DNA from: Oscillospiraceae bacterium
Lineage (GTDB): Bacteria > Bacillota > Clostridia > UMGS1810
Assembly: GCA_015069015.1 (NCBI GenBank)
Contig: SVJK01000007.1
Span: forward strand, 1 to 55,196
DNA: 55,196 nt
Reading direction: 5' to 3'
Part shown: one piece after another, positions 1 to 55,196 of the stretch
How positions within the stretch are numbered: the first letter of the stretch is position 1
Layout of the letters: each line of letters begins with the position of its first letter
Position numbers and translations under genes: made by a program
Notes under the pieces: generated by a model
What the model saw: only the letters and a program-made list of their open reading frames with translations
Databases searched by the model: none
What the model was told of the DNA's origin: nothing

Positions 1-35
1 TGGCGTAAAAACACACACCCAAAACGGGTTCGGAT
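1..35 (+). repeat. Copy A of a dispersed 35-base repeat at the window edge
   Basis: The first 25 bases are identical, in inverted orientation, to 44278-44302. The match extends to 35 bases with two mismatches (positions 26 and 28) against 44268-44302. The repeat begins exactly at the window edge, so its left boundary cannot be seen. A 25-base exact match between two non-coding places 44 kb apart is not expected by chance. Its nature is unknown. A repeat at a sequence edge also suggests that an assembly may have broken here. Confidence 0.7.
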
Positions 36-124
36 GCTGACGCAACTGCTTAAGGCTGCACATCGTAGGCATGGATATAATGTGTTTGTCTTGAACCAAA
101 TTCTGTAATTTTATCTATAGTCTT

Positions 125-164
125 AAAAACCCCCTTACATTTCACATATGTAAGGGGGTTTTTT
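125..164. terminator. Strong bidirectional intrinsic terminator
   Basis: An 11-bp perfect stem pairs CCCCCTTACAT (130-140) with ATGTAAGGGGG (148-158) around a 7-base loop. It is flanked by AAAAA on the left and TTTTTT on the right, so it can act on both strands. On the minus strand it closes the secreted-protein operon that ends at 253; on the plus strand it would stop any convergent gene from the left. Confidence 0.85.
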
Positions 165-246
165 CTGTATAGGAAACTTCGTTCCTATACAGTAAAAAAC
201 AATTATATTGCCGTGCAAATTTTTTTGAAAAGCAAATTTGCTTTTC
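165..246. other. Two further hairpins between the operon end and its terminator
   Basis: CTGTATAGGAA (165-175) pairs perfectly with TTCCTATACAG (182-192), leaving a six-base loop. A 20-base perfect palindrome lies at 227-246 (arms GAAAAGCAAA / TTTGCTTTTC). With the terminator at 125-164 this makes three stable hairpins within 120 bases downstream of the last gene. They may be back-up terminators or structures that protect the 3' end of the mRNA. Confidence 0.55.
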
Positions 247-252
247 TTGATT

Positions 253-3200
253 TTACTTGATTACTGAATCAAGTTTCATATAATTGTTTTTGTTTATCAG
301 ATATGTTCGAAGAGTGTGAATATCTAAATCATAGTTTTCGGGAATTTTCAGGTTTATAACTGTGCTGTTTTCAGTCTGAGCATCTGTTTCAACAACTGAG
401 GTTTTAACTGATAAGAGTTTGTTATTTTCATAGATTCCCACAAGTACTATTCCTGTTTTTGTTGTGTCAGTCAGGTTGGTGATTTCCACGGAAACATTGG
501 CAGATTGCCCGGGAAGAAACTCCGGCACTCCAACATAGGAAATTCCGTATTTAGGTTCACGCACTTCAAAATCAACCTTATTGTCGCCACTTGAACCGTG
601 ACCAAGGGCTGTTTCAAGATTAATATATTCTATGGTACATTTTTCTCTTCCCGAGAAAGTCACAAGAGGTGTGAGCGTTGCCTCAAGAGTTTCAGAGTTG
701 TAACTGAAATCAAAGGCTGCATTTTTTCCGTTAACCTTAAAGATGAAATTGTCTTTTTTCACTGTAGACATTTTATCTGAGAACTTAAGAACTGCACTTG
801 CACCCTCCAGGGGGAATGAGTCAAGACCTTCGCTTCTTTCACCGTCTTTTTCCGTAAACTCTGTCACATCATAAGTCTGACCATAGTTGGTTATGGAAAT
901 ATTATCAATATAGTAGGTGCTTTCAAGGGTATTGCTGAAGTTCATGAATCTTGGAATGTTAATATAGAGAATGTTTGAAAACTTATCGCCAAGGTTGTGG
1001 TTTTTGGCTGTCATAACACCATCCACGTATACATCGCCTGTTTTGGTTTCAAGATTCATTACTGCCTTAACATTATACCATCTGTCCTTTTCAAAATTCC
1101 CGTTCGGTGCCAGATTGGATGCGCCTGTATTCTGTGCAGGACCTGCAACAAACCATTCTCCACCGCCACCGGTTTTTACAAAAAACAGTCGAACTGCTCC
1201 ACCATTGAAATTTTCAAATTTCACATCAAATTCATATACAACCCATCCGCCTGAAAATGCGTTTGATGTGCCTGAACCGGGGAATCTCATTTCCCAACCA
1301 AGCTTATCTGTACCGGACATAGAAACTTTCATACAATTGTCGTTGGTTTCGCTATCAACAACGATTTCAGGATCATAACCTTTGTTCCAATAGCTGTATT
1401 CAAAGAAATCAGATTGATGGAATTCTCCATCGTCAAATCCAAGGAAATAGCTTTTGCCGCTAACAGGATTATATCTTACAAAATCCAAAACAATTGGTTC
1501 TGCCTCATCGGCAACAAATCCATCTTCATCAATGATCTTTGCTGTCAAAGTATTATTTCCTGATACGCTGACAAAGGTAAATTCACCTTCGGAATCGCTC
1601 TCTCCTACTTTAATATCGTTCTGATAATATTCAATCTTTTCACCGGATAAAAGATTTGCGGTTGTTGATGTGGTGATTTTTGTTCCGACAAAACAATCAG
1701 AATCATATTCACCCACAAGACTTATGGAAATATCATCTCTGGGAGGTTCAACAAAGAATCTCCACATAGTTTCTCCGCTGGCACCGTCACCACGATATGT
1801 GTATTCTATCACGCAAAATTCATCACCTGAGAATGTTACAAGTGGTGTGAGTGTTACTTCATTGTCTGCAGAGTCATAACCAAAGTCGAAATCAATATTT
1901 TTTCCGCCTACTTTGAATTCAAAATCATCTTTAGCCATCGATGTCAGCATTTCGGAGAATGACAAAACTACACTTCCACCTTTGCGTGGGAAAGAATCAA
2001 GTCCTTCAGTTCTTTCGCCGTCAATCTCGGTATATTTGGAAACCTCATATGCACGGCCGTAGTTTGCAACACTGATGTTATCTATGAGATATGTACTGTG
2101 TGCATCATCTTCATAGTTTACAAACTTAGGAAGAGTGAAGTAGTTAATATTTGAAAAATCTTCTCCAAGATCATAATCTGACCACACGAGATTGCCATCA
2201 ACATACATATCCATCTCTTTGTCATCAAGATTTACTACCACTTTGATATTATACCATTTATTGGTCTCAAATGCACCATCGGAAGCTTTTGACCACTCTC
2301 CGGTATCTTTTGCAGGTCCATCACAGATAAATTCATCACTATCTGTTTTTATGGAGAACAGATTAACAGAGCCTGAGTTGAAGTTTTCAAATTTCACATC
2401 ATATTCATACACTACCCAACCGCTTGAGAATGTGTTTGAAAGACCGGATCCGGGGAATCTCATTTCCCAACCGTTATATTCTGCTCCGGATATGGAAACC
2501 TTCATACAATTATCATCGGTTTCTGCATCTGTAACTATCTCCGGAATATAGCCTTTTCCGGTAGTATTATAACCATAAAAATCATTCGCATCAAATGAAT
2601 TCGAATCAAATCCGAGAGAATATGTTTCACCTGACATTGGTGCAAATTTTGTAAACTCTAAAACTATTGAGTTTGACACAGCCACAACATCGCCGTATTC
2701 ATCAATTACTTTTGCTGACAACACATTTTCACCGGCAACACTATAGAAACTAAAATCGCCGTCGGTGTCGCTTTCGCCAACCTTTTCACCGTTGAGATAG
2801 TAAAAGATTTTTTCGCCTTCCAAAAGCTCTGCATTTGTGGATACATTAATTTTTGTTCCGAGGAAATTGTCAAAATCATATTCCCCTACAACAGTCATAG
2901 AAGGACCTTCTCTCGGAGGTGCAACTGCAAATTCAACATATGAATTACCAAAAGCACCCATTCCGTCTACAGTTTTAAGAGAAGAATACTCTATTTTACA
3001 TTCTTCACCACCAAGAAATCTTTCGGTAGGTGTGAGAATTGCTTCGTTATTATCGGAATCAAAGCTGAAATCAAAATCAACTTCTTCACCATCTGCTGTG
3101 AAAGTGAAGTCATCTTCGTTTATATCGGACATATCTCCGACAAACTTCAAAACTGCACTTGCACCCTTGTGGGGGAAGGAGTCAAGTCCTTCATATCTTT

Positions 3201-4176
3201 CATCACGGTACTCTGTGTATCCTGTAACACCATATCCCTCGCCGTAGCTTACAAGAGAAATGTTGTCGACACAGAATGTGCTTGCAGTATTGCCGTAACG
3301 CATAAATCTTGGAAGGTGTACAAAGTATACATTGGTGAAGTTTGTGCCGAAAGTGGCACTTTTAACCAGTTTGCCATCAACATAGCAATCACCGGTACGA
3401 TTGTCAATGTCAACTACAACCTTAACATTGTACCATCTGTTCTTTTCAAACTTGCCCTCAGGTGCCCATTGGGAATTACCTGTGCTTTCAGCCGGACCAC
3501 CGCCTACCCATTCTCCGCCGGTGGACGATTTGATAAAGAACAAACGTGCTTCACTACCATTGAAATTTTCAAACTTGACATCATATTCATATACAAGTAT
3601 GCCACTTTTGAAAATGTTGTGTGCTTCCTTGCCCGGATAACGCACTTCCCAGCTATTATAGGTTGAACCGGATATTGAGACCCTCATACAATTACTGCCG
3701 GTCTCATCATCCGCTACAACCTGAGGATCAGGGGCGCCTTTTGTGGTGGAATCATATGCAAAAAAGTAACTTTTGCTAAATACTCCATCATCAAAATCGT
3801 TTGAGAAACTCTCTCTTCCCGCTATGGGAGTATATCTCATGAAATCAAGGACAAGGGGTTCAGATGCACCGATTTCGGTGCCATCTGAACTAATTACCCT
3901 GGCAATGAGTTTGTTTCTTCCTGCTACGCTTTCAAAAGTGAACTCTCCGGCAGTTTCACTCTCTCCGACTTTTGTGCCGTTGAGGTAATATTCAATTATT
4001 TCGCCATCTGAAAGGGATGCATCGGATTCAACATTGATTTTTGCTCCCATAACGGTGTCATAGGGATACTCGCCCACAAGTGACAGTAATATTTCACCAT
4101 CTGCTATTGCCATTGCAGGAACGAGTGACATAATCATTGCGACTATAGTTATTAATGCTATAATTTTCCTTTTCAT
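253..4176 (-). CDS. Large secreted protein of three ~390-residue Ig-like/LamG-like modules
   Basis: This 1307-residue protein starts with a clear signal peptide (a lysine/arginine N-terminus, then a hydrophobic stretch ending near ALA-type residues 22-25). Three homologous modules follow, at about residues 31-428, 429-819 and 820-1204. Each has an Ig-like start (VGEY...GTKI, YYLNGTKVGES), a jelly-roll part resembling LamG/concanavalin sandwiches (VYEYDVKFENFN, RWYNVK, YVDG, IDNIS) and an SbsA/Big_5-like Ig domain (EGLDSFP..G.SAVLKF). Residues ~1205-1307 resemble a CARDB-like Ig domain. No catalytic signature, SLH or sortase motif is visible, so it is probably a released or non-covalently held glycan-binding protein. 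It is the last gene of the operon, 13 bases after the lyase gene and behind an AGGAGGAG ribosome binding site. Function beyond adhesion or binding is inference. Confidence 0.85.
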   Translation of the reverse strand: MKRKIIALITIVAMIMSLVPAMAIADGEILLSLVGEYPYDTVMGAKINVESDASLSDGEIIEYYLNGTKVGESETAGEFTFESVAGRNKLIARVISSDGTEIGASEPLVLDFMRYTPIAGRESFSNDFDDGVFSKSYFFAYDSTTKGAPDPQVVADDETGSNCMRVSISGSTYNSWEVRYPGKEAHNIFKSGILVYEYDVKFENFNGSEARLFFIKSSTGGEWVGGGPAESTGNSQWAPEGKFEKNRWYNVKVVVDIDNRTGDCYVDGKLVKSATFGTNFTNVYFVHLPRFMRYGNTASTFCVDNISLVSYGEGYGVTGYTEYRDERYEGLDSFPHKGASAVLKFVGDMSDINEDDFTFTADGEEVDFDFSFDSDNNEAILTPTERFLGGEECKIEYSSLKTVDGMGAFGNSYVEFAVAPPREGPSMTVVGEYDFDNFLGTKINVSTNAELLEGEKIFYYLNGEKVGESDTDGDFSFYSVAGENVLSAKVIDEYGDVVAVSNSIVLEFTKFAPMSGETYSLGFDSNSFDANDFYGYNTTGKGYIPEIVTDAETDDNCMKVSISGAEYNGWEMRFPGSGLSNTFSSGWVVYEYDVKFENFNSGSVNLFSIKTDSDEFICDGPAKDTGEWSKASDGAFETNKWYNIKVVVNLDDKEMDMYVDGNLVWSDYDLGEDFSNINYFTLPKFVNYEDDAHSTYLIDNISVANYGRAYEVSKYTEIDGERTEGLDSFPRKGGSVVLSFSEMLTSMAKDDFEFKVGGKNIDFDFGYDSADNEVTLTPLVTFSGDEFCVIEYTYRGDGASGETMWRFFVEPPRDDISISLVGEYDSDCFVGTKITTSTTANLLSGEKIEYYQNDIKVGESDSEGEFTFVSVSGNNTLTAKIIDEDGFVADEAEPIVLDFVRYNPVSGKSYFLGFDDGEFHQSDFFEYSYWNKGYDPEIVVDSETNDNCMKVSMSGTDKLGWEMRFPGSGTSNAFSGGWVVYEFDVKFENFNGGAVRLFFVKTGGGGEWFVAGPAQNTGASNLAPNGNFEKDRWYNVKAVMNLETKTGDVYVDGVMTAKNHNLGDKFSNILYINIPRFMNFSNTLESTYYIDNISITNYGQTYDVTEFTEKDGERSEGLDSFPLEGASAVLKFSDKMSTVKKDNFIFKVNGKNAAFDFSYNSETLEATLTPLVTFSGREKCTIEYINLETALGHGSSGDNKVDFEVREPKYGISYVGVPEFLPGQSANVSVEITNLTDTTKTGIVLVGIYENNKLLSVKTSVVETDAQTENSTVINLKIPENYDLDIHTLRTYLINKNNYMKLDSVIK

Positions 4177-4189
4177 ATATTACTCCTCC

Positions 4190-7100
4190 TTATTTCGCAA
4201 TAGTAACAACTTCTAAAATTGAGTTCCATGTGTTCAAAGTATTACCATGGCAGGAAAGTTTAACATATCTTCCTGATGCATTAACCGGGAAGTCTTCAAG
4301 TTCAGTGCTTTCACCGCTACTTTGACCTCGATATACTTCTGTATAGTTAATACCATCGTTTGACACGAGAATTTCAAACATTGTACTTCTGAGATTTCCT
4401 TCAAGGAACGCCATCATAAGTTTGTCGATATTCACTTCTCTTCCGAGATCCATAACAAGATATTCTGAAGTACCATCTGCAGACCAACGGGTTTTCAAAC
4501 TATAGTCAAAGAGGTTTGCAGGGTCATTTCCATCACTTGATGATGCATAGAAGGAAACAGGTTCCACAACTTTGCTGATGTCTATTCTGTCGCTGAGTGA
4601 GTCAACAGATGCTTTTTTGCTGATTTTCAAAATTCTTGCAAGGCTATCATACACTGTTGTGTAGCCAAGGATACTTGACAAATCAATGGGGTTCACATAG
4701 AGAAGACCATTATCTGCAATAAATGGTGCAGATGTGAGATTAATGGGAAGCTGATTGAATATTGCATAGGTACTTCCTACTGTTATAATCGCTTCATAGT
4801 TCTTGTTTTTCAAAACGTAGTTGTTACCGCTTTGAGTAACAGTTGCACCTCTTGCTACGAAATCATCAGCTGAAAGATAGGGCTGACCATCTTTTAAAAT
4901 TGTTGCCTGACGGTTATAGTCAAAGTTTCTTGCATTAACGTTGTAGATAAGATAATCACCAACACGTTTGATTTTGTCACTTCTGGGATAGGTAAACTGT
5001 GTAACCTCGGCATCATCAGAAGCCTTGGAAATTGTGTATGTTCCGGGTACGAGACTTGCAAATGCTGCATTGTTCTCTTCGGTAACTTCACAAACAACGT
5101 TTATGCCTGAACCTTCAATATTCCACTTACCAACAGCAAGATCGGTAATAAGAATACTCATTTTGTCGTAACCATTATTTTTTACTGTGAGAGTAAAATT
5201 CGTTGCAACGGGTTTTCTTGTTTTTGAAAACAGAACAACTTTGTCCATTGCAGTTACACCAACAAATGCGCCATTGTCTTCATAATACATTGGCAAATCG
5301 GGAAGTGCCTTTTTGGAATCGGTTACATACATTGCATTGAGGAAAATGTCATCACGAGCAGGGTTTTTGGGAGAAATTTCAAGTCTCCAATCACACTGTT
5401 CGTTATCATTATCACCGGTATCCTCGTTTGGATAGTTCTTTCCGTCTACCCAGCTGTCAAAGCCTTCACCACCGACTTTTTCGATTACATGCTCTTTGGG
5501 AAGCATTGTATTAATTACAAGTTTACCGGAATAGTCGTAGTCGTCTCTTCTGACAATTGTCTGACTTCCATTAACTTCAGGTTCCTGAACAGCCTGCAGA
5601 TTCCATGTCTTTTTAAATGACTTATCCTTTGCAGCTATGTTGTCATAGCAAACAAATATGAGAGGATAATCCGTGTTGAAGGTGTTTATCGCTACCATTG
5701 AACGAACATATTCAGGAACTGTGTCTGTGTAGGCATCAGCGATGTTGGATTTCATATAGCTGAATTCCGGTGTTTCTTTGTTGGGTCCTATATACATTCC
5801 TTCGATGAATGATTCATCGGGATGAGAGAAGAATTGTTCGAGAGTATTGGTGTTTTTCTCAATTCTCTGTCCACCATCGTTAGAATAGTCTCTTACGGTT
5901 CCTCCTCGGAACATAGGTTCTTCATTAGGATTGTATACGGTCATACAGTTTTTGGAGATTGTTCTTCTGTAGTAGTTGAAGTAGTGGGATACTCCCCATC
6001 CGCCTTCTTTACCCTGATATGTTCCGCCGTGACCTGCAAGAGTACCTTTGTAGTATATCTGGAAGTTACCGATATCAGAGTGTTCATGGTCATGGTCACC
6101 GACAAGTTTTTCCTGACCGTTCATAAATACAACTGCTGTGTCACTATCTTTACCAGTTGTCCATGAGGTTCTCATAAACATGGCTGTAAGAGGATATGAC
6201 GTTGTATATGTAAGAGGACGTTCATTTCCTTCGTCGTCAGGATATGCAATACCTTCATCAGGATCAAGAAGAAGGAGTGTGTGAATTCCGTTATCATATA
6301 CGCTGGAACCGGGTGAATAGTTTCTGATAGACAACTGTTTGATATATTCACCTCTGAGGTGATCGTCTCCATAATATGCACCAAAGAGCATCATAGCATA
6401 GTCATTGGAATTATAGTACGGACCTGTAGTTTTGGTGAACTGAAGATATGAGTCACCATCTTCAGACCAGAATCCTGACGGGAGTCTGTCATGAATCCAA
6501 CGGAATGCAGGTTTATCGGAATTGGTTCCCATAATATCAGGATAGCCCATACGGTCAAAGATTATCTGACAAATCTGCTCCCAAGCAATTCGCACCGGAC
6601 CGTATGCACTACCTGCAGGGTGGTTATAGCTGTCAAAGAACATCTTTCTTGTCTGGAACATATCCTGACTCATCATACCAACTGCAAGGTTATACATTTC
6701 CGGGTCTTCATCATAGATTGCTATACCTGCTGTAAGCTGGAAGTAGAATACTTCACCTTCACCACCATGACCTGCAAAGGTTTCGGTAGTTGTGGTAGGA
6801 TATTTAATTTCCATAAGGGATGCGGTTTTCTTCATATATGCAATGAAGGTTGCCTTATCCTCGGGAGTTAAGACATCATAGCACCAGTCATACACAAGAC
6901 CGCTCGCTGCAAGAGTTGAGCCAATACTTCTTGTAATGTCTCCAACCGATGTATCCCAAACGAGTGTTTCATACATATCAAACATATGCTGAACTGTTTC
7001 TCTTGCGTGATTATCATCAACTTCTCCTATGAGATAGAGATATGCTCTGCATTGAATGTTAAAAAGAGCTGCCCAGGAAAAATTGTTACTTTTTCCTTTA

Positions 7101-7882
7101 TCGGGCATGTGACAGTCAATTTCCTGCATACCGCGAACTCTGACCTGATCTAAAACAGGCTTTAAGACAGGATGATTTGCATTTGCAACAAGTTCGGGTA
7201 TCATTTCCTCTGTTGCAAAAATTCTCGGATGAGTATTTGCAGGAGGAGTCATTTCAGGAAGAGGATACGGGAGCTGCGAAGGAAGACCAATCATAGTGTT
7301 TGGAAGGTCATCTTTTCCCTCAGGCACCCAGGTAAGGTCATTTGTAATCACAAACTTGTCGATAACAAATCCTGAGTCACGGTATTTGATATTATATTCA
7401 AATGTATCTTCAACCATTTCACTTTTGCCGATGTTTACCCAATGGTATTCAGGGCTTCTCTTAACCCCGAACCACCATTCCTTATAGGCATCCATTTTTC
7501 CATATTTGAAAAAGAATGAGTCTGCATTTTTGATTCGTACCCATATGTTATAGTATCCTCTTTCAAGGGGAGGGATATCTATAATAAGGCTCATTGTAGG
7601 ATCTTTAATTTTCGTGGAATCAGACTGAAATCCTGTGCCCGATGTTGTGAGGGCAAGACCGCCGGATGCTGCAGAATCTTCAACTATTGTGGCATCTTTG
7701 CCATATTCAATTCTTTCACCTTCCACAACGAGGTTGCCGTTTTCTATCTTTGCGTGTTCCACTTCCGGAAGTGTAAGATTTGCGTTTTCAACTGCATCAG
7801 AATATGAAATCTGATAGGCTGATGTACTAATGCAGGAAAACATCATACACGCCATTATGATAAGTGCAATAATTTTCTTCAT
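4190..7882 (-). CDS. Secreted heparinase II/III-like polysaccharide lyase with stalk and F5/8C domains
   Basis: This 1230-residue protein has a signal peptide (1-22) and an N-terminal beta domain (~40-205) that may bind carbohydrate. An alpha/alpha-toroid region follows (~215-560), introduced by the HPRIFAT motif common in heparinase II/III-like proteins. Then comes a beta-sandwich with the family signature GDHDHEHSDIGNFQIYYKG. Residues ~985-1085 look like a copper-amine-oxidase N-terminal-like stalk (two short repeats, no catalytic role). Residues ~1100-1230 form an F5/8 type C (CBM32-like) domain with TRWSADG and ILVSNDGINYTEVYRG. Family members cleave uronic-acid polysaccharides by beta-elimination; the actual substrate cannot be read from sequence. 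It lies 20 bases downstream of an SLH protein gene and 13 bases before the modular protein gene, so the three are probably co-expressed. Confidence 0.85.
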   Translation of the reverse strand: MKKIIALIIMACMMFSCISTSAYQISYSDAVENANLTLPEVEHAKIENGNLVVEGERIEYGKDATIVEDSAASGGLALTTSGTGFQSDSTKIKDPTMSLIIDIPPLERGYYNIWVRIKNADSFFFKYGKMDAYKEWWFGVKRSPEYHWVNIGKSEMVEDTFEYNIKYRDSGFVIDKFVITNDLTWVPEGKDDLPNTMIGLPSQLPYPLPEMTPPANTHPRIFATEEMIPELVANANHPVLKPVLDQVRVRGMQEIDCHMPDKGKSNNFSWAALFNIQCRAYLYLIGEVDDNHARETVQHMFDMYETLVWDTSVGDITRSIGSTLAASGLVYDWCYDVLTPEDKATFIAYMKKTASLMEIKYPTTTTETFAGHGGEGEVFYFQLTAGIAIYDEDPEMYNLAVGMMSQDMFQTRKMFFDSYNHPAGSAYGPVRIAWEQICQIIFDRMGYPDIMGTNSDKPAFRWIHDRLPSGFWSEDGDSYLQFTKTTGPYYNSNDYAMMLFGAYYGDDHLRGEYIKQLSIRNYSPGSSVYDNGIHTLLLLDPDEGIAYPDDEGNERPLTYTTSYPLTAMFMRTSWTTGKDSDTAVVFMNGQEKLVGDHDHEHSDIGNFQIYYKGTLAGHGGTYQGKEGGWGVSHYFNYYRRTISKNCMTVYNPNEEPMFRGGTVRDYSNDGGQRIEKNTNTLEQFFSHPDESFIEGMYIGPNKETPEFSYMKSNIADAYTDTVPEYVRSMVAINTFNTDYPLIFVCYDNIAAKDKSFKKTWNLQAVQEPEVNGSQTIVRRDDYDYSGKLVINTMLPKEHVIEKVGGEGFDSWVDGKNYPNEDTGDNDNEQCDWRLEISPKNPARDDIFLNAMYVTDSKKALPDLPMYYEDNGAFVGVTAMDKVVLFSKTRKPVATNFTLTVKNNGYDKMSILITDLAVGKWNIEGSGINVVCEVTEENNAAFASLVPGTYTISKASDDAEVTQFTYPRSDKIKRVGDYLIYNVNARNFDYNRQATILKDGQPYLSADDFVARGATVTQSGNNYVLKNKNYEAIITVGSTYAIFNQLPINLTSAPFIADNGLLYVNPIDLSSILGYTTVYDSLARILKISKKASVDSLSDRIDISKVVEPVSFYASSSDGNDPANLFDYSLKTRWSADGTSEYLVMDLGREVNIDKLMMAFLEGNLRSTMFEILVSNDGINYTEVYRGQSSGESTELEDFPVNASGRYVKLSCHGNTLNTWNSILEVVTIAK

Positions 7883-7902
7883 AGTAAATCGCTCCTTTCA
7901 GA

Positions 7903-10527
7903 TTATTCATAAAGTACCATGAACTTAGGATCGCCGGAGGTACTGTATATAAACAGATATCTTGTTTCCGGATATGACATAAATTCCTGAGGAAGTGCTG
8001 TCTTTAATACTTTTTTCCTATTTTCTGTTACAACTTTATAGTAAGCATAAGTCTCGGGTTTCATATATGCCTCAATGGTACCTGTGCCGTCGAGTTTGAC
8101 AAGCATACTTTCTTCATCGCTCCAGGTGATTTCACCAAAAAGATATCTTTTGGATGATGAATATCCGCTTATGGAACCCGAAAGAACTCTTTCTGATTCA
8201 TCAAAGGCATATGAAACAGAATATATCTTATTGGCATCTTTTTTCTGTATTTTCAAAACGTCTCCGCATTGGGGAAGTTCTCCGCCAAGACCATCCAAAA
8301 CGACTTGTTTGGAACCAAAAAATTCAACATCTGTTTTTATGTTCTTGCCTTTAATTTTTACAGATGGAATTCCTTCATCATCCATTGTTTCTGTGACTCT
8401 TTCAACAACCACCACAGTTTCTGCGCGTCCTGCTGTCCCCTCATCTTTCAAAACAACAAGGGAAGCCACTCTGCTGTTTTTCCTTGTTCCATAGGCTTCT
8501 GCAACAGGATATTTCTGACCTGTGACAGGTGTAAAGGTTCTGTAGAGAACATCATCATCTCTGCTTTCTTCTTCAGGTACGATAATGATTGGTGTAGCAT
8601 TTAAGAGAATCTGTCCGCCAAAACAATTTGTGGGTGCCTGGCGGTACTCATAATCATTGGAAGAATCAGCAAAGATTGTTCCCTGGAATTTATAGAAACC
8701 GTCAATTGCTCCATCTGCATTGTTACAGATATAAATCCAGTTGATTTTTCCGTCTTCGTTTCTTCTGTACATTATTGCCTGACGTTTAACTCTTCCCTCG
8801 GGAGTGTATCCGATTTTATTCATAACTTCCGCAGGAGTGCAAACGGAACTATCAATGCCATAGAATGTTGTCACCTTATCTGCAAGCCAGAATGATTCAA
8901 AAGATCCTCCGCTTGTGAAAATCTTTACAAGAATATCATTTTCACCGTCCATACCTTGTCCGGGTTTTGCGTCGGTGATATAACCAAGGCTTGTTGTAAG
9001 ATATTTTGAAACATCAATATCTGATACAAGACCGTCTTTGTTGAAAACAAGTTTCATTGTTTTGCCAACCTCAACTTTTGGAAGTTGAGTGCTGTTGTTG
9101 AGAGATTTTGATGATTTAAAAACAGTGCCGCCTATTGTGAAATAGTGTATGCCGTTTCCATGTTCATAGCCATCGAGAATGCCTGTGTATTCATCAATTG
9201 TGACTATAACAGATGTTACTGTTCCATCAAGATTTTTAGATACACTGAGTACGTTTCCTCTCTGGATTTTGTCAAGGCTTACAGGCTCGCCGTTAAGGTT
9301 TCTTATGAGAGCTGTTTTACCGTCGGTATAATCTCCCAGATCTATCATCTCTGTGTCACGGTACATTGGAATGACTACATTGTTCACTACCGAACTTACT
9401 GTATAGGTTTCATAGGCATCGATAAAAACAAAATCTGCAATACCATCGTCATTGTTATCTATGCTTGTAAGGCTTCCGTCAAGATTCTGATCTTTCCATG
9501 GGTTAAAGATTGATGCGGGGTAGGTTTTGCAAATAGTATTATTGTACAATACTCTTGTGTGTCCGTCCGTTTTTATTTTCTTTTCTTTGTTTCCCACATA
9601 GTACACAATACCGTTTGAATATGTCCCCATATCCTCATTGTTGATTTTAATTATTTCGTTTCCGTATTCTTCAAAATACAGAATGAAATTCTCACCTTTT
9701 TCGACTTTATAATATACATTTGCACAAAGTCCGAGTTTCTGAGAAAGATCTTTCCTTTTGGGATCATAACTGAATTTTGTTTTTTCAATTACAAGTTCAT
9801 CAAAATCAAGGTCATTGGTATAGGAAAGGTCGTTTCCGTGAACTCCTTTTACTATCCCTCTCATAACTTTAACATCAAGATATTTTTCAAGATAGGTGCT
9901 ATAGCCATTTTCTATGTATACTTCTGTTCCATCGTCGCGAAGAACAGGCTGTTCATACATGGCAGAGTTTACGGCACTTTTAAAAAGCATTCCTACAGTT
10001 TCGCCTGTCACATAATCCTCAGGTGATATTTTCAGCGTGTGGTTATTGAGTCCGAGAGTGTTGGCAACATACATATATCCTGCAGGATATCCGCCAAGAC
10101 TCTGAGCCTTTGCATCATAGCCAAGGAATGAAACAAAAGTTTTTATGAGTTGGTTATAGGTTACAAGACCTTCGGGATTAAACTGACCGTTGCCGGTGCC
10201 ATTCATGATTTTCGCATCGGCTACTGCATCTGCAAATAGTGCATCGGCATAGTCAACATCAGAGAAATGTCTGCTTGCACTGCTGCTTTCTTTTGATGTG
10301 TTTGCAAGAAGAAGATTTGCAAAACATCTTGCAAGTTCAATTCTTTTTATGGCACTTGCAGGATTTATATCTTCAGACATAATTCCTACTGAAACTGCAA
10401 AATCATAATCGGGTGTATATTCTGGACTTGAAACTACTGATGTTTGTCCGTCATTTGCAAAAGCATATGCTGACACAGAAAAGATTATTGCTACAAAAAG
10501 AGCAATTGATATTAATCTTTTTGTCAT
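7903..10527 (-). CDS. SLH-domain surface protein, N-terminal anchor, unknown body
   Basis: This 874-residue protein has a signal peptide (~1-24) followed at once by S-layer homology repeats (~40-73, 88-138, and a weaker one to ~190). The second is the clearest, with FSDVDYADALFADAV...GTGNGQFNPEG. SLH repeats bind pyruvylated secondary wall polymers and hold proteins on the cell surface. Residues ~200-874 are beta-rich, with repeated lysine-glycine-aspartate turns and no recognised catalytic motif. The ATG directly follows the stop of the upstream gene (TAAATG), and the ribosome binding site (GGGGGTG) lies inside that gene, so translation is probably coupled. A role as surface scaffold or partner of the lyase encoded next is inference from operon position. 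Confidence 0.8.
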   Translation of the reverse strand: MTKRLISIALFVAIIFSVSAYAFANDGQTSVVSSPEYTPDYDFAVSVGIMSEDINPASAIKRIELARCFANLLLANTSKESSSASRHFSDVDYADALFADAVADAKIMNGTGNGQFNPEGLVTYNQLIKTFVSFLGYDAKAQSLGGYPAGYMYVANTLGLNNHTLKISPEDYVTGETVGMLFKSAVNSAMYEQPVLRDDGTEVYIENGYSTYLEKYLDVKVMRGIVKGVHGNDLSYTNDLDFDELVIEKTKFSYDPKRKDLSQKLGLCANVYYKVEKGENFILYFEEYGNEIIKINNEDMGTYSNGIVYYVGNKEKKIKTDGHTRVLYNNTICKTYPASIFNPWKDQNLDGSLTSIDNNDDGIADFVFIDAYETYTVSSVVNNVVIPMYRDTEMIDLGDYTDGKTALIRNLNGEPVSLDKIQRGNVLSVSKNLDGTVTSVIVTIDEYTGILDGYEHGNGIHYFTIGGTVFKSSKSLNNSTQLPKVEVGKTMKLVFNKDGLVSDIDVSKYLTTSLGYITDAKPGQGMDGENDILVKIFTSGGSFESFWLADKVTTFYGIDSSVCTPAEVMNKIGYTPEGRVKRQAIMYRRNEDGKINWIYICNNADGAIDGFYKFQGTIFADSSNDYEYRQAPTNCFGGQILLNATPIIIVPEEESRDDDVLYRTFTPVTGQKYPVAEAYGTRKNSRVASLVVLKDEGTAGRAETVVVVERVTETMDDEGIPSVKIKGKNIKTDVEFFGSKQVVLDGLGGELPQCGDVLKIQKKDANKIYSVSYAFDESERVLSGSISGYSSSKRYLFGEITWSDEESMLVKLDGTGTIEAYMKPETYAYYKVVTENRKKVLKTALPQEFMSYPETRYLFIYSTSGDPKFMVLYE

Positions 10528-12219
10528 TTATTTCACACCCCCAAAAAATTTCATAGAGTTATATATGATTACTGCAGCCTCTGCACGAGTCATATTATCA
10601 GCAGGACAGAAAAGATTGTTTCCTCTGCCGGACACAATTCCCTTGCCTGCAAGGAATGCTACACCTTCTTTTGCCCAACTGCTGATACTTGTGTTATCGT
10701 CAAAGTTTGTTTTATATTCTTCAAATTCTCCGCCTTTATTAATCGCACGGGCAATGATTGTTGCAGCCTGTTCACGGCTGATGTTTCCTTTTGGATTGAA
10801 TATGCCGTCTGCAACTCCGGACACTATTCCTTCTTTTGCCGCAGATGCAATATAGGGAACTGACCATCCGCTTACATCACCAAAATCACATTCAACATCT
10901 CCGGGATTGCCAAGAAAGGCAAGAACAACCATTTTTGTAAATTCTTCTCTTGTTACCACATCAGAGGGCACAAATTCGGTTTTTGACTTACCGGAAATTA
11001 TTCCTGCTTTGTATAGATTGGATACTGCCTCCTTTGCCCAGACTGTGTTTTCCATATCATTGAATGGAAGAACGATGGCATCGGGATTTACCACATATCC
11101 ATCACCTTTAATGTCTGAAACAGGAACATTTACACTGCCCTGAGAATCGGATGAACCGAGGCTTCCGCCTCCGCCACCGCCTCCGCCGCCTTCGGAGGAA
11201 TCGTCACCTTTAACAAGATTTTTATACTCTTTTAAAAGTTCGTCGAGAGTTTGCGAATCCGAATTTGAAAGTGCAAGATATATTTCGTCTTTGTCACTTA
11301 TTTTTGAAAGTTTCTTAAGGTCAAATCCTGCCTCTTTATATTCATCACTGTATTTTTCAAAATAGGTGCTGACATGACCGAATCCAAGATTTTCTCCATA
11401 GTTTGTAATAATATTTAAAAGAACCTGATCGTTAAATCTTTCTTTGATTTCATTAACACTGCCATAATCTTTCTTGATTATCCTGGAATTTACCGCCCTT
11501 TTACCGGCAGAAGAAAGTGAATTCACATAGTCTTCATAAAGGTCTGTGTCTTCTATGTCAAGATATGTTGCACAAGTCAGTTCATCATCCTCAAAAAGTG
11601 ACGGTACCCCTTCGTTAAAGGCTGCTACCATCAGAGATTCTTCAAGACATTTAAGCATTTCGTCCACGTCATCTTCAAAGGGAGCAACCGATTCAAGGAC
11701 TTCTGCTATTGCACTTTTGGATGTTTCAAGATATATATCAGAATTATTCATACTGTATATCTTATATGCCTGAGGAATCACACTAAGTATATCATCGGAA
11801 TTCTCGTTGAGAGATTCTATAACTTCCTGCTTTTTATCAGAAAAATAAAAACTGAAAGTTGATTTTTCTGCATCGTTTAACTTGTCTGTAATTACAAGCA
11901 AAGTGAACTCTCCACCACAGTTTTCTTCGGCAAGTTCTCCCATATCAAGGTCTGACATTGTAATGTCTACAGAGTACGAGCCATCAACGCACTCATCGTC
12001 TCCATAAAACTGTATGGCATATTCAGATGCATCTGTTACGATGTCTGCCTCGGTATATCCGGGGTTTAATATCATAACAGAAACCGTCTCTGCACCGGAT
12101 GATTTACCACTTACATTTATGATGTCATTTCCTGCATCTTTGAGCAATACGTCTGCCCCGCTTACTGAAATGCCAAGTGTGAAAATCACCATAATTGTTA
12201 AACATAAAATTCTTTTCAT
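10528..12219 (-). CDS. SLH-domain surface protein, C-terminal anchor with poly-glycine linker
   Basis: This 563-residue protein is the first gene of the secreted operon. The start at 12219 is preferred because MKRILCLTIM begins a normal signal peptide; an ATG at 12231 would add four residues but sits only two bases from the GGA of the ribosome binding site. Residues ~25-330 are acidic and unrecognised. A run of nine glycines at ~344 forms a flexible linker. Three good SLH repeats follow (~385-563), with ENTVWAKEAVSNLYKAGIIS, FGDVSGWSVPYIASAA and WAKEGVAFLAGKGIVSG. The next gene also carries SLH repeats but at its N-terminus, so the operon encodes two wall-anchored proteins of opposite polarity. 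Confidence 0.85.
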   Translation of the reverse strand: MKRILCLTIMVIFTLGISVSGADVLLKDAGNDIINVSGKSSGAETVSVMILNPGYTEADIVTDASEYAIQFYGDDECVDGSYSVDITMSDLDMGELAEENCGGEFTLLVITDKLNDAEKSTFSFYFSDKKQEVIESLNENSDDILSVIPQAYKIYSMNNSDIYLETSKSAIAEVLESVAPFEDDVDEMLKCLEESLMVAAFNEGVPSLFEDDELTCATYLDIEDTDLYEDYVNSLSSAGKRAVNSRIIKKDYGSVNEIKERFNDQVLLNIITNYGENLGFGHVSTYFEKYSDEYKEAGFDLKKLSKISDKDEIYLALSNSDSQTLDELLKEYKNLVKGDDSSEGGGGGGGGGSLGSSDSQGSVNVPVSDIKGDGYVVNPDAIVLPFNDMENTVWAKEAVSNLYKAGIISGKSKTEFVPSDVVTREEFTKMVVLAFLGNPGDVECDFGDVSGWSVPYIASAAKEGIVSGVADGIFNPKGNISREQAATIIARAINKGGEFEEYKTNFDDNTSISSWAKEGVAFLAGKGIVSGRGNNLFCPADNMTRAEAAVIIYNSMKFFGGVK

Positions 12220-12397
12220 ATCAGATTCCATATCCTTTCATCAATGAATATTGTGTTTTTTCGTCCTTATCAATTGTGTTTTAATGTTTTCAATCAGTTA
12301 ATTGATTCGGAAACACATCAAAAATCACCTAAAATGTCTTCTTATCATCCTAAATTAATACTTTTATTTAATAATAAGGTATTACCCTGTTTTTTAC

Positions 12398-12426
12398 AAT
12401 ATAATATTTTGGCTTAATCATTGCAA
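12398..12426 (-). promoter_or_regulatory. Sigma-A-type promoter of the secreted-protein operon
   Basis: On the minus strand TTGCAA (12421-12426) and TATATT (12398-12403) are separated by exactly 17 bases. The first gene starts at 12219, giving a 5' leader of about 170 bases in an AT-rich stretch without genes. No terminator was seen between the upstream phosphodiesterase gene and this promoter, so read-through is also possible. Confidence 0.6.
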
Positions 12427-12451
12427 TTTTTTACGTTCATACAAAGAACTG

Positions 12452-13231
12452 TCATTTTTTATTTACAAGGGATTTGCCTTCCCACTCCGGTGCAGGTTGT
12501 ATGCCCATAACATCTGCAATTGTCGGAGCGATGTCAAGAAGACTGACATTTTCAAGTTCTTCTCCGGGCACAAAGTTTTCACCCATAAAAAACATTGGAA
12601 TTATCATATCTTCCGGCATATCTGTGCCATGGCTTCTTCCGTGACCGCCGTGGTCTGCAGTGACTATAATTGTATATTCATCACCAACAGTTTCATATAC
12701 TTTTTTAACATTTTCAATTCCTCTGCGGATGCAGTCAAGATATGTTTCTGTCATCCAGCCTGAATCATGACCGCCTTTTTCATCTGTTTCAACCATATAG
12801 AGAAAAACAAAATCGGGGTGTGCAAGTTCGATGTAGGCAAGTGCTCTGTCTGTCAGCATTGCATCGGTGTGATCAAATGTATATGCATGAATATATTCAG
12901 ATGCTTTGAGTGAACAAGGCTTTCCTATTGCTCTGATTGGTTCCCAACCGTAATACATGGCTGATCTTTTATCTGCTGCGAGAAGTTGTTCCAAAAGACC
13001 GTTTACAGGTCTTACGGGAGTTACATATTCATTTGAAAGAGTTCCGTGTCTTTCGGGTGGAATACTCTGAAACATTGACAGGTGGCAAGGAAGTGTGATT
13101 GAGGGGTAAACAGTTCTTGCATCAAATGTGTATGAAGACATTTTTATGAGTTCATCCAGAAAATCACTGTTACACATTTTCAGACCATCCGGTCTCATTC
13201 CATCAATGGATATAAGGATAACTTTGTTCAT
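12452..13231 (-). CDS. Alkaline-phosphatase-superfamily phosphodiesterase (NPP-like)
   Basis: This 259-residue protein has no signal peptide, so it should be cytoplasmic. It opens with the metal-binding LISIDGMRPDGL. The candidate nucleophile is the threonine in YPSITLPCH (as in nucleotide pyrophosphatase/phosphodiesterases), and the second metal site is ADHGGHG. A sulfatase would need a C/S-x-P/A-x-R motif, which is absent. It is shorter than typical ectoenzymes (about 400 residues) and seems to be a minimal core. It follows the GH39-like gene by 35 bases with an AAAGGTG ribosome binding site, so the two probably form an operon. The enzyme may remove a phosphodiester or phosphate group from imported sugars; that is inference from context. 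Confidence 0.8.
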   Translation of the reverse strand: MNKVILISIDGMRPDGLKMCNSDFLDELIKMSSYTFDARTVYPSITLPCHLSMFQSIPPERHGTLSNEYVTPVRPVNGLLEQLLAADKRSAMYYGWEPIRAIGKPCSLKASEYIHAYTFDHTDAMLTDRALAYIELAHPDFVFLYMVETDEKGGHDSGWMTETYLDCIRRGIENVKKVYETVGDEYTIIVTADHGGHGRSHGTDMPEDMIIPMFFMGENFVPGEELENVSLLDIAPTIADVMGIQPAPEWEGKSLVNKK

Positions 13232-13266
13232 GATGTGTTCACCTTTCTCTTATTGTCATTTTGATA

Positions 13267-14577
13267 TTATATTTCTTTTATCATTATACAGGAATTCACG
13301 TCAATAGTGAGATGCAAATCTTCAGTTGTTTCAACAAGGGTTCCGTCAGTCTCTTTATCAAGAAGATATATTTCGTATTTTCCTTTTCTATGAAAATCAA
13401 CAAAAATCTCTTTGGGAGACAAAGAATCTGAATCGCTGTAGTAAGTGATTATGGTGAGGGTTTTACCACTATTGTCAACACCGCAAAGAGAATATATGTT
13501 TTCGATGTTTTCGTAAGATGAAATCTCACCTTTCATATCATAGAACATTCCGTACCAATACAAGGGATAGTATGTTTTTCGTGGTTCATATGTATACAGG
13601 TCAAAGACTCCGCAGAAAACTGCCGGTCTTGTGTCATAATACATAAGCATATCTATGGGTGAATGTTGGGATGCGCTGATACAAGCCATTGTGAATGCGG
13701 CTCCCTTGACGGATTGGATGGTTTTTATGGTGTCTACAAAACCAACAGTCCAGTCTTTAACATAGTTCCATTCGTTGAGAATACTTTCTGAATCACCATA
13801 TCCATATTTGTCAAGAAGATTTTGCAGCCTCTTTGATTTTTCAATCATCTGAACGGGTTCTGTGCAATATATGTGCCAGGAGAAAAAGTCAAGGGGCACA
13901 TTTCTTCTTTGCATTTCACATAGAAAATCTTTCGCCCAGTCTTCATCCCACGCAAGAGCAGGCCCACCGATTTTCAGGTGTGGAAATCTTTCCTTGAGAT
14001 GTTTTGCTGCGATTTCATAAAAGTCAAAAAATTCTGTTTTAACCCCACCCCATGTGCATTTGTTGAGGCTTTCATCACCGTCAAGGTCAGGTTCGTTCCA
14101 TATTTCCCAATAATCTATATCAAGTTTGAAACCTTCTGCCCAGCCTTGTGTGTAGTGACGGATAACATGCTCGCAAATTACTGCCCATTTTTTAAAATCT
14201 TTCGGCGGAAGTGTTGCATGTTTTTTTATCTGATGTTCTATAGTCTCGCCAAGTCTGAAAAACGTTTTTGTTCCTGCATCAAGTGTGCAAAGAACCGATT
14301 CATCGGTGCAGGCAAAATCGTAGGATGCCGGATCTTCAGGATCAGCATTAAAATCAGGAAAAATCTTTGAAATGTCGTGGCTATAGGGACCGCCATATAT
14401 CCCTATAACACCGGAATCGTGATTTCTGGAATATGGTATGTTTGCTGCTTTGTAGTTTTCAAAGTTAGTCCTGTGCTGACTCATTGCATGTCTCTTATGC
14501 CACGGACCGCCATTGGTTGCATTTAAAATCTTAAAAGGTGTGACAGGCTTAGATAAATCAAAACTCAACTTTTCCAT
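13267..14577 (-). CDS. GH39-like glycoside hydrolase
   Basis: This 436-residue cytoplasmic protein resembles the TIM-barrel core of GH39 beta-xylosidases and alpha-L-iduronidases. The WEIWNEPD motif around residue 160 carries the likely acid/base glutamate, LKIGGPALAW follows, and SILNEWNYV around residue 265 carries the likely nucleophile glutamate. A short beta domain closes the protein (~350-436). The ATG is preceded by a strong TAGGAGGAAA site. It is first in a two-gene operon with the phosphodiesterase and divergent from an AraC regulator. The neighbouring lyase makes an iduronidase/glucuronidase-like role attractive, but xylosidase activity is equally possible. Confidence 0.75.
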   Translation of the reverse strand: MEKLSFDLSKPVTPFKILNATNGGPWHKRHAMSQHRTNFENYKAANIPYSRNHDSGVIGIYGGPYSHDISKIFPDFNADPEDPASYDFACTDESVLCTLDAGTKTFFRLGETIEHQIKKHATLPPKDFKKWAVICEHVIRHYTQGWAEGFKLDIDYWEIWNEPDLDGDESLNKCTWGGVKTEFFDFYEIAAKHLKERFPHLKIGGPALAWDEDWAKDFLCEMQRRNVPLDFFSWHIYCTEPVQMIEKSKRLQNLLDKYGYGDSESILNEWNYVKDWTVGFVDTIKTIQSVKGAAFTMACISASQHSPIDMLMYYDTRPAVFCGVFDLYTYEPRKTYYPLYWYGMFYDMKGEISSYENIENIYSLCGVDNSGKTLTIITYYSDSDSLSPKEIFVDFHRKGKYEIYLLDKETDGTLVETTEDLHLTIDVNSCIMIKEI

Positions 14578-14954
14578 ATGTATTTCCTCCTAACGATATG
14601 TGAGTTATAACTGATTCTGCCAGCAACAAATCCCCATGCTGATTATAATATATTTTTTTGCAAAATCATATACCCAAACGTGCTATTTTTTTTGTCCAAA
14701 TAAGTTCAATAATTTGCAATCATAAATTTGCAGTTGTTTTATTTATGGACTGTTTATTACTTGCAGATGCCATGCCCTATTCCTCACAAGACATAGCATT
14801 ACATATTATAATATTACCACACCAAGGGTCTGTGAACAATACCAGTCAGTGATGATTTGTACTCAAAAATTTGCATAGGTGAATTTTCGGTATTGATTTT
14901 GATTTTGACAAATGATATACTGCAGTAAACGCTATAACAGGAAGGTACAGCCAC
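14578..14954. promoter_or_regulatory. Divergent regulatory region between GH39-like gene and AraC gene
   Basis: This 377-base gene-free region carries divergent promoters. On the plus strand TTGATT (14893-14898), 17 bases and TATACT (14916-14921) lie 34 bases before the AraC start. On the minus strand a perfect TATAAT lies at 14642-14647, with a poor -35 region. The octamer AATTTGCA occurs three times in direct orientation (14711-14718, 14725-14732, 14868-14875), the first two 14 bases apart. AraC proteins usually bind direct repeats, so these are candidate operators. Confidence 0.5.
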
Positions 14955-15788
14955 ATGGAAAATAAAAAAGCAAACTCAATCAGCACAAAACAATTGCTTC
15001 GTATTGTCAGAGGTGCCTGCAATCCCATCCTTCATTCTCACTATGAAGCCGAAATATTATATTGCATTAACGGCGGAAGTAACGTTACCGTTGATGGTGT
15101 TGAACATCATCTTGAAAAAGGATGTGCTGTGGTAATTTGTCCCCTTACCACCTATAAAAATGTTACTGAAAATGCTGACACTGAAATGTTTGTCATAAAA
15201 CTTGATTCGGAATTTCTCGGATCAAGTTATCAAGAATTAGCGTCATACACACTTGAAAGCCCCTTTCTTTCTCCTGAAAGTGCAAATGTACATGAATGTT
15301 GTCTGTTAAAATCTATAGAAAAACTGTATCTTGAATATACACACGAAAAAATTGCTTTCGATTGGATGATGCAAGGACTCATGTGCGAAATATTTGCACA
15401 GATTTTAAGATATATGCCGAGAAAAAAGCGAAACATCAATGGAGAACACATTTTCAAAAACCATATTAAGATACACAAAGTTTTTGACCTTGTGGGGAAA
15501 GAATACAACAAGAATATAACTGTCAAAGAGGCGGCTGATTGCGCAGGTTATGATCATTGTGCTTTCTGCAGAATTTTCAAATCAGTCACCGGCATGACAT
15601 TTCACAGTTATCTGAATTCATACAGAATTAACGTTGCAACAAGACTTTTATCATCGAGAATGTATTCTGTCAGTGAAGTTGCACAGATTGTAGGAATTCC
15701 CGTCGCAAAAACTTTCAGCAGGCTATTTAAAGAACACATTGGAATGTCTCCGTCGCAATACAAGGGCAATTTTGCAAAAAAAGATTAA
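14955..15788 (+). CDS. AraC-family transcriptional regulator
   Basis: This 277-residue protein has an N-terminal cupin-like sensor domain (~15-110; HSHYEAEILYCINGG, a typical sugar-binding arm) and a C-terminal double helix-turn-helix domain (~180-275). The second helix-turn-helix matches the AraC signature: SVSEVAQIVGIPVAKTFSRL followed by FKEHIGMSPSQYK. Members activate sugar catabolic genes on binding the sugar. It is divergent from the GH39-like/phosphodiesterase operon, its likely target. The ATG is nine bases after AGGAAGG. A 12-base inverted repeat (14885-14896 and 15800-15811) flanks the gene. Confidence 0.9.
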   Translation: MENKKANSISTKQLLRIVRGACNPILHSHYEAEILYCINGGSNVTVDGVEHHLEKGCAVVICPLTTYKNVTENADTEMFVIKLDSEFLGSSYQELASYTLESPFLSPESANVHECCLLKSIEKLYLEYTHEKIAFDWMMQGLMCEIFAQILRYMPRKKRNINGEHIFKNHIKIHKVFDLVGKEYNKNITVKEAADCAGYDHCAFCRIFKSVTGMTFHSYLNSYRINVATRLLSSRMYSVSEVAQIVGIPVAKTFSRLFKEHIGMSPSQYKGNFAKKD

Positions 15789-15817
15789 TAACATTGACCA
15801 ATACCGAAAAAATCTAA

Positions 15818-15895
15818 AAGAGGCTATCTCTATCACCGTATAATGTGTACAAACTCAGGGTTTGTCAAGTTATACTGTTAATGAGACAGCCTCTT
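15818..15895. terminator. Long composite hairpin between convergent genes
   Basis: Nested arms pair over 78 bases: AAGAGGCT/AGCCTCTT outermost, then CTC/GAG, GTATAA/TTATAC and ACAAAC/GTTTGT around a five-base loop. A T-rich tail follows on the right. It lies between the AraC gene (plus) and the CPBP gene (minus) and probably terminates both. The nested multi-step architecture is longer than a normal terminator. Confidence 0.6.
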
Positions 15896-15900
15896 GATTT

Positions 15901-16869
15901 TTATGCAAATATGCTTATCACAAAAAGAATTACCGTTAGAATTACATATGTTATAAATCCGGCATTTTTTGAAAGTGTCCTTTCGGGGTGAATCAGAATT
16001 CCGCTTACTGTGAAAAACTTAAGACGTTTCATATATGAAACCATAAAAAATATTCCGACAGGGAATGAAATCATCGTCAAAAGTGTGTATGCATATGCAA
16101 CAAAGTTCTGAACAGTTTCGTATCCTGCGCCGCTTTGAGATATATAGAGAGGAATGACAGAGCCAAAAAAATTCAGTATTGCGTGAATCAGGATACAAAA
16201 CCTCAGTTTTCCATATACGCAATATACATAAGAAAGCAATATTCCTACGGCAGATGCATAGAAAAACTGATAAAAATTCCCGTGAAATGCTCCAAAAACC
16301 AAGCCCGAGAATATGACTGCAAAGTTCGTTCCATATCTTGTCACGCGGGTAATTATCAGTTTTCTGAACAAAAACTCTTCGGTAACTGGTGCAATTATTA
16401 CAACTGCAACAAAAATCTGCCATATGGGATATCCTGAGACAATTTCTTCTACAACATTGGTCATTTCCGTGTCGGTAATCTCCCCTACATATGCAGAAAC
16501 AATATTACCAATGACCGATCCTGAAAACATTAAAAAGATGGATATTATTACAAATGAAAAAAATTCAAAAACCGTCATTTTTCTCATTACAACAGGTTTT
16601 TGAGGTGTTAATTTCCGTGACAAAATTATAAAAATAAATATTGCAAGTATTGTGTATAAATCATTTAAAAGAAGTGATATGAAAGAATCATCATATACAT
16701 CAATGGGAAAAAAGCGCAAAAGACCGGTTATCAGAATTATTAGTATGTATGCACAAACAGACGAAGTGACAATCCTGAAAAACAGTTTGGAAACATATTT
16801 TTTCTCTCTTTTTATTTCCTGTGGTGTATCATCAAGAACATACACGTCGTTTGTATTATTAAATGTCAT
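15901..16869 (-). CDS. CPBP-family intramembrane metalloprotease
   Basis: This 322-residue membrane protein has about eight hydrophobic segments. The three CPBP/ABI motifs are present in order: EEFLFR (EExxxR, ~residue 170), FGAFH (FxxxH, ~195) and HAILN (HxxxN/B, ~230). They place the zinc-dependent active site inside the membrane. Bacterial members process peptides or confer self-immunity; the target here is unknown. The ATG at 16869 is chosen over an upstream GTG because CAGGTG lies six bases before it. It is downstream of the YcdB/SLH gene, with a long hairpin in between. Confidence 0.85.
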   Translation of the reverse strand: MTFNNTNDVYVLDDTPQEIKREKKYVSKLFFRIVTSSVCAYILIILITGLLRFFPIDVYDDSFISLLLNDLYTILAIFIFIILSRKLTPQKPVVMRKMTVFEFFSFVIISIFLMFSGSVIGNIVSAYVGEITDTEMTNVVEEIVSGYPIWQIFVAVVIIAPVTEEFLFRKLIITRVTRYGTNFAVIFSGLVFGAFHGNFYQFFYASAVGILLSYVYCVYGKLRFCILIHAILNFFGSVIPLYISQSGAGYETVQNFVAYAYTLLTMISFPVGIFFMVSYMKRLKFFTVSGILIHPERTLSKNAGFITYVILTVILFVISIFA

Positions 16870-16896
16870 ATTAATCACCTGTTTATAAAATTCCCC

Positions 16897-16941
16897 AAAG
16901 GGACTGTAAATTAATTTGCTGAATTAATTTACAGTCCCTTT
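16897..16941 (-). terminator. Perfect 20-bp hairpin downstream of the YcdB/SLH gene
   Basis: AAAGGGACTGTAAATTAATT (16897-16916) pairs without mismatch with 16922-16941 around a five-base loop. On the minus strand the stem is followed by GGGGAATTTT rather than a clean T tract. It may therefore be a weak terminator or attenuator that lets some transcription into the CPBP gene. Confidence 0.55.
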
Positions 16942-16945
16942 TAGT

Positions 16946-19012
16946 TCAGCAAGAAAGATATTTATATATCATAATCATAGCATCTGCTCTTGTAAGATTT
17001 TTATCAGGGTTAAATATCCCGCCAAATCCGTCTACAACACCGAGACCTGAAAGGATACTGATATATCCTATATTTTTTGTGACATCTGCAAATTTTGAAA
17101 CATATATGCCATCGAGTTTTGCAACTTCTTCAAATCCAAGTGCTCTTACCATATACACCGCCGCGTTTTCTCTTGTTACGGGACTTTCAGGAGAGTTTTC
17201 ACCATCTTTAACAATTCCGAGGTTGCCGGCGCGTGTGTAATAGGATGTGTAATCCATTGACTTTCCAAGGATGATTCCGTCATTTCTCGATACGACAGAC
17301 ACTAAAAGTGCAACATAATCTTTTTGGCAGATAACCTCATCAGGTCTGAATTCATCTTCCTCAAATCCTATGCCATAGCGAGAAAGGGTGTTTATAATTT
17401 CCTCTGCGTAGTGACCTGATATGTCGGTATAATCCCCTATTTGTGCCTGTTCATAAAGTCTTACAGGTTCAGAAGTGTTTGCATATACCTCACTACATTT
17501 TGACATATCGGGCATATACACAAGAAGTGCTTTATCACAATATTTCATATTTTCAGAAGAGCAAGACGGATAGTAATACATTTTATAATCCGAGTATTCA
17601 AGGAATTTTTTTGTTGCATAAGATTTTTCAACAATTCCTTCAGGACTTGGAAAAGCTGTTTCTGAAAATCTTATGTTATATGATGTGATTTTTTCATCTT
17701 TCGGATTTATGCTGATGTAGATTCTGTCATCGTTATAGGGAATATCATTTTCATAGCGGACAAAATCAAATCCGTTGCCGTTTTGTGATTCAAAACGGTA
17801 TTTTTTGCTGTCATCTGATGAATAGTATTTTGGAGCAAGAGTTTCCACATATTCTCTGGCAATGTCCGCTTTAATTTCATCTTTTTCATCACTGTCATAA
17901 TCAGCACTCTGATATATGCTTCTTATCTCACCGGTTTTTGCATTCATATTCACATTTGAATAGGCATATTCGGGATTGTTTGTTTCAAAAGAAAAATGAT
18001 AGAAATACTCATCGTCACTTGATGAAAGATATACCCTTGCAAGATCATATTCATTTCCTGCATTAATGAGTTTGTTTTCCCTGATTTGTTTTTCTGCTTC
18101 ATCTTTGGATATGAGATTTCCTACTTTTTCAAGTTCTTTAAGTTCTGCCTCAGAAAGTTCCTCTCTGAATCCCCCGCCACCTGCAGATGAGTTCAGACTG
18201 TCAGAAACCATCTCTTTATCAGCGCCATTTATTTCTCCATATCTTGACGGTCTGAGGGGAACTATGACATCAGAAGAAAGAGCATCTATGTATTTATTTG
18301 TTTCTCTTGGAATATAAGCAAGATATACTGTCTTTTCTGTCTTGGAATAGTCTGTGTTATAAACAAGTTTCATTCCGAGTTTTTCAAAGTAACTCTGTGC
18401 AGCATCGTCATAGGATATGGCATTGCCCGGATCAGGAAATGAAAGGGCGGGAGTATAGTTTAAATTAAAACTTCTTATGGATTCAGACTCAATACTATAT
18501 GAAATATATCCCGAGTCATTATATACAGGTATACCATTATATATGCGACAAACGTTGAAAACATATTCATTTGATGTAAGGCTTTCACGGTTATCTGATT
18601 TTGATATGATAACACTGTCAGAAAGTGACGGATTGATTTTTTCAAACTCATTTATAACATCCGGAAGAATCTGATCAGACGTTGGCCTTGTGATGGTAGG
18701 TTTTGAAACACCTTTTTCATATTTTGAATCATAATGGTTGTATGATGTGATTACATTCTCTGAATTTACAGACAAACTCATAAACTCATAGGATGAATCA
18801 TCTGAATCTTTGCTCCATTCAAAATGATATACAAGGTCATTTTCTGTTTTGTCATAGGAACTGTTAAACCTATCGAATCCGTTTGTATCGGGGATTCGTG
18901 ACTTGATTGATGCAAGAACCTTCATAGCCTCGTCGCTTTCAGGGCTTGCATAGGATAAGATACCTGTAGAAACTAATACAAAACACAAAATAAAAGCAAT
19001 TGTTTTTTTCAT
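16946..19012 (-). CDS. YcdB/YcdC-repeat (PepSY-like) surface protein with C-terminal SLH domain
   Basis: This 688-residue protein has a signal peptide (1-22) and two or three PepSY-like YcdB/YcdC repeats (~25-520), recognisable from repeated segments such as AQSYFEKLGMKLVYN and ATKKFLEYSDYKMYY. The C-terminal ~150 residues hold SLH repeats (DISGHYAEEIINTLSRYGIG; GVVDGFGGIFNPDKNLTRAD), so it is wall-anchored. YcdB/YcdC proteins are widespread in spore-forming Firmicutes without a firm function; PepSY domains often inhibit peptidases. It appears to be transcribed from its own promoter, which overlaps a 9-bp inverted repeat at 19050-19075. Confidence 0.8.
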   Translation of the reverse strand: MKKTIAFILCFVLVSTGILSYASPESDEAMKVLASIKSRIPDTNGFDRFNSSYDKTENDLVYHFEWSKDSDDSSYEFMSLSVNSENVITSYNHYDSKYEKGVSKPTITRPTSDQILPDVINEFEKINPSLSDSVIISKSDNRESLTSNEYVFNVCRIYNGIPVYNDSGYISYSIESESIRSFNLNYTPALSFPDPGNAISYDDAAQSYFEKLGMKLVYNTDYSKTEKTVYLAYIPRETNKYIDALSSDVIVPLRPSRYGEINGADKEMVSDSLNSSAGGGGFREELSEAELKELEKVGNLISKDEAEKQIRENKLINAGNEYDLARVYLSSSDDEYFYHFSFETNNPEYAYSNVNMNAKTGEIRSIYQSADYDSDEKDEIKADIAREYVETLAPKYYSSDDSKKYRFESQNGNGFDFVRYENDIPYNDDRIYISINPKDEKITSYNIRFSETAFPSPEGIVEKSYATKKFLEYSDYKMYYYPSCSSENMKYCDKALLVYMPDMSKCSEVYANTSEPVRLYEQAQIGDYTDISGHYAEEIINTLSRYGIGFEEDEFRPDEVICQKDYVALLVSVVSRNDGIILGKSMDYTSYYTRAGNLGIVKDGENSPESPVTRENAAVYMVRALGFEEVAKLDGIYVSKFADVTKNIGYISILSGLGVVDGFGGIFNPDKNLTRADAMIMIYKYLSC

Positions 19013-19035
19013 AATATCCCTCTTTTCACAAATAT

Positions 19036-19075
19036 CAGATATTTATCTGTTTTGTATATAATACCCTATACAAAA
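19036..19075 (-). promoter_or_regulatory. Operator-like inverted repeats upstream of the YcdB/SLH gene
   Basis: TTTTGTATA (19050-19058) and TATACAAAA (19067-19075) form a perfect 9-bp inverted repeat with an eight-base spacer. Directly beside it CAGATA-TT-TATCTG (19036-19049) is a second palindrome. On the minus strand a modest promoter (TTTTAC, 17 bases, TATACA) overlaps the first repeat, which would suit a dimeric repressor. Confidence 0.4.
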
Positions 19076-19093
19076 GTAAAAGGTTGCACAATA

Positions 19094-20536
19094 TTACGGT
19101 TTTTTCCAGGTGCCTGCGTAAAACATCAGCATTATCGGAAAAATCTCAAGTCTGCCTATCAGCATATTCATTATGAGAACCAATGTGGACACAGGTGAAT
19201 ATATTGAAAAGTTACAGGTTGGTCCCACTGCTTCAAGTCCGGGGCCTATGTTATTTATTGTTGCCGCAACAGCCGTAAAATTTGTTGTAAACCCAAAATT
19301 ATCTATGCTTATTAAAAGAACCGATACGAAAAAAATCGCAAAATATGAAACCATGAATACGTTTATTGCCCTTACAGTTCCATGCTCCACTACTCTTCCG
19401 TTCAACTTTACTTTTGAAACGCTTTTCGGGTGAAGCATTATTTTGATTTCTTTTACTATGCTTTTTAACATAATAAGTATTCTCGATATCTTAATTCCTC
19501 CGCCTGTGCTACCTGCACAAGCACCGAAAAACATTAAAGTTACAAGAATTGTTTTGGAAAATGTGGGCCACAGGTCAAAATCCTGAGTGGTATAACCGGT
19601 TGTGGTCATTATTGATGATACCTGAAATGCACTATGTTTAATGTTTTCAAAGAGATTTGAATAATAGGACACACAATTTATGCTTATCAGAATTATTGAC
19701 GTAATAATAATTCCAAAATATGCCCTCAGTTCTTCGGATTTCAGAGCATCTCTGAACTTTCTCATAATAAGAAGATGATATATCGAAAAATCCACACCAA
19801 AAAGTACCATAAAAACAGTTATAACAATCTGACAATATGATGAGTATTGTCCAAATCCGGCATTGTCAATTGAAAAACCACCCGTTCCGGCTGTACCAAA
19901 CGCCAAAGTGACAGCATCAAAAAGTTTCATTCCTCCAAAAAGAAGAAGAACTATCTGAGTTAATGTCATAACAATATATATGAGATACAAAATCTTTGCT
20001 GTTGATTTTGTCTTTGGAACAAGTTTGCTTACAGACGGGCCCGGGCTTTCCGCTTTTATGAGATGAAAACTTCCGGAACTGTTTGACGGTATGAGGGCAA
20101 CAAGGAAAACAAGCACGCCCATTCCACCAATCCAATGAGTGAAACTCCTCCAGAAAATCAGACTTTTAGGAACAATATCAAGGTTTGAAATTACGCTCGC
20201 TCCTGTTGTTGTAAATCCTGATACTGTCTCAAAAAGAGCATCTATAAAATTGGGTATGGTTTTACTTATAACAAAGGGTATTGCACCGAATAAACTCATT
20301 ACTACCCAACTCAAGGCAACACTTACAAACCCATCGCGGGCATACATTGTTTTTCTTGTTTTTGTTTTTATGGACAAAATCAATGCAGATACAAAGCAAA
20401 GAGCGATTGTTCCTATCCATATGCCTACCATGTCATACTCTCCGTATATCACAGAGCATATGAGCGGCAGTGTCATTCCTGCTGCTTCACACATAAGCAC
20501 AAGGCTAAGTATATACCTGATATTTTTTGAATTCAT
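19094..20536 (-). CDS. trkH: TrkH-family potassium uptake channel subunit
   Basis: This 480-residue polytopic membrane protein has the four pore-loop segments of the TrkH/KtrB superfamily in order: SGFTTTGASVI (~110), GTAGTGGFSI (~215), MTTTGYTTQDFD (~310) and INNIGPGLEAVG (~428). GACAGSTGGGIK (~338) is the loop-forming motif after the third pore. It passes K+ inward under control of the cytoplasmic RCK subunit. It starts 14 bases after the trkA stop, and both follow the O-antigen-ligase-like gene, so the three may be co-transcribed. A second, KtrB-type system lies at 37.6-38.9 kb. Confidence 0.92.
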   Translation of the reverse strand: MNSKNIRYILSLVLMCEAAGMTLPLICSVIYGEYDMVGIWIGTIALCFVSALILSIKTKTRKTMYARDGFVSVALSWVVMSLFGAIPFVISKTIPNFIDALFETVSGFTTTGASVISNLDIVPKSLIFWRSFTHWIGGMGVLVFLVALIPSNSSGSFHLIKAESPGPSVSKLVPKTKSTAKILYLIYIVMTLTQIVLLLFGGMKLFDAVTLAFGTAGTGGFSIDNAGFGQYSSYCQIVITVFMVLFGVDFSIYHLLIMRKFRDALKSEELRAYFGIIITSIILISINCVSYYSNLFENIKHSAFQVSSIMTTTGYTTQDFDLWPTFSKTILVTLMFFGACAGSTGGGIKISRILIMLKSIVKEIKIMLHPKSVSKVKLNGRVVEHGTVRAINVFMVSYFAIFFVSVLLISIDNFGFTTNFTAVAATINNIGPGLEAVGPTCNFSIYSPVSTLVLIMNMLIGRLEIFPIMLMFYAGTWKKP

Positions 20537-20550
20537 ATGTTTTTATTCTC

Positions 20551-21912
20551 CTACCTGTTAAGTATGTCTCCTATGTCATCAAAACCTGAATGAAGAGTGA
20601 CAATTATCACCGTATCTCCAACCATAAACTCATCACTACCACGTGGAATTTTTACCCTGTTATTGCGAGTTATGCAAGCAATGAGAAGATTATCCTTGAG
20701 ATTGAGTTTGTCAATTCTTTTTCCTAAAATCGGTGAATTCTCTTTTATTCTGAACTCTAACGCTTCCGCCTTTCCGCCTATAATATAATGCATACTTTCT
20801 ATGTTACTGCCCATACTGTTATTCATGGCTCTCACAAATTTTATGATATTTTCAGAGGTTATGTTCTTGGGATAGACTGTTGTGCCAAGATCCATTTTCT
20901 CAATAACTCTGTCATACGCAATACGGTTGATTTTTGTTATGACTTTTCCGTTATTTACGCTTTTTGCATAAAGGGAAAGAAGAACATTTTCCTCGTCAAT
21001 GTTAATGAGCGATACAAACGAGTCTACGGTTTCTATTCCTTCTTCAAGCAAAAGATTGTTATCCGTTCCGTCGCCGTTTATTATGGTCGCTTTAGGAAGA
21101 AGTTGGCAAAGTTCATCGCAACGTTTTTCATCTTTCTCTATTATCTTCACCCGAACTCCGCTTTCGCAAAGTTTACTTGCAAGATAATAGGCTGTTTCTC
21201 CTCCGCCTACAATCATGGTATCCTTTACAGCATCTGATTTAAGACCGATTTTTTTGAAAAACTGTGCTTCTGTATGAATTGGCGTTAATATGCTCAAAAG
21301 ATCCCCGCTTTTTATAACAAAATTACCGCCGGGAATAAAGGTTTCTTCTCCACGTTCAACACCACATACAAGTACATCGCTATTAAGTTTTGCAACAATA
21401 TCCTGAACTTTCAGATTGTCAAGAACTGAACCTTCAGGAACACAGAATTTAAATATTTCAACTCTGCTTTTTGCAAAAGTATCAATCTGAATTGCAGATG
21501 GAAGTCTCAGTGACCTTGCCATTTCACTTGCTGCCGCTTGCTCAGGATTAATTACAAGTGCAAGACTGAGTTCTTCACGGAAAAGTTTCAGAACTTTTGC
21601 ATATTCAGGCTTTCTTACTCTTGCAATTGTCTGACATTTACCAAGTTTCTTTGCAAGAAGACATGCAAGCATATTGAGTTCATCAGAACCTGTCACGGCA
21701 ATCAGGATGTCGGCAGTCTTTATTCCTGCCTCTTCCATAACATCCATACTGATAACGCTTCCAACAACCCCCATGACATCGGTTTGATTTGCCAAATCCT
21801 GAACTGCATTTGGACGAACATCTATTACTGTTATATTATGAACAAGTTCACTGTGAAGTTGTTGTGCAATTTTTTGCCCTACCTTACCGCAACCTGCAAT
21901 TATTATATTCAT
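20551..21912 (-). CDS. trkA: Trk potassium system peripheral subunit TrkA (two RCK units)
   Basis: This 453-residue protein is built of two RCK repeats. Each has a Rossmann nucleotide-binding fold (MNIIIAGCGKVGQKIAQQL at 1-19; TMIVGGGETAYYLASKL at ~232) followed by a TrkA_C domain (~140-220 and ~370-453). It gates TrkH in response to NAD(H) or ATP/ADP; in many Firmicutes the TrkA_C domain also binds c-di-AMP. It lies 14 bases before trkH and 40 bases after the ligase gene, behind an AAAAGGAGAA site. Confidence 0.93.
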   Translation of the reverse strand: MNIIIAGCGKVGQKIAQQLHSELVHNITVIDVRPNAVQDLANQTDVMGVVGSVISMDVMEEAGIKTADILIAVTGSDELNMLACLLAKKLGKCQTIARVRKPEYAKVLKLFREELSLALVINPEQAAASEMARSLRLPSAIQIDTFAKSRVEIFKFCVPEGSVLDNLKVQDIVAKLNSDVLVCGVERGEETFIPGGNFVIKSGDLLSILTPIHTEAQFFKKIGLKSDAVKDTMIVGGGETAYYLASKLCESGVRVKIIEKDEKRCDELCQLLPKATIINGDGTDNNLLLEEGIETVDSFVSLINIDEENVLLSLYAKSVNNGKVITKINRIAYDRVIEKMDLGTTVYPKNITSENIIKFVRAMNNSMGSNIESMHYIIGGKAEALEFRIKENSPILGKRIDKLNLKDNLLIACITRNNRVKIPRGSDEFMVGDTVIIVTLHSGFDDIGDILNR

Positions 21913-21952
21913 TAGTCGTTCTCCTTTTTTTGATGTGTTTTATTCGTATATA

Positions 21953-23335
21953 TCATTCTTTCATAAGCCCGAGCATCACAAACAGATGGCAAGCCGTATA
22001 GAATAAAAAAACTCCGAATAAAGATGATATGAGATAAGCAAAAACGGCAACAGACGCACCAAGTGATACGGAATGTATCCGTTTCCTTCTCATTGAACAA
22101 ATAACGGCTGCCAGTATGCCAATATAATAGAATATTCCTCCGGGCACACCGATGGCAGCTGATATTTCCAGAAACTCATTATGTGCTCTGTCCATTTTCA
22201 TTCTGTGCATAATACTTGGTGTCTTAAGGTTGTCAGGACCATATCCTATTACAGGCTCGTCAGATATCATATCAAGCGTATTTACCCAAAGTTGCCATCT
22301 GCCGCTTCCGCCTTTGACTGTTGTCTTGTCCTCTGCTTGTGCAATATTTTTAATATCCTTACTTGTCTGAACAAAATTCTTTTGTATTATCGATTCATCG
22401 GTGGATGAAGAAGCCAACGAAAAACTCAGACTAACACATATAAACAATAGAACCGGCAAAAGCGCCTTGACAGTTCCTGTCCTTTTCGTAATAATGAAAT
22501 ATATACCATACAAAAGTACTGCAACAAAAACGGCAATGTAGGCTCCAAAAGTATTGTTTATAATCAGTATCCAAAATGAATATCCGATCAAAATGAAAAG
22601 CACGGTTGCCGAAAATTTATTTTCGGACTTTATAAACAAACCTGTAAACAACCCAGAACACACAGCTATATAATACCCCATATGATTGGAATTATAAAAA
22701 GTTCCTGTCATCCCTTTGTAGAAATGTCCGGTTATGATTCCAAGGTCTGAATAAAGCTCTTTTAAAGGCAAAAGAATTTTTGGTGTGTCTGCTTTTTGTG
22801 CTGTACCTATTACACCATAATACTGCTGAATCATAACAAATGAAACTATAACAAACGATATGGTATAACAAACCGATACAGCTTGTTTATATTTTTGACT
22901 TTTAAGAGATGATGCAAAGATAAAAAGTGACATAAAGCAAGCGTACATCAATACTCCGTCCGGTCTGAAATCCGTTCCTGAAAATGCTCTTTGTCTGTCA
23001 TTGGCAAGTAATGCTGATATAACAGCAAGCACAAATACCAAAACAAACAGTATGCCATATCTTTGATCTGAAAAAAACGAACACAGTCCTTTTTTTACAT
23101 CTGATATAACTTGTTTTAACGTCACATTTCTTAATAATGATGCGATATGTATCAAATATACAAGGAAACAGACTAAAAGAATCAATACTTCAACAAACGC
23201 AAATGACTTGAATGTAATACCGTATTTTTCAGGGCCAAGAACCATATACATTGGTAATACTGCAAATAAAAGCACGCCGGTAAAACACACAAACTCATAC
23301 AATTGTTTTGATTTTTCCTGTAAAGACTGATTCAT
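21953..23335 (-). CDS. O-antigen ligase/Wzy-polymerase-type membrane protein
   Basis: This 460-residue protein has about 11 to 12 predicted transmembrane segments and the Wzy_C-type periplasmic loop. The loop carries GSGRWQLWVNTLDMI and the conserved RAHNEFLEISAAIGVPGG near residue 385, where H and E are family-typical. Such enzymes polymerise or transfer lipid-linked glycans outside the membrane. In a monoderm the likely product is an exopolysaccharide or secondary wall polymer, perhaps the ligand of the SLH proteins; that link is inference. No other polysaccharide synthesis gene is adjacent. Confidence 0.8.
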   Translation of the reverse strand: MNQSLQEKSKQLYEFVCFTGVLLFAVLPMYMVLGPEKYGITFKSFAFVEVLILLVCFLVYLIHIASLLRNVTLKQVISDVKKGLCSFFSDQRYGILFVLVFVLAVISALLANDRQRAFSGTDFRPDGVLMYACFMSLFIFASSLKSQKYKQAVSVCYTISFVIVSFVMIQQYYGVIGTAQKADTPKILLPLKELYSDLGIITGHFYKGMTGTFYNSNHMGYYIAVCSGLFTGLFIKSENKFSATVLFILIGYSFWILIINNTFGAYIAVFVAVLLYGIYFIITKRTGTVKALLPVLLFICVSLSFSLASSSTDESIIQKNFVQTSKDIKNIAQAEDKTTVKGGSGRWQLWVNTLDMISDEPVIGYGPDNLKTPSIMHRMKMDRAHNEFLEISAAIGVPGGIFYYIGILAAVICSMRRKRIHSVSLGASVAVFAYLISSLFGVFLFYTACHLFVMLGLMKE

Positions 23336-23381
23336 TGCTTCACCCCATAAATCCAGAGTAATGTCGTTTAACTAATCAAAA

Positions 23382-23413
23382 GCACAGAAAATGCATCATT
23401 GCATATTCTGTGC
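23382..23413 (-). terminator. Intrinsic terminator of ireB
   Basis: GCACAGAAAATGCA (23382-23395) pairs with TGCATATTCTGTGC (23400-23413) over 14 bp with one A-A mismatch and a four-base loop. On the minus strand it is followed by TTTTGATT. It lies 15 bases after the ireB stop. Confidence 0.75.
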
Positions 23414-23427
23414 CAAAGGTTACAGAG

Positions 23428-23682
23428 TTATAGATTTGCAAGATATTTTTTTACAAGTTCTTCTAAAATTTCGTCTCTGTCAAGTTTGCTTATCAGAATA
23501 CGGGCATTATTATAACCTGTGATGTACGTGGGATCACCCGACATAAGATATGCTACTATCTGACTTATGGGATTATATCCTTTTACATTTAATGCATCAT
23601 AGACTATTTTCATGGTATCTTCAACTTTTTTTGCGCTGATGCTTTCCGCACTTATCTTCAAAGTTTCATTCTTGAAATCCAT
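23428..23682 (-). CDS. ireB: IreB-family regulatory phosphoprotein
   Basis: This 84-residue protein matches the IreB/ReoM (UPF0297) family from end to end, with [29 protein letters not shown] and the [13 protein letters not shown] tail. IreB-type proteins are substrates of the PASTA-domain kinase and control stability of MurA, linking cell-wall stress to peptidoglycan synthesis. The ATG at 23682 fits the AGGTAGG site better than a GTG three codons upstream. In many Clostridia it sits beside alaS and ruvX; here it stands alone between a membrane ligase and a cell-wall amidase. Confidence 0.9.
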
Positions 23683-23750
23683 ATCAAACACCTACCTGAT
23701 AATTATTATTCGTACATCCATCTTTATAGTACAACCAAATTTATACGGAA

Positions 23751-23779
23751 ATTATATCACATATAGATAATAAATTCAA
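23751..23779 (-). promoter_or_regulatory. Sigma-A-type promoter of ireB
   Basis: On the minus strand TTGAAT (23774-23779) and a perfect TATAAT (23751-23756) are separated by 17 bases, about 70 bases before the ireB start. Confidence 0.7.
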
Positions 23780-23800
23780 TAGGTTAAAACAAAATTATGA

Positions 23801-25354
23801 TCACTTTACTTTGCCCATTGTTCTGAGTGAATTAACTATACCCTTATATATGGCATCCGCTATTGCATCAGTTCGTTCTTCACTCAAAAGTACTGCCCTG
23901 TCTCCTTCATTTGTAACAAATGCACACTCAAGAAGTACTGCCGGCATCTTTGTTCTTTTCAGCACAACCATTTCGGGGCTTTCAACAATTCCACGATCTT
24001 TGAGTCCTGTAGCTTCTGCCATGGGGTTTTGAATATTCTGTGCAAGTTCCTTGCTTGTTATTCCATAACCTCCCGAATTTGCAAGTCCGGGATATAAAAC
24101 GGACGTGCCTGTTGCGTCAGAATTTTCAGATGCATTATTGTGTATACTTATGAAAAGGTCTGCTCCTACCCTGTTTGCAATTTCTGCTCTTGTGACAAGA
24201 TCTTCCATAACGGTTGTTCCCAAAGCTTTGTCAGTGTTTCTTGTCATAACAACATTTATTCCATCGGATTTAAGTCTCTTCTCCACTTTGAGGGAAATGG
24301 TAAGGTTTGCATCTTTTTCCCGTATTACAATTTCACCTGAATCATCTCTGCCAACGGCTCCCGCATCATATCCTCCGTGACCGGGATCTATAACGATTAT
24401 GGGCGCTTTTGAATCCAGTATGGGAGGTGTAAAAATCACATCTTTATCTATGATTTCCTTATCTGTAACATCTTCATCACCGGACGGCTGTTCAGTTTTA
24501 TTATCGGATACGGGTTTATCAACATTTTCCTTTTCTATTACAACGGTACACGATGTTGATGTGTATTTTAAAGTGTAGTCAAGTTTTTGGTTTGTCTCTA
24601 TTACAAGACGGGTATAATCGTCATGATATGCCCATCTAACTTGAATTATGTCCGAATCTTCAAAATCAATTTTTTCATCTTTGCATATTTGATTTACGTT
24701 TTCAAAATCAAGAACTATTCTATCCGGAGATGAAAGTCTCATTTCATTTGGAATAACCTTTTGGGAAAAGGAAACTTTTACATAGCATGTGTCATCATTA
24801 TTTGTGACAGTTAGTTGCCGGAGCTGAGTTCTTATATCCTTTGAAGACTCATCATAATTGTTATTATCCTCATTATCTGTTTTTTCATTTTCGATTTTAT
24901 CATATACTTCATCTCTTACTATAACTTTTGATGACGTAATATTAACAGTTCTGTCTGTACCGTTCCATACAACATCATACCCCATTCTTTCCGATATAAA
25001 ACGAACCGGAATAAGTGTTCTTCCATTCATAATCACAGGTGCAACATCGATGTTGAAGGCTACTCCGTTTACATATGCTATTTTACTTCCTATGTTAAAT
25101 ATTATTACAGATGCCGAAGTTGAAACAACCACTTGTCGAAGGCTGTCGTTCCAGAAAACTTCCGCACCAAAGCTGTCGAAAATGACTCTTGCAGGAACTA
25201 AAGTTCTCCCGTTTATTATTTCAGGACTTACATCACACTCAATTTTCTGTCCATTGATTATCAAACCTATTTCGTCACTTTCTCCTTTTGAAAATGCAGG
25301 CACACTGATAAAAAGCATAATTATTAAAAGAATTGATATAACTCTTTTTGTCAC
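23801..25354 (-). CDS. N-acetylmuramoyl-L-alanine amidase with stalk and AMIN domains
   Basis: This 517-residue secreted enzyme has a signal peptide (~1-24), two copper-amine-oxidase-N-like stalk repeats (~30-140; NGRTLVPARVIFDSFGAEVFW and NGRTLIPVRFISERMGYDVVW), an AMIN domain (~180-275, binds peptidoglycan or septal wall), an acidic linker and an Amidase_3 catalytic domain (~315-515). Zinc ligands and catalytic residues are in place: H in IDPGHGGYDAG, E in REKDANLT, H in SIHNNAS and E in LLECAFVTN. It cleaves the amide bond between MurNAc and the stem peptide. The GTG at 25354, eight bases after GAGAGG, is preferred to the GTG at 25363, which overlaps that site. Confidence 0.92.
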   Translation of the reverse strand: MTKRVISILLIIMLFISVPAFSKGESDEIGLIINGQKIECDVSPEIINGRTLVPARVIFDSFGAEVFWNDSLRQVVVSTSASVIIFNIGSKIAYVNGVAFNIDVAPVIMNGRTLIPVRFISERMGYDVVWNGTDRTVNITSSKVIVRDEVYDKIENEKTDNEDNNNYDESSKDIRTQLRQLTVTNNDDTCYVKVSFSQKVIPNEMRLSSPDRIVLDFENVNQICKDEKIDFEDSDIIQVRWAYHDDYTRLVIETNQKLDYTLKYTSTSCTVVIEKENVDKPVSDNKTEQPSGDEDVTDKEIIDKDVIFTPPILDSKAPIIVIDPGHGGYDAGAVGRDDSGEIVIREKDANLTISLKVEKRLKSDGINVVMTRNTDKALGTTVMEDLVTRAEIANRVGADLFISIHNNASENSDATGTSVLYPGLANSGGYGITSKELAQNIQNPMAEATGLKDRGIVESPEMVVLKRTKMPAVLLECAFVTNEGDRAVLLSEERTDAIADAIYKGIVNSLRTMGKVK

Positions 25355-25467
25355 TGCCTGCACCTCTCTTTCGGGTATAAATATCCGACTTTATGATACA
25401 TTAATGTGTAATTTTTTTCTATAAAATTCGACAAATTGTTAATCTATTGTAACATAAAAAACATATA

Positions 25468-25511
25468 AAGGCTGTTTGCCTGTTAGTAAAACATAACAAG
25501 TAAACAGCCTT
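25468..25511 (-). terminator. Intrinsic terminator of ruvB
   Basis: AAGGCTGTTT (25468-25477) pairs with AAACAGCCTT (25502-25511), and an inner TGTTA/TAACA stem adds support. On the minus strand it is followed by a TTTATATGTTTTTT tail. It is 10 bases after the ruvB stop. Confidence 0.7.
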
Positions 25512-25520
25512 ATTTCAATT

Positions 25521-26525
25521 CTACTGTTCAAAAGGAATTCCGAAGTGTTCATATGCAGCCTTTGTAACAGTTCTTCCTCTCGGAGTACGATTGATAAATC
25601 CAAGTTGGAGAAGATAGGGTTCGTAAACGTCTTCTATGGTGTTGCTGTCCTCCCCTGTTGTTGCTGCCAGAGTGTCAAGACCAACAGGACCTCCACCGAA
25701 GGTTTTTATCATTGTTGTTATAACATTTCTGTCGGTTGAATCAAGACCGATTTTATCAACTTCGATTCTTGTAAGAGCCTCATCTGCAAGCTTTTTTGTG
25801 ATGATGCCGTCAGACATAATTTGTGCAAAGTCTCTCACTCTTTTTAGAAGTCTGTTGGCAATTCTCGGTGTTCCTCTTGAGCGGGATGCTATCTCTTTTG
25901 CACCGTCTTCGTCAATCTGCACTCCAAGTATTGATGCACTTCTTTTTACAATTGTTGTGAGTTCCTCATTTGTGTATAGTTCAAGTCTTGAAATGACTCC
26001 AAAACGGTCACGCAAAGGGCCTGTCATATTTCCCGCCTTTGTGGTTGCACCGACCAGGGTGAATTTTGGAAGGTCAAGACGGATTGAGCGGGCACTTGGA
26101 CCTTTTCCGAGGATTATATCCACCGCATAATCTTCCATTGCAGGATAGAGAATTTCCTCAACACTATGACTGAGACGATGAATTTCATCTATGAAAAGTA
26201 CATCGTGTTCACCAAGGTTTGTAAGAATCGCCGCAAGGTCACCCTGTTTTTCGATTGCAGGTCCGGATGTAACGTGAATATTAACATCCATTTCATTTGC
26301 AATTATGTTTGCAAGAGTTGTTTTGCCAAGACCGGGAGGTCCATATAGCAAAACATGGTCAAGGGCTTCTTTTCTCTCTTTTGCCGCTTCAATATACACT
26401 TTAAGATTTTCTTTGACTTTTTGCTGTCCTATATATTCATCAAGAATCCTCGGTCTGATTCCGTATTCTTGAACAGAGTCATCACCGATATCCATATTTG
26501 ATACAATTCTGTCATCAAATTCCAT
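25521..26525 (-). CDS. ruvB: Holliday junction branch migration helicase RuvB
   Basis: The 334-residue length is typical. Walker A is [11 protein letters not shown] (~65), Walker B is [10 protein letters not shown] (~112), sensor 1 is LVGATTKAG (~157) and the arginine finger lies in GPLRDRFG (~170). The C-terminal winged helix contains [12 protein letters not shown]. RuvB hexamers pump DNA through RuvA-bound Holliday junctions during recombinational repair. It starts 31 bases after ruvA with an AGAGGGGA site, so ruvA-ruvB is an operon with its own terminator. Confidence 0.97.
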
Positions 26526-26556
26526 AACTTTTCATCCCCTCTTCTTCCATGGGTAT

Positions 26557-27162
26557 TTATAAAAGATTCTTCAAAGCGTGTTTTATGTAACTTTCGGCAT
26601 CATCAAATGTCTCTCTCACACTTCCTACTGCCCTTTGCGCTTCCTGATTTGAATAGCCAAGTACAATTAAAGCACTTACCGCATCCTGTCTTGCCGAATC
26701 AGATGTTACATCAGATACTGATACAAAAGCATCTGTGTCTTTTGAAATGATGTCTTCATTTTTAATTTTGTCTTTAAGTTCAAGGCATATTCTCTGAGCA
26801 GTTTTCGCGCCTATCCCCGAGGCTTTTTTTATGGTTGCGACATCGTCTGAAACAATTGAAAGGCTGAGTTTTGATGGAGTGGCAACAGAAAGTATGGATA
26901 CTGCACCTTTCGCCCCTACTCCGCTGACGGATATGAGAAGTTCAAAAAGGCTTAGTTCTTCTTTGGTTGAGAATCCGTACAAATCCATAATACCCTCTTT
27001 TATGTACAGATATGTGTGAAATGTAACATTATCGCCTTTCTGTAGCGACTGGTCGGATAATGAAGTGAGAGACGTATATATTTTAAAGCCTACGCCTGAT
27101 ACATCAATCACAGCATAATCCTTATTTTTTTCAACTAACTTTCCGCTGATATAACTAAACAT
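26557..27162 (-). CDS. ruvA: Holliday junction DNA-binding subunit RuvA
   Basis: The start at 27162 gives the normal RuvA N-terminus (MFSYISGKLVEKNKDYAVID) and 201 residues, and an AAAGGA site precedes it. The longer frame upstream would begin inside the promoter hairpin. Domain I is an OB fold (1-63), domain II has two helix-hairpin-helix motifs (LISVSGVGAKGAVSIL; IKKASGIGAKTAQRI), and domain III (~155-201), which contacts RuvB, has DAVSALIVLGYSNQEAQRAV. It forms tetramers on four-way junctions and recruits RuvB. Confidence 0.97.
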   Translation of the reverse strand: MFSYISGKLVEKNKDYAVIDVSGVGFKIYTSLTSLSDQSLQKGDNVTFHTYLYIKEGIMDLYGFSTKEELSLFELLISVSGVGAKGAVSILSVATPSKLSLSIVSDDVATIKKASGIGAKTAQRICLELKDKIKNEDIISKDTDAFVSVSDVTSDSARQDAVSALIVLGYSNQEAQRAVGSVRETFDDAESYIKHALKNLL

Positions 27163-27188
27163 AATAGAATTCCTTTCGAAAAAGTAAA

Positions 27189-27247
27189 AGGTACAATTTA
27201 TAAGACTATACATTATAAATTGTACCATATTATTTGTTTTTTTTCAA
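27189..27247 (-). promoter_or_regulatory. ruvA promoter overlapped by a perfect 14-bp inverted repeat
   Basis: On the minus strand TTGAAA (27242-27247) and TACAAT (27218-27223) are separated by 18 bases. GGTACAATTTATAA (27189-27202) and its exact reverse complement (27212-27225) flank nine bases, and one arm covers the -10 box. The repeat could be an operator or, once transcribed, a 5' mRNA hairpin. It does not match the Firmicutes LexA box (GAAC-N4-GTTC). Confidence 0.6.
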
Positions 27248-27309
27248 GAATTATATTTTTATCCACTGTGCTATTATGTCATATGAGTTAATAACGAGAC
27301 AAATACGAT

Positions 27310-28512
27310 TTACAGTATTTCTTTTTCGTGAAGTATAACCCCGTTTTTTCTTAAGACATCCTGAAGTTTTTTTACATCAAGTTTTGAAAAATCATCTGAC
27401 ATTGCAGCAGCAGTACCCGCTGCCTGACCTGTGAGAGCACAACAGGGAATAACTCTCATTATATCCCACATAGTTTCATCAACACTTGTACATCTGCCTG
27501 CACAGATAAGGTTTTTAACCTTTGAACTATAGAGGGTTCTGAACGGAACCTCATATACAGGTCCTCTTTTTCTCCAGTTTGCTATCATACCAATTGAATC
27601 GTCGAAGTATGTATGTTCCTGGGAATATAAAAGTTCATATTCTCCGGCAATCCTTCTTGTCATTCTGATTTGCGGAATAGTTGGCATTGTAACAGGGAAA
27701 AGATCCGGAGAGTCTTTCCTTCTTTTAAGGAAATCAGCATACATACTGCGATGGGACATACACATCTGTTTGGAAAGTTCCTCACCGTCAAGACCTGAAA
27801 AACGAATATCAGAAAGAGTGGGCGGAGCATTTTCGTCATTTTTTTCTTCATCAGGAATATCGCAGTATCCGAGCATATTAAGGTGATATCCTTCTTCTCC
27901 GAGTGAATAGTACCAGGAAGCAAGAACATTCCCCTGTTTGAATTTTTCTGTGGGTGCATTTGCAAAATGAGCAATATCACAGTCGCCGGTAGCATCAACC
28001 ACAGAACCTGTTTTATAGGCACATCTGCCTGTTTTGTTTTCAGTTATTACATGAGTTATTCTACCCTTTTTCATAACTACATCAACAACATATGTTCCAT
28101 AAATAATACTGACGCCTGCTTCAATGAGAAGTTTTTCAGCAAGTACGGCAAAAATCTGAGGATTATACTGAACTTCAAATCTTTTGTCGTCTTTTCCCCT
28201 CGGCCCGTTTTTATCAAGCCAGTTCTCCGGATACCTCGCCTCTGCACCGTGCAAGATTGAAAGCCTGAAAAGTTCTTCTGCAATTCCATATGTAACCTGA
28301 TGACCATATCCGTCACACAAAGGAAGATATATCGTGACAATTCCGGCAGTTCCAAGTCCGCCAAGCATATATTGCTTTTCAAAAAGCACCGTTTTCCTGC
28401 CTTGTCTTGCAGATGCAAGGGCTGCAGAAATCCCGGCAAAGCCTCCTCCGCAGACTGCTACATCATATTCATCTGTTACGAGAGTTTTCAACTGTTCATT
28501 GATATATTTCAT
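27310..28512 (-). CDS. FAD-dependent oxidoreductase (FAD_oxidored family)
   Basis: This 400-residue protein starts with a Rossmann dinucleotide-binding motif (VAVCGGGFAGISAALASARQ), then KTVLFEKQYMLGGLGTAG, and has a second FAD motif, GSVVDATGDCDIAHFA, near residue 170. The C-terminal ICAGRCTSVDE...MRVIPCCALTGQAAGTAAAM closes the FAD site. Relatives are often found with glycoside hydrolases and oxidise unknown small substrates. It stands between ruvC and ruvA with its own promoter, so a link to recombination is unlikely. Substrate unknown. Confidence 0.85.
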   Translation of the reverse strand: MKYINEQLKTLVTDEYDVAVCGGGFAGISAALASARQGRKTVLFEKQYMLGGLGTAGIVTIYLPLCDGYGHQVTYGIAEELFRLSILHGAEARYPENWLDKNGPRGKDDKRFEVQYNPQIFAVLAEKLLIEAGVSIIYGTYVVDVVMKKGRITHVITENKTGRCAYKTGSVVDATGDCDIAHFANAPTEKFKQGNVLASWYYSLGEEGYHLNMLGYCDIPDEEKNDENAPPTLSDIRFSGLDGEELSKQMCMSHRSMYADFLKRRKDSPDLFPVTMPTIPQIRMTRRIAGEYELLYSQEHTYFDDSIGMIANWRKRGPVYEVPFRTLYSSKVKNLICAGRCTSVDETMWDIMRVIPCCALTGQAAGTAAAMSDDFSKLDVKKLQDVLRKNGVILHEKEIL

Positions 28513-28571
28513 ATGAATTACTCCTATAAATTCAGTTGATAATAATTTTACTGATTGACTGATTATTTAAT

Positions 28572-28580
28572 ATTATATCA
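28572..28580 (-). promoter_or_regulatory. Extended -10 promoter of the FAD oxidoreductase gene
   Basis: On the minus strand TGA-TATAAT forms an extended -10 element (TATAAT at 28572-28577) about 60 bases before the start at 28512. No good -35 hexamer is visible. Confidence 0.45.
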
Positions 28581-28686
28581 GACATCACGCCACAAAAAAA
28601 TAATAGTACTTATCCAAAACATATTTAAAATTATCCATTTTCAAATTCAAATAATAAGATATTATCATAAAAATTTTATATCCCGA

Positions 28687-29181
28687 CTACATATGAACTC
28701 CCATTTTAACCATACGATGAGAATGTGCATGACATATGGCAATTGCAAGAGCATCTGCTACATCATCAGGTTTTGGAACTTCGGGAAGAGAAAGAATTGC
28801 TTTTGTCATTTGCTGAATCTGAACTTTATCTGCCCTGCCATATCCTGCCACGGACTGTTTTACCTGCAAGGGCGTATATTCAAAAATTTCCACATTATGA
28901 TTTACTGACGCAAGAAGAATTACTCCTCTTGCCTGACCAACCTGAATTGCTGTTTTGGCATTATTATTGAAAAAAAGTTCTTCTATCGCCATAAAATCAG
29001 GCTTATACTTATCTATAACCTCACAAACTCCATCATATATTATCTTCAGTCTTTCTTCCAAAGGAAGTCCGGCTTTGGTTGTTATGGCATAATAATCAAT
29101 GGTGCGAAATTTGTTTCCTTTATATTCTATAACACCTACACCAACAATTGCAAACCCCGGGTCAATTCCTAATATTATCAT
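28687..29181 (-). CDS. ruvC: Holliday junction resolvase RuvC
   Basis: This 164-residue protein has the RNase H-like resolvase core. The four acidic catalytic residues are visible: D in ILGIDPGFA (7), E in AIEELFF (~67), and two D in KPDDVADALAIAICH (~137-142). RuvC cuts Holliday junctions symmetrically after branch migration by RuvAB. It has its own promoter and is divergent from argG. In most relatives ruvC directly precedes ruvA; here a FAD oxidoreductase gene separates them. Confidence 0.97.
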   Translation of the reverse strand: MIILGIDPGFAIVGVGVIEYKGNKFRTIDYYAITTKAGLPLEERLKIIYDGVCEVIDKYKPDFMAIEELFFNNNAKTAIQVGQARGVILLASVNHNVEIFEYTPLQVKQSVAGYGRADKVQIQQMTKAILSLPEVPKPDDVADALAIAICHAHSHRMVKMGVHM

Positions 29182-29206
29182 TGAGTCCTCCTGTATATTT
29201 ATGCAT

Positions 29207-29235
29207 ATTATACACTATTTTTAAAAAATATTCAA
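29207..29235 (-). promoter_or_regulatory. Sigma-A-type promoter of ruvC
   Basis: On the minus strand TTGAAT (29230-29235) and TATAAT (29207-29212) lie 17 bases apart, 26 bases before the ruvC ATG. No LexA box is seen nearby. Confidence 0.7.
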
Positions 29236-29256
29236 TATTTTATTCACTTTTGAGTA

Positions 29257-29305
29257 TTGCATTTTTTATTTCTTTGTCTTATAATAATTATCATACTGAT
29301 ATAAT
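29257..29305 (+). promoter_or_regulatory. Tandem promoter elements of argG
   Basis: TTGCAT (29257-29262) and TATAAT (29280-29285) are 17 bases apart. A second, extended -10 element (TGA-TATAAT, 29300-29305) follows 14 bases downstream. The argG ATG is at 29331 behind TTGGAGGT. No T-box or clear ArgR site was recognised. Confidence 0.6.
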
Positions 29306-29330
29306 AACACTTATTTGGAGGTAAATCAAT

Positions 29331-30554
29331 ATGTCAAAAGAAAAAGTTGTATTAGCTTATTCCGGCGGACTTGATACATCTATCATCATCCCCTGGCTTA
29401 AGGAAAACTATGATTATGAAGTTATCGCAGTTTGCGGCGATGTCGGTCAGGGCAAAGAAACAGAAGGATTAGAGGAAAAAGCCCTCAAAACCGGTGCTTC
29501 CAAACTCTATATAGAAAATCTTCAGGAAGAGTATGTTACAGATTTTATCTGGCCCACATTAAAGGCTCAGGCTGTTTATGAAGGAAAATATCTTCTCGGA
29601 ACATCCCATGCACGTCCCTGTATTGCAAAAAGAATTGTTGAAATTGCAAGAAAAGAAGGTGCTACCGCAATTTGTCACGGATGCACAGGTAAAGGTAATG
29701 ACCAGGTTCGTTTTGAACTTACAATAAAGGCACTTGCTCCTGAAATGAAAATCATTGCTCCCTGGAGAATATGGGACATCAAATCAAGAGAAGATGAAAT
29801 TGACTATGCTATGGAAAGAGGAATTCCCGTTCCTGTAACAAAAGAAAACAACTATTCTATGGACAGAAACATCTGGCATCTTTCTCACGAAGGTCAGGAT
29901 CTTGAAAACCCTGCAAACGAACCCAATTATGATAAGATTCTTATGCTTGGCGTATCACCTGAAAAGGCTCCCGACAAACCTACATATATTGAAATTGATT
30001 TTGAAAAAGGTATTCCCACAAAAATTGACGGCGTTGAATACGGCCCTGTTGAACTTATCAAAAAACTCAACGAAATCGGCGGTGCAAACGGAATTGGTAT
30101 TGATGATATTGTTGAAAACAGACTTGTTGGTATGAAATCAAGAGGTGTGTATGAAACACCGGGCGGAACAATTCTTTATGCAGCACACAAAGAACTTGAA
30201 TACCTCTGTCTTGACAAACAGACTCTCCACTATAAACAGGAAGTTGCAAACAAATTTGCAGAACTTGTATATGACGGCCTGTGGTATACACCTCTTCGTG
30301 AAGCGCTTTCCGCTTTTGTTGATTCAACACAGGAAACTGTTACAGGTAAAGTTCGTCTTAAACTTTACAAAGGCAACTGCACACCTGCAGGAACAACTTC
30401 ACCCTACTCACTCTACGACGAAGATATTGCAACATTTGCTGAAGATGAAGTTTACGATCAGAAAGATTCTGCAGGATTCATCAACCTCTTTGGTCTCCCA
30501 TTAAAGGTAAGAGCAATGATGCTTAAACGTAACGGAGAAGAAAAACTTAAATAA
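29331..30554 (+). CDS. argG: Argininosuccinate synthase
   Basis: The 407-residue length is typical. The ATP pyrophosphatase P-loop [10 protein letters not shown] is at ~9, followed by the [16 protein letters not shown] and [13 protein letters not shown] blocks that bind citrulline and aspartate. The enzyme joins citrulline and aspartate with ATP to make argininosuccinate, the penultimate step of arginine synthesis. No argH or other arginine gene is adjacent. It is monocistronic, with its own promoter and terminator. Confidence 0.97.
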
Positions 30555-30563
30555 TACTTTCCC

Positions 30564-30612
30564 CAAGAGAGCGTAAAATAGTTCGTAAGAATTATTTTAC
30601 GCCTCTTTTTTA
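30564..30612 (+). terminator. Intrinsic terminator of argG
   Basis: GCGTAAAATA (30571-30580) pairs with TATTTTACGC (30593-30602), extended by AAGAG/CTCTT across a one-base bulge, and is followed by a TTTTTT tail. Confidence 0.85.
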
Positions 30613-30693
30613 AATTGTAGTTTGTTATAGCAGTATTGTATCATTTTAATAATAAATCGAAAAAACGAATACTTTTTTTGCGTAGAATTATAC

Positions 30694-30722
30694 TTTAAAA
30701 AATTCTTTTGGTATGATAAAAT
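30694..30722 (+). promoter_or_regulatory. Promoter of the AraC/GH127 operon
   Basis: TTTAAA (30694-30699), 17 bases, then TAAAAT (30717-30722) with an upstream TG that makes an extended -10. The AraC gene starts at 30800 behind AAAGGAGTG. The ~185 bases from the argG terminator to the gene hold nothing else recognised. Confidence 0.45.
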
Positions 30723-30799
30723 TTATTCATATTAAAATTACACAAATTCAATCAGTTATAATTATTAACAATCAAATGTATAAAGGAGTGAATCCTTAA

Positions 30800-31672
30800 A
30801 TGGCAAATACATTCGAGTTAAAAGAAGGTAATTATACTCTTGGCAGAGGATACTGGATAAACCACTGGGAAATCGAGAAAAATTCCCCTACCCATACTCA
30901 TGATTTTGTGGAACTGGTCTATACGTTTCACGGTAATGGTGTCCATGTTGTAAACGGGAAAGAAATTCCTGTGAGAAAAGGAGATTTGATTTTCCTGAAT
31001 TACAATTGTACTCACAGCATAAAGCCCGCCGGAAAACTTCGTTATGCCGACATTATGTTTAAACTTGATTATATAGATCAAGGTCTTAAAAATACGGGAA
31101 ATGCATTTTCACTTCTTGAAACAAAAAATTTTGGCGAATTTGAAAGCATGATTAACACAAACAGTTGTGTAATTCATTTCAGAAACCATGAAAGAATAAG
31201 ATTTGAAGAACTTATTGAGTGGACATTAAATGAGCAGGAAAAAGAAGAAACCGGCAGTAATTTCATGACAAGATCCATTCTTAATCTTATTTTGATACTT
31301 GTGTTCAGAAAAATGAAATTTCGCATGAATGATGTTTTCCCGATTAATCAGGATTTACTTGATTACATAAACGAACACTGTGGCGAATCAATCACTCTCA
31401 AAGATATTGCAAAAAACAGTTTTTATACACAATCCCATTTGTGTGTCCAGTTCAAAGAGTATACCGGAATGAATTTCACAAAATATCTTATGGATTGCCG
31501 CATAAAAAAAGCAAAGAAGCTGCTTGGTGATACAGACCGATCTATAGAAGATATATTGAATGACTGTGGGTTTTCCAACAGAACAAGATTTTTTAAACTA
31601 TTTCGTGAAAAGACGGGGCTCACCCCTCTCAAATACAGAATGACAAGCAAAGGAAATGGTGAATTGAAATGA
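30800..31672 (+). CDS. AraC-family transcriptional regulator, first gene of GH127 operon
   Basis: This 290-residue protein has an N-terminal cupin sensor domain (~15-105; HTHDFVELVYTFHGNGVHVV) and a C-terminal AraC DNA-binding domain (~185-285), with SITLKDIAKNSFYTQSHLCVQF and FSNRTRFFKLFREKTGLTPLKYR. Its stop overlaps the GH127 start (ATGA), so regulator and enzyme are translationally coupled. That suggests a self-amplifying circuit in which the sugar freed by the enzyme is sensed by the regulator; this is inference. Confidence 0.9.
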   Translation: MANTFELKEGNYTLGRGYWINHWEIEKNSPTHTHDFVELVYTFHGNGVHVVNGKEIPVRKGDLIFLNYNCTHSIKPAGKLRYADIMFKLDYIDQGLKNTGNAFSLLETKNFGEFESMINTNSCVIHFRNHERIRFEELIEWTLNEQEKEETGSNFMTRSILNLILILVFRKMKFRMNDVFPINQDLLDYINEHCGESITLKDIAKNSFYTQSHLCVQFKEYTGMNFTKYLMDCRIKKAKKLLGDTDRSIEDILNDCGFSNRTRFFKLFREKTGLTPLKYRMTSKGNGELK

Positions 31673-33594
31673 AACAAAACAGAAAGAGAGAAAAATTTTT
31701 TACAGATGACAGCGCAATTTTTAAGTATAATGGGTTTGTGGATGAAGCATACCGATTTGTACTTGAAAAGCAGCTGTTAAAACCTGATTTATGGAAAAAA
31801 TTTGTTGATCAGTTCCGCACAGATGCAGATATTATAAACAATGGTTGGAGAGGTGAATATTGGGGGAAAACCATGCGTGGTGCTTCCCTTTGCTATTCAT
31901 ATACAAAAGAAGAGGAACTTTATGACATTTTAAAAACAACCATCATTGACATGATTGAATCCGGCAACGAATCAGGAAGAATATCCTCATACAGCGTTGA
32001 AAAAGAGTTTAACGGCTGGGATATGTGGTGCAGAAAGTATGTTATGCTTGGAATGGAGTATTTTTTGGAAATATGCAAAGACGGCGAACTTAAAGACAGA
32101 ATTATTTCATCCCTTCGCTCTCAGGCAGATTATATTATCAGCAAAATCGGAGAAGAAGAAGGGAAAATTGCCATAACAGCTACAACAGACCTGTGGCGTG
32201 GTGTTAATTCATCTTCTATTCTCGAATCATTTGTCAGACTGTATGCCTTGACAAATGATGAAAAGTATCTGAAATTTTCACGATACATTATAGAACTCGG
32301 TGCATGTGAAATTGAAAATATTTTCAACCTTGCTTTTGAAAATGAACTCTATCCATATCAGTATCCCGTAACCAAAGCATATGAACTGATTTCCTGCTTT
32401 GAAGGGCTTTTGGAATACTATATTATAACCGGAGACGAAAAATCCGGACAAACCGTTGTGAACTTTGCAGACAAAATTCTCGAAAGTGATTTCACGGTTA
32501 TAGGAAGTTGCGGATGCACCGAAGAACTTTTTGACCATTCCACAGTACGTCAGGCAAACACCACAAACAGCGATTTTTCCCAGGAAACCTGCGTAACCGT
32601 CACTTTGATGAAATTTATGAACAGGATATACAAAATTACCGGTGACCCTAAATATATTGATGCCTTCGAAACTTCATTCTACAATGCATATCTTGGCACA
32701 TTCAACACAGGAGGATATGTTGATTTTAAAACTATCAAAAACACCCCCGAATGTATTATGGATCCTATGCCCTTTGACAGCTACAGCCCACTTGTGTGGG
32801 GAGCAAGAGGCACAACTGCCGGCGGAAAACAAGTTATGGCTGACAATTCTTATTATGGTTGCTGTGCATGCATCGGTTCGGCAGGTGTTGGAATGTTGCA
32901 TAAAACTCATGTTCTCGGAAATGAACACTCTATTGCCATCAATATGTTTATTGACGGAACCGTAAAAACAAAGACTCCGAACGGCGAGCCTATCATCATA
33001 ACAACAAAAACATTATATCCAAAAGACGGTAATGTTGAAATATATATTGACGTTGAGAAAAATGAAGATTTTGAAATTCTTATCAGAAATCCCTACTGGA
33101 GCAAAAACACTACTGTAAAAGTCAACGGAACATCCGAAACCACGGCTGACGGATATATAACCTTGAAAAAACAATGGTCAAAGGGAGACAAAATTGAACT
33201 TTGCTTTGACATGAGAACAACCGTGATTCGTCCTGTTCCATATGACAGTCAGGTTCTGATGAACAAGGTTATCTGGGATCACAACTACATAGTGCCAACC
33301 TTTGACAGAGAAGACCCCATTGCCAGGAATCACATTGCCCTGAGACGTGGACCGATTATGCTTGCAACAGAGACAAGACTCGGAAATGAAAACGGTGGTC
33401 CTCTTGATATCGCTATAGGAGAAGACGGAACTGTTGATTCTAAGGAAAGTACAACAAAAATTCCGTTTGAATGTATCGTAAAAGTTGATGTACCGCTTTC
33501 AAACGGCGAATTTATCACTTTGACAGATTATTCATCAGCAGGAAGAGTTTATGACGGTAGTGTAAAAATGGCTGTATGGATTAGAAACAGCTGA
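31669..33594 (+). CDS. GH127-like beta-L-arabinofuranosidase (DUF1680)
   Basis: This 641-residue protein has no signal peptide. An alpha/alpha-barrel catalytic part (~1-420) is followed by beta-sandwich domains (~425-641). The zinc/cysteine site described for GH127 (Bifidobacterium HypBA1) appears conserved: E-x-C in SQETCVTV (~305) and the CC pair in YYGCCACIGSAG (~403), where one cysteine is the nucleophile. The family removes beta-L-arabinofuranose from plant hydroxyproline-rich glycans, though GH127-like members vary in specificity. It is coupled to the upstream AraC gene and followed after 18 bases by an unrecognised gene. Confidence 0.82.
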   Translation: MKQNRKREKFFTDDSAIFKYNGFVDEAYRFVLEKQLLKPDLWKKFVDQFRTDADIINNGWRGEYWGKTMRGASLCYSYTKEEELYDILKTTIIDMIESGNESGRISSYSVEKEFNGWDMWCRKYVMLGMEYFLEICKDGELKDRIISSLRSQADYIISKIGEEEGKIAITATTDLWRGVNSSSILESFVRLYALTNDEKYLKFSRYIIELGACEIENIFNLAFENELYPYQYPVTKAYELISCFEGLLEYYIITGDEKSGQTVVNFADKILESDFTVIGSCGCTEELFDHSTVRQANTTNSDFSQETCVTVTLMKFMNRIYKITGDPKYIDAFETSFYNAYLGTFNTGGYVDFKTIKNTPECIMDPMPFDSYSPLVWGARGTTAGGKQVMADNSYYGCCACIGSAGVGMLHKTHVLGNEHSIAINMFIDGTVKTKTPNGEPIIITTKTLYPKDGNVEIYIDVEKNEDFEILIRNPYWSKNTTVKVNGTSETTADGYITLKKQWSKGDKIELCFDMRTTVIRPVPYDSQVLMNKVIWDHNYIVPTFDREDPIARNHIALRRGPIMLATETRLGNENGGPLDIAIGEDGTVDSKESTTKIPFECIVKVDVPLSNGEFITLTDYSSAGRVYDGSVKMAVWIRNS

Positions 33595-33612
33595 CAAAAG
33601 GAGGACTAAACT

Positions 33613-34446
33613 ATGAACAAAGAAAAACTTGTTGTGCGGGATAAACTTTGGCTTTTTGCAAGCCGCCCTCACGATGACGACCCCTACTTTGTCGGAGCTG
33701 AAGGAATAACCAGTATGTGGTCAAGGATCACTCCCACAGAGGGAGCACATATGCTTGGCGTGAATAATATTATAATGGTGTGCTCCGACGGAATTCCCGT
33801 TCCTTTTTCCAAAGATGCATACGGATATATGGAAAGTTTTTGCAACATGAAAAATGTTATGTGGAGCGTTACCGGTTCTGCAGGGTTCAGAAACGGGAAT
33901 GAAGAAGAGTATATATGCCATCTTTCAGAAAAATATCCAAACGTTATCGGCGCATTCTATGATGATTTCACATGCAGACAAGAAGACCCCAATGGAGAAA
34001 AACATGGCGAAGAATATCTCACCGGATTTTTGAGAGAATCCCGAAAAAGGCTCGACAAAGCACACAAGAAAATTGAAATGTGGACCACATGCTATGTGGC
34101 TCAACTTGAACGATACAGCAAAGAAATGTTTGAACCTATTGACGGAATTACTGTGTGGAGCATGGACATTAATGACGCAATGAAACTTGATGAGAATCTT
34201 TCACAATATGAAAAACGTCTGCCGGGAAAGAAAATAATGCTCGGTATATATATGTTTGACTATCAGACCAAAAAAGCTATTCCCACACATCTTTTGAAAA
34301 CCCAATGTGACACAGGTCTCAAATGGCTTAAGGAAGGAAGAATTGAAGGAATTGTTTTCCTGACAAACTGTGTTATGGGAATAGGTCTTGAAAGTGAATA
34401 TTTCCTGCGCCAATGGATAAAAGACGTGGGAGATCAGGAACTTTGA
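33613..34446 (+). CDS. Unrecognised 277-residue cytoplasmic protein of the GH127 operon
   Basis: No family was recognised with confidence. The protein has no signal peptide or membrane segment. Alternating beta-strand and helix segments (NVIGAFYDDFTC, KIEMWTTCYVAQLE, GITVWSMDIND, KIMLGIYMFDY, GIVFLTNCVMGIG) look like a TIM barrel, with acidic residues at strand ends (DDF, DIND) where a glycosidase would keep catalytic groups. It starts behind AAAGGAGGAC and is the last gene before a strong terminator. A role in breaking down the same glycan as the GH127 enzyme is inference from the operon. Confidence 0.6.
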   Translation: MNKEKLVVRDKLWLFASRPHDDDPYFVGAEGITSMWSRITPTEGAHMLGVNNIIMVCSDGIPVPFSKDAYGYMESFCNMKNVMWSVTGSAGFRNGNEEEYICHLSEKYPNVIGAFYDDFTCRQEDPNGEKHGEEYLTGFLRESRKRLDKAHKKIEMWTTCYVAQLERYSKEMFEPIDGITVWSMDINDAMKLDENLSQYEKRLPGKKIMLGIYMFDYQTKKAIPTHLLKTQCDTGLKWLKEGRIEGIVFLTNCVMGIGLESEYFLRQWIKDVGDQEL

Positions 34447-34490
34447 GGAAAAACATGAATTTTCAGTATGTATATTTATGCAAAAAACAA

Positions 34491-34528
34491 TACCTTGACT
34501 CAGCAAACAGACTGAGTCAAGGTATTTT
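34491..34528. terminator. Bidirectional intrinsic terminator
   Basis: A 13-bp perfect stem, TACCTTGACTCAG (34491-34503) with CTGAGTCAAGGTA (34512-34524), is followed by TTTT on the plus strand and preceded by AAAAAACAA. It ends the GH127 operon and, on the minus strand, the McrB-partner gene that stops at 34637. Confidence 0.85.
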
Positions 34529-34636
34529 ACTGTGCATTTTTAAAAAGCAACAAGATGTTTTTTTATTAAGTGTTCTTTTATTCCTCTATTTCTTTCTCAT
34601 CATTGAATTCACATATGTATAAAGTTAAAAGTCCTC

Positions 34637-35704
34637 TTACATCGAATTTGTTGTTGAAATATTTTTACACACGTTAGCAATACTGTTAAACCTTCCGACA
34701 GGATTTCTTAAGAATTCATTAATGGAAATGTTATATATCAATCTATTATCTTTATAAACCGATATGTTCCCTTTACTGATTGCTATAACATATCCGTTAT
34801 AACTTGTGGCAACCTTGTCATATCCTTTTTGAATTGATACTTTTATGGAACGATATAATTTATATTCGCTCTCATCAGTAAAATACAATTCATCCGTTAT
34901 ATCGGCACGCAACATCATATACAGATTAGTAAAGCCGACAAGAGTTCCTCCGTAACCCGAAGATATGTTATTGCCCAGTTTGTTCCACTCGTCAACATTA
35001 TACCTTACATACAGTTCCTCGGACTCTGATGGAATTTCCGATATTTCCTTACGTTTTACAACTTCTGACGAAAGAACCTTACCAAAATACTTAATTCCGG
35101 AATGATTGCCAAAAAGATTCTTTGACTGATATATTGCAATATATGAGATGTTTACCTTATCATCCGGTATCATGTGTTTAGGTATATGATAGAATTTATT
35201 GTTCAAAGCTATCTCAAGCTGTTGTCTGTTTCTCAATGCTCCAACCAGCACCTGTGAATCTGCCCACGTAACACAGTTTCTGTCTGAAAATACACAAAAA
35301 CGCAAAATGCATTGATTAATAATTTTCATAAGTGTCTGATATTTCCGGTATATACGTAAAATATGCCGTGATGCCGTAACAATCGCATTCTTATCGACAA
35401 TCCCCTGATGAATATATATTCCTTCAAAGAATTTGTGACGAATAACTTTTTCAATTGATATTATAAGATTATTGAGTGTGTCCCTATGCATAAATCCGGT
35501 TATGCGGGATTTTAGTTTTATAAGTTCGTGTTTACATTGTATAAGCATAGAAAGCAAAACAGAAAGTTCTTCTCGCCTGAACTTCATCCCTGCGGAAAAG
35601 AGAATCTTAACATAATCTGAAAACTCCCCTGTTATTTCAGCAAGTTTTTGAATGTATTCTTTTATGTCCAATCCATATTCAGAACCACGAACCTGTATAT
35701 CCAT
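34637..35704 (-). CDS. Unrecognised partner of the McrB-like ATPase
   Basis: This 355-residue soluble protein was not assigned to a family. The N-terminal half (~1-170) is helical with many basic residues; the C-terminal half (~180-355) is beta-rich, with YIAIYQSKNLFG, GIKYFGKVL and GYGGTLVGFTNLYMML. Its start overlaps the end of the ATPase gene by 26 bases, so the pair should be made in a fixed ratio. In McrBC and related two-gene systems the second gene supplies the nuclease or effector, but no clear PD-(D/E)xK triad was seen here. Being the effector of a defence or stress ATPase is inference. Confidence 0.5.
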   Translation of the reverse strand: MDIQVRGSEYGLDIKEYIQKLAEITGEFSDYVKILFSAGMKFRREELSVLLSMLIQCKHELIKLKSRITGFMHRDTLNNLIISIEKVIRHKFFEGIYIHQGIVDKNAIVTASRHILRIYRKYQTLMKIINQCILRFCVFSDRNCVTWADSQVLVGALRNRQQLEIALNNKFYHIPKHMIPDDKVNISYIAIYQSKNLFGNHSGIKYFGKVLSSEVVKRKEISEIPSESEELYVRYNVDEWNKLGNNISSGYGGTLVGFTNLYMMLRADITDELYFTDESEYKLYRSIKVSIQKGYDKVATSYNGYVIAISKGNISVYKDNRLIYNISINEFLRNPVGRFNSIANVCKNISTTNSM

Positions 35705-36824
35705 CTTCCTCGTATTTCCTTATCATTAGCATAATTTTTCGGGCACTTCCGGGATAACGACATCTTCGATTGGCAATTGCAGATTGCATAGCTGAAGAAT
35801 TTTTCACATATTCCTCACTACCTGCACCGCCTGTTGACATACAGGTTAAAAACAGTGCCTTCAAAGTATTTTCAACATAATCGCTGATTCCATTTATACG
35901 CGGAAGAATCTTATTTAAAATCAAAGTGTCTGTTACTGTGTCTATATCTGACAGTTTATACTTCCTGTTATATGCTACATAAAAAAGCATATGATTTCTT
36001 GTGCGCAAACTAACCTTTGCAGCATCATGGATTATGATATTATTAAAATTATTCCAAAATACAGAATAATCCTTCAAAAAAGCAATATCTTCTCTGCAAT
36101 CGGCGAGATTTATATATTCTGATTTAAGAAATGTGTTATCTATGTCAAGCGGCTCAACACTAAAATGCTGCTCATCAAAGAAATCTGCTTTTAGAGAAAC
36201 AGATTTCAATTCTATTATGAACACTCTGTCTGTGATTTTTGGTGTGAGGGTGTATGAAACATCATCGAAGTTCAGAGTTCCTATTATGTACAGATTGTCG
36301 GGAATTGATATTCCTGAATAACTGTATTTAGCAGAAATGTCACTTCCGAAACTCCCGTCATCCATAAGAGGATCTGTGACAATTTCTCCCTCTTCATTAA
36401 ATCTTCTTGTTTCAAGGGAGGTAAGAATCGGACTCATATAGTGTTCAGGTCTTGAAAGATTGATTTCATCAAGGCAAAGAAAATATGGAAACTCTTTGTC
36501 CTTTGATGCAATCTGAATATAGTCCGTTATGAGTCCGGGAACAAATTTCCCCTCATCGTTCACATAGCCAAGCAATCTTTTTGGACAGTTCCAGTCAGAT
36601 GAGACGGAAACCATTTTAAATCTTCCGTTTTCACTATTTGCTCCGCAGGCATTTGCAAAAAGTCTTGCAAGAGATGTCTTTCCGCTACCGCTTGCACCAC
36701 CTAAGAGAACCATGGGAAATGTCTTTAATGAAAGATACAAACTTTCGATTGCACTTTTCTCATAGTCGTACCCTTTTGATTTTATGTAGTCATAAATTTT
36801 ATCAAGTTTTCGTGAGACTGTCAT
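35679..36824 (-). CDS. McrB-like AAA+ ATPase (AAA_5)
   Basis: This 381-residue protein has Walker A GGASGSGKTSLARLFA (~38-53), a McrB-type Walker B YFLCLDEINLSRPEHYMSPIL (~112-132), a sensor region IIGTLNFDDVSYTLTPKITDRVFII (~178) and a C-terminal lid. The LDEINLS/E-x-H-Y-M pattern is the hallmark of McrB/MoxR-like clades that load or drive an effector. There is no N-terminal DNA-binding domain of the kind found in E. coli McrB. It starts behind GAGGTGAAAC 92 bases after ktrA and overlaps its partner gene. A defence role is plausible but unproven. Confidence 0.75.
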   Translation of the reverse strand: MTVSRKLDKIYDYIKSKGYDYEKSAIESLYLSLKTFPMVLLGGASGSGKTSLARLFANACGANSENGRFKMVSVSSDWNCPKRLLGYVNDEGKFVPGLITDYIQIASKDKEFPYFLCLDEINLSRPEHYMSPILTSLETRRFNEEGEIVTDPLMDDGSFGSDISAKYSYSGISIPDNLYIIGTLNFDDVSYTLTPKITDRVFIIELKSVSLKADFFDEQHFSVEPLDIDNTFLKSEYINLADCREDIAFLKDYSVFWNNFNNIIIHDAAKVSLRTRNHMLFYVAYNRKYKLSDIDTVTDTLILNKILPRINGISDYVENTLKALFLTCMSTGGAGSEEYVKNSSAMQSAIANRRCRYPGSARKIMLMIRKYEEDGYTGSWF

Positions 36825-36916
36825 GTTTCACCTCATAATTAAAGCATTTTATAATATAATTTTTTAACATTTCGACTATTGCCAAATCAGAAGAACAGTG
36901 TTCTTTATTTGATGTA

Positions 36917-37558
36917 CTATTTAAGGAAATCCACGCCTTTTTTATCAGTCATTACTATCATTTTCATACTATCCTCAATAACAATATCGGGATTTGCCAA
37001 AACTACATCGCTGTTATTTTTAAAAGCGATTATATTTATGTTATATTTTTTTCTTAAATCAAGTTCTTTTAATGTTTTACCTACCCATTCAGTTTTTATA
37101 TCTATTTCCAGAATTGAAATACTATCAGTTATATCAGCAATATCTATAAATCCGGAACTAAGGATATTTTTAGCAAGTCGTGTTCCAGATTCTGTTTCAG
37201 GCAAAATAACCTCGTCTGCTCCAATTTTTTTCATAACCCTGCACTGTGATTCATCAGAGCACTTTACAATGACTTTTTTGACACAAGCTTCTTTGCAAAG
37301 CATAGTTGCCATAATGCTTGCCTCAAAACTTTTTGCCATAGAAATAACAACAACATCTATATCCGATATACCAAGTTGTTCTATCACACCCGGCTCAGTT
37401 ATATCTGCACATTTGCAAACAGGAATTTCTCCTACTAATTCATCCACAATTCTTCTATCCTGATCTACAGCCAAAACCTCTGCCCCATTATTCAACAACT
37501 CTTTTACAACTGCTCTTCCATATCTGCCAAGTCCAAAAACTGCATAACTTTTACTCAT
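36917..37558 (-). CDS. ktrA: Potassium uptake regulatory subunit KtrA (single RCK)
   Basis: This 213-residue protein has one Rossmann domain (YAVFGLGRYGRAVVKELL, then VLAVDQD) and one C-terminal TrkA_C domain (~135-213). KtrA rings bind ATP/ADP and open the KtrB channel; the TrkA_C domain is a known c-di-AMP target in Firmicutes. It begins 12 bases after ktrB. It is half the size of the two-unit TrkA at 20.6-21.9 kb, so the cell carries two architecturally distinct potassium systems. Confidence 0.92.
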   Translation of the reverse strand: MSKSYAVFGLGRYGRAVVKELLNNGAEVLAVDQDRRIVDELVGEIPVCKCADITEPGVIEQLGISDIDVVVISMAKSFEASIMATMLCKEACVKKVIVKCSDESQCRVMKKIGADEVILPETESGTRLAKNILSSGFIDIADITDSISILEIDIKTEWVGKTLKELDLRKKYNINIIAFKNNSDVVLANPDIVIEDSMKMIVMTDKKGVDFLK

Positions 37559-37570
37559 ACAAAAGCCTCC

Positions 37571-38920
37571 TTATCCTACACTTATTTCTTCAACAGGATT
37601 TTCAATCAAATTTTCTTTGCTTTTATTTACGCCAAATGCAAAAGCCAGAGAAATAGGACCTACTCTTCCAAGATACATTGTTAATGTAATAATAATTTTA
37701 CCAATTGTATTTAAACTGCTTGTATAATTCCGACTCAATCCAACAGTTGCCGTCGCACTTACCGTTTCATATAGTATGTCCATAAATTCTCCGCCATTAA
37801 AAACTATAAGTAAAATAGTTGAACCTATAACAGTCAATAACGAAACTGCAAAGACAGCAACAGAACGTTTCAGAATTTCTGCTGAAATTTGTCTGTTAAA
37901 CACATCTACTGTTCTTTTATTTTTTATAACTGAGAATGTACTTACAAGCAAAACGAAAAAGGTAACTGTCTTTATTCCTCCGGCTGTTCCTGCCGGCGAA
38001 CCGCCAATAAACATAAGAAGAATTGATACAAATGCAGATGCATCCGTAATACATTCCTGAGCAATTGAGGCAAAGCCCGCCGTTCTTAAAGTAACTGATT
38101 GAAACAAGGCTACCTGAATCTTCTCAAAAAATGTATATCCGCCCAAAGTATCCGGATTGTTATATTCAAAAACAAAAATCAAAAATGTACCAAAAAGTAT
38201 TAAAAATACCGTAATCGAAATTGCAATTTTACTATGCAGAGATAAAAATTTTAATCCTTTGCGTTTTTTGTTTTCTCCCAACCCAATCAAATCAAATAGC
38301 ACAACAAACCCGATACCGCCCAAAATAATAAGCATAATAGTTGTTATATTAATTATCGGGTTAAGTGTATATGCGCACAAACTGTTTTCTGAAATTATAT
38401 CTATACCCGCATTGCAAAAAGCAGATACGGAAGTGAAAACTGACACCCATATTCCTTTAACGCCAAACTCAGGAACAAAAACTATCATATACAACAATGC
38501 CCCTGCCAGTTCTATTATAAAGGTCAACAATATTACTTTTTTTACAAACTTAACTATTCCTCCGATAGAGTTCAAATTGAACGAATCGCTGATTATAATT
38601 CTGTTATTTATATTAATTTTACGTTTCAAAATCATCATCATACCCGCAGCAACCGTTATAACACCCAAACCACCAATTTGGATAAGAAGCAATATTACAA
38701 TCTGCCCAAAAACGCTCCATGTTGACACGGTCGGCACAGTTACAAGACCTGTGACACAAGTGGCTGTTGTGGCAGTAAAAAGTGCATCAACATAAGGCAC
38801 GCTCTTTCCGTTTACTGAACTTACAGGCATACTTAAAAGAATACTTCCAATTATAATTGCCGATAAAAAAGCAAACATAATTATTTGTATTGATGACAAA
38901 TTTCTTATTATTCTTCGCAT
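37571..38920 (-). CDS. ktrB: Potassium uptake channel subunit KtrB
   Basis: This 449-residue polytopic membrane protein has four pore-loop segments: ATTATCVTGLVTV (~55), VSAFCNAGIDI (~165), LRTAGFASIAQ (~277) and SATATVGLSRN (~390). GGSPAGTAGGIKTVTF (~302) is the intramembrane loop of the KtrB family. With KtrA it forms a K+ (often Na+-dependent) uptake channel. It lies 62 bases downstream of the GH13 gene, with a short AAAAGGAGTAG leader and no clear promoter of its own. Confidence 0.92.
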   Translation of the reverse strand: MRRIIRNLSSIQIIMFAFLSAIIIGSILLSMPVSSVNGKSVPYVDALFTATTATCVTGLVTVPTVSTWSVFGQIVILLLIQIGGLGVITVAAGMMMILKRKININNRIIISDSFNLNSIGGIVKFVKKVILLTFIIELAGALLYMIVFVPEFGVKGIWVSVFTSVSAFCNAGIDIISENSLCAYTLNPIINITTIMLIILGGIGFVVLFDLIGLGENKKRKGLKFLSLHSKIAISITVFLILFGTFLIFVFEYNNPDTLGGYTFFEKIQVALFQSVTLRTAGFASIAQECITDASAFVSILLMFIGGSPAGTAGGIKTVTFFVLLVSTFSVIKNKRTVDVFNRQISAEILKRSVAVFAVSLLTVIGSTILLIVFNGGEFMDILYETVSATATVGLSRNYTSSLNTIGKIIITLTMYLGRVGPISLAFAFGVNKSKENLIENPVEEISVG

Positions 38921-38982
38921 TTCACTACTCCTTTTCGTAAAATTCGACGTAAATCACATCAAGTCGGGACAAAAACATATAC

Positions 38983-40632
38983 TCAGTTAAAACTCTTCAC
39001 CCAAGTTACCAGCGAATCATGATAGATGTTATCAGAAACATCTTTTTTCATCTGTTCAGTAACAGGTCCGATGCGTTTCATTTTTTCAAGTATTGCTTCC
39101 TGAAGTTCTTCTACTGTCATTTCTTCATATGTCTTATCAGGTTTTATGTTATGATTTTCTTGTGGTTTGGCAATTTCTTTTTCGCTTTCATAATTTTCGG
39201 TTTCTGTCGTTTTCACGCAATCCGCCATACTTTTTTTATTTTCTTCAACTTTTGACGTTTCAAATTGTACGCAATCGTCCGCCCTGCAAAGTGGCAACCA
39301 TATTTCACCGGAATTTGCCTTCACAGTTAAAGATATACATCCGTCTTCTGATGGTATCTTTTCACCAAAGAGTCCGCCGACATACCCTTTTTCGTTACAA
39401 GAGTGAAGATTCATCACAAAATCATCATCACTGTTATTGACAGTTACAATAACAGATTGCCCATCATACTCTCTTGAAAATGCATACTGACAGTTTGAAA
39501 GATAAAGTTCTTTATAATCTCCATATGACAATGCTTTTGTCTCTTGGCGTATTTTTCCAAGTGAAGAAATAAGATTTGTCAAATGATTATTCGAGGTATA
39601 GTTAACATATTCATCATATGAAACTGCCGGTCTCAATGAATCATCAGAACCATATTGCTTTTGTCCCTCAATGCCAAACTCTGAACCATAATAAACCGAA
39701 GGAATTCCGGGAAGAGTGTACAGCAGTATGTGAACGGGTGTGAAGTGGCTTTTCTTGTTAAGTTTTGTGTAAATACGTTCCACATCGTGATTATCCACAA
39801 AGTTATATAATTTAAACCCATCGGGACTATTCCCACCCATTTCATACAATCTCTTTACGGTATGGGCAATTTCAAAATAGTTGTGGTCATTGTGCCCTGA
39901 ATACAATGCCTTGTGCAGATGATAATTTGTGACAGAGTGCAACGTGTTTCCGTTCACCCATCTGTTATAGTCGCCGTGAATAACTTCACCCATAAGCCAG
40001 AAATCAGGCTTCACCTCGTTAGCGGTCTTTCTCAGAGTCTGCATGTAGTCAAAATTCAGAACATCGGCAGCATCGAGGCGAATACCGTCTATGTCAAATT
40101 CTTTTACCCAAAAACGAATTACTTCGCAAATATACTCTCTGACCTCCGTATTATGCTGATTTAATTTTGCAAGGAGGTTGTATCCGCCCCAGTTATCATA
40201 GGAAAATCCATCATTATATTCGTTGTTACCATAAAAGTTTACATTGCAGTACCAGTCTTTATATCTTGAATTTTCTCTGTTTTGCCTGATGTCACGGAAA
40301 GCAAAGAAATCTCTGCCTGTATGATTAAATACACCGTCTAAAACCACTTTTATGCCTTGTTTATGACAGCAGGCTACAAAGTTTTTCAAATCTTCATTTG
40401 TGCCAAGTCTTGTATCGAGTTTTTTGTAATCTGTTGTTTCGTATCCGTGTCCCACAGATTCAAAAAGAGGTCCGATATAGATGGCATTACAGCCAAGTTT
40501 TTGTATGTGTGAGATGAACGGAATCAGGAAATTTAATCTGTGGTTTATCTCACCGTAATCATTCTGCTTTGGTGCGCCTGTCATTCCAAGGGGATATATA
40601 TGATAAAATATTGCCTCATCATACCATGCCAT
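38983..40632 (-). CDS. GH13 alpha-amylase-family hydrolase with extra C-terminal tail
   Basis: The start at 40632 (MAWYDEAIFYHIYPLG) is chosen because GGAGAA lies eight bases upstream; the ATG at 40650 has no such site. The 549-residue protein lacks a signal peptide. The four GH13 blocks are present: VVLDGVFNHTG (~95), DGIRLDAADV with the nucleophile D (~188), FWLMGEVIHG with the acid E (~215) and NFVDNHDVER (~280). Residues ~450-495 are an acidic, repetitive linker, and ~500-549 are a helical tail (EEMTVEELQEAILEKMKRIG) not usual for the family. It should act on maltodextrins in the cytosol (neopullulanase/cyclomaltodextrinase-like). Confidence 0.9.
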   Translation of the reverse strand: MAWYDEAIFYHIYPLGMTGAPKQNDYGEINHRLNFLIPFISHIQKLGCNAIYIGPLFESVGHGYETTDYKKLDTRLGTNEDLKNFVACCHKQGIKVVLDGVFNHTGRDFFAFRDIRQNRENSRYKDWYCNVNFYGNNEYNDGFSYDNWGGYNLLAKLNQHNTEVREYICEVIRFWVKEFDIDGIRLDAADVLNFDYMQTLRKTANEVKPDFWLMGEVIHGDYNRWVNGNTLHSVTNYHLHKALYSGHNDHNYFEIAHTVKRLYEMGGNSPDGFKLYNFVDNHDVERIYTKLNKKSHFTPVHILLYTLPGIPSVYYGSEFGIEGQKQYGSDDSLRPAVSYDEYVNYTSNNHLTNLISSLGKIRQETKALSYGDYKELYLSNCQYAFSREYDGQSVIVTVNNSDDDFVMNLHSCNEKGYVGGLFGEKIPSEDGCISLTVKANSGEIWLPLCRADDCVQFETSKVEENKKSMADCVKTTETENYESEKEIAKPQENHNIKPDKTYEEMTVEELQEAILEKMKRIGPVTEQMKKDVSDNIYHDSLVTWVKSFN

Positions 40633-40685
40633 ATGCTTTTCTCCATTCATATGTTCAGTTGATTTTATTATATCTGATTATATAT

Positions 40686-40714
40686 ATTATATATTAATAA
40701 CGGACTAAAATCAA
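40686..40714 (-). promoter_or_regulatory. Promoter of the GH13 gene
   Basis: On the minus strand TTGATT (40709-40714), 17 bases and TATAAT (40686-40691), about 55 bases before the start at 40632. Confidence 0.65.
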
Positions 40715-40782
40715 CATCTTATTTATCGGCAAAATCATGTTTGCATTGCACCGTTTTCTGATTGTAAAAACAGTTTAAAGCA

Positions 40783-40840
40783 CAAAAAAAGAATGTAAAA
40801 CAATCACTTCAAAATTGTGGGATGTTTCACATTCTTTTAA
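40783..40840 (-). terminator. Intrinsic terminator of the DUF1858 gene
   Basis: AAAGAATGT (40789-40797) pairs with ACATTCTTT (40830-40838), with an inner AAACA/TGTTT. On the minus strand it ends in TTCTTTTTTTG. It lies next to the stop at 40845. Confidence 0.65.
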
Positions 40841-40844
40841 GTTC

Positions 40845-41048
40845 TTATTTATCTGCAAGATATTCGTTGAGTTTCTCAACAAGTTCATCAGCATCTACGC
40901 CGTGCACTGCACACGCCTGTTCAATGCTTTCACCGCTTGCTGAAGGACAACCGAGGCAGTGCATTCCGATTTCAAGAAAGAAAGGTGCTGTGCCCTCATC
41001 CATTCTAAGCACGTCCATAATGATTGTATCTTTTGTTACAGATGCCAT
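40845..41048 (-). CDS. DUF1858-domain small protein
   Basis: This 67-residue protein consists of one DUF1858 domain, with SVTKDTIIMDVLRMDEGTAP and a conserved C-L-G-C motif (MHCLGCPSASGE) that may bind a metal or take part in redox chemistry. Such proteins are common in anaerobic Firmicutes; their function is not firmly known. The ATG at 41048 has AAGGAG eight bases upstream; an upstream TTG lies within that site. Confidence 0.85.
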   Translation of the reverse strand: MASVTKDTIIMDVLRMDEGTAPFFLEIGMHCLGCPSASGESIEQACAVHGVDADELVEKLNEYLADK

Positions 41049-41080
41049 ATCTACATCTCCTTTCAAATGTCTATGATGTT

Positions 41081-41109
41081 ATTATACACTTTACATCAAA
41101 AAAAATCAA
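41081..41109 (-). promoter_or_regulatory. Promoter of the DUF1858 gene
   Basis: On the minus strand TTGATT (41104-41109), 17 bases and TATAAT (41081-41086), 33 bases before the start at 41048. Confidence 0.7.
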
Positions 41110-41435
41110 TACTTAGCGTACATAAACTTATTTATTTTCTGAACATCTTTTTGCCAATTTCATACAAATTAATTATGCACATATATTTTTATCCCAATTA
41201 AAACCAACATTGGTTTACATTTTTAGCCAATCAGACAATCCGCCAAAATGTTGATAAAGTGGATAAATATGTGCATAACCACGTATTACCTGCTATAATA
41301 ATACAATATAAATTGTGGATTTTCAAAAAGATAACACCGGATTTAATGTTTGTTGGTTTACATAAAACATATATGCTGATGTCTTCACAAAATATCACGG
41401 CGGAAAGGTTTTGACTATCAATGTAATTTGCTCAT
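41110..41435. other. Gene-free region with DnaA-box-like sites and short repeats
   Basis: This ~325-base AT-rich stretch follows rlmH. It holds TTATGCACA (41173-41181), TTATCCCAA (41189-41197), AGTGGATAA (41258-41266, complement TTATCCACT), TGTGCATAA (41270-41278, complement TTATGCACA) and TGTGGATTT (41314-41322). Three of these differ by one base from the DnaA box TTATCCACA. It also holds a palindrome AAACCAA-CA-TTGGTTT near 41201-41216 and two copies of TTGGTTTACAT (41210-41220, 41353-41363). No gene was seen. Confidence 0.45.
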
Positions 41436-41915
41436 CTACTTATGATATTTTTCATTTGCATTAATTTTAAAGCATCTGTATATTTGTTCAGAAAGTATTA
41501 CTCTCATAAGCTGGTGAGGAAAAGTCATTGGCGAAAAGCTGAGTTTGTAATCACTTCTGTTTTTCACTTCATCGTCGAGGCCGAGAGATCCTCCAATAAC
41601 AAAATCTACCGTACTTTTTCCTGAAACCATAAGATTTGAAAGTTCTTTTGCAAATCTCTCACTTGAAATTTCTTTTCCTTCAACGCAAAGGGCAAAAACA
41701 TAATCATCACTCTGTATTGATTTTAATATTTTTTCACCTTCTGTTTTCAACACCTTTTTTTCTTCTGCATCTGACGGATTATCTCCGATTTTTTCATCAG
41801 GAAGTTCTATTATTGAAAATGTACAAAACCTCTTAAGACGCTTGGAGTATTCATCTATTGCATCTTTAAGATATTTTTCTTTAAGCTTTCCTACGCAAAT
41901 AATGTTTATTTTCAT
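41436..41915 (-). CDS. rlmH: 23S rRNA pseudouridine-1915 N3-methyltransferase RlmH
   Basis: This 159-residue SPOUT methyltransferase begins MKINIICVGKLKEKYLKDAI. SAM-knot features include ALCVEGKEISSE, DFVIGGSLGLDDEV and the C-terminal SFSPMTFPHQLMRVILSEQIYRC. It methylates pseudouridine 1915 in helix 69 of 23S rRNA. The ATG at 41915 is preceded by GGAG seven bases upstream; a frame 14 codons longer lacks a site. In many Firmicutes rlmH is close to the replication origin. Confidence 0.95.
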   Translation of the reverse strand: MKINIICVGKLKEKYLKDAIDEYSKRLKRFCTFSIIELPDEKIGDNPSDAEEKKVLKTEGEKILKSIQSDDYVFALCVEGKEISSERFAKELSNLMVSGKSTVDFVIGGSLGLDDEVKNRSDYKLSFSPMTFPHQLMRVILSEQIYRCFKINANEKYHK

Positions 41916-41988
41916 GTTTATTCTCCATCGTTTTTTAATACAATTGAATTTTACCACTTATACAAACAAGAGTCAATATATCTATTCA

Positions 41989-43119
41989 TCAGTCTATTTT
42001 TTCAAGTGCATACAAAAGAGTTTTTATATCAGACAACTTATTAAAATATCCAATGCTTGCACGAACAGTTCCCGTCCCGTCAGTTCCGAGAGCTTTGTGA
42101 GCAAGATACGCGCAGTGATACATTGAACGAATGGCAATGTCATATTCTAAGTTCAGATATTCAGCAATTTCAACGCAGTCTTTTTTTGTGTGATAAAAAG
42201 ATACAACCCCTGTTCTATTTTCGTTTTTTCCAAGTCCTGAAATTTTAAAATTTTTCATTTCGGAAAGACCGTCAATAAGGAAAGATGTCATTTCTTTTTC
42301 TGAACGCAAAATGTTTTCTGTTCCTATTTGCGTTACAAACTCTATTCCTTTATAAAGTCCGCTAATACCGGGAAGATTCAAAGTACCCGACTCAAGCCGG
42401 TCAGGCAGAATGTCCGGTTGTGAAAGACTGGCGGAATTACTTCCTGTTCCCCCAACATAAATTGGTTTGGGAATAATGGGCGAATTAATCAAAAGAACTC
42501 CCGTTCCCATCGGACCGTAGAGAGATTTATGTCCCGGTGCGCATAGATAGTCTATGTTATCTCTTCTCATATCAATATCCAGAATTCCTGCGCTTTGAGA
42601 TGCATCAAGTAAAAATAAAATATTATGTTTTTTGCATATCTGCGACACCTCTTTTACGGGTAGTACGGTGCCGCAGACATTTGACACATGAGTCATTGCA
42701 ATAAGCTTTGTATTTGGCTTTACTAAAGTTTCAAGGTATGATACATCTATCTGACCATATTTATCCGCATCAACTATAGTATATTCGATATCTTCATGCA
42801 TTGAATATACTGTGCGCAGTATTGAATTATGGTCCATAGCAGTGCATATAATGTGATCGCCGGGATTAAGTATGCCTTTTATAACAATATTTAATCCCTG
42901 AGTAGCATTTTGTGTAAAAATTACATTTTCTGCGTTCGAAAGAGAAAAGAATTCCGCTACAAGTTCTCTACATTCATAAATCTCCTGTGCAGCTTTTATT
43001 GCCATTTTGTGACCACTTCTGCCCGGGTTTGCACCAAAGTATTTCATACAGTCATATACTGCTCTGTATACACTTTCGGGTTTTGGCCATGTTGTTGCTG
43101 CATTATCAAGATATATCAT
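41989..43119 (-). CDS. Cysteine desulfurase-like class V aminotransferase
   Basis: This 376-residue PLP enzyme begins MIYLDNAATTWPKP. The PLP lysine lies in APGHKSLYGPMGTG (~200) and the likely catalytic cysteine in RSMYHCAYLAHKALGTDGTGTVRASIG (~337). That C-terminal pattern is typical of the EF2568-type cysteine desulfurase family rather than IscS/NifS. It starts 10 bases after a DUF3343 gene, a family proposed to be a selenium/sulfur carrier, so the two may supply S or Se to an unknown acceptor. Confidence 0.88.
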   Translation of the reverse strand: MIYLDNAATTWPKPESVYRAVYDCMKYFGANPGRSGHKMAIKAAQEIYECRELVAEFFSLSNAENVIFTQNATQGLNIVIKGILNPGDHIICTAMDHNSILRTVYSMHEDIEYTIVDADKYGQIDVSYLETLVKPNTKLIAMTHVSNVCGTVLPVKEVSQICKKHNILFLLDASQSAGILDIDMRRDNIDYLCAPGHKSLYGPMGTGVLLINSPIIPKPIYVGGTGSNSASLSQPDILPDRLESGTLNLPGISGLYKGIEFVTQIGTENILRSEKEMTSFLIDGLSEMKNFKISGLGKNENRTGVVSFYHTKKDCVEIAEYLNLEYDIAIRSMYHCAYLAHKALGTDGTGTVRASIGYFNKLSDIKTLLYALEKID

Positions 43120-43129
43120 ATTTTTTCCC

Positions 43130-43375
43130 CTATCTTATTTTAAAATAATTTCCCTCTGTGTATATCCCTTTGGATGAAACGCCCGAATCTGTGACAACTT
43201 GCCACACTGTATCCACGTATTTTTCTTCCATTTTGAGAGCATAACTGCATCCTTTTACCCCAATGGCTTTGGGAGTCTGAATAAGAGTTGATTCTATGCC
43301 GTATTTTTTACGGATGAGACTCTTTAGACGGTTTGCAGTTGTAACAGAGGCGAAAACTACCAATATATAGTTCAT
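43130..43375 (-). CDS. DUF3343 putative Se/S-carrier-like protein
   Basis: This 81-residue protein matches DUF3343: MNYILVVFASVTTANRLKSL, TPKAIGVKGCSYALKM with a single conserved cysteine in the G-C-S-Y motif, and a C-terminal beta segment. The cysteine could carry sulfur or selenium as a persulfide. The ATG at 43375 has GGGAGG six bases upstream. It is first in an operon with the desulfurase. A hairpin (GTGATATA/TATATCAC, 43443-43465) lies upstream. Confidence 0.85.
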   Translation of the reverse strand: MNYILVVFASVTTANRLKSLIRKKYGIESTLIQTPKAIGVKGCSYALKMEEKYVDTVWQVVTDSGVSSKGIYTEGNYFKIR

Positions 43376-43477
43376 TATATTCCCTCCCATAGCTAATATA
43401 TTCAAAAAGTTAAAATACTGTGTGAGAACGTTAATAGAGTTTGTGATATAAATTGGAGTATATCACTCTTTTTACAC

Positions 43478-43530
43478 AAAAAAATACCCGCTAAATAAAG
43501 TCGATTAAAATTTTATTCAGCGGGTTTTTT
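43478..43530 (-). terminator. Intrinsic terminator of ung
   Basis: CCCGCTAAATAAA (43487-43499) pairs with TTTATTCAGCGGG (43512-43524), with one mismatch. On the minus strand the tail is TATTTTTTTG. The stem begins directly after the ung stop. Confidence 0.8.
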
Positions 43531-44204
43531 TATATATTTTCAATTTGCCAGTCAACAGGCGTCTCTCCCATAGACTCTAAAAATTCATTTGCATATTTAA
43601 AGTGTCCGCATCCGAAAAAACCTCTTGATGCAGAAAGGGGGCTTGGATGAACACTTAAAAGAACTTTATGTTTTGTAGTGTCAATATATGGCAGTTTTGA
43701 TTTTGCGTTATTTCCCCAAAGCATAAAAATTACAGGTTTTTCTCTCTCGTTCAAAAGTTTTATGACCTTGTCGGTAAATATTTCCCACCCTATTCCCCTA
43801 TGGGAATTTGCCATATCTTTCTGAACTGTGAGAGCAGTGTTCAAAAGAAGCACACCCTGCTTTGCCCATTTTTCAAGGTAACCGTTATTGGGTATATAGC
43901 ACCCAAGGCTGTCGTGAAGTTCCTTATAAATATTCCTAAGAGATGGCGGAATTGCAATTCCGGGTTTTACCGAAAACGAAAGCCCGTGAGCCTCACCCTC
44001 GCCGTGATAGGGGTCCTGACCGAGAATGACAACTTTTACGCCATTATAATCTGTAAATTTGAATGCGTTATATATGTCATACATTGACGGATATATAACT
44101 TTGGTGGAATATTCATTTTTCAAAAACTGACGAAGTTTCAGATAGTAAGGCTGTTCAAATTCCTCTTTAAGAATATCATCCCAGTCATTTCCGAAACTCA
44201 CCAT
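43530..44204 (-). CDS. ung: Uracil-DNA glycosylase (family 1)
   Basis: This 224-residue protein has the family-1 motifs: the water-activating [18 protein letters not shown] (~62), LLLNTALTV (~120), MLWGNNAK (~165) and the leucine-loop [14 protein letters not shown] (~187). It removes uracil from DNA to start base excision repair. It is followed by a terminator and is 102 bases downstream of typA; a dispersed repeat copy lies in that gap. Confidence 0.96.
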
Positions 44205-44267
44205 AAAATCACCGCCTTAAACTTGATAAATTTGCACACTTTCAACTTGTCGCTCTCGCAAGGCTTA

Positions 44268-44302
44268 ATCCGAATCTGTTTTGGGTGTGTGTTTTTACGC
44301 CA
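44268..44302 (-). repeat. Copy B of the dispersed 35-base repeat
   Basis: Reverse complement of positions 1-35 of the window with 33 of 35 identities, the first 25 exact. It lies in the gap between typA (stop at 44307) and ung (start at 44204). No terminator stem is obvious in this gap. Confidence 0.7.
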
Positions 44303-44306
44303 CTGC

Positions 44307-46124
44307 TTATTTTCTGGAATTGAATTTTGCACGAAGAGTTTTATCAAGAATCTGTTTGCGGATTCTGAGACTTGTGGGAGTTACTTCCAGAAGTTCATCA
44401 TCAGCAAGAAACTCAATGCAGTTTTCCAAAGACATTATAATTGGCGGAACAAGACGCAGAGCCTCGTCAGAACCCGATGCACGCATATTGGTAACGTGTT
44501 TCTTTTTGCATACATTAACGTCTATATCCCCTCCGCGATTGTTTTCACCAACAACCATACCCATATATACCTTTTCACCGGGACCGACAAAAAGGTTTCC
44601 TCTTTCCTGAGCATTGAAAAGTCCGTAAGTTACGGTTTCGCCATCTTCAAAAGCAACAAGAGAACCACGCTGACGGACAGGAATTTCGCCTTTAAACTCT
44701 TCGTATCCGTTCAAAATAGAGTTCATGACTCCGTTTCCCCTTGTGTCTGTGAGAAGTTGTGAGCGATAGCCTATAAGACTTCTTGATGGGATATTAAATT
44801 CAACTCTTGTAAATCCCGAATCACCCGTATGCATATTAAGCATCTGTGCTTTTCTTTCGCTGAGAGTCTGAATTACTGCCCCGGTATATTCATCGGGAAC
44901 ATCTACCACCAAAAGTTCCATCGGTTCCATTACCACCCCGTCAACAACCTTGTTGATTACTTGCGGTTTTGAAACCTGAAATTCAAATCCCTGTCTTCTC
45001 ATCGTTTCAATCAGGATTGAAAGATGAAGTTCACCTCTGCCTGACACCTTGAAGGTTTCTGCAGAATCGGTTTCTTCAACTTTAAGACTTACGTTTGTAG
45101 CCATCTCTTTGAAGAGTCTTTCTCTTAAATGGCGGCTTGTAACAAATTCGCCTTCTCTTCCCGCAAAGGGGCTGTTGTTGACGCTGAAATTCATTGAAAT
45201 TGTGGGTTCGTCAATATCTATGAAAGGAAGAGGTTCGAGGCAATCGGGAGCGCAGATGGTTTCTCCTATTTTAACATCAGCAACACCTGAAACCTGAACT
45301 ATGTCCCCTATTGTTGCACTTTCGGCTTCTACCCTTTTTAAGCCGTCATACATAAACATCTTTGTAAGTTTTATATTCTGAGTTGTCCCGTCTTTTTTGC
45401 ATATTACTGCGCTTTGTCCCACATGAGCAGTTCCTCTTTCAACTCTGCCAACTGCAATGGGACCGACATATTCATCATAATCAATGTTGGAAATCAAAAG
45501 TTGAAGAGGTGCATTTTCGTCGCCTTTTGGTGCAGGAACATGATTTATTATCATATCGAGCAAAGGTTTGAGATCATCACCCGGAGATTCGGGATCAAGT
45601 GTTGCATATCCGTCTCTTCCCGATGCATATACAACAGGTGAATTAAACTGATCATCTGTTGCCTCAAGTTCAAGAAATAGTTCGAGAACTTCATCAACAA
45701 CCTCATATGGTCTTGCGTTTGGTCTGTCAATTTTGTTTACAACAATTATGGGTTTGAGATTGAGTCCGAGGGCTTTTTTCAGAACGAAACGTGTCTGAGG
45801 CATACAGCCTTCAAAACTATCAACAAGAATGAGAACACCGTCAACCATTTTCAGGACACGTTCAACCTCACCACCGAAATCTGCGTGTCCGGGAGTGTCA
45901 ACTATATTTATTCTCACATCTTTATATTTCATAGATGTATTTTTGGAAAGGATGGTGATTCCTCTTTCCTTTTCAAGATCATTATTGTCCATAACTCTTT
46001 CGTCAACCTGTTGATTTTCACGAAAAATTCCGCTTTGGCGGAGCATTCCGTCAACCAAAGTTGTTTTTCCGTGGTCAACGTGAGCAATTATGGCTATATT
46101 TCTTAAATTTTCTCTTTGTGACAT
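44307..46124 (-). CDS. typA: Ribosome-associated translational GTPase TypA/BipA
   Basis: The 605-residue length is typical. G1 is [16 protein letters not shown] (~13), switch II is [15 protein letters not shown] (~75), G4 is [10 protein letters not shown] (~129), followed by domains II and III and the BipA-specific C-terminal domain ([11 protein letters not shown]..., ending FNSRK). It resembles EF-G, binds the ribosome and helps 50S assembly and growth under stress. It follows rpmE and its terminator by about 75 bases. Confidence 0.97.
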
Positions 46125-46164
46125 ATCTATAACCTCTTAGCAAATTTACTATTCAAACACCAAA

Positions 46165-46188
46165 AAACCCCTTCTCGTGAAGGGGTTT
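46165..46188 (-). terminator. Intrinsic terminator of rpmE
   Basis: AAACCCCTTC (46165-46174) pairs perfectly with GAAGGGGTTT (46179-46188) around a four-base loop. The minus strand continues in TTTTTTGG. It lies 11 bases past the rpmE stop. Confidence 0.9.
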
Positions 46189-46198
46189 AAATGCGGGA

Positions 46199-46402
46199 TT
46201 ATTTGTCCATTCCGAATCTCTTTCTGAACTTCTCAACTCTACCGCCTGTATCTACAAGTTTCTGCTTACCTGTGTAGAAGGGATGGCAGTTTGAACATAT
46301 TTCAACTGTAATGTTCTCTTTTGTAGAGCCTGTTTCAAAAGTTGCACCGCAAGCACATTTGATTGTAGTGGGCTTGTAATCGGGATGAATTGCTTCTTTC
46401 AT
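46199..46402 (-). CDS. rpmE: Ribosomal protein bL31 (zinc-binding form)
   Basis: This 67-residue protein starts [12 protein letters not shown]. It has the C-x-C ([12 protein letters not shown]) and C-x-x-C ([14 protein letters not shown]) pairs of the zinc-containing C+ form. It bridges the 30S and 50S subunits. The ATG at 46402 has AGAGGTG upstream. A strong promoter (46459-46487) and a terminator bracket it. Confidence 0.97.
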
Positions 46403-46458
46403 TGTATGTTCACCTCTTTCAACGGATAAAAATAACTCTTTCGTATTAAACCTAAAAT

Positions 46459-46487
46459 ATTGTATCACAAAAATTATGATATTGCAA
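46459..46487 (-). promoter_or_regulatory. Sigma-A promoter of rpmE
   Basis: On the minus strand TTGCAA (46482-46487), 17 bases and TACAAT (46459-46464), with TG one base upstream (extended -10). Confidence 0.7.
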
Positions 46488-46512
46488 GTATTTTTTTAAA
46501 GTTTTTCCGAAT

Positions 46513-48240
46513 TTATAAAATTTTGGATATTTCTTCCATACAATCTTCTATTTTCGACTCTGCTTTTGCATAAGAATTCTCACAAACTCCAAAATAGAAC
46601 TTGATTTTAGGCTCTGTGCCCGAAGGTCTTACAGCAAACCATGAGTCGTTTTCAAGGTCATATCTGAAAACGTCTGATGAAGGGAGATTGAGCTGTGATA
46701 CTTTTCCTGTTATTACATCGGTAATCTGAGAGTTTTTCACATCCCACACTCTTGTTACCTTCATACCTGCAAATTCTTTTGGAGGGTTTTCACGGAATTT
46801 TTTCATGATTGCCTTTATTTTATCTGCACCCTCGATTCCTTCAAATGTGAGAGATTTGGTTGCTTCAAGATAATAACCGTATTTTTCATACAGTGAGCAA
46901 AGGCCGTCATACAAGGTCATACCACGTAATTTATAGTCGGCAGCCATCTCGGCTATGAGCATTGCGGCAACAACAGCATCTTTATCTCTTGCATATGTTC
47001 CTGAAAGATAACCGTAACTTTCTTCAAAACCCAGAAGAAACTCGTTGTAGAAATCATTTTCTTCAAAATCTTTTATGAGTTCTCCGATATATTTGAATCC
47101 GGTCAGAACATCATGAACATTTACGCCGTAGTCTTTTGCTATCGGATAAACCATTGATGTTGTGACAATTGTTTTTATGATTGCACCCTTGTCAGAAAGT
47201 GTTCCATTCATCTTTTTGTTTCTCAGGATAAACTCTGTAAGAAGTACGCCCACCTGATTTCCGGTGAGTGTGAAAAATTCACCTTCTGAATTGGTTACTA
47301 TAACTCCTATTCTGTCTGCATCGGGATCTGTTGCAAAAATAAGATCGGCACTTTCTTTTTTTGCCATTTCTATAGCATATGAAAATCCTGCTTTTTCCTC
47401 GGGGTTGGGTGATTTTACGGTGCTGAAATCAGGATCGGGAAGTTCCTGCTCTTTTACGACTCTGACATTTTTCACACCTATCATGTCAAGAATTCTTCTG
47501 ACAGGTTTGTTTCCTGTTCCGTGGAAGGGAGAATATATGACTGAAAAACTGTCGCCGAGTTTTTTTATGTTTTCTGAATTAATCGACTGTTTTTTTACAT
47601 TTTCAAGATATGCATCATCAATTTCTTTTCCGATGATTTTAAGAAGTCCTTTTGCTTTCGCTTCATCTTCGGAAATTACTTTCACATCATCAAATATGTC
47701 TGTTTTGTTTATGATTGAAATCACATAATCGGTTGATTTTGGCGGAAGTTGTCCCCCATCTTCACCATATGCCTTATAGCCGTTATACTGTTTCGGATTG
47801 TGACTTGCAGTTATTACAATTCCTCTTGCACATCCAAGGTGTCTTACTGCAAAAGAGAGTTCTGGTGTTGGTCTGAGTTCATCAAAAAGATATGCCTTGA
47901 TTCCGTTTGCTGCAATAACTTTTGCACTTTCCAGAGCAAAATCGTATGACTTATGTCTGCTGTCATAGGCAATGACAACACCAGATTCTATCGCCTTTTG
48001 TCCACTCTTTTTTATATCCTCACAAAGTCCCTGTGTTGCACGGCGTACAGTGTATATGTTCATTCTGTTGCTGCCTGCACCGATAATGCCACGAAGTCCG
48101 CCAGTTCCAAATTCAAGGTCTTTATGAAAACGTTCTTTAATTTCATTGTCATCATCTGAAATGGAAATAAGTTCTGATTTTGTGTTTTCATCTACAGAAT
48201 CATTTGTAAGCCATCTTTTGTAGTTTTCGCGATAATCCAT
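46513..48240 (-). CDS. pgcA: Phosphoglucomutase/phosphomannomutase (alpha-D-phosphohexomutase)
   Basis: This 575-residue four-domain phosphohexomutase has the phosphoserine loop TASHNPKQYNGYKAYG (~144), the metal loop TDPDADRIGV (~302), the sugar loop GFEESYGYLSG (~408) and the phosphate-binding VRPSGTEPKIKFYFG (~535). It interconverts glucose-1-phosphate and glucose-6-phosphate (or the mannose/pentose equivalents) and so feeds cell-wall and glycan precursors. It has its own promoter and is divergent from hpf. Confidence 0.95.
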   Translation of the reverse strand: MDYRENYKRWLTNDSVDENTKSELISISDDDNEIKERFHKDLEFGTGGLRGIIGAGSNRMNIYTVRRATQGLCEDIKKSGQKAIESGVVIAYDSRHKSYDFALESAKVIAANGIKAYLFDELRPTPELSFAVRHLGCARGIVITASHNPKQYNGYKAYGEDGGQLPPKSTDYVISIINKTDIFDDVKVISEDEAKAKGLLKIIGKEIDDAYLENVKKQSINSENIKKLGDSFSVIYSPFHGTGNKPVRRILDMIGVKNVRVVKEQELPDPDFSTVKSPNPEEKAGFSYAIEMAKKESADLIFATDPDADRIGVIVTNSEGEFFTLTGNQVGVLLTEFILRNKKMNGTLSDKGAIIKTIVTTSMVYPIAKDYGVNVHDVLTGFKYIGELIKDFEENDFYNEFLLGFEESYGYLSGTYARDKDAVVAAMLIAEMAADYKLRGMTLYDGLCSLYEKYGYYLEATKSLTFEGIEGADKIKAIMKKFRENPPKEFAGMKVTRVWDVKNSQITDVITGKVSQLNLPSSDVFRYDLENDSWFAVRPSGTEPKIKFYFGVCENSYAKAESKIEDCMEEISKIL

Positions 48241-48655
48241 AATAAAACTCCTTTTGGTATTTTAAGAACATATGTATATATCATCATATATCCCAACTCT
48301 TATATTATACTATATATATTACATAAAATCAACATAAAAATTATTGCAAAAACTATTGTAGTTTTTTCTGTTTTATGCTAAAATAAATATAAGAAATGTT
48401 TAATGAGTTATATAAAAACAGCAAAAGAGAATCATACTTCTGTTTTCCAGGATATGAAAATGTCGGTTTTGTATACAGACATCAAAATCGAGGTGCATGT
48501 ATGCGGATATACCACCTTGGATTCAATTAGCAAAAATGAGAATGAATTTTAAGGAGAACTTGAACATGAAATTCTTAAAATAATAAACGAAACATGAATA
48601 CTTTCTTATAATCCGCCGATGGCGTTTTATAAATACATTGCAAGGAGCTGATTTT
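48241..48655. promoter_or_regulatory. Divergent pgcA/hpf region with a long hpf leader
   Basis: On the minus strand the pgcA promoter is TTGATT (48327-48332), 17 bases, TATAAT (48304-48309). On the plus strand the hpf promoter is TTGTAG (48356-48361), 17 bases, TAAAAT (48379-48384) with an extended -10 TG. The hpf leader is ~270 bases and holds two short frames: 48454-48552 (32 codons) and a five-codon frame at 48566 (MKFLK) behind AAGGAG. Neither is clearly a gene; they may be leader peptides. Confidence 0.6.
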
Positions 48656-49177
48656 ATGAAAATTACAACTACAGGAAGAAAAATTAATGTAACAGACGGT
48701 CTCAGAAGTTATGTTGAGAAAAAAATCTCAAAACTCGGAAGATTTTTCTCTGATGATGCCAACGTGCAGGTAACACTCTCTGTGCAAAAAGATGACCACA
48801 TTGTAGAAGTCACAATCTATCACGAAGGTATGATTTTCAGAGCAGAAATCCGAGATACAGATATGTATGCCGCAATTGACAAGGTTGTTGATGTGCTGGA
48901 ACGTCAGATAAGAAAACAGAAAACAAAACTTGAAAAAAGGCTTAAATCCGGTGCGTTTTCAGATGATACAGAATTTGTCCCAATAGATGAAGAGGAAGAA
49001 TTCAAGGTTGTTAAAGTGAAAAAATATGAAAACAAGCCCATGAGCGTTGATGAAGCGATTCTTCAGATGAATCTTTTAGGTCACGAGTTCTACATCTTCA
49101 ATAACTCAGAGACTATGGATAAAGAAGTTGTATACAAAAGAAAAGACGGAAACTACGGTCTTATTGAACTTTCATAA
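48656..49177 (+). CDS. hpf: Ribosome hibernation promoting factor (long form)
   Basis: This 173-residue protein has an N-terminal S30AE domain (~1-100; MKITTTGRKINVTDGLRSYV) and a C-terminal dimerisation domain (~115-173; FKVVKVKKYENKPMSVDEAI...DGNYGLIEL). The long form pairs two 70S ribosomes into 100S dimers in stationary phase or stress. The ATG at 48656 has AAGGAG eight bases upstream; a TTG at 48638 is inside or before that site. The leader is unusually long. Confidence 0.95.
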   Translation: MKITTTGRKINVTDGLRSYVEKKISKLGRFFSDDANVQVTLSVQKDDHIVEVTIYHEGMIFRAEIRDTDMYAAIDKVVDVLERQIRKQKTKLEKRLKSGAFSDDTEFVPIDEEEEFKVVKVKKYENKPMSVDEAILQMNLLGHEFYIFNNSETMDKEVVYKRKDGNYGLIELS

Positions 49178-49320
49178 CACAAAAAACTATCTCTTAAATA
49201 TTTGAACGACAATACAACAGGACTGTAAAAAAGTCTCACTTAAAAATCGAGGGTGAATGCAGTGTACTGTTAAGGACAGTTACCGAAAATAGTATAACGA
49301 GCATTGCGAGGTCAAGATGA

Positions 49321-49356
49321 AAGAGATAAGACTGTAAAAGGTTTTATCTCTTTTTC
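49321..49356 (+). terminator. Hairpin terminator upstream of the TnpV cassette
   Basis: AAGAGATAAGAC (49321-49332) pairs with 49341-49352 (ending TTATCTCTT), one G-T pair, followed by TTTTC. It may end hpf transcription or be the edge of the mobile cassette. The 140 bases before it hold no recognised gene. Confidence 0.5.
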
Positions 49357-49378
49357 TTATACTTTTTTATCCGCACAT

Positions 49379-49407
49379 TCGTCAAAGTAAATGCCTTCTG
49401 ATAAAAT
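49379..49407 (+). promoter_or_regulatory. Promoter of the TnpV cassette
   Basis: TCGTCA (49379-49384), 17 bases, TAAAAT (49402-49407) with TG one base upstream. The TnpV ATG at 49440 has GGAGG behind it. Confidence 0.45.
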
Positions 49408-49439
49408 AAAGATATCAAATTTGAAGGAGGCGTAAAGCT

Positions 49440-49823
49440 ATGAAAGAAGAGATTATTGAAAACGGAATTGAGTATGTAAGGGATGGTGATTACTACATAC
49501 CCAATCTGAAAGCACCCGAAGGAAAATTCAACATTGGAAAGTACGGCAGGCTACACTCAATATTTATTAAAGAAAACAGACCTTGCATTTACTCAATGAA
49601 GATGCTCAACGGAACTTGGCTTGCTTATCTCGAAGAGATTGACACAACCTCAAGAGAAATGGTTGATAAGCTTGTTAAAGATATGGCGGTCAAACAAGGT
49701 ATCACCGAAGAACTAAAAGCAAAAGACCAAATGACTTGGGTTGCTGCAATGAATGGCATAAAACATTCCGCAGAAGAAATTGTATTACGAGAGTTTGTAT
49801 GTTCTATGGAGGTACGAAGATGA
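49440..49823 (+). CDS. tnpV: TnpV-family transposon-encoded protein
   Basis: This 127-residue protein matches the TnpV family carried by Tn4451-type and related Clostridial mobile elements: YVRDGDYYIPNLKAP, IGKYGRLHSIFIKENRPCIYS, LEEIDTTSREMVDKLVKDMA and WVAAMNGIKHSAEEIV. Its role in transposition is poorly known. No transposase or resolvase gene (TnpX) is in the window, so this looks like a remnant or a cargo piece. It overlaps the next start by four bases (ATGA). Confidence 0.8.
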   Translation: MKEEIIENGIEYVRDGDYYIPNLKAPEGKFNIGKYGRLHSIFIKENRPCIYSMKMLNGTWLAYLEEIDTTSREMVDKLVKDMAVKQGITEELKAKDQMTWVAAMNGIKHSAEEIVLREFVCSMEVRR

Positions 49824-50104
49824 GTTTTCTTGACGAATTATATTATAGTAACATCAATCCAAATGAAAGTCGAAACAGAAAAAAGTTACCATACGAAAAA
49901 TCTTTAAAGACTTTTTCTGACATTGAAAGCAAACTGACAAAAGAATTAAACGGCGAAAACTTAAAGCTCTTTAATGACCTTGTAAATGCAAGTGATGAAA
50001 TTAGTGCTACAAGCGGGGTTGAAAATTTTAAAATAGGATTCAGACTTGGAGTTATGATGATGTGCGACAGTTTGTTTTCTGACAGCAGCATTCTGAAAGA
50101 TTAA
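49820..50104 (+). CDS. DUF6809-family small protein
   Basis: This 94-residue protein is read from the ATG at 49820 behind GGAGG. The start FLDELYYSNINPNESRN and the middle FKIGFRLGVMMMCDSLF fit the DUF6809 family often seen in Clostridial mobile elements and accessory regions. It is translationally coupled to tnpV (ATGA). Function unknown. Confidence 0.7.
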   Translation: MSFLDELYYSNINPNESRNRKKLPYEKSLKTFSDIESKLTKELNGENLKLFNDLVNASDEISATSGVENFKIGFRLGVMMMCDSLFSDSSILKD

Positions 50105-50126
50105 ATTATAGCGGAGGTATTTTATA

Positions 50127-50690
50127 ATGAAGAAATCAATCATATCCATCATATCAATCGTATCAGTTTTAATAAGTTCTTTTTCTGTAAGTGCTGCAGA
50201 GGTGCCGAGAGAATCGGCACCCTGCAATGCATCAAGCGAAGCAATCGTTTTTGTTGAAAGTTGTATCGGAGATGTTTTAACCGAGGTGCAGAACGGTTTA
50301 GGATATTCCGATGCAAGAGCAAAATCGAATCGTATATTCTTCGATGCCTTTATTAAAGGACAAACAAATGGTTATAGCTATGGTGAACTTGTCGATATAG
50401 CGAACTGTGCAATATGGCAGTACCGGGATATGTATCTTCGACCTGCGTTTTATGCAAATAATCTTGAAAAAGTCAGAACTATTATCGGTCCAGTAATTGA
50501 AGATTATAAATCCGGCAAAATCACTTATGCAGAAGCGGAGTTTAATGCACGAAACAGAATTTATCAATCTGTAAAACCTGACTTTAATCCCGATGTTGAA
50601 TATATGAAAGATCCTCTTTCGAGAGATATTCCGCCGATAGACAATAGCTTATTTATACTTGCAAGAAAACTGATTTTAGAAAGTAAATAA
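50127..50690 (+). CDS. Small secreted protein, unrecognised
   Basis: This 187-residue protein has a signal peptide (~1-24, ending SFSVSAAEV) and a soluble helical part. It starts behind GCGGAGGT, 22 bases after the DUF6809 gene, so the three genes form one cassette. No family was recognised. Aromatic and acidic residues (NCAIWQYRDMYLRPAFYANN) suggest a folded extracytoplasmic domain. A terminator follows. Confidence 0.65.
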   Translation: MKKSIISIISIVSVLISSFSVSAAEVPRESAPCNASSEAIVFVESCIGDVLTEVQNGLGYSDARAKSNRIFFDAFIKGQTNGYSYGELVDIANCAIWQYRDMYLRPAFYANNLEKVRTIIGPVIEDYKSGKITYAEAEFNARNRIYQSVKPDFNPDVEYMKDPLSRDIPPIDNSLFILARKLILESK

Positions 50691-50696
50691 CTATAA

Positions 50697-50734
50697 AATA
50701 AGGATAGAGCGAGTAGTTCCACTCTATCCTTATT
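50697..50734. terminator. Bidirectional intrinsic terminator
   Basis: AATAAGGATAGAG (50697-50709) pairs perfectly with CTCTATCCTTATT (50722-50734), with TTTT following on the plus strand. It separates the convergent secreted-protein gene and the GajB-like gene. Confidence 0.85.
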
Positions 50735-50779
50735 GTTTTAGAAAATATATACGTACAGCATAGAACATAAATTTGTATT

Positions 50780-52378
50780 TTATTGTATCATAATCATATT
50801 CTCTTTGCCAAACCATTCTTCGGTCTTCGCTCTCATGCTTTCCTTAAAGTTAGGGCAATAAACGACCAAATTCCTCTTGGCTCTAGAACAACTGACATAA
50901 AACAGCTTGTGGGTTCGGGCATATATTTTGGGGTTTCGCACTGTTCCGAGTAATTGTTCATAATTATAATTGTTCCAATTTCCATTATCCAGTATTACAA
51001 ACACATCATCGAATTCAGCACCTTTAATGCCGTGTTGTGTAGAATATGGAGAATGTTTGTTAATGTATTCATACAGATTAACAAGTTCGCCATATTTAAT
51101 ACTCATAACTTGGGTGTAGATTTCTTCGTGATCAATAGCAAATTGTTTGAGTTTATCATCAATAAGACAAATTTTTGAATCATGTGCAAATTGAACTATT
51201 TCCTTAATTGTAGAATCTTTCATTTCAGAAAGCGTTTGGATTTTTGCATAAAGCTCCTGCTTGTCTTTGTGATGAAATATCTTGTAATCGGTTGCTTTTA
51301 TAAATTCATAATATTTCTTCATTTGATACAATCGGATCATTTCTTGGAGTTTTAACAAATGAGAAATCAGTTTATCGGGAGAATCTCCTAAAATTCGGTC
51401 TGTATTTGTATAGACAGACATAAATGATTGAAAATTGTACCTGTGTGATATTAAACGATGTGTCAAATATAATTCTTTTGTGTTTTCAGAATCATTAAAA
51501 TCCCAATCTTTAAATGCAGAATGTTGTTTTACAACGTCAATATCCGTGCTGTTATTTGAGTAGAGAAAAATCGCATTGCCTTCCAAATTTAAATTTTCTG
51601 GTGTTTGAGTAATATCTGTTCTTATTTTGTTTAAAAGGTTTATTACTTTTTTGGAGCAACGACGATTTCCTTCGATTACAACCTCATCTAGTATACCATC
51701 GATAATATATTTTCTGACATCTCCGATACCAGTTCCATATATTGATTGCATTGGATCCCCAAACAATCCAATTAGTGTTTTAGGGTTGTGACTAATAAAA
51801 GTTTCCAATAACAAGGAAATTATCAAATTACTAGTATCTTGATATTCATCCACGAAAATATAATCATACTTATCCGCTAAAATTTTATTTATCAACGGAT
51901 ATTTTGAAAACAAAAAATGCCCTAATTTCAATACTTCATCGTGAGAAATAACTCCATCTTCTACTTTCAAATACTCCTTATATTCGATAGTTTCAGGATG
52001 ATAGGTATCATATGTAATATCCTGTTCGCCTGAATATCTAATACCAGTACCTCTAGTTTCTTTTTCTGCAGATACTAATTCGACAATGGCAGAAGATAGG
52101 TTATTTTTATAATTCCTAATTAGTTCCCAAACAAAGTTGTGTATAGTATCTACGAATAATCCTTCAAAGGGAACTCTTTCTCTGATTTCATTAACCGCTA
52201 CGTTTGTATAAGTGATACACGCAACCCTAGCTTTAGGATTGTTAGAAAATATATGCTGTAAAGATTGAATCAGTGCATATGTTTTGCCACTACCGGCACC
52301 GCCGTTAACTACAAAATTTTTATGACCATCAATCTTTTCGTAAATTTTATCAAGGTGAGGATTTATTTTGCCAGCCAT
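50780..52378 (-). CDS. gajB: GajB-like UvrD-family helicase (Gabija)
   Basis: This 532-residue SF1 helicase has Walker A GGAGSGKTYAL (~26), motif Ia ACITYTNVAVNEIRERV, Walker B YIFVDEYQDTSN (~173), motif III GDPMQSIYG (~208) and a compact C-terminal part with FYVSCSRAKRNLVVY (~495). It is shorter than housekeeping UvrD/PcrA (~720 residues), as GajB proteins are. Its start overlaps the GajA-like gene by 16 bases. The pair matches Gabija, in which GajB senses DNA ends or nucleotide depletion and activates GajA; the assignment is by architecture. Confidence 0.82.
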   Translation of the reverse strand: MAGKINPHLDKIYEKIDGHKNFVVNGGAGSGKTYALIQSLQHIFSNNPKARVACITYTNVAVNEIRERVPFEGLFVDTIHNFVWELIRNYKNNLSSAIVELVSAEKETRGTGIRYSGEQDITYDTYHPETIEYKEYLKVEDGVISHDEVLKLGHFLFSKYPLINKILADKYDYIFVDEYQDTSNLIISLLLETFISHNPKTLIGLFGDPMQSIYGTGIGDVRKYIIDGILDEVVIEGNRRCSKKVINLLNKIRTDITQTPENLNLEGNAIFLYSNNSTDIDVVKQHSAFKDWDFNDSENTKELYLTHRLISHRYNFQSFMSVYTNTDRILGDSPDKLISHLLKLQEMIRLYQMKKYYEFIKATDYKIFHHKDKQELYAKIQTLSEMKDSTIKEIVQFAHDSKICLIDDKLKQFAIDHEEIYTQVMSIKYGELVNLYEYINKHSPYSTQHGIKGAEFDDVFVILDNGNWNNYNYEQLLGTVRNPKIYARTHKLFYVSCSRAKRNLVVYCPNFKESMRAKTEEWFGKENMIMIQ

Positions 52379-54423
52379 TCCAATCCCTCCTTAATGTATT
52401 CGGGTATTATCCAATTAGAATAATCGTTATTACTGAAATACAAAATGTCCGTAGCAAAAGCACTCTTCTTATCAATGCAATTAGCCGCTATATCGTAGTA
52501 TGACACCTTACCATCTTTGATTTTACCTCTATTTTTCAATCCTTTAAAATCATTCTTGTGCTGCTTAATAAATTCATAGTTGCAATTAATAAAGGCATCT
52601 TCAAAACTTCTAGCGTGATATCGATTTTGCATTGTTTGATAGGCAATTCTTAGCATGCCATTTGAATCGGATACCCATTTACCCTCGGTGTTTTTTGTTA
52701 ATGTTTTCTCTGATTTTTTTAATGTTTTTAATTCATCAAAAGGAATATTGTTAAAGTAATGCTTTAACGAAGCATTACTGGTTGCTTCGCCTGAAGACAC
52801 CTTGCAGGCTTCATAATATGTTATTCCATTTGAAGCGACTTTTCCTTTTGTTGAATCAATATCTGTTATAATCAACGCTTTTATCCCTAAATAACTGATA
52901 AATTCGTCAAAAACATGGGAATATGCACCAACTTCAACAACAGAGATATTCTGCGACATTAAGGGCACATATCCGTCAATATCTTTGTTATCTATATCTG
53001 TTTTCTGCATCATTGCATTTATTAATATTCTTTCTGTATCACCTTCAACAAAAACAACTTTGTCTGCAAAAAACAACTCGGAACGTTCCAACGTTAAATA
53101 TTGCTTTAAAAATCTAAAGCGGTTTTCGCCATTATCAGCAGAATCCATCATTTCAGTTTCTAAATCAGATAAGTTTTTTGAATAGATTGCATCGTTTTCT
53201 CGATAAAAGAATTTGATCTTTTCAAAATTACTTTGAGAAACAATATGGGAGGAATGGGACGATAAAATCATTTGGAGATTAATTTCATCTTCTCCTTCTT
53301 TACCTTTACGTCCCTCCTGCAATTTAGCTTGGATGTTTTTAATAAAAACATACTGCATCTGTGGATGAGTGTGGGCTTCCGGTTCTTCAATATATAGTAA
53401 ATTTATATCCGATGGAACCTGATTGCTCTTTGTAATCTTTCTAAATTCATCAATTTGAATATTTATGTAGAAAATCATTGCAAAAAGATTCATATATCCT
53501 AATCCATTATACTCTTCCGGCAGAAATTCAGTTTCTTTGCTGTATACTACATTTGCATTTTCTTTTATCAAAGTAGATGCTCTGAGCATGGATTTAACCG
53601 ATAATTTCGCCTCTCCTTTTCCATAGGAAAAGCGTTCAATGTCTGTTATTACATCTTTAAAGATTTTCTTATAACTTTTGTCTAACTTGACATCTGATTC
53701 TTTTAACACATCGTCTATCAAACTTTCATCGAGTGTTTCCTGACGTCTTGCTTCGCAATATTTAACAGCCAATTTAGATAAGGTCTGACTTTTAGCTTTT
53801 GCTTCATCTAAATTACTTACGTCACGAATAGCCTTGATGTATTTAAAGTTAATAATTCGCTGAATATCGCTTTTTTCTTTAATTTCAACATATTCATTTG
53901 TATCAGCTGGATTAACACTTTTGATGACTTGTTTGAAATATTTCGAATGGTTCTTCTCTACATATTCACGTATGGTACGCTTCTTTTTACCTGCTTTGCT
54001 ACAGTATACAGCATAATCTTTTGCTGCACTTAGGTATAACTCATATGTCATTACATATTCAAATCTAATAATTACAGTCTTCTCTTTTGGATCTAAAGAC
54101 ATAAATAGCTTAGATAAATTCCCTATATAATCCGTTTCATTATATTCAATGTAGATATTTAACGAAATATAAAATGGTTCATATTCTTCTACAGACAGAA
54201 TTTTGTCTTGATTAAACGGGAATTTTCTTGCAAGGTATTTCTTATTAAAATCATGAAATTCAAACGAAGATTTAGATTCGCTTAAAAATCGGTCTAAAAT
54301 ACTAAGCAATGATGTTTTGCCGGTATTATTTTTACCAATAATAACAGACAAATCCTCCTCTATTGATAAAACAAATTTTTCTAATGCTCTAAAATGATTA
54401 ATTTCAAATTTAGTAATCTTCAT
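52363..54423 (-). CDS. gajA: GajA-like OLD-family ATPase/TOPRIM nuclease (Gabija)
   Basis: This 686-residue protein has an N-terminal ABC-type ATPase with Walker A IIGKNNTGKTSLL (~30-37), a long helical insertion (~130-290), the signature region EYNGLGYMNL (~305), Walker B LLYIEEPEAHTHP (~345) and the switch SSHSSHIVSQ (~386). A TOPRIM nuclease domain follows with VVFVEGDTERIL (~465) and LIITDIDSTKG (~517). OLD class 2 proteins paired with a UvrD-like helicase define Gabija. At 686 residues it is longer than the best-studied GajA (about 580). It follows the AbiEii gene by 48 bases. Confidence 0.82.
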   Translation of the reverse strand: MKITKFEINHFRALEKFVLSIEEDLSVIIGKNNTGKTSLLSILDRFLSESKSSFEFHDFNKKYLARKFPFNQDKILSVEEYEPFYISLNIYIEYNETDYIGNLSKLFMSLDPKEKTVIIRFEYVMTYELYLSAAKDYAVYCSKAGKKKRTIREYVEKNHSKYFKQVIKSVNPADTNEYVEIKEKSDIQRIINFKYIKAIRDVSNLDEAKAKSQTLSKLAVKYCEARRQETLDESLIDDVLKESDVKLDKSYKKIFKDVITDIERFSYGKGEAKLSVKSMLRASTLIKENANVVYSKETEFLPEEYNGLGYMNLFAMIFYINIQIDEFRKITKSNQVPSDINLLYIEEPEAHTHPQMQYVFIKNIQAKLQEGRKGKEGEDEINLQMILSSHSSHIVSQSNFEKIKFFYRENDAIYSKNLSDLETEMMDSADNGENRFRFLKQYLTLERSELFFADKVVFVEGDTERILINAMMQKTDIDNKDIDGYVPLMSQNISVVEVGAYSHVFDEFISYLGIKALIITDIDSTKGKVASNGITYYEACKVSSGEATSNASLKHYFNNIPFDELKTLKKSEKTLTKNTEGKWVSDSNGMLRIAYQTMQNRYHARSFEDAFINCNYEFIKQHKNDFKGLKNRGKIKDGKVSYYDIAANCIDKKSAFATDILYFSNNDYSNWIIPEYIKEGLEWLAK

Positions 54424-54471
54424 GATTTCTCCTATCTTAGATCTGCTGTAATTTAGATTGCATATTCTTCT

Positions 54472-55196
54472 CTATTTCCATTTGTTTTCGCTTGATAGCC
54501 ACTGACCACTATACTTTTTGTTTTCTAACGCAGCACTAAACGGCTCTGACAGGAATGCTTTTATCGTTTTTAACACTATTTTAAAATCATTTGTCTTGAT
54601 GTTAATCTTTTTGATAAAAGCCTTCCACTTTTTCTGCATAGCATCATCAGAATCAAATTCAAGCATTTGTTTAAACTGTTCTATGGTGAAGTTGTGCTTT
54701 CTGTTTTCAAAAGTCTTTTTAAGTGCTTCGGTTAATGTTGCACCATCAAAATCAAATTTGTTTGCAAGATAATAAATATCATAATAGTCTTTCATTCTGC
54801 TTGAAAATTCCATCAAGCTAAGAATTGCATCTATTTTCTCTGCAACGGTTGTTTCAATAGAGTATGTGTTTACCATCGGTGCATCAAAATCTGAAAGCTG
54901 AGTTGGTATCTTTCGTTTTTCCTGCTTTGGTACGATTATATCTCCAACACCGAAATCAATGCTAAACGGTGTTTTTGTGTTCTTAATTCGAGCAATTATT
55001 GATGCACCGATACCTGCATACTTCTTTGCAACAGCAATAGGAGCAATATCTTTAATTTCAAAAGTTACGAAGTCATTGCCGGTATCTACCGCTATAATTT
55101 TTTCAAGAATCTCTTTTAATTGTTCAGGTGTGTTTGGAATTTTACGAAGCAAAAAGTCAACATCAACAGTTACTCTGCTATCGAAGTCAGTGAGAG
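54472..55196 (-). CDS. abiEii: AbiEii/AbiGii-type nucleotidyltransferase toxin (5' end beyond window)
   Basis: The frame stays open to the right edge; the start lies outside the window. Seen are the nucleotidyltransferase motif SRVTVDVDFLL, where V-D-V-D holds the metal-binding aspartates, then the C-terminal helical domain with MKDYYDIYYLANKFDFDG, typical of the AbiEii family. AbiEii toxins block growth by modifying tRNA ends when their AbiEi antitoxin is lost. No antitoxin gene is visible; it would be upstream, beyond 55196. It precedes gajA and may be co-transcribed with it. Confidence 0.85.
   Translation of the reverse strand, partial: LTDFDSRVTVDVDFLLRKIPNTPEQLKEILEKIIAVDTGNDFVTFEIKDIAPIAVAKKYAGIGASIIARIKNTKTPFSIDFGVGDIIVPKQEKRKIPTQLSDFDAPMVNTYSIETTVAEKIDAILSLMEFSSRMKDYYDIYYLANKFDFDGATLTEALKKTFENRKHNFTIEQFKQMLEFDSDDAMQKKWKAFIKKINIKTNDFKIVLKTIKAFLSEPFSAALENKKYSGQWLSSENKWK

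Follow-up and report, generated by a model that had tools for sequence, protein, structure and literature searches.

Does a short run of genes for two SLH (S-layer homology) proteins, a lyase and a very large repeated protein constitute a functional unit, and if so of what kind? The question is raised by four co-directional genes close to one end of the window (the whole stretch of 55,196 nucleotides analyzed here, which begins at base 1 of its contig). An earlier note on this DNA had proposed a surface glycan-degrading operon built as a scaffold plus enzyme.

The four genes and their setting

According to the ORF listing all four genes lie on the minus strand and, from 5' to 3', encode a protein with three SLH repeats (the SLH-triple protein; 10528-12231, 567 aa), a second SLH protein referred to here as 'big' (7903-10527, 874 aa), a heparinase II-like polysaccharide lyase (4190-7882, 1230 aa) and a triplicated LamG (ConA-like)/Big_5 protein (253-4176, 1307 aa). 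Counted from the 253-4176 side, the intergenic gaps are 13, 20 and 0 bases, and the junction between the two SLH genes reads TAAATG: the spacing of 0-20 bases given in the earlier note is correct. Translation of the first gene may begin at 12231 or at an inner ATG at 12219, the start chosen in that note. A rho-independent-type terminator hairpin is found 3' of the last gene (118-185, minus strand; -26.3 kcal/mol, z -5.67, 0/200 shuffles as stable), and the operon promoter probably lies in a 220 bp intergenic region of 25% G+C (12232-12451), which has consensus matches on the minus strand (12399-12371 and 12426-12398). Single matches are weak, because the region holds 72 of them against 48.5 in shuffles. 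A separate promoter for each gene was rejected, there being no room in the gaps; intragenic promoters remain compatible with the consensus scan.

Upstream, Pfam/NCBIfam profiles place a phosphodiesterase/alkaline-phosphatase-like gene (12452-13231, minus strand) and a GH39-like gene (13267-14577, minus strand), which possibly belong to the same regulon as the operon; a divergent gene matches the AraC family of regulators in Pfam (14955-15788, plus strand). An AraC gene also stands 41 bp upstream of the sister pair at locus L005. Among the nine ORFs scanned (253-19012) none has a Pfam match to a transporter or a sugar kinase, as the earlier note had stated. For the transporter this holds at the locus and not for the kind: ABC-importer genes (solute-binding protein, permease) are present in two operons with related SLH pairs, L045 and L025.

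Structure prediction (AlphaFold, Foldseek) divides the SLH-triple protein into a hydrophobic N-terminus (judged by eye), an Ig/FnIII-like domain, a helical domain of ~210 aa, a Gly-rich linker and three C-terminal SLH repeats; the match of its N-terminal region to Ig/FnIII-like domains is weak (E about 0.005 or worse). Pfam detects three SLH stretches (125 bits), and the arginine of TRxE – the SLH motif that we take as the criterion for a wall anchor – is kept at each of the three repeats in 23/23 pairs. To judge by sequence, this protein has what is expected of an SLH-anchored wall protein. The host genome also contains two matches, at family level, to PF04230, the family of CsaB, the pyruvyl transferase looked for in connection with SLH anchoring.

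'Big' comprises a hydrophobic N-terminus (again by eye), a diverged SLH trimer (~34-215) and a beta-rich body of ~650 aa. Pfam returns one weak SLH match (E 2.7e-4; 21.3 bits, cut-off 20.8), and the predicted fold of residues 34-215 matches the whole SLH trimer of SpaA (Z 15.6, 3.6 A over 153 residues), which supports a second SLH anchor. The arginine is kept in the first SLH motif in 20/23 pairs and is not kept in repeats 2 and 3: on the predicted fold, 'big' resembles an SLH-anchored wall protein in part. Neither Pfam nor NCBIfam has a family for the body. Foldseek gave SLH structures and, in addition, whole-chain matches (DDB1-type and others), most with rmsd >20 A and taken as spurious, and an OB-type fold at residues 700-874 (VIA-align Z about 6-7) lies inside the stated background, and we make no claim for it. 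Records named Monoglobus carry a stand-alone homologue of 'big'.

The heparinase-like nature of the lyase, another point of the earlier note, is borne out by Pfam matches to HepII_C and F5/8-C (CBM32-like) and by the match of residues 211-927 to PDB 2fuq, heparinase II (PL21) of Pedobacter heparinus, across the catalytic region (E 1.6e-104). Lyase residues H372, E375, Y427 and H599 align with heparinase II H202, E205, Y257 and H406, all four being kept (mapped by hand on the 2fuq alignment, where one offset of 25 fits all four; residue list from the accessible part of PMC12088678). The likeness rests on this alignment and these residues; the lyase differs from heparinase II in having an extra N-terminal region, a stalk and CBM32-like modules. 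It is not filed as HepB, since it scores 453.7 bits against the NCBIfam equivalog cut-off of 600 bits. With that cut-off missed, and with the fold also serving alginate and other GAG lyases (same part of PMC12088678), heparin was not accepted as the substrate; from its sequence the enzyme looks able to cut acidic sugar chains. The stalk-type domain (PF07833) scores 24.0 bits against a cut-off of 24.2, and the C-terminal domain is CBM32-like. In the LamG protein Pfam finds three stretches, and the units are 49-56% identical over 380-389 aligned columns: the triplication already noticed is real. Counterparts with a single unit (445, 462 and 521 aa) occur in three sister operons. The protein is presumed to bind glycans.

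Recurrence and gene company of the SLH pair

The earlier note named lack of conservation of the gene order as grounds for refuting it. That refutation fails because the order recurs: it is found four times in this 2.15-Mb metagenome-assembled genome (MAG) and again in two MAGs of another genus, where the fourth gene is more distant (one of the two has the lyase doubled). The operon is not a unique locus: the bacterium, which is related to Clostridia of animal guts, has many diverged versions of it. More generally, the gene directly upstream of 'big' is an SLH-triple gene in 51/84 places that have an upstream gene, and the gene directly downstream is one in 1/81 (these two counts exclude L110, a duplicate of L028); the median gap is 1 base. 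The upstream arrangement accounts for 10/14 places in the genome itself, 17/20 sampled in the congener G001, 9/12 in G025 (another family), 3/8 in G024, G031 and G032, and 13/38 public loci.

Paired sequences, some of them from MAGs, also diverge in step. Mantel tests of the N-terminal part of the SLH-triple protein against the body of 'big' gave r 0.935 for the genome itself (n=10; 0/5000 permutations), r 0.832 for all pairs (n=23; 0/5000) and r 0.617 for other genomes alone (n=13; 4/5000). As far as sequence distances can tell, the two proteins have co-diversified, duplicating together as a pair, a pattern that speaks of joint inheritance and not of contact. The two SLH genes are a co-duplicating multi-copy pair and the core of the operon – a point that goes beyond the earlier note. 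In the tree a clade of eight (SH-aLRT 100) holds the window's type. The quick tree, which has many long branches, does not show pairing to have a single origin: it needs 10 changes between paired and alone (shuffled mean 23.9), of which starred branches force 2.

Heparinase-superfamily genes in the same-strand run as a pair were called with our own HMMs at >=60 bits; these models derive from this genome, could overlook remote members and, at about 60 bits, pick up the window's LamG protein as well (61 bits). Such a gene accompanies 9/10 pairs of the genome and 12/17 of G001 (9/10 and 9/17 with scores >=150 in that listing), as against 1/25 public and 0/3 G001 copies of unpaired 'big'. Runs of one or two genes are a frequent setting for unpaired copies; of the unpaired public copies in runs of >=3 genes, 1/7 has such a gene, and 2/4 unpaired copies of the genome itself (L003, L006) also occur in heparinase runs. 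Coupling between pair and heparinase is lineage-bound, given that by our own HMMs 0/9 pairs in G025 and 5/13 public pairs have the gene. At L067 the neighbours include heparinase II-type genes (578 and 630 bits), yet the 'big' of this locus falls outside the window's clade. Elsewhere pair operons also carry GH20, rhamnosidase, pectate-lyase-like and WbsX genes, and regulators (a histidine kinase in L024, an AraC-type response regulator in L026). A Pfam scan of 60 genes in or beside operons (chosen by hand, not at random) left 15 without a match, and some of the genes have no connection with glycans, such as the Clp-type ATPase of L002.

Proposed capture and lysis, and the alternatives

We think it reasonably probable that the products of the operon, one of the many copies of an SLH-pair system, capture and lyse polysaccharide as a unit displayed on the wall; the best reading is that it works like a SusCD polysaccharide utilization locus (PUL) or a cellulosome but is neither. 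To this extent the proposed surface operon for glycan degradation, with its two SLH anchors, is supported. Its core would be two secreted SLH proteins. One of them would be anchored by its three intact repeats to pyruvylated secondary wall polymer and display the Ig-like and helical domains; the second, a relative of a conserved stand-alone S-layer-like protein, would contribute the diverged trimer and the long beta-rich body. Between them they would create on the wall a patch specific to a substrate or an enzyme, at which the lyase (with its CBM32-like module) and the LamG protein could act on a uronic-acid polysaccharide. No docking module links lyase and pair, and a lyase secreted free of the wall is just as possible. 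GH88-type enzymes would finish the unsaturated oligosaccharides, and transporters encoded elsewhere would take them up. The seven PF07470 (GH88) matches of the host genome speak for this reading; its few candidate importers (6 BPD_transp_1 matches, 5 over cut-off, and 1 MFS_2) speak against it.

The pairs might instead be a variable S-layer, a cell coat of many alternative SLH/'big' pairs that would be diversified or switched as a defence against phages, predators or immunity, the lyases remodeling self or neighbour polysaccharides and having no part in feeding. Such a coat would suit the faster divergence of the pair proteins (34-40% identity among the four copies of the genome vs 51-56% for the lyase), a 'big' body with no carbohydrate-binding or catalytic match, and the fact that 18/29 unpaired copies of 'big' form one conserved, mostly short-branched clade across families, which is what one would expect of a structural S-layer protein. 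It sits poorly with the varied glycan genes, importers and sugar-type regulators that adjoin paired copies, and with lyase distances that follow those of the pair (seven loci: r 0.94 against 'big', 24/5040 permutations; r 0.849 against the SLH N-terminal part, 27/5040); we consider it unlikely.

The scaffold of the earlier note – a cell-bound, cellulosome-like structure in which the lyase and LamG protein are attached through the pair – fares worse, and we rate it as improbable. Neither protein has an SLH match (Pfam) or LPxTG (motif scan) of its own while SLH proteins are co-encoded, and the stalk and CBM modules of the lyase lie beyond the region matching heparinase II, both of which would accord with docking; against this, a Pfam search of the four proteins at E up to 0.01 gave no cohesin or dockerin. 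That the operon is an ordinary neighbourhood, abundant SLH wall proteins (87 SLH matches in the genome) sharing no function within loosely co-transcribed clusters, is very improbable, the upstream bias (51/84 vs 1/81) and the Mantel r of 0.935 being a misfit to loose clustering.

The capture-and-lysis reading has a bolder form, which we put forward tentatively and regard as rather doubtful: that the SLH and 'big' proteins make up a dedicated glycan-capture complex, the Gram-positive equivalent of SusCD in function, which arose from a stand-alone S-layer protein and expanded to at least ten co-evolving copies per genome in an animal-gut order of Clostridia, each matched to its own enzyme set. 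Should the capture reading hold, the pair would serve as a sequence marker by which polysaccharide loci of Bacillota could be called, also in uncultured gut genomes, of which there are many; it would single out as glycan-capture candidates two protein families, the body of one of which lacks a Pfam/NCBIfam model; and S-layer evolution would be tied to feeding. We know of no SusCD counterpart in use as a marker for Bacillota polysaccharide loci.

Comparison with known systems

No description of the pair was found in open-licence literature, including the accessible parts of PMC12163728, PMC12871809, PMC12088678, PMC10656541 and PMC10026933, nor did a term search of the accessible part of PMC9554435 find a mention. 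The same literature yielded no paper joining Monoglobus, S-layer homology and polysaccharide, or Gram-positive PULs (gpPULs) and S-layer. PMC10026933 is the one paper found that covers both Monoglobales and the S-layer; according to the part available, SLHs are scarce in most of its MAGs.

With the cellulosome the operon would share cell-bound polysaccharide degradation, if its proteins are displayed as we infer. A gpPUL unites degradative enzyme, regulator and transporter in one locus. The resemblance lies in a single operon with enzymes and a nearby regulator (here the lyase and the AraC gene) and, in L045 and L025, in importer genes; the difference is that the operon is built round an SLH pair and that this copy lacks a transporter among the nine ORFs scanned. 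Paenibacillus is among the Bacillota with SLH-displayed CAZymes. Monoglobus pectinilyticus reportedly has them too (said to be the work of Kim et al. 2019, ISME J). The part of PMC12871809 available associates SLH repeats with attachment of CAZymes to the wall in Bacillota. Here, by contrast, SLH repeats occur on two separate partners without enzyme matches, and not on the lyase.

SusC/SusD pairs and polysaccharide utilization loci are systems of Bacteroidota. None of the four proteins has a Pfam match to SusC or SusD, and the partners are both SLH wall proteins whose import genes, where seen, are ABC-type: the distinction from cellulosomes and Bacteroidetes PULs drawn in the earlier note stands. 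What is shared is a co-duplicating multi-copy surface pair, set in operons with differing glycan-active genes and sometimes a regulator. By analogy, the SLH/'big' pair may correspond, on the Gram-positive side, to the gene pairs with which Bacteroides captures glycans.

Layout of the operon and features of its proteins

An operon of four genes, as the earlier note had claimed, is borne out on the minus strand (12231 to 253). An SLH-triple protein of 567 aa is followed by a second SLH protein of 874 aa ('big'; 7903-10527), a heparinase II-type lyase (4190-7882; 1230 aa) and a LamG/Big_5 protein (253-4176; 1307 aa), with gaps of 0, 20 and 13 bases. The TAAATG junction is that between the SLH and 'big' genes, and purine-rich, ribosome-binding-like sequences occupy the short gaps before the lyase and LamG genes. 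The transcript would terminate at a strong hairpin at the operon's 3' end (-26.3 kcal/mol, z -5.67). Upstream, an intergenic gap of 220 bp (25% G+C) is followed by genes for a phosphodiesterase-like and then a GH39-like protein, and after these by a divergent AraC gene; past the AraC region, a further SLH protein carries a YcdB/YcdC repeated domain (PF16244; 16946-19012). Contig C14, which begins with the window, belongs to a MAG of 2.15 Mb (86% complete). At 50780-55194 lie genes for a UvrD-type helicase and an AAA_15/OLD-TOPRIM ATPase – presumably a Gabija-like defence pair – and an adjoining AbiEii-type gene that looks like an abortive-infection gene.

All four operon proteins begin with a hydrophobic, signal-peptide-like stretch (judged by eye), which suggests secretion; a motif scan found LPxTG in none of them. 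In the 567-aa protein three C-terminal SLH repeats (Pfam) are preceded by Ig/FnIII-like and helical domains (predicted structure). 'Big' has a single weak SLH match in Pfam, and in its predicted model (mean pLDDT 79) residues 34-215 resemble a complete SpaA SLH trimer (Z 15.6, 3.6 A, 153 residues); for its body neither Pfam nor NCBIfam gave a match. Among 23 pairs compared, the SLH-motif arginine is present at each of the three repeats of the SLH-triple partner in 23/23, and in 'big' is kept in repeat 1 only (20/23): 'big' may thus hold wall polymer in a single groove, or depend on its partner for support.

Residues 211-927 of the lyase align with Pedobacter heparinase II (E 1.6e-104), and counterparts of His202, Glu205, Tyr257 and His406 are all present in the alignment; the score against the HepB equivalog model is 453.7 bits, under the cut-off of 600. 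The lyase also bears a CBM32-like module and a stalk-type one (24.0 bits against a cut-off of 24.2). Beside one sister operon stands a second paralogue of heparinase II type (L007:11713-14922): Thr replaces the catalytic His at the H599 position, and Phe stands at the H601 position (His in most relatives, Ala in the outside locus L023), so that this may be a non-catalytic, binding version. The LamG/Big_5 protein is a triplication, its units 49-56% identical to one another, and the three sister operons of the MAG encode single-unit versions (445, 462 and 521 aa).

The SLH pair as the core of the operon family

The order SLH, 'big', heparinase II-like lyase, LamG/Big_5 occurs four times in the MAG: in the window and on contigs C83, C21 and C58 (loci L002, L007 and L009). 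Outside the MAG it recurs in L023, and likewise in L021, where the lyase is doubled; the 'big' ORFs of these two loci match in length and score those of G011 and G015, genomes of the same family and a different genus. Their fourth genes were assigned by our own lam HMM (55 and 72 bits; the MAG's own single-unit copies score 625-712) plus a Big_5 domain; the LamG domain itself was not detected in either, nor in the fourth gene of L002.

The core of the family is the SLH pair. ORFs were called by a simple longest-ORF rule from mainly MAG data, pair and lyase HMMs were built from the MAG's own copies, and the same-strand neighbours of each ORF in the fetched loci scoring above 200 bits against the 'big' HMM were checked. 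With one duplicate taken out, 84 places have a gene upstream of 'big', and in 51 of them the immediate neighbour on that side is an SLH-triple gene; on the downstream side this is so in 1 of 81. The median gap is 1 base. Pairs account for 10/14 copies in the window's genome, 17/20 in its congener, 9/12 in G025 (another family of the same class), 3/8 in G024, G031 and G032 jointly and 13/38 in public loci, the relatives' sets being samples of the best-scoring places among the matches listed. Because loci were picked for encoding 'big', these frequencies apply to 'big' copies rather than to SLH genes in general. In one further locus of the MAG (L006) SLH-triple and 'big' share a run, five genes apart. 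The 'big' profile was matched in each of the 16 genomes of the order that were searched (11 to 55 times each) and in 32/40 relatives; these totals also take in other proteins matched through their SLH part. In the open-licence literature searched we found no description of the pair.

Genes accompanying the pair

A heparinase-superfamily gene (own HMMs, at least 60 bits) stands in the same-strand run of 9/10 pairs in the MAG and 12/17 in the congener (where the association rests partly on weak or partial matches), and with 0/9 pairs in G025, 1/3 in G024, G031 and G032, and 5/13 in public loci. For unpaired 'big' the counts are 2/4 (own), 0/3 (congener) and 1/25 (public); unpaired public copies often sit in very short runs, and in runs of at least three genes the count is 1/7. 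Since these HMMs also give the window's LamG protein 61 bits, pairs were recounted at 150 bits: 9/10 (own), 9/17 (congener) and 4/13 (public). Other pair operons carry GH20 (L008, L028, L106), rhamnosidase (L112), pectate-lyase-like (L027, L126), WbsX (L041), histidine kinase (L024) or AraC-type response regulator (L026) genes, and the split locus L006 carries GH130; 15 of 60 operon members and neighbours scanned had no Pfam match.

That no transporter is present, also claimed in the earlier note, holds for the window's operon and fails as a general trait: solute-binding-protein or permease genes occur in pair operons L045 and L025, and the absence is thus local. Across the MAG there are many lyase genes, and seven GH88 matches, against few candidate importers (six BPD_transp_1 matches, five over cut-off, and one MFS_2).

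Divergence of the pair and its interpretation

Distances between the non-SLH parts of SLH partners correlate with those between 'big' bodies: r is 0.935 for ten own pairs and 0.832 over 23 pairs (0/5000 permutations as high in each), and 0.617 for the 13 from other genomes alone (4/5000). For 'big' and lyase, in seven heparinase II-type loci, r is 0.94 (24/5040 permutations). Judged by these distances, the SLH and 'big' genes move together. A quick tree was built from 88 'big' bodies: 52 paired, 29 unpaired and seven left unassigned as to pairing. The eight window-type copies, which come from four genomes and are all paired, form one clade with an SH-aLRT of 100; seven have a heparinase II-type lyase, and the eighth (L022) is cut off by the end of its contig. 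A clade of 25 (SH-aLRT 95) holds the seven unassigned copies and 18 of the 29 that are unpaired; its branches are mostly short, span several families and take in records under the names Monoglobus and Ructibacterium. Most of the paired copies, by contrast, are on long branches. With 10 label changes and many long branches, the tree does not prove a single origin of the paired form.

A stand-alone 'big' homologue of 949-997 aa, conserved over several families on mostly short branches, adjoins a divergent SLH gene (L032:9662-12511, L048:9533-12526 and relatives); it is a candidate for the main S-layer protein of these Clostridia. The simplest reading is a conserved S-layer-like protein plus a diversifying paired form of 'big'. 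A rival explanation, that the pair builds a variable S-layer instead of capturing glycan, is kept alive by two points: within shared operons the pair diverges faster than the lyase (34-40% vs 51-56% identity), and the 'big' body has no carbohydrate-binding match. The operon fits a wall-displayed unit for polysaccharide capture and lysis, one of a co-duplicating family, whose attachment, complex formation and substrate we infer. In its working such a pair unit would resemble a SusCD-centred PUL, though it is not itself a PUL of that kind.

Follow-up and report, generated by a model that had tools for sequence, protein, structure and literature searches.

Does the toxin gene that directly precedes a Gabija operon at the end of this contig form part of the operon, or do two defence modules lie side by side? 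The window (the whole stretch of DNA analysed, 55,196 nt) is the entire contig C14 of a MAG of 101 contigs. Three minus-strand genes at its right end are read inward from the contig end. The features are as follows:

54472..55196, minus strand: AbiEii/AbiGii-type nucleotidyltransferase toxin gene, its 5' part off the contig (PADLOC, Pfam and PDB match)
54424..54471, minus strand: spacer of 48 nt with the RBS AGGAG and without terminator-like structure
52363..54423, minus strand: gajA, 686 aa, AAA ATPase and OLD-type Toprim nuclease (HMM, alignment, model)
54313..54336, minus strand: GajA Walker A motif GKNNTGKT, residues 30-37 (7 of 8 positions invariant in 35 relatives)
52855..53046, minus strand: Toprim active site of GajA, from E460 to the DxD residues D521/D523 (no variation across 35 relatives)
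50780..52378, minus strand: gajB, 532 aa UvrD-like helicase (16-nt overlap with gajA; HMM)
50697..50734, minus strand: intrinsic terminator with a 16-pair stem and T tail, 3' of gajB at the end of the operon

An earlier sequence-only reading had described three same-strand frames with spacings of 48 and -16 bases, and the ORF positions agree: AbiEii and gajA are separated by 48 nt, and gajA and gajB overlap by 16 nt. The 48-nt spacer was examined for a terminator between AbiEii and gajA, which would speak against the one transcript proposed in that reading, and none is present. Promoter-like matches within the region occur at background (28 found versus 27.8 expected) and so decide nothing. 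From the arrangement of the genes, a single abiEii-gajA transcript is plausible in the window.

The window GajA matches the PADLOC model PDLC00079 at 7.2e-230 over residues 1-685 (model of 702 positions) and contains the Pfam domains AAA_15 and OLD-like_TOPRIM. Residues E460, G499, D521 and D523 are invariant among 35 aligned relatives, and Walker A is nearly so. These residues correspond to the active-site residues E379, G409 and D432/D434 of B. cereus GajA (PMC10781630). In a Foldseek search of the PDB, the top four matches of the predicted model (pLDDT 82, pTM 0.75) are solved Gabija GajA structures (E 4e-19 to 3e-18), with TM of about 0.44-0.56, so the likeness is partial. Identity to B. 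cereus GajA is only about 14% in the structural alignment, and a sequence search from the window GajA did not retrieve the solved GajA structures. The identification as GajA is nonetheless borne out by the HMM match, the intact active site and the closest fold.

The same reading had pointed to a long GajA with a helical insertion. The extra length is real (about 80-81 residues more than B. cereus GajA before the Toprim glutamate), as is a helical stretch at about residues 127-264 of the predicted model. Neither is special to the window. The studied GajA has a helical dimerization insertion (PMC10781630), and the window helices occupy its place in the model. Relatives align along GajA residues 1-686, and the PADLOC model and about 80 relatives share the length, making it ordinary for the subfamily. 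A novel GajA insertion was rejected, given that the same region is found in PDLC00079 and these relatives and surrounds standard dimerization helices.

GajB matches PADLOC model PDLC00135 at 3.5e-175, has a Pfam UvrD-helicase domain with Walker A and a DEYQD box, and its profile retrieves solved GajB; its gene adjoins the 3' end of gajA. The PADLOC check proposed earlier therefore returned both Gabija HMMs rather than the double miss that would speak against Gabija. Most GajBs of the long-GajA subfamily contain a stretch of about 95 residues, near position 323, that is absent from the GajB proteins of the window and of two other loci (L004, L005).

The window thus shares with the Gabija of B. 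cereus VD045 (a class 2 OLD nuclease, GajA, with a UvrD-like helicase, GajB) the gene pair, its order and overlap, and the ATPase, Toprim and helicase motifs. It differs in its longer and divergent GajA and in an operon headed by AbiE. Gabija is marked by a 4:4 GajA-GajB complex with phage-restricting nuclease activity, which the pair in the window may form.

The toxin gene matches PADLOC model PDLC02288 at 6.9e-69 and Pfam PF08843 at 6e-42, so its assignment as AbiEii holds even with its N-terminus off the contig. The frame is open from 55194 to a stop at 54472, leaving 240 aa. Full-length relatives have 298 aa and start 58 residues earlier; the contig therefore ends inside the gene, and the window AbiEii is without about 58 N-terminal residues. 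It belongs to the same AbiEii family as the toxin of the type IV toxin-antitoxin system AbiE (AbiEi/AbiEii) of S. agalactiae and Lactococcus. The closest solved sequence is AbiGII (PDB 9hlo, 6.7e-25), yet the partners in related Gabija cassettes are AbiEi by PADLOC. In nearly all AbiEii relatives examined, a winged helix-turn-helix AbiEi gene overlaps AbiEii by 1-10 nt, compared with 4 nt in S. agalactiae (PMC3985639), and AbiEi is therefore expected just outside C14. Neither AbiEi nor sequence overlap with the right end of the window was found at 180 of the bin's 200 other contig ends. A search of viral contigs for AbiEii relatives returned none.

The explanation we favour, to which we give about an even chance, is that this is a horizontally acquired long-GajA Gabija operon headed by AbiE, and that AbiE is an interchangeable 5' head. 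It starts from the observed gene identities, order, spacing and intact motifs, and from the recurrence and independent joinings described below. Judging by gene order and the known behaviour of the families, abiEi would lie just off the contig, and one promoter before it would drive abiEi-abiEii-gajA-gajB. AbiEi would repress this promoter, setting expression of the whole transcript. GajA and GajB would form a nuclease-helicase complex that cuts phage DNA, and AbiEii, a nucleotidyltransferase toxin, would halt growth once AbiEi falls. The head may thus let the operon regulate itself, make it more stable and add a second, abortive response. The layered defence that the sequence-only reading suggested for AbiE with Gabija is possible on this view. 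The same kind of head may serve the Lamassu, methylase, HamA and TIR genes that it precedes elsewhere.

The main rival, which we consider quite possible though short of an even chance, is juxtaposition in a defence island: two independent modules that share an orientation by chance, have their own promoters and have no functional link. Gabija and AbiE are already known, as is the fact that they cluster in defence islands, and since defence genes cluster generally, adjacency alone is weak evidence of coupling. In all we examined about 118 Gabija loci, some with little or no upstream sequence, taken from a genome collection and from genome searches that covered the class and phylum. AbiE lies directly upstream of Gabija in 6 of them; since the flank was limited to 1.5 kb at many of the search loci, AbiE copies further away could have escaped notice. 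Among 80 Gabija relatives from the genome collection, AbiE is never directly upstream; in one (L062) it lies about 4 kb from Gabija on the other strand. In the nearest GajA relatives, L004 and L005 (87-88%), HsdM-HsdS abut gajA instead of AbiE, and homology between these loci and the window ends about 10-16 nt before gajA. An AbiE-Gabija unit conserved with the nearest relatives was accordingly rejected. The other genes upstream of gajA in these relatives, the many Gabija loci without AbiE, the many AbiE loci that stand alone and the background level of promoter-like matches all fit juxtaposition.

Against juxtaposition stand the loci in which the arrangement recurs. Co-directional AbiE directly upstream of Gabija was identified in G351 (L115), G843 (L142), G334 (L114/L144), G877 (L143) and G657 (L137). 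The first four carry one AbiEi-AbiEii-gajA-gajB cassette of about 6.7 kb (94-95% DNA identity) and are genomes of one family; the cassette has moved as a unit across genera. Its AbiEii is intact in L115 and L142 and frameshifted in L114/L144 and L143. L137 (3595-3944) has an intact AbiEi (PADLOC 1.3e-94); after it come a remnant of AbiEii interrupted by stops and, next, gajA. The window, L114/L115/L142 and L137 fall into three separate groups in the GajA tree, where L137 sits on a long branch and its exact placement is unsure, and the AbiEii of the same three lineages fall into three separate groups in the AbiEii tree. From these separate groups, AbiE most likely joined Gabija at least three times independently, each time in identical order and orientation. 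The combination is thus not unique to the window: three or more independent lineages have it. The lack of a terminator between AbiEii and gajA also speaks against juxtaposition, as do the tight overlaps of AbiEii with other defence genes elsewhere.

Those other neighbours are varied. Directly 3' of AbiEii we identified an N6 methylase (L123), a C5 methylase with an HATPase gene (L130) and the start of HamA (L125). A co-directional gene lies within 100 nt downstream of abiEii in at least 10 loci, versus 2 with one upstream of abiEi. Most other plasmid AbiE pairs examined stand alone. In L126 (448-3341, minus strand) and L131 (4253-7146, minus strand), AbiEi-AbiEii is directly followed by Lamassu LmuA, with which AbiEii overlaps by 4 nt, and then LmuB. 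On a Proteobacterial conjugative plasmid (L151, 9253-13690), AbiEi, AbiEii, a TIR gene and a hypothetical gene follow one another with overlaps, 4 nt being shared by AbiEii and the TIR gene, and that strand also carries a separate Gabija at a distance of about 4 kb.

Gabija also has other heads. In another lineage (L134, 3524-4785; L154; L156) an epsilon/HTH antitoxin and zeta toxin (PezAT-like) pair heads Gabija, and the zeta toxin gene overlaps the start of gajA by 14 nt. From gene order, toxin-antitoxin heads on defence operons appear to be a recurrent though minority design. DNA methylase-like genes lie 8-98 nt from gajA in L019, L020, L024, L040, L048, L058, L068, L004 (1802-4793) and L005 (2679-5688); some are HsdM-HsdS pairs that lack HsdR, and others are single N6-methylase-like genes, the latter recognised by eye. 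These genes could be a self-marking partner. Six Bacteroidota loci (L022, L023, L025, L026, L036, L037) have a small XRE-like HTH gene, likely another operon regulator, that lies 22-34 nt upstream of gajA.

Returning to the AbiE-headed operon, a signal that could support its predicted regulation was found in the cassette. In L115 and L114, a terminator is followed by a promoter-like TTTACA-17-TATAAT (11/12 match in L115) and then abiEi, and a perfect 9-bp inverted repeat spans the -10 just before abiEi. The other AbiE loci have no inverted repeat before abiEi as clear as this one. In S. agalactiae, AbiEi represses its own promoter (PMC3985639), and the L115 promoter with its inverted repeat resembles that autorepressed abiE promoter. 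The pattern of gene loss also bears on function. The toxin has decayed in two of the three lineages, in one only in some genomes, and AbiEi and gajAB persist, so AbiEii is dispensable in those two lineages. Retention of AbiEi with gajAB fits better with AbiEi as a regulator than with a requirement for the toxin, although the same picture would result if a superfluous toxin had simply decayed. Overall, the points against the favoured explanation are the AbiEi unseen in this genome, the small share of Gabija loci that are AbiE-headed, the HsdM-HsdS genes of the closest relatives and this toxin decay.

AbiE might instead act mainly in addiction: it would keep the Gabija element from being lost once transferred, and would take no part in phage defence. 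PezAT-like pairs act in stabilisation, and such a pair occupies the same place before gajA in three loci. The GC of the Gabija genes is 0.31-0.32 versus 0.37 for the contig, which points to transfer, and PMC11062541 describes AbiE modules as stabilising mobile elements. We nevertheless regard addiction as possible but on the unlikely side: toxin genes decay in loci that still have gajAB, so the toxin is not needed for retention, and AbiE is reported as a phage-abortive system (PMC3985639).

That the window AbiEii is itself a decaying relic and not a working toxin is improbable. Its 5' end is off the contig, and two of three lineages show frameshift or truncation of the toxin, but the 240 visible residues are open, are 65-77% identical to full-length relatives and keep the stretches TVDVDF, AEKIDAI and KDYYDIYYL. 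Misassembly or misbinning that placed AbiEii beside gajA is scarcely credible even for a contig of a fragmented MAG that ends inside AbiEii, as about 720 bases separate the AbiEii-gajA junction from the contig end and other genomes, including the single-contig G334, have these genes in the same order.

The idea of an AbiE head may extend further. AbiE and PezAT could be promiscuous regulatory heads whose autorepressing antitoxin would sense infection or loss and then switch on the toxin together with a downstream DNA-attacking system (Gabija, Lamassu, methylase, HamA or TIR), in a two-step immune circuit that would have evolved repeatedly. We consider this broader proposal doubtful. Defence systems are usually counted and tested singly. 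Should toxin-antitoxin modules prove to be recurrent 5' heads, the expression of Gabija, Lamassu and other systems may be timed by autorepressing antitoxins, and part of the system would go unseen whenever gajAB is tested without its head. Naturally occurring variants, in which the toxin is intact or frameshifted or the antitoxin stands alone, could separate regulation from toxicity.

We found no report of an AbiE-Gabija operon in the open literature, most subscription journals lying outside this scope. AbiE is otherwise described as an operon of two genes, whereas the window has two more defence genes after AbiEii. In lactic acid bacteria, Gabija loci occur next to restriction-modification genes (PMC13304284). 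A defence gene beside gajAB is thus shared with L004 and L005, but no toxin-antitoxin head is reported there.

Signs of mobility were also noted. Next to the Gabija operon but on the other strand, Pfam identifies genes for a TnpV-type transposon protein and a DUF6809 protein (49440-50104), likely a mobile-element remnant. Elsewhere, a viral contig (L088, 6001-8139) and Vibrio sp. AND4 (L073) have identical GajA proteins, which suggests a Gabija carried in a prophage region.
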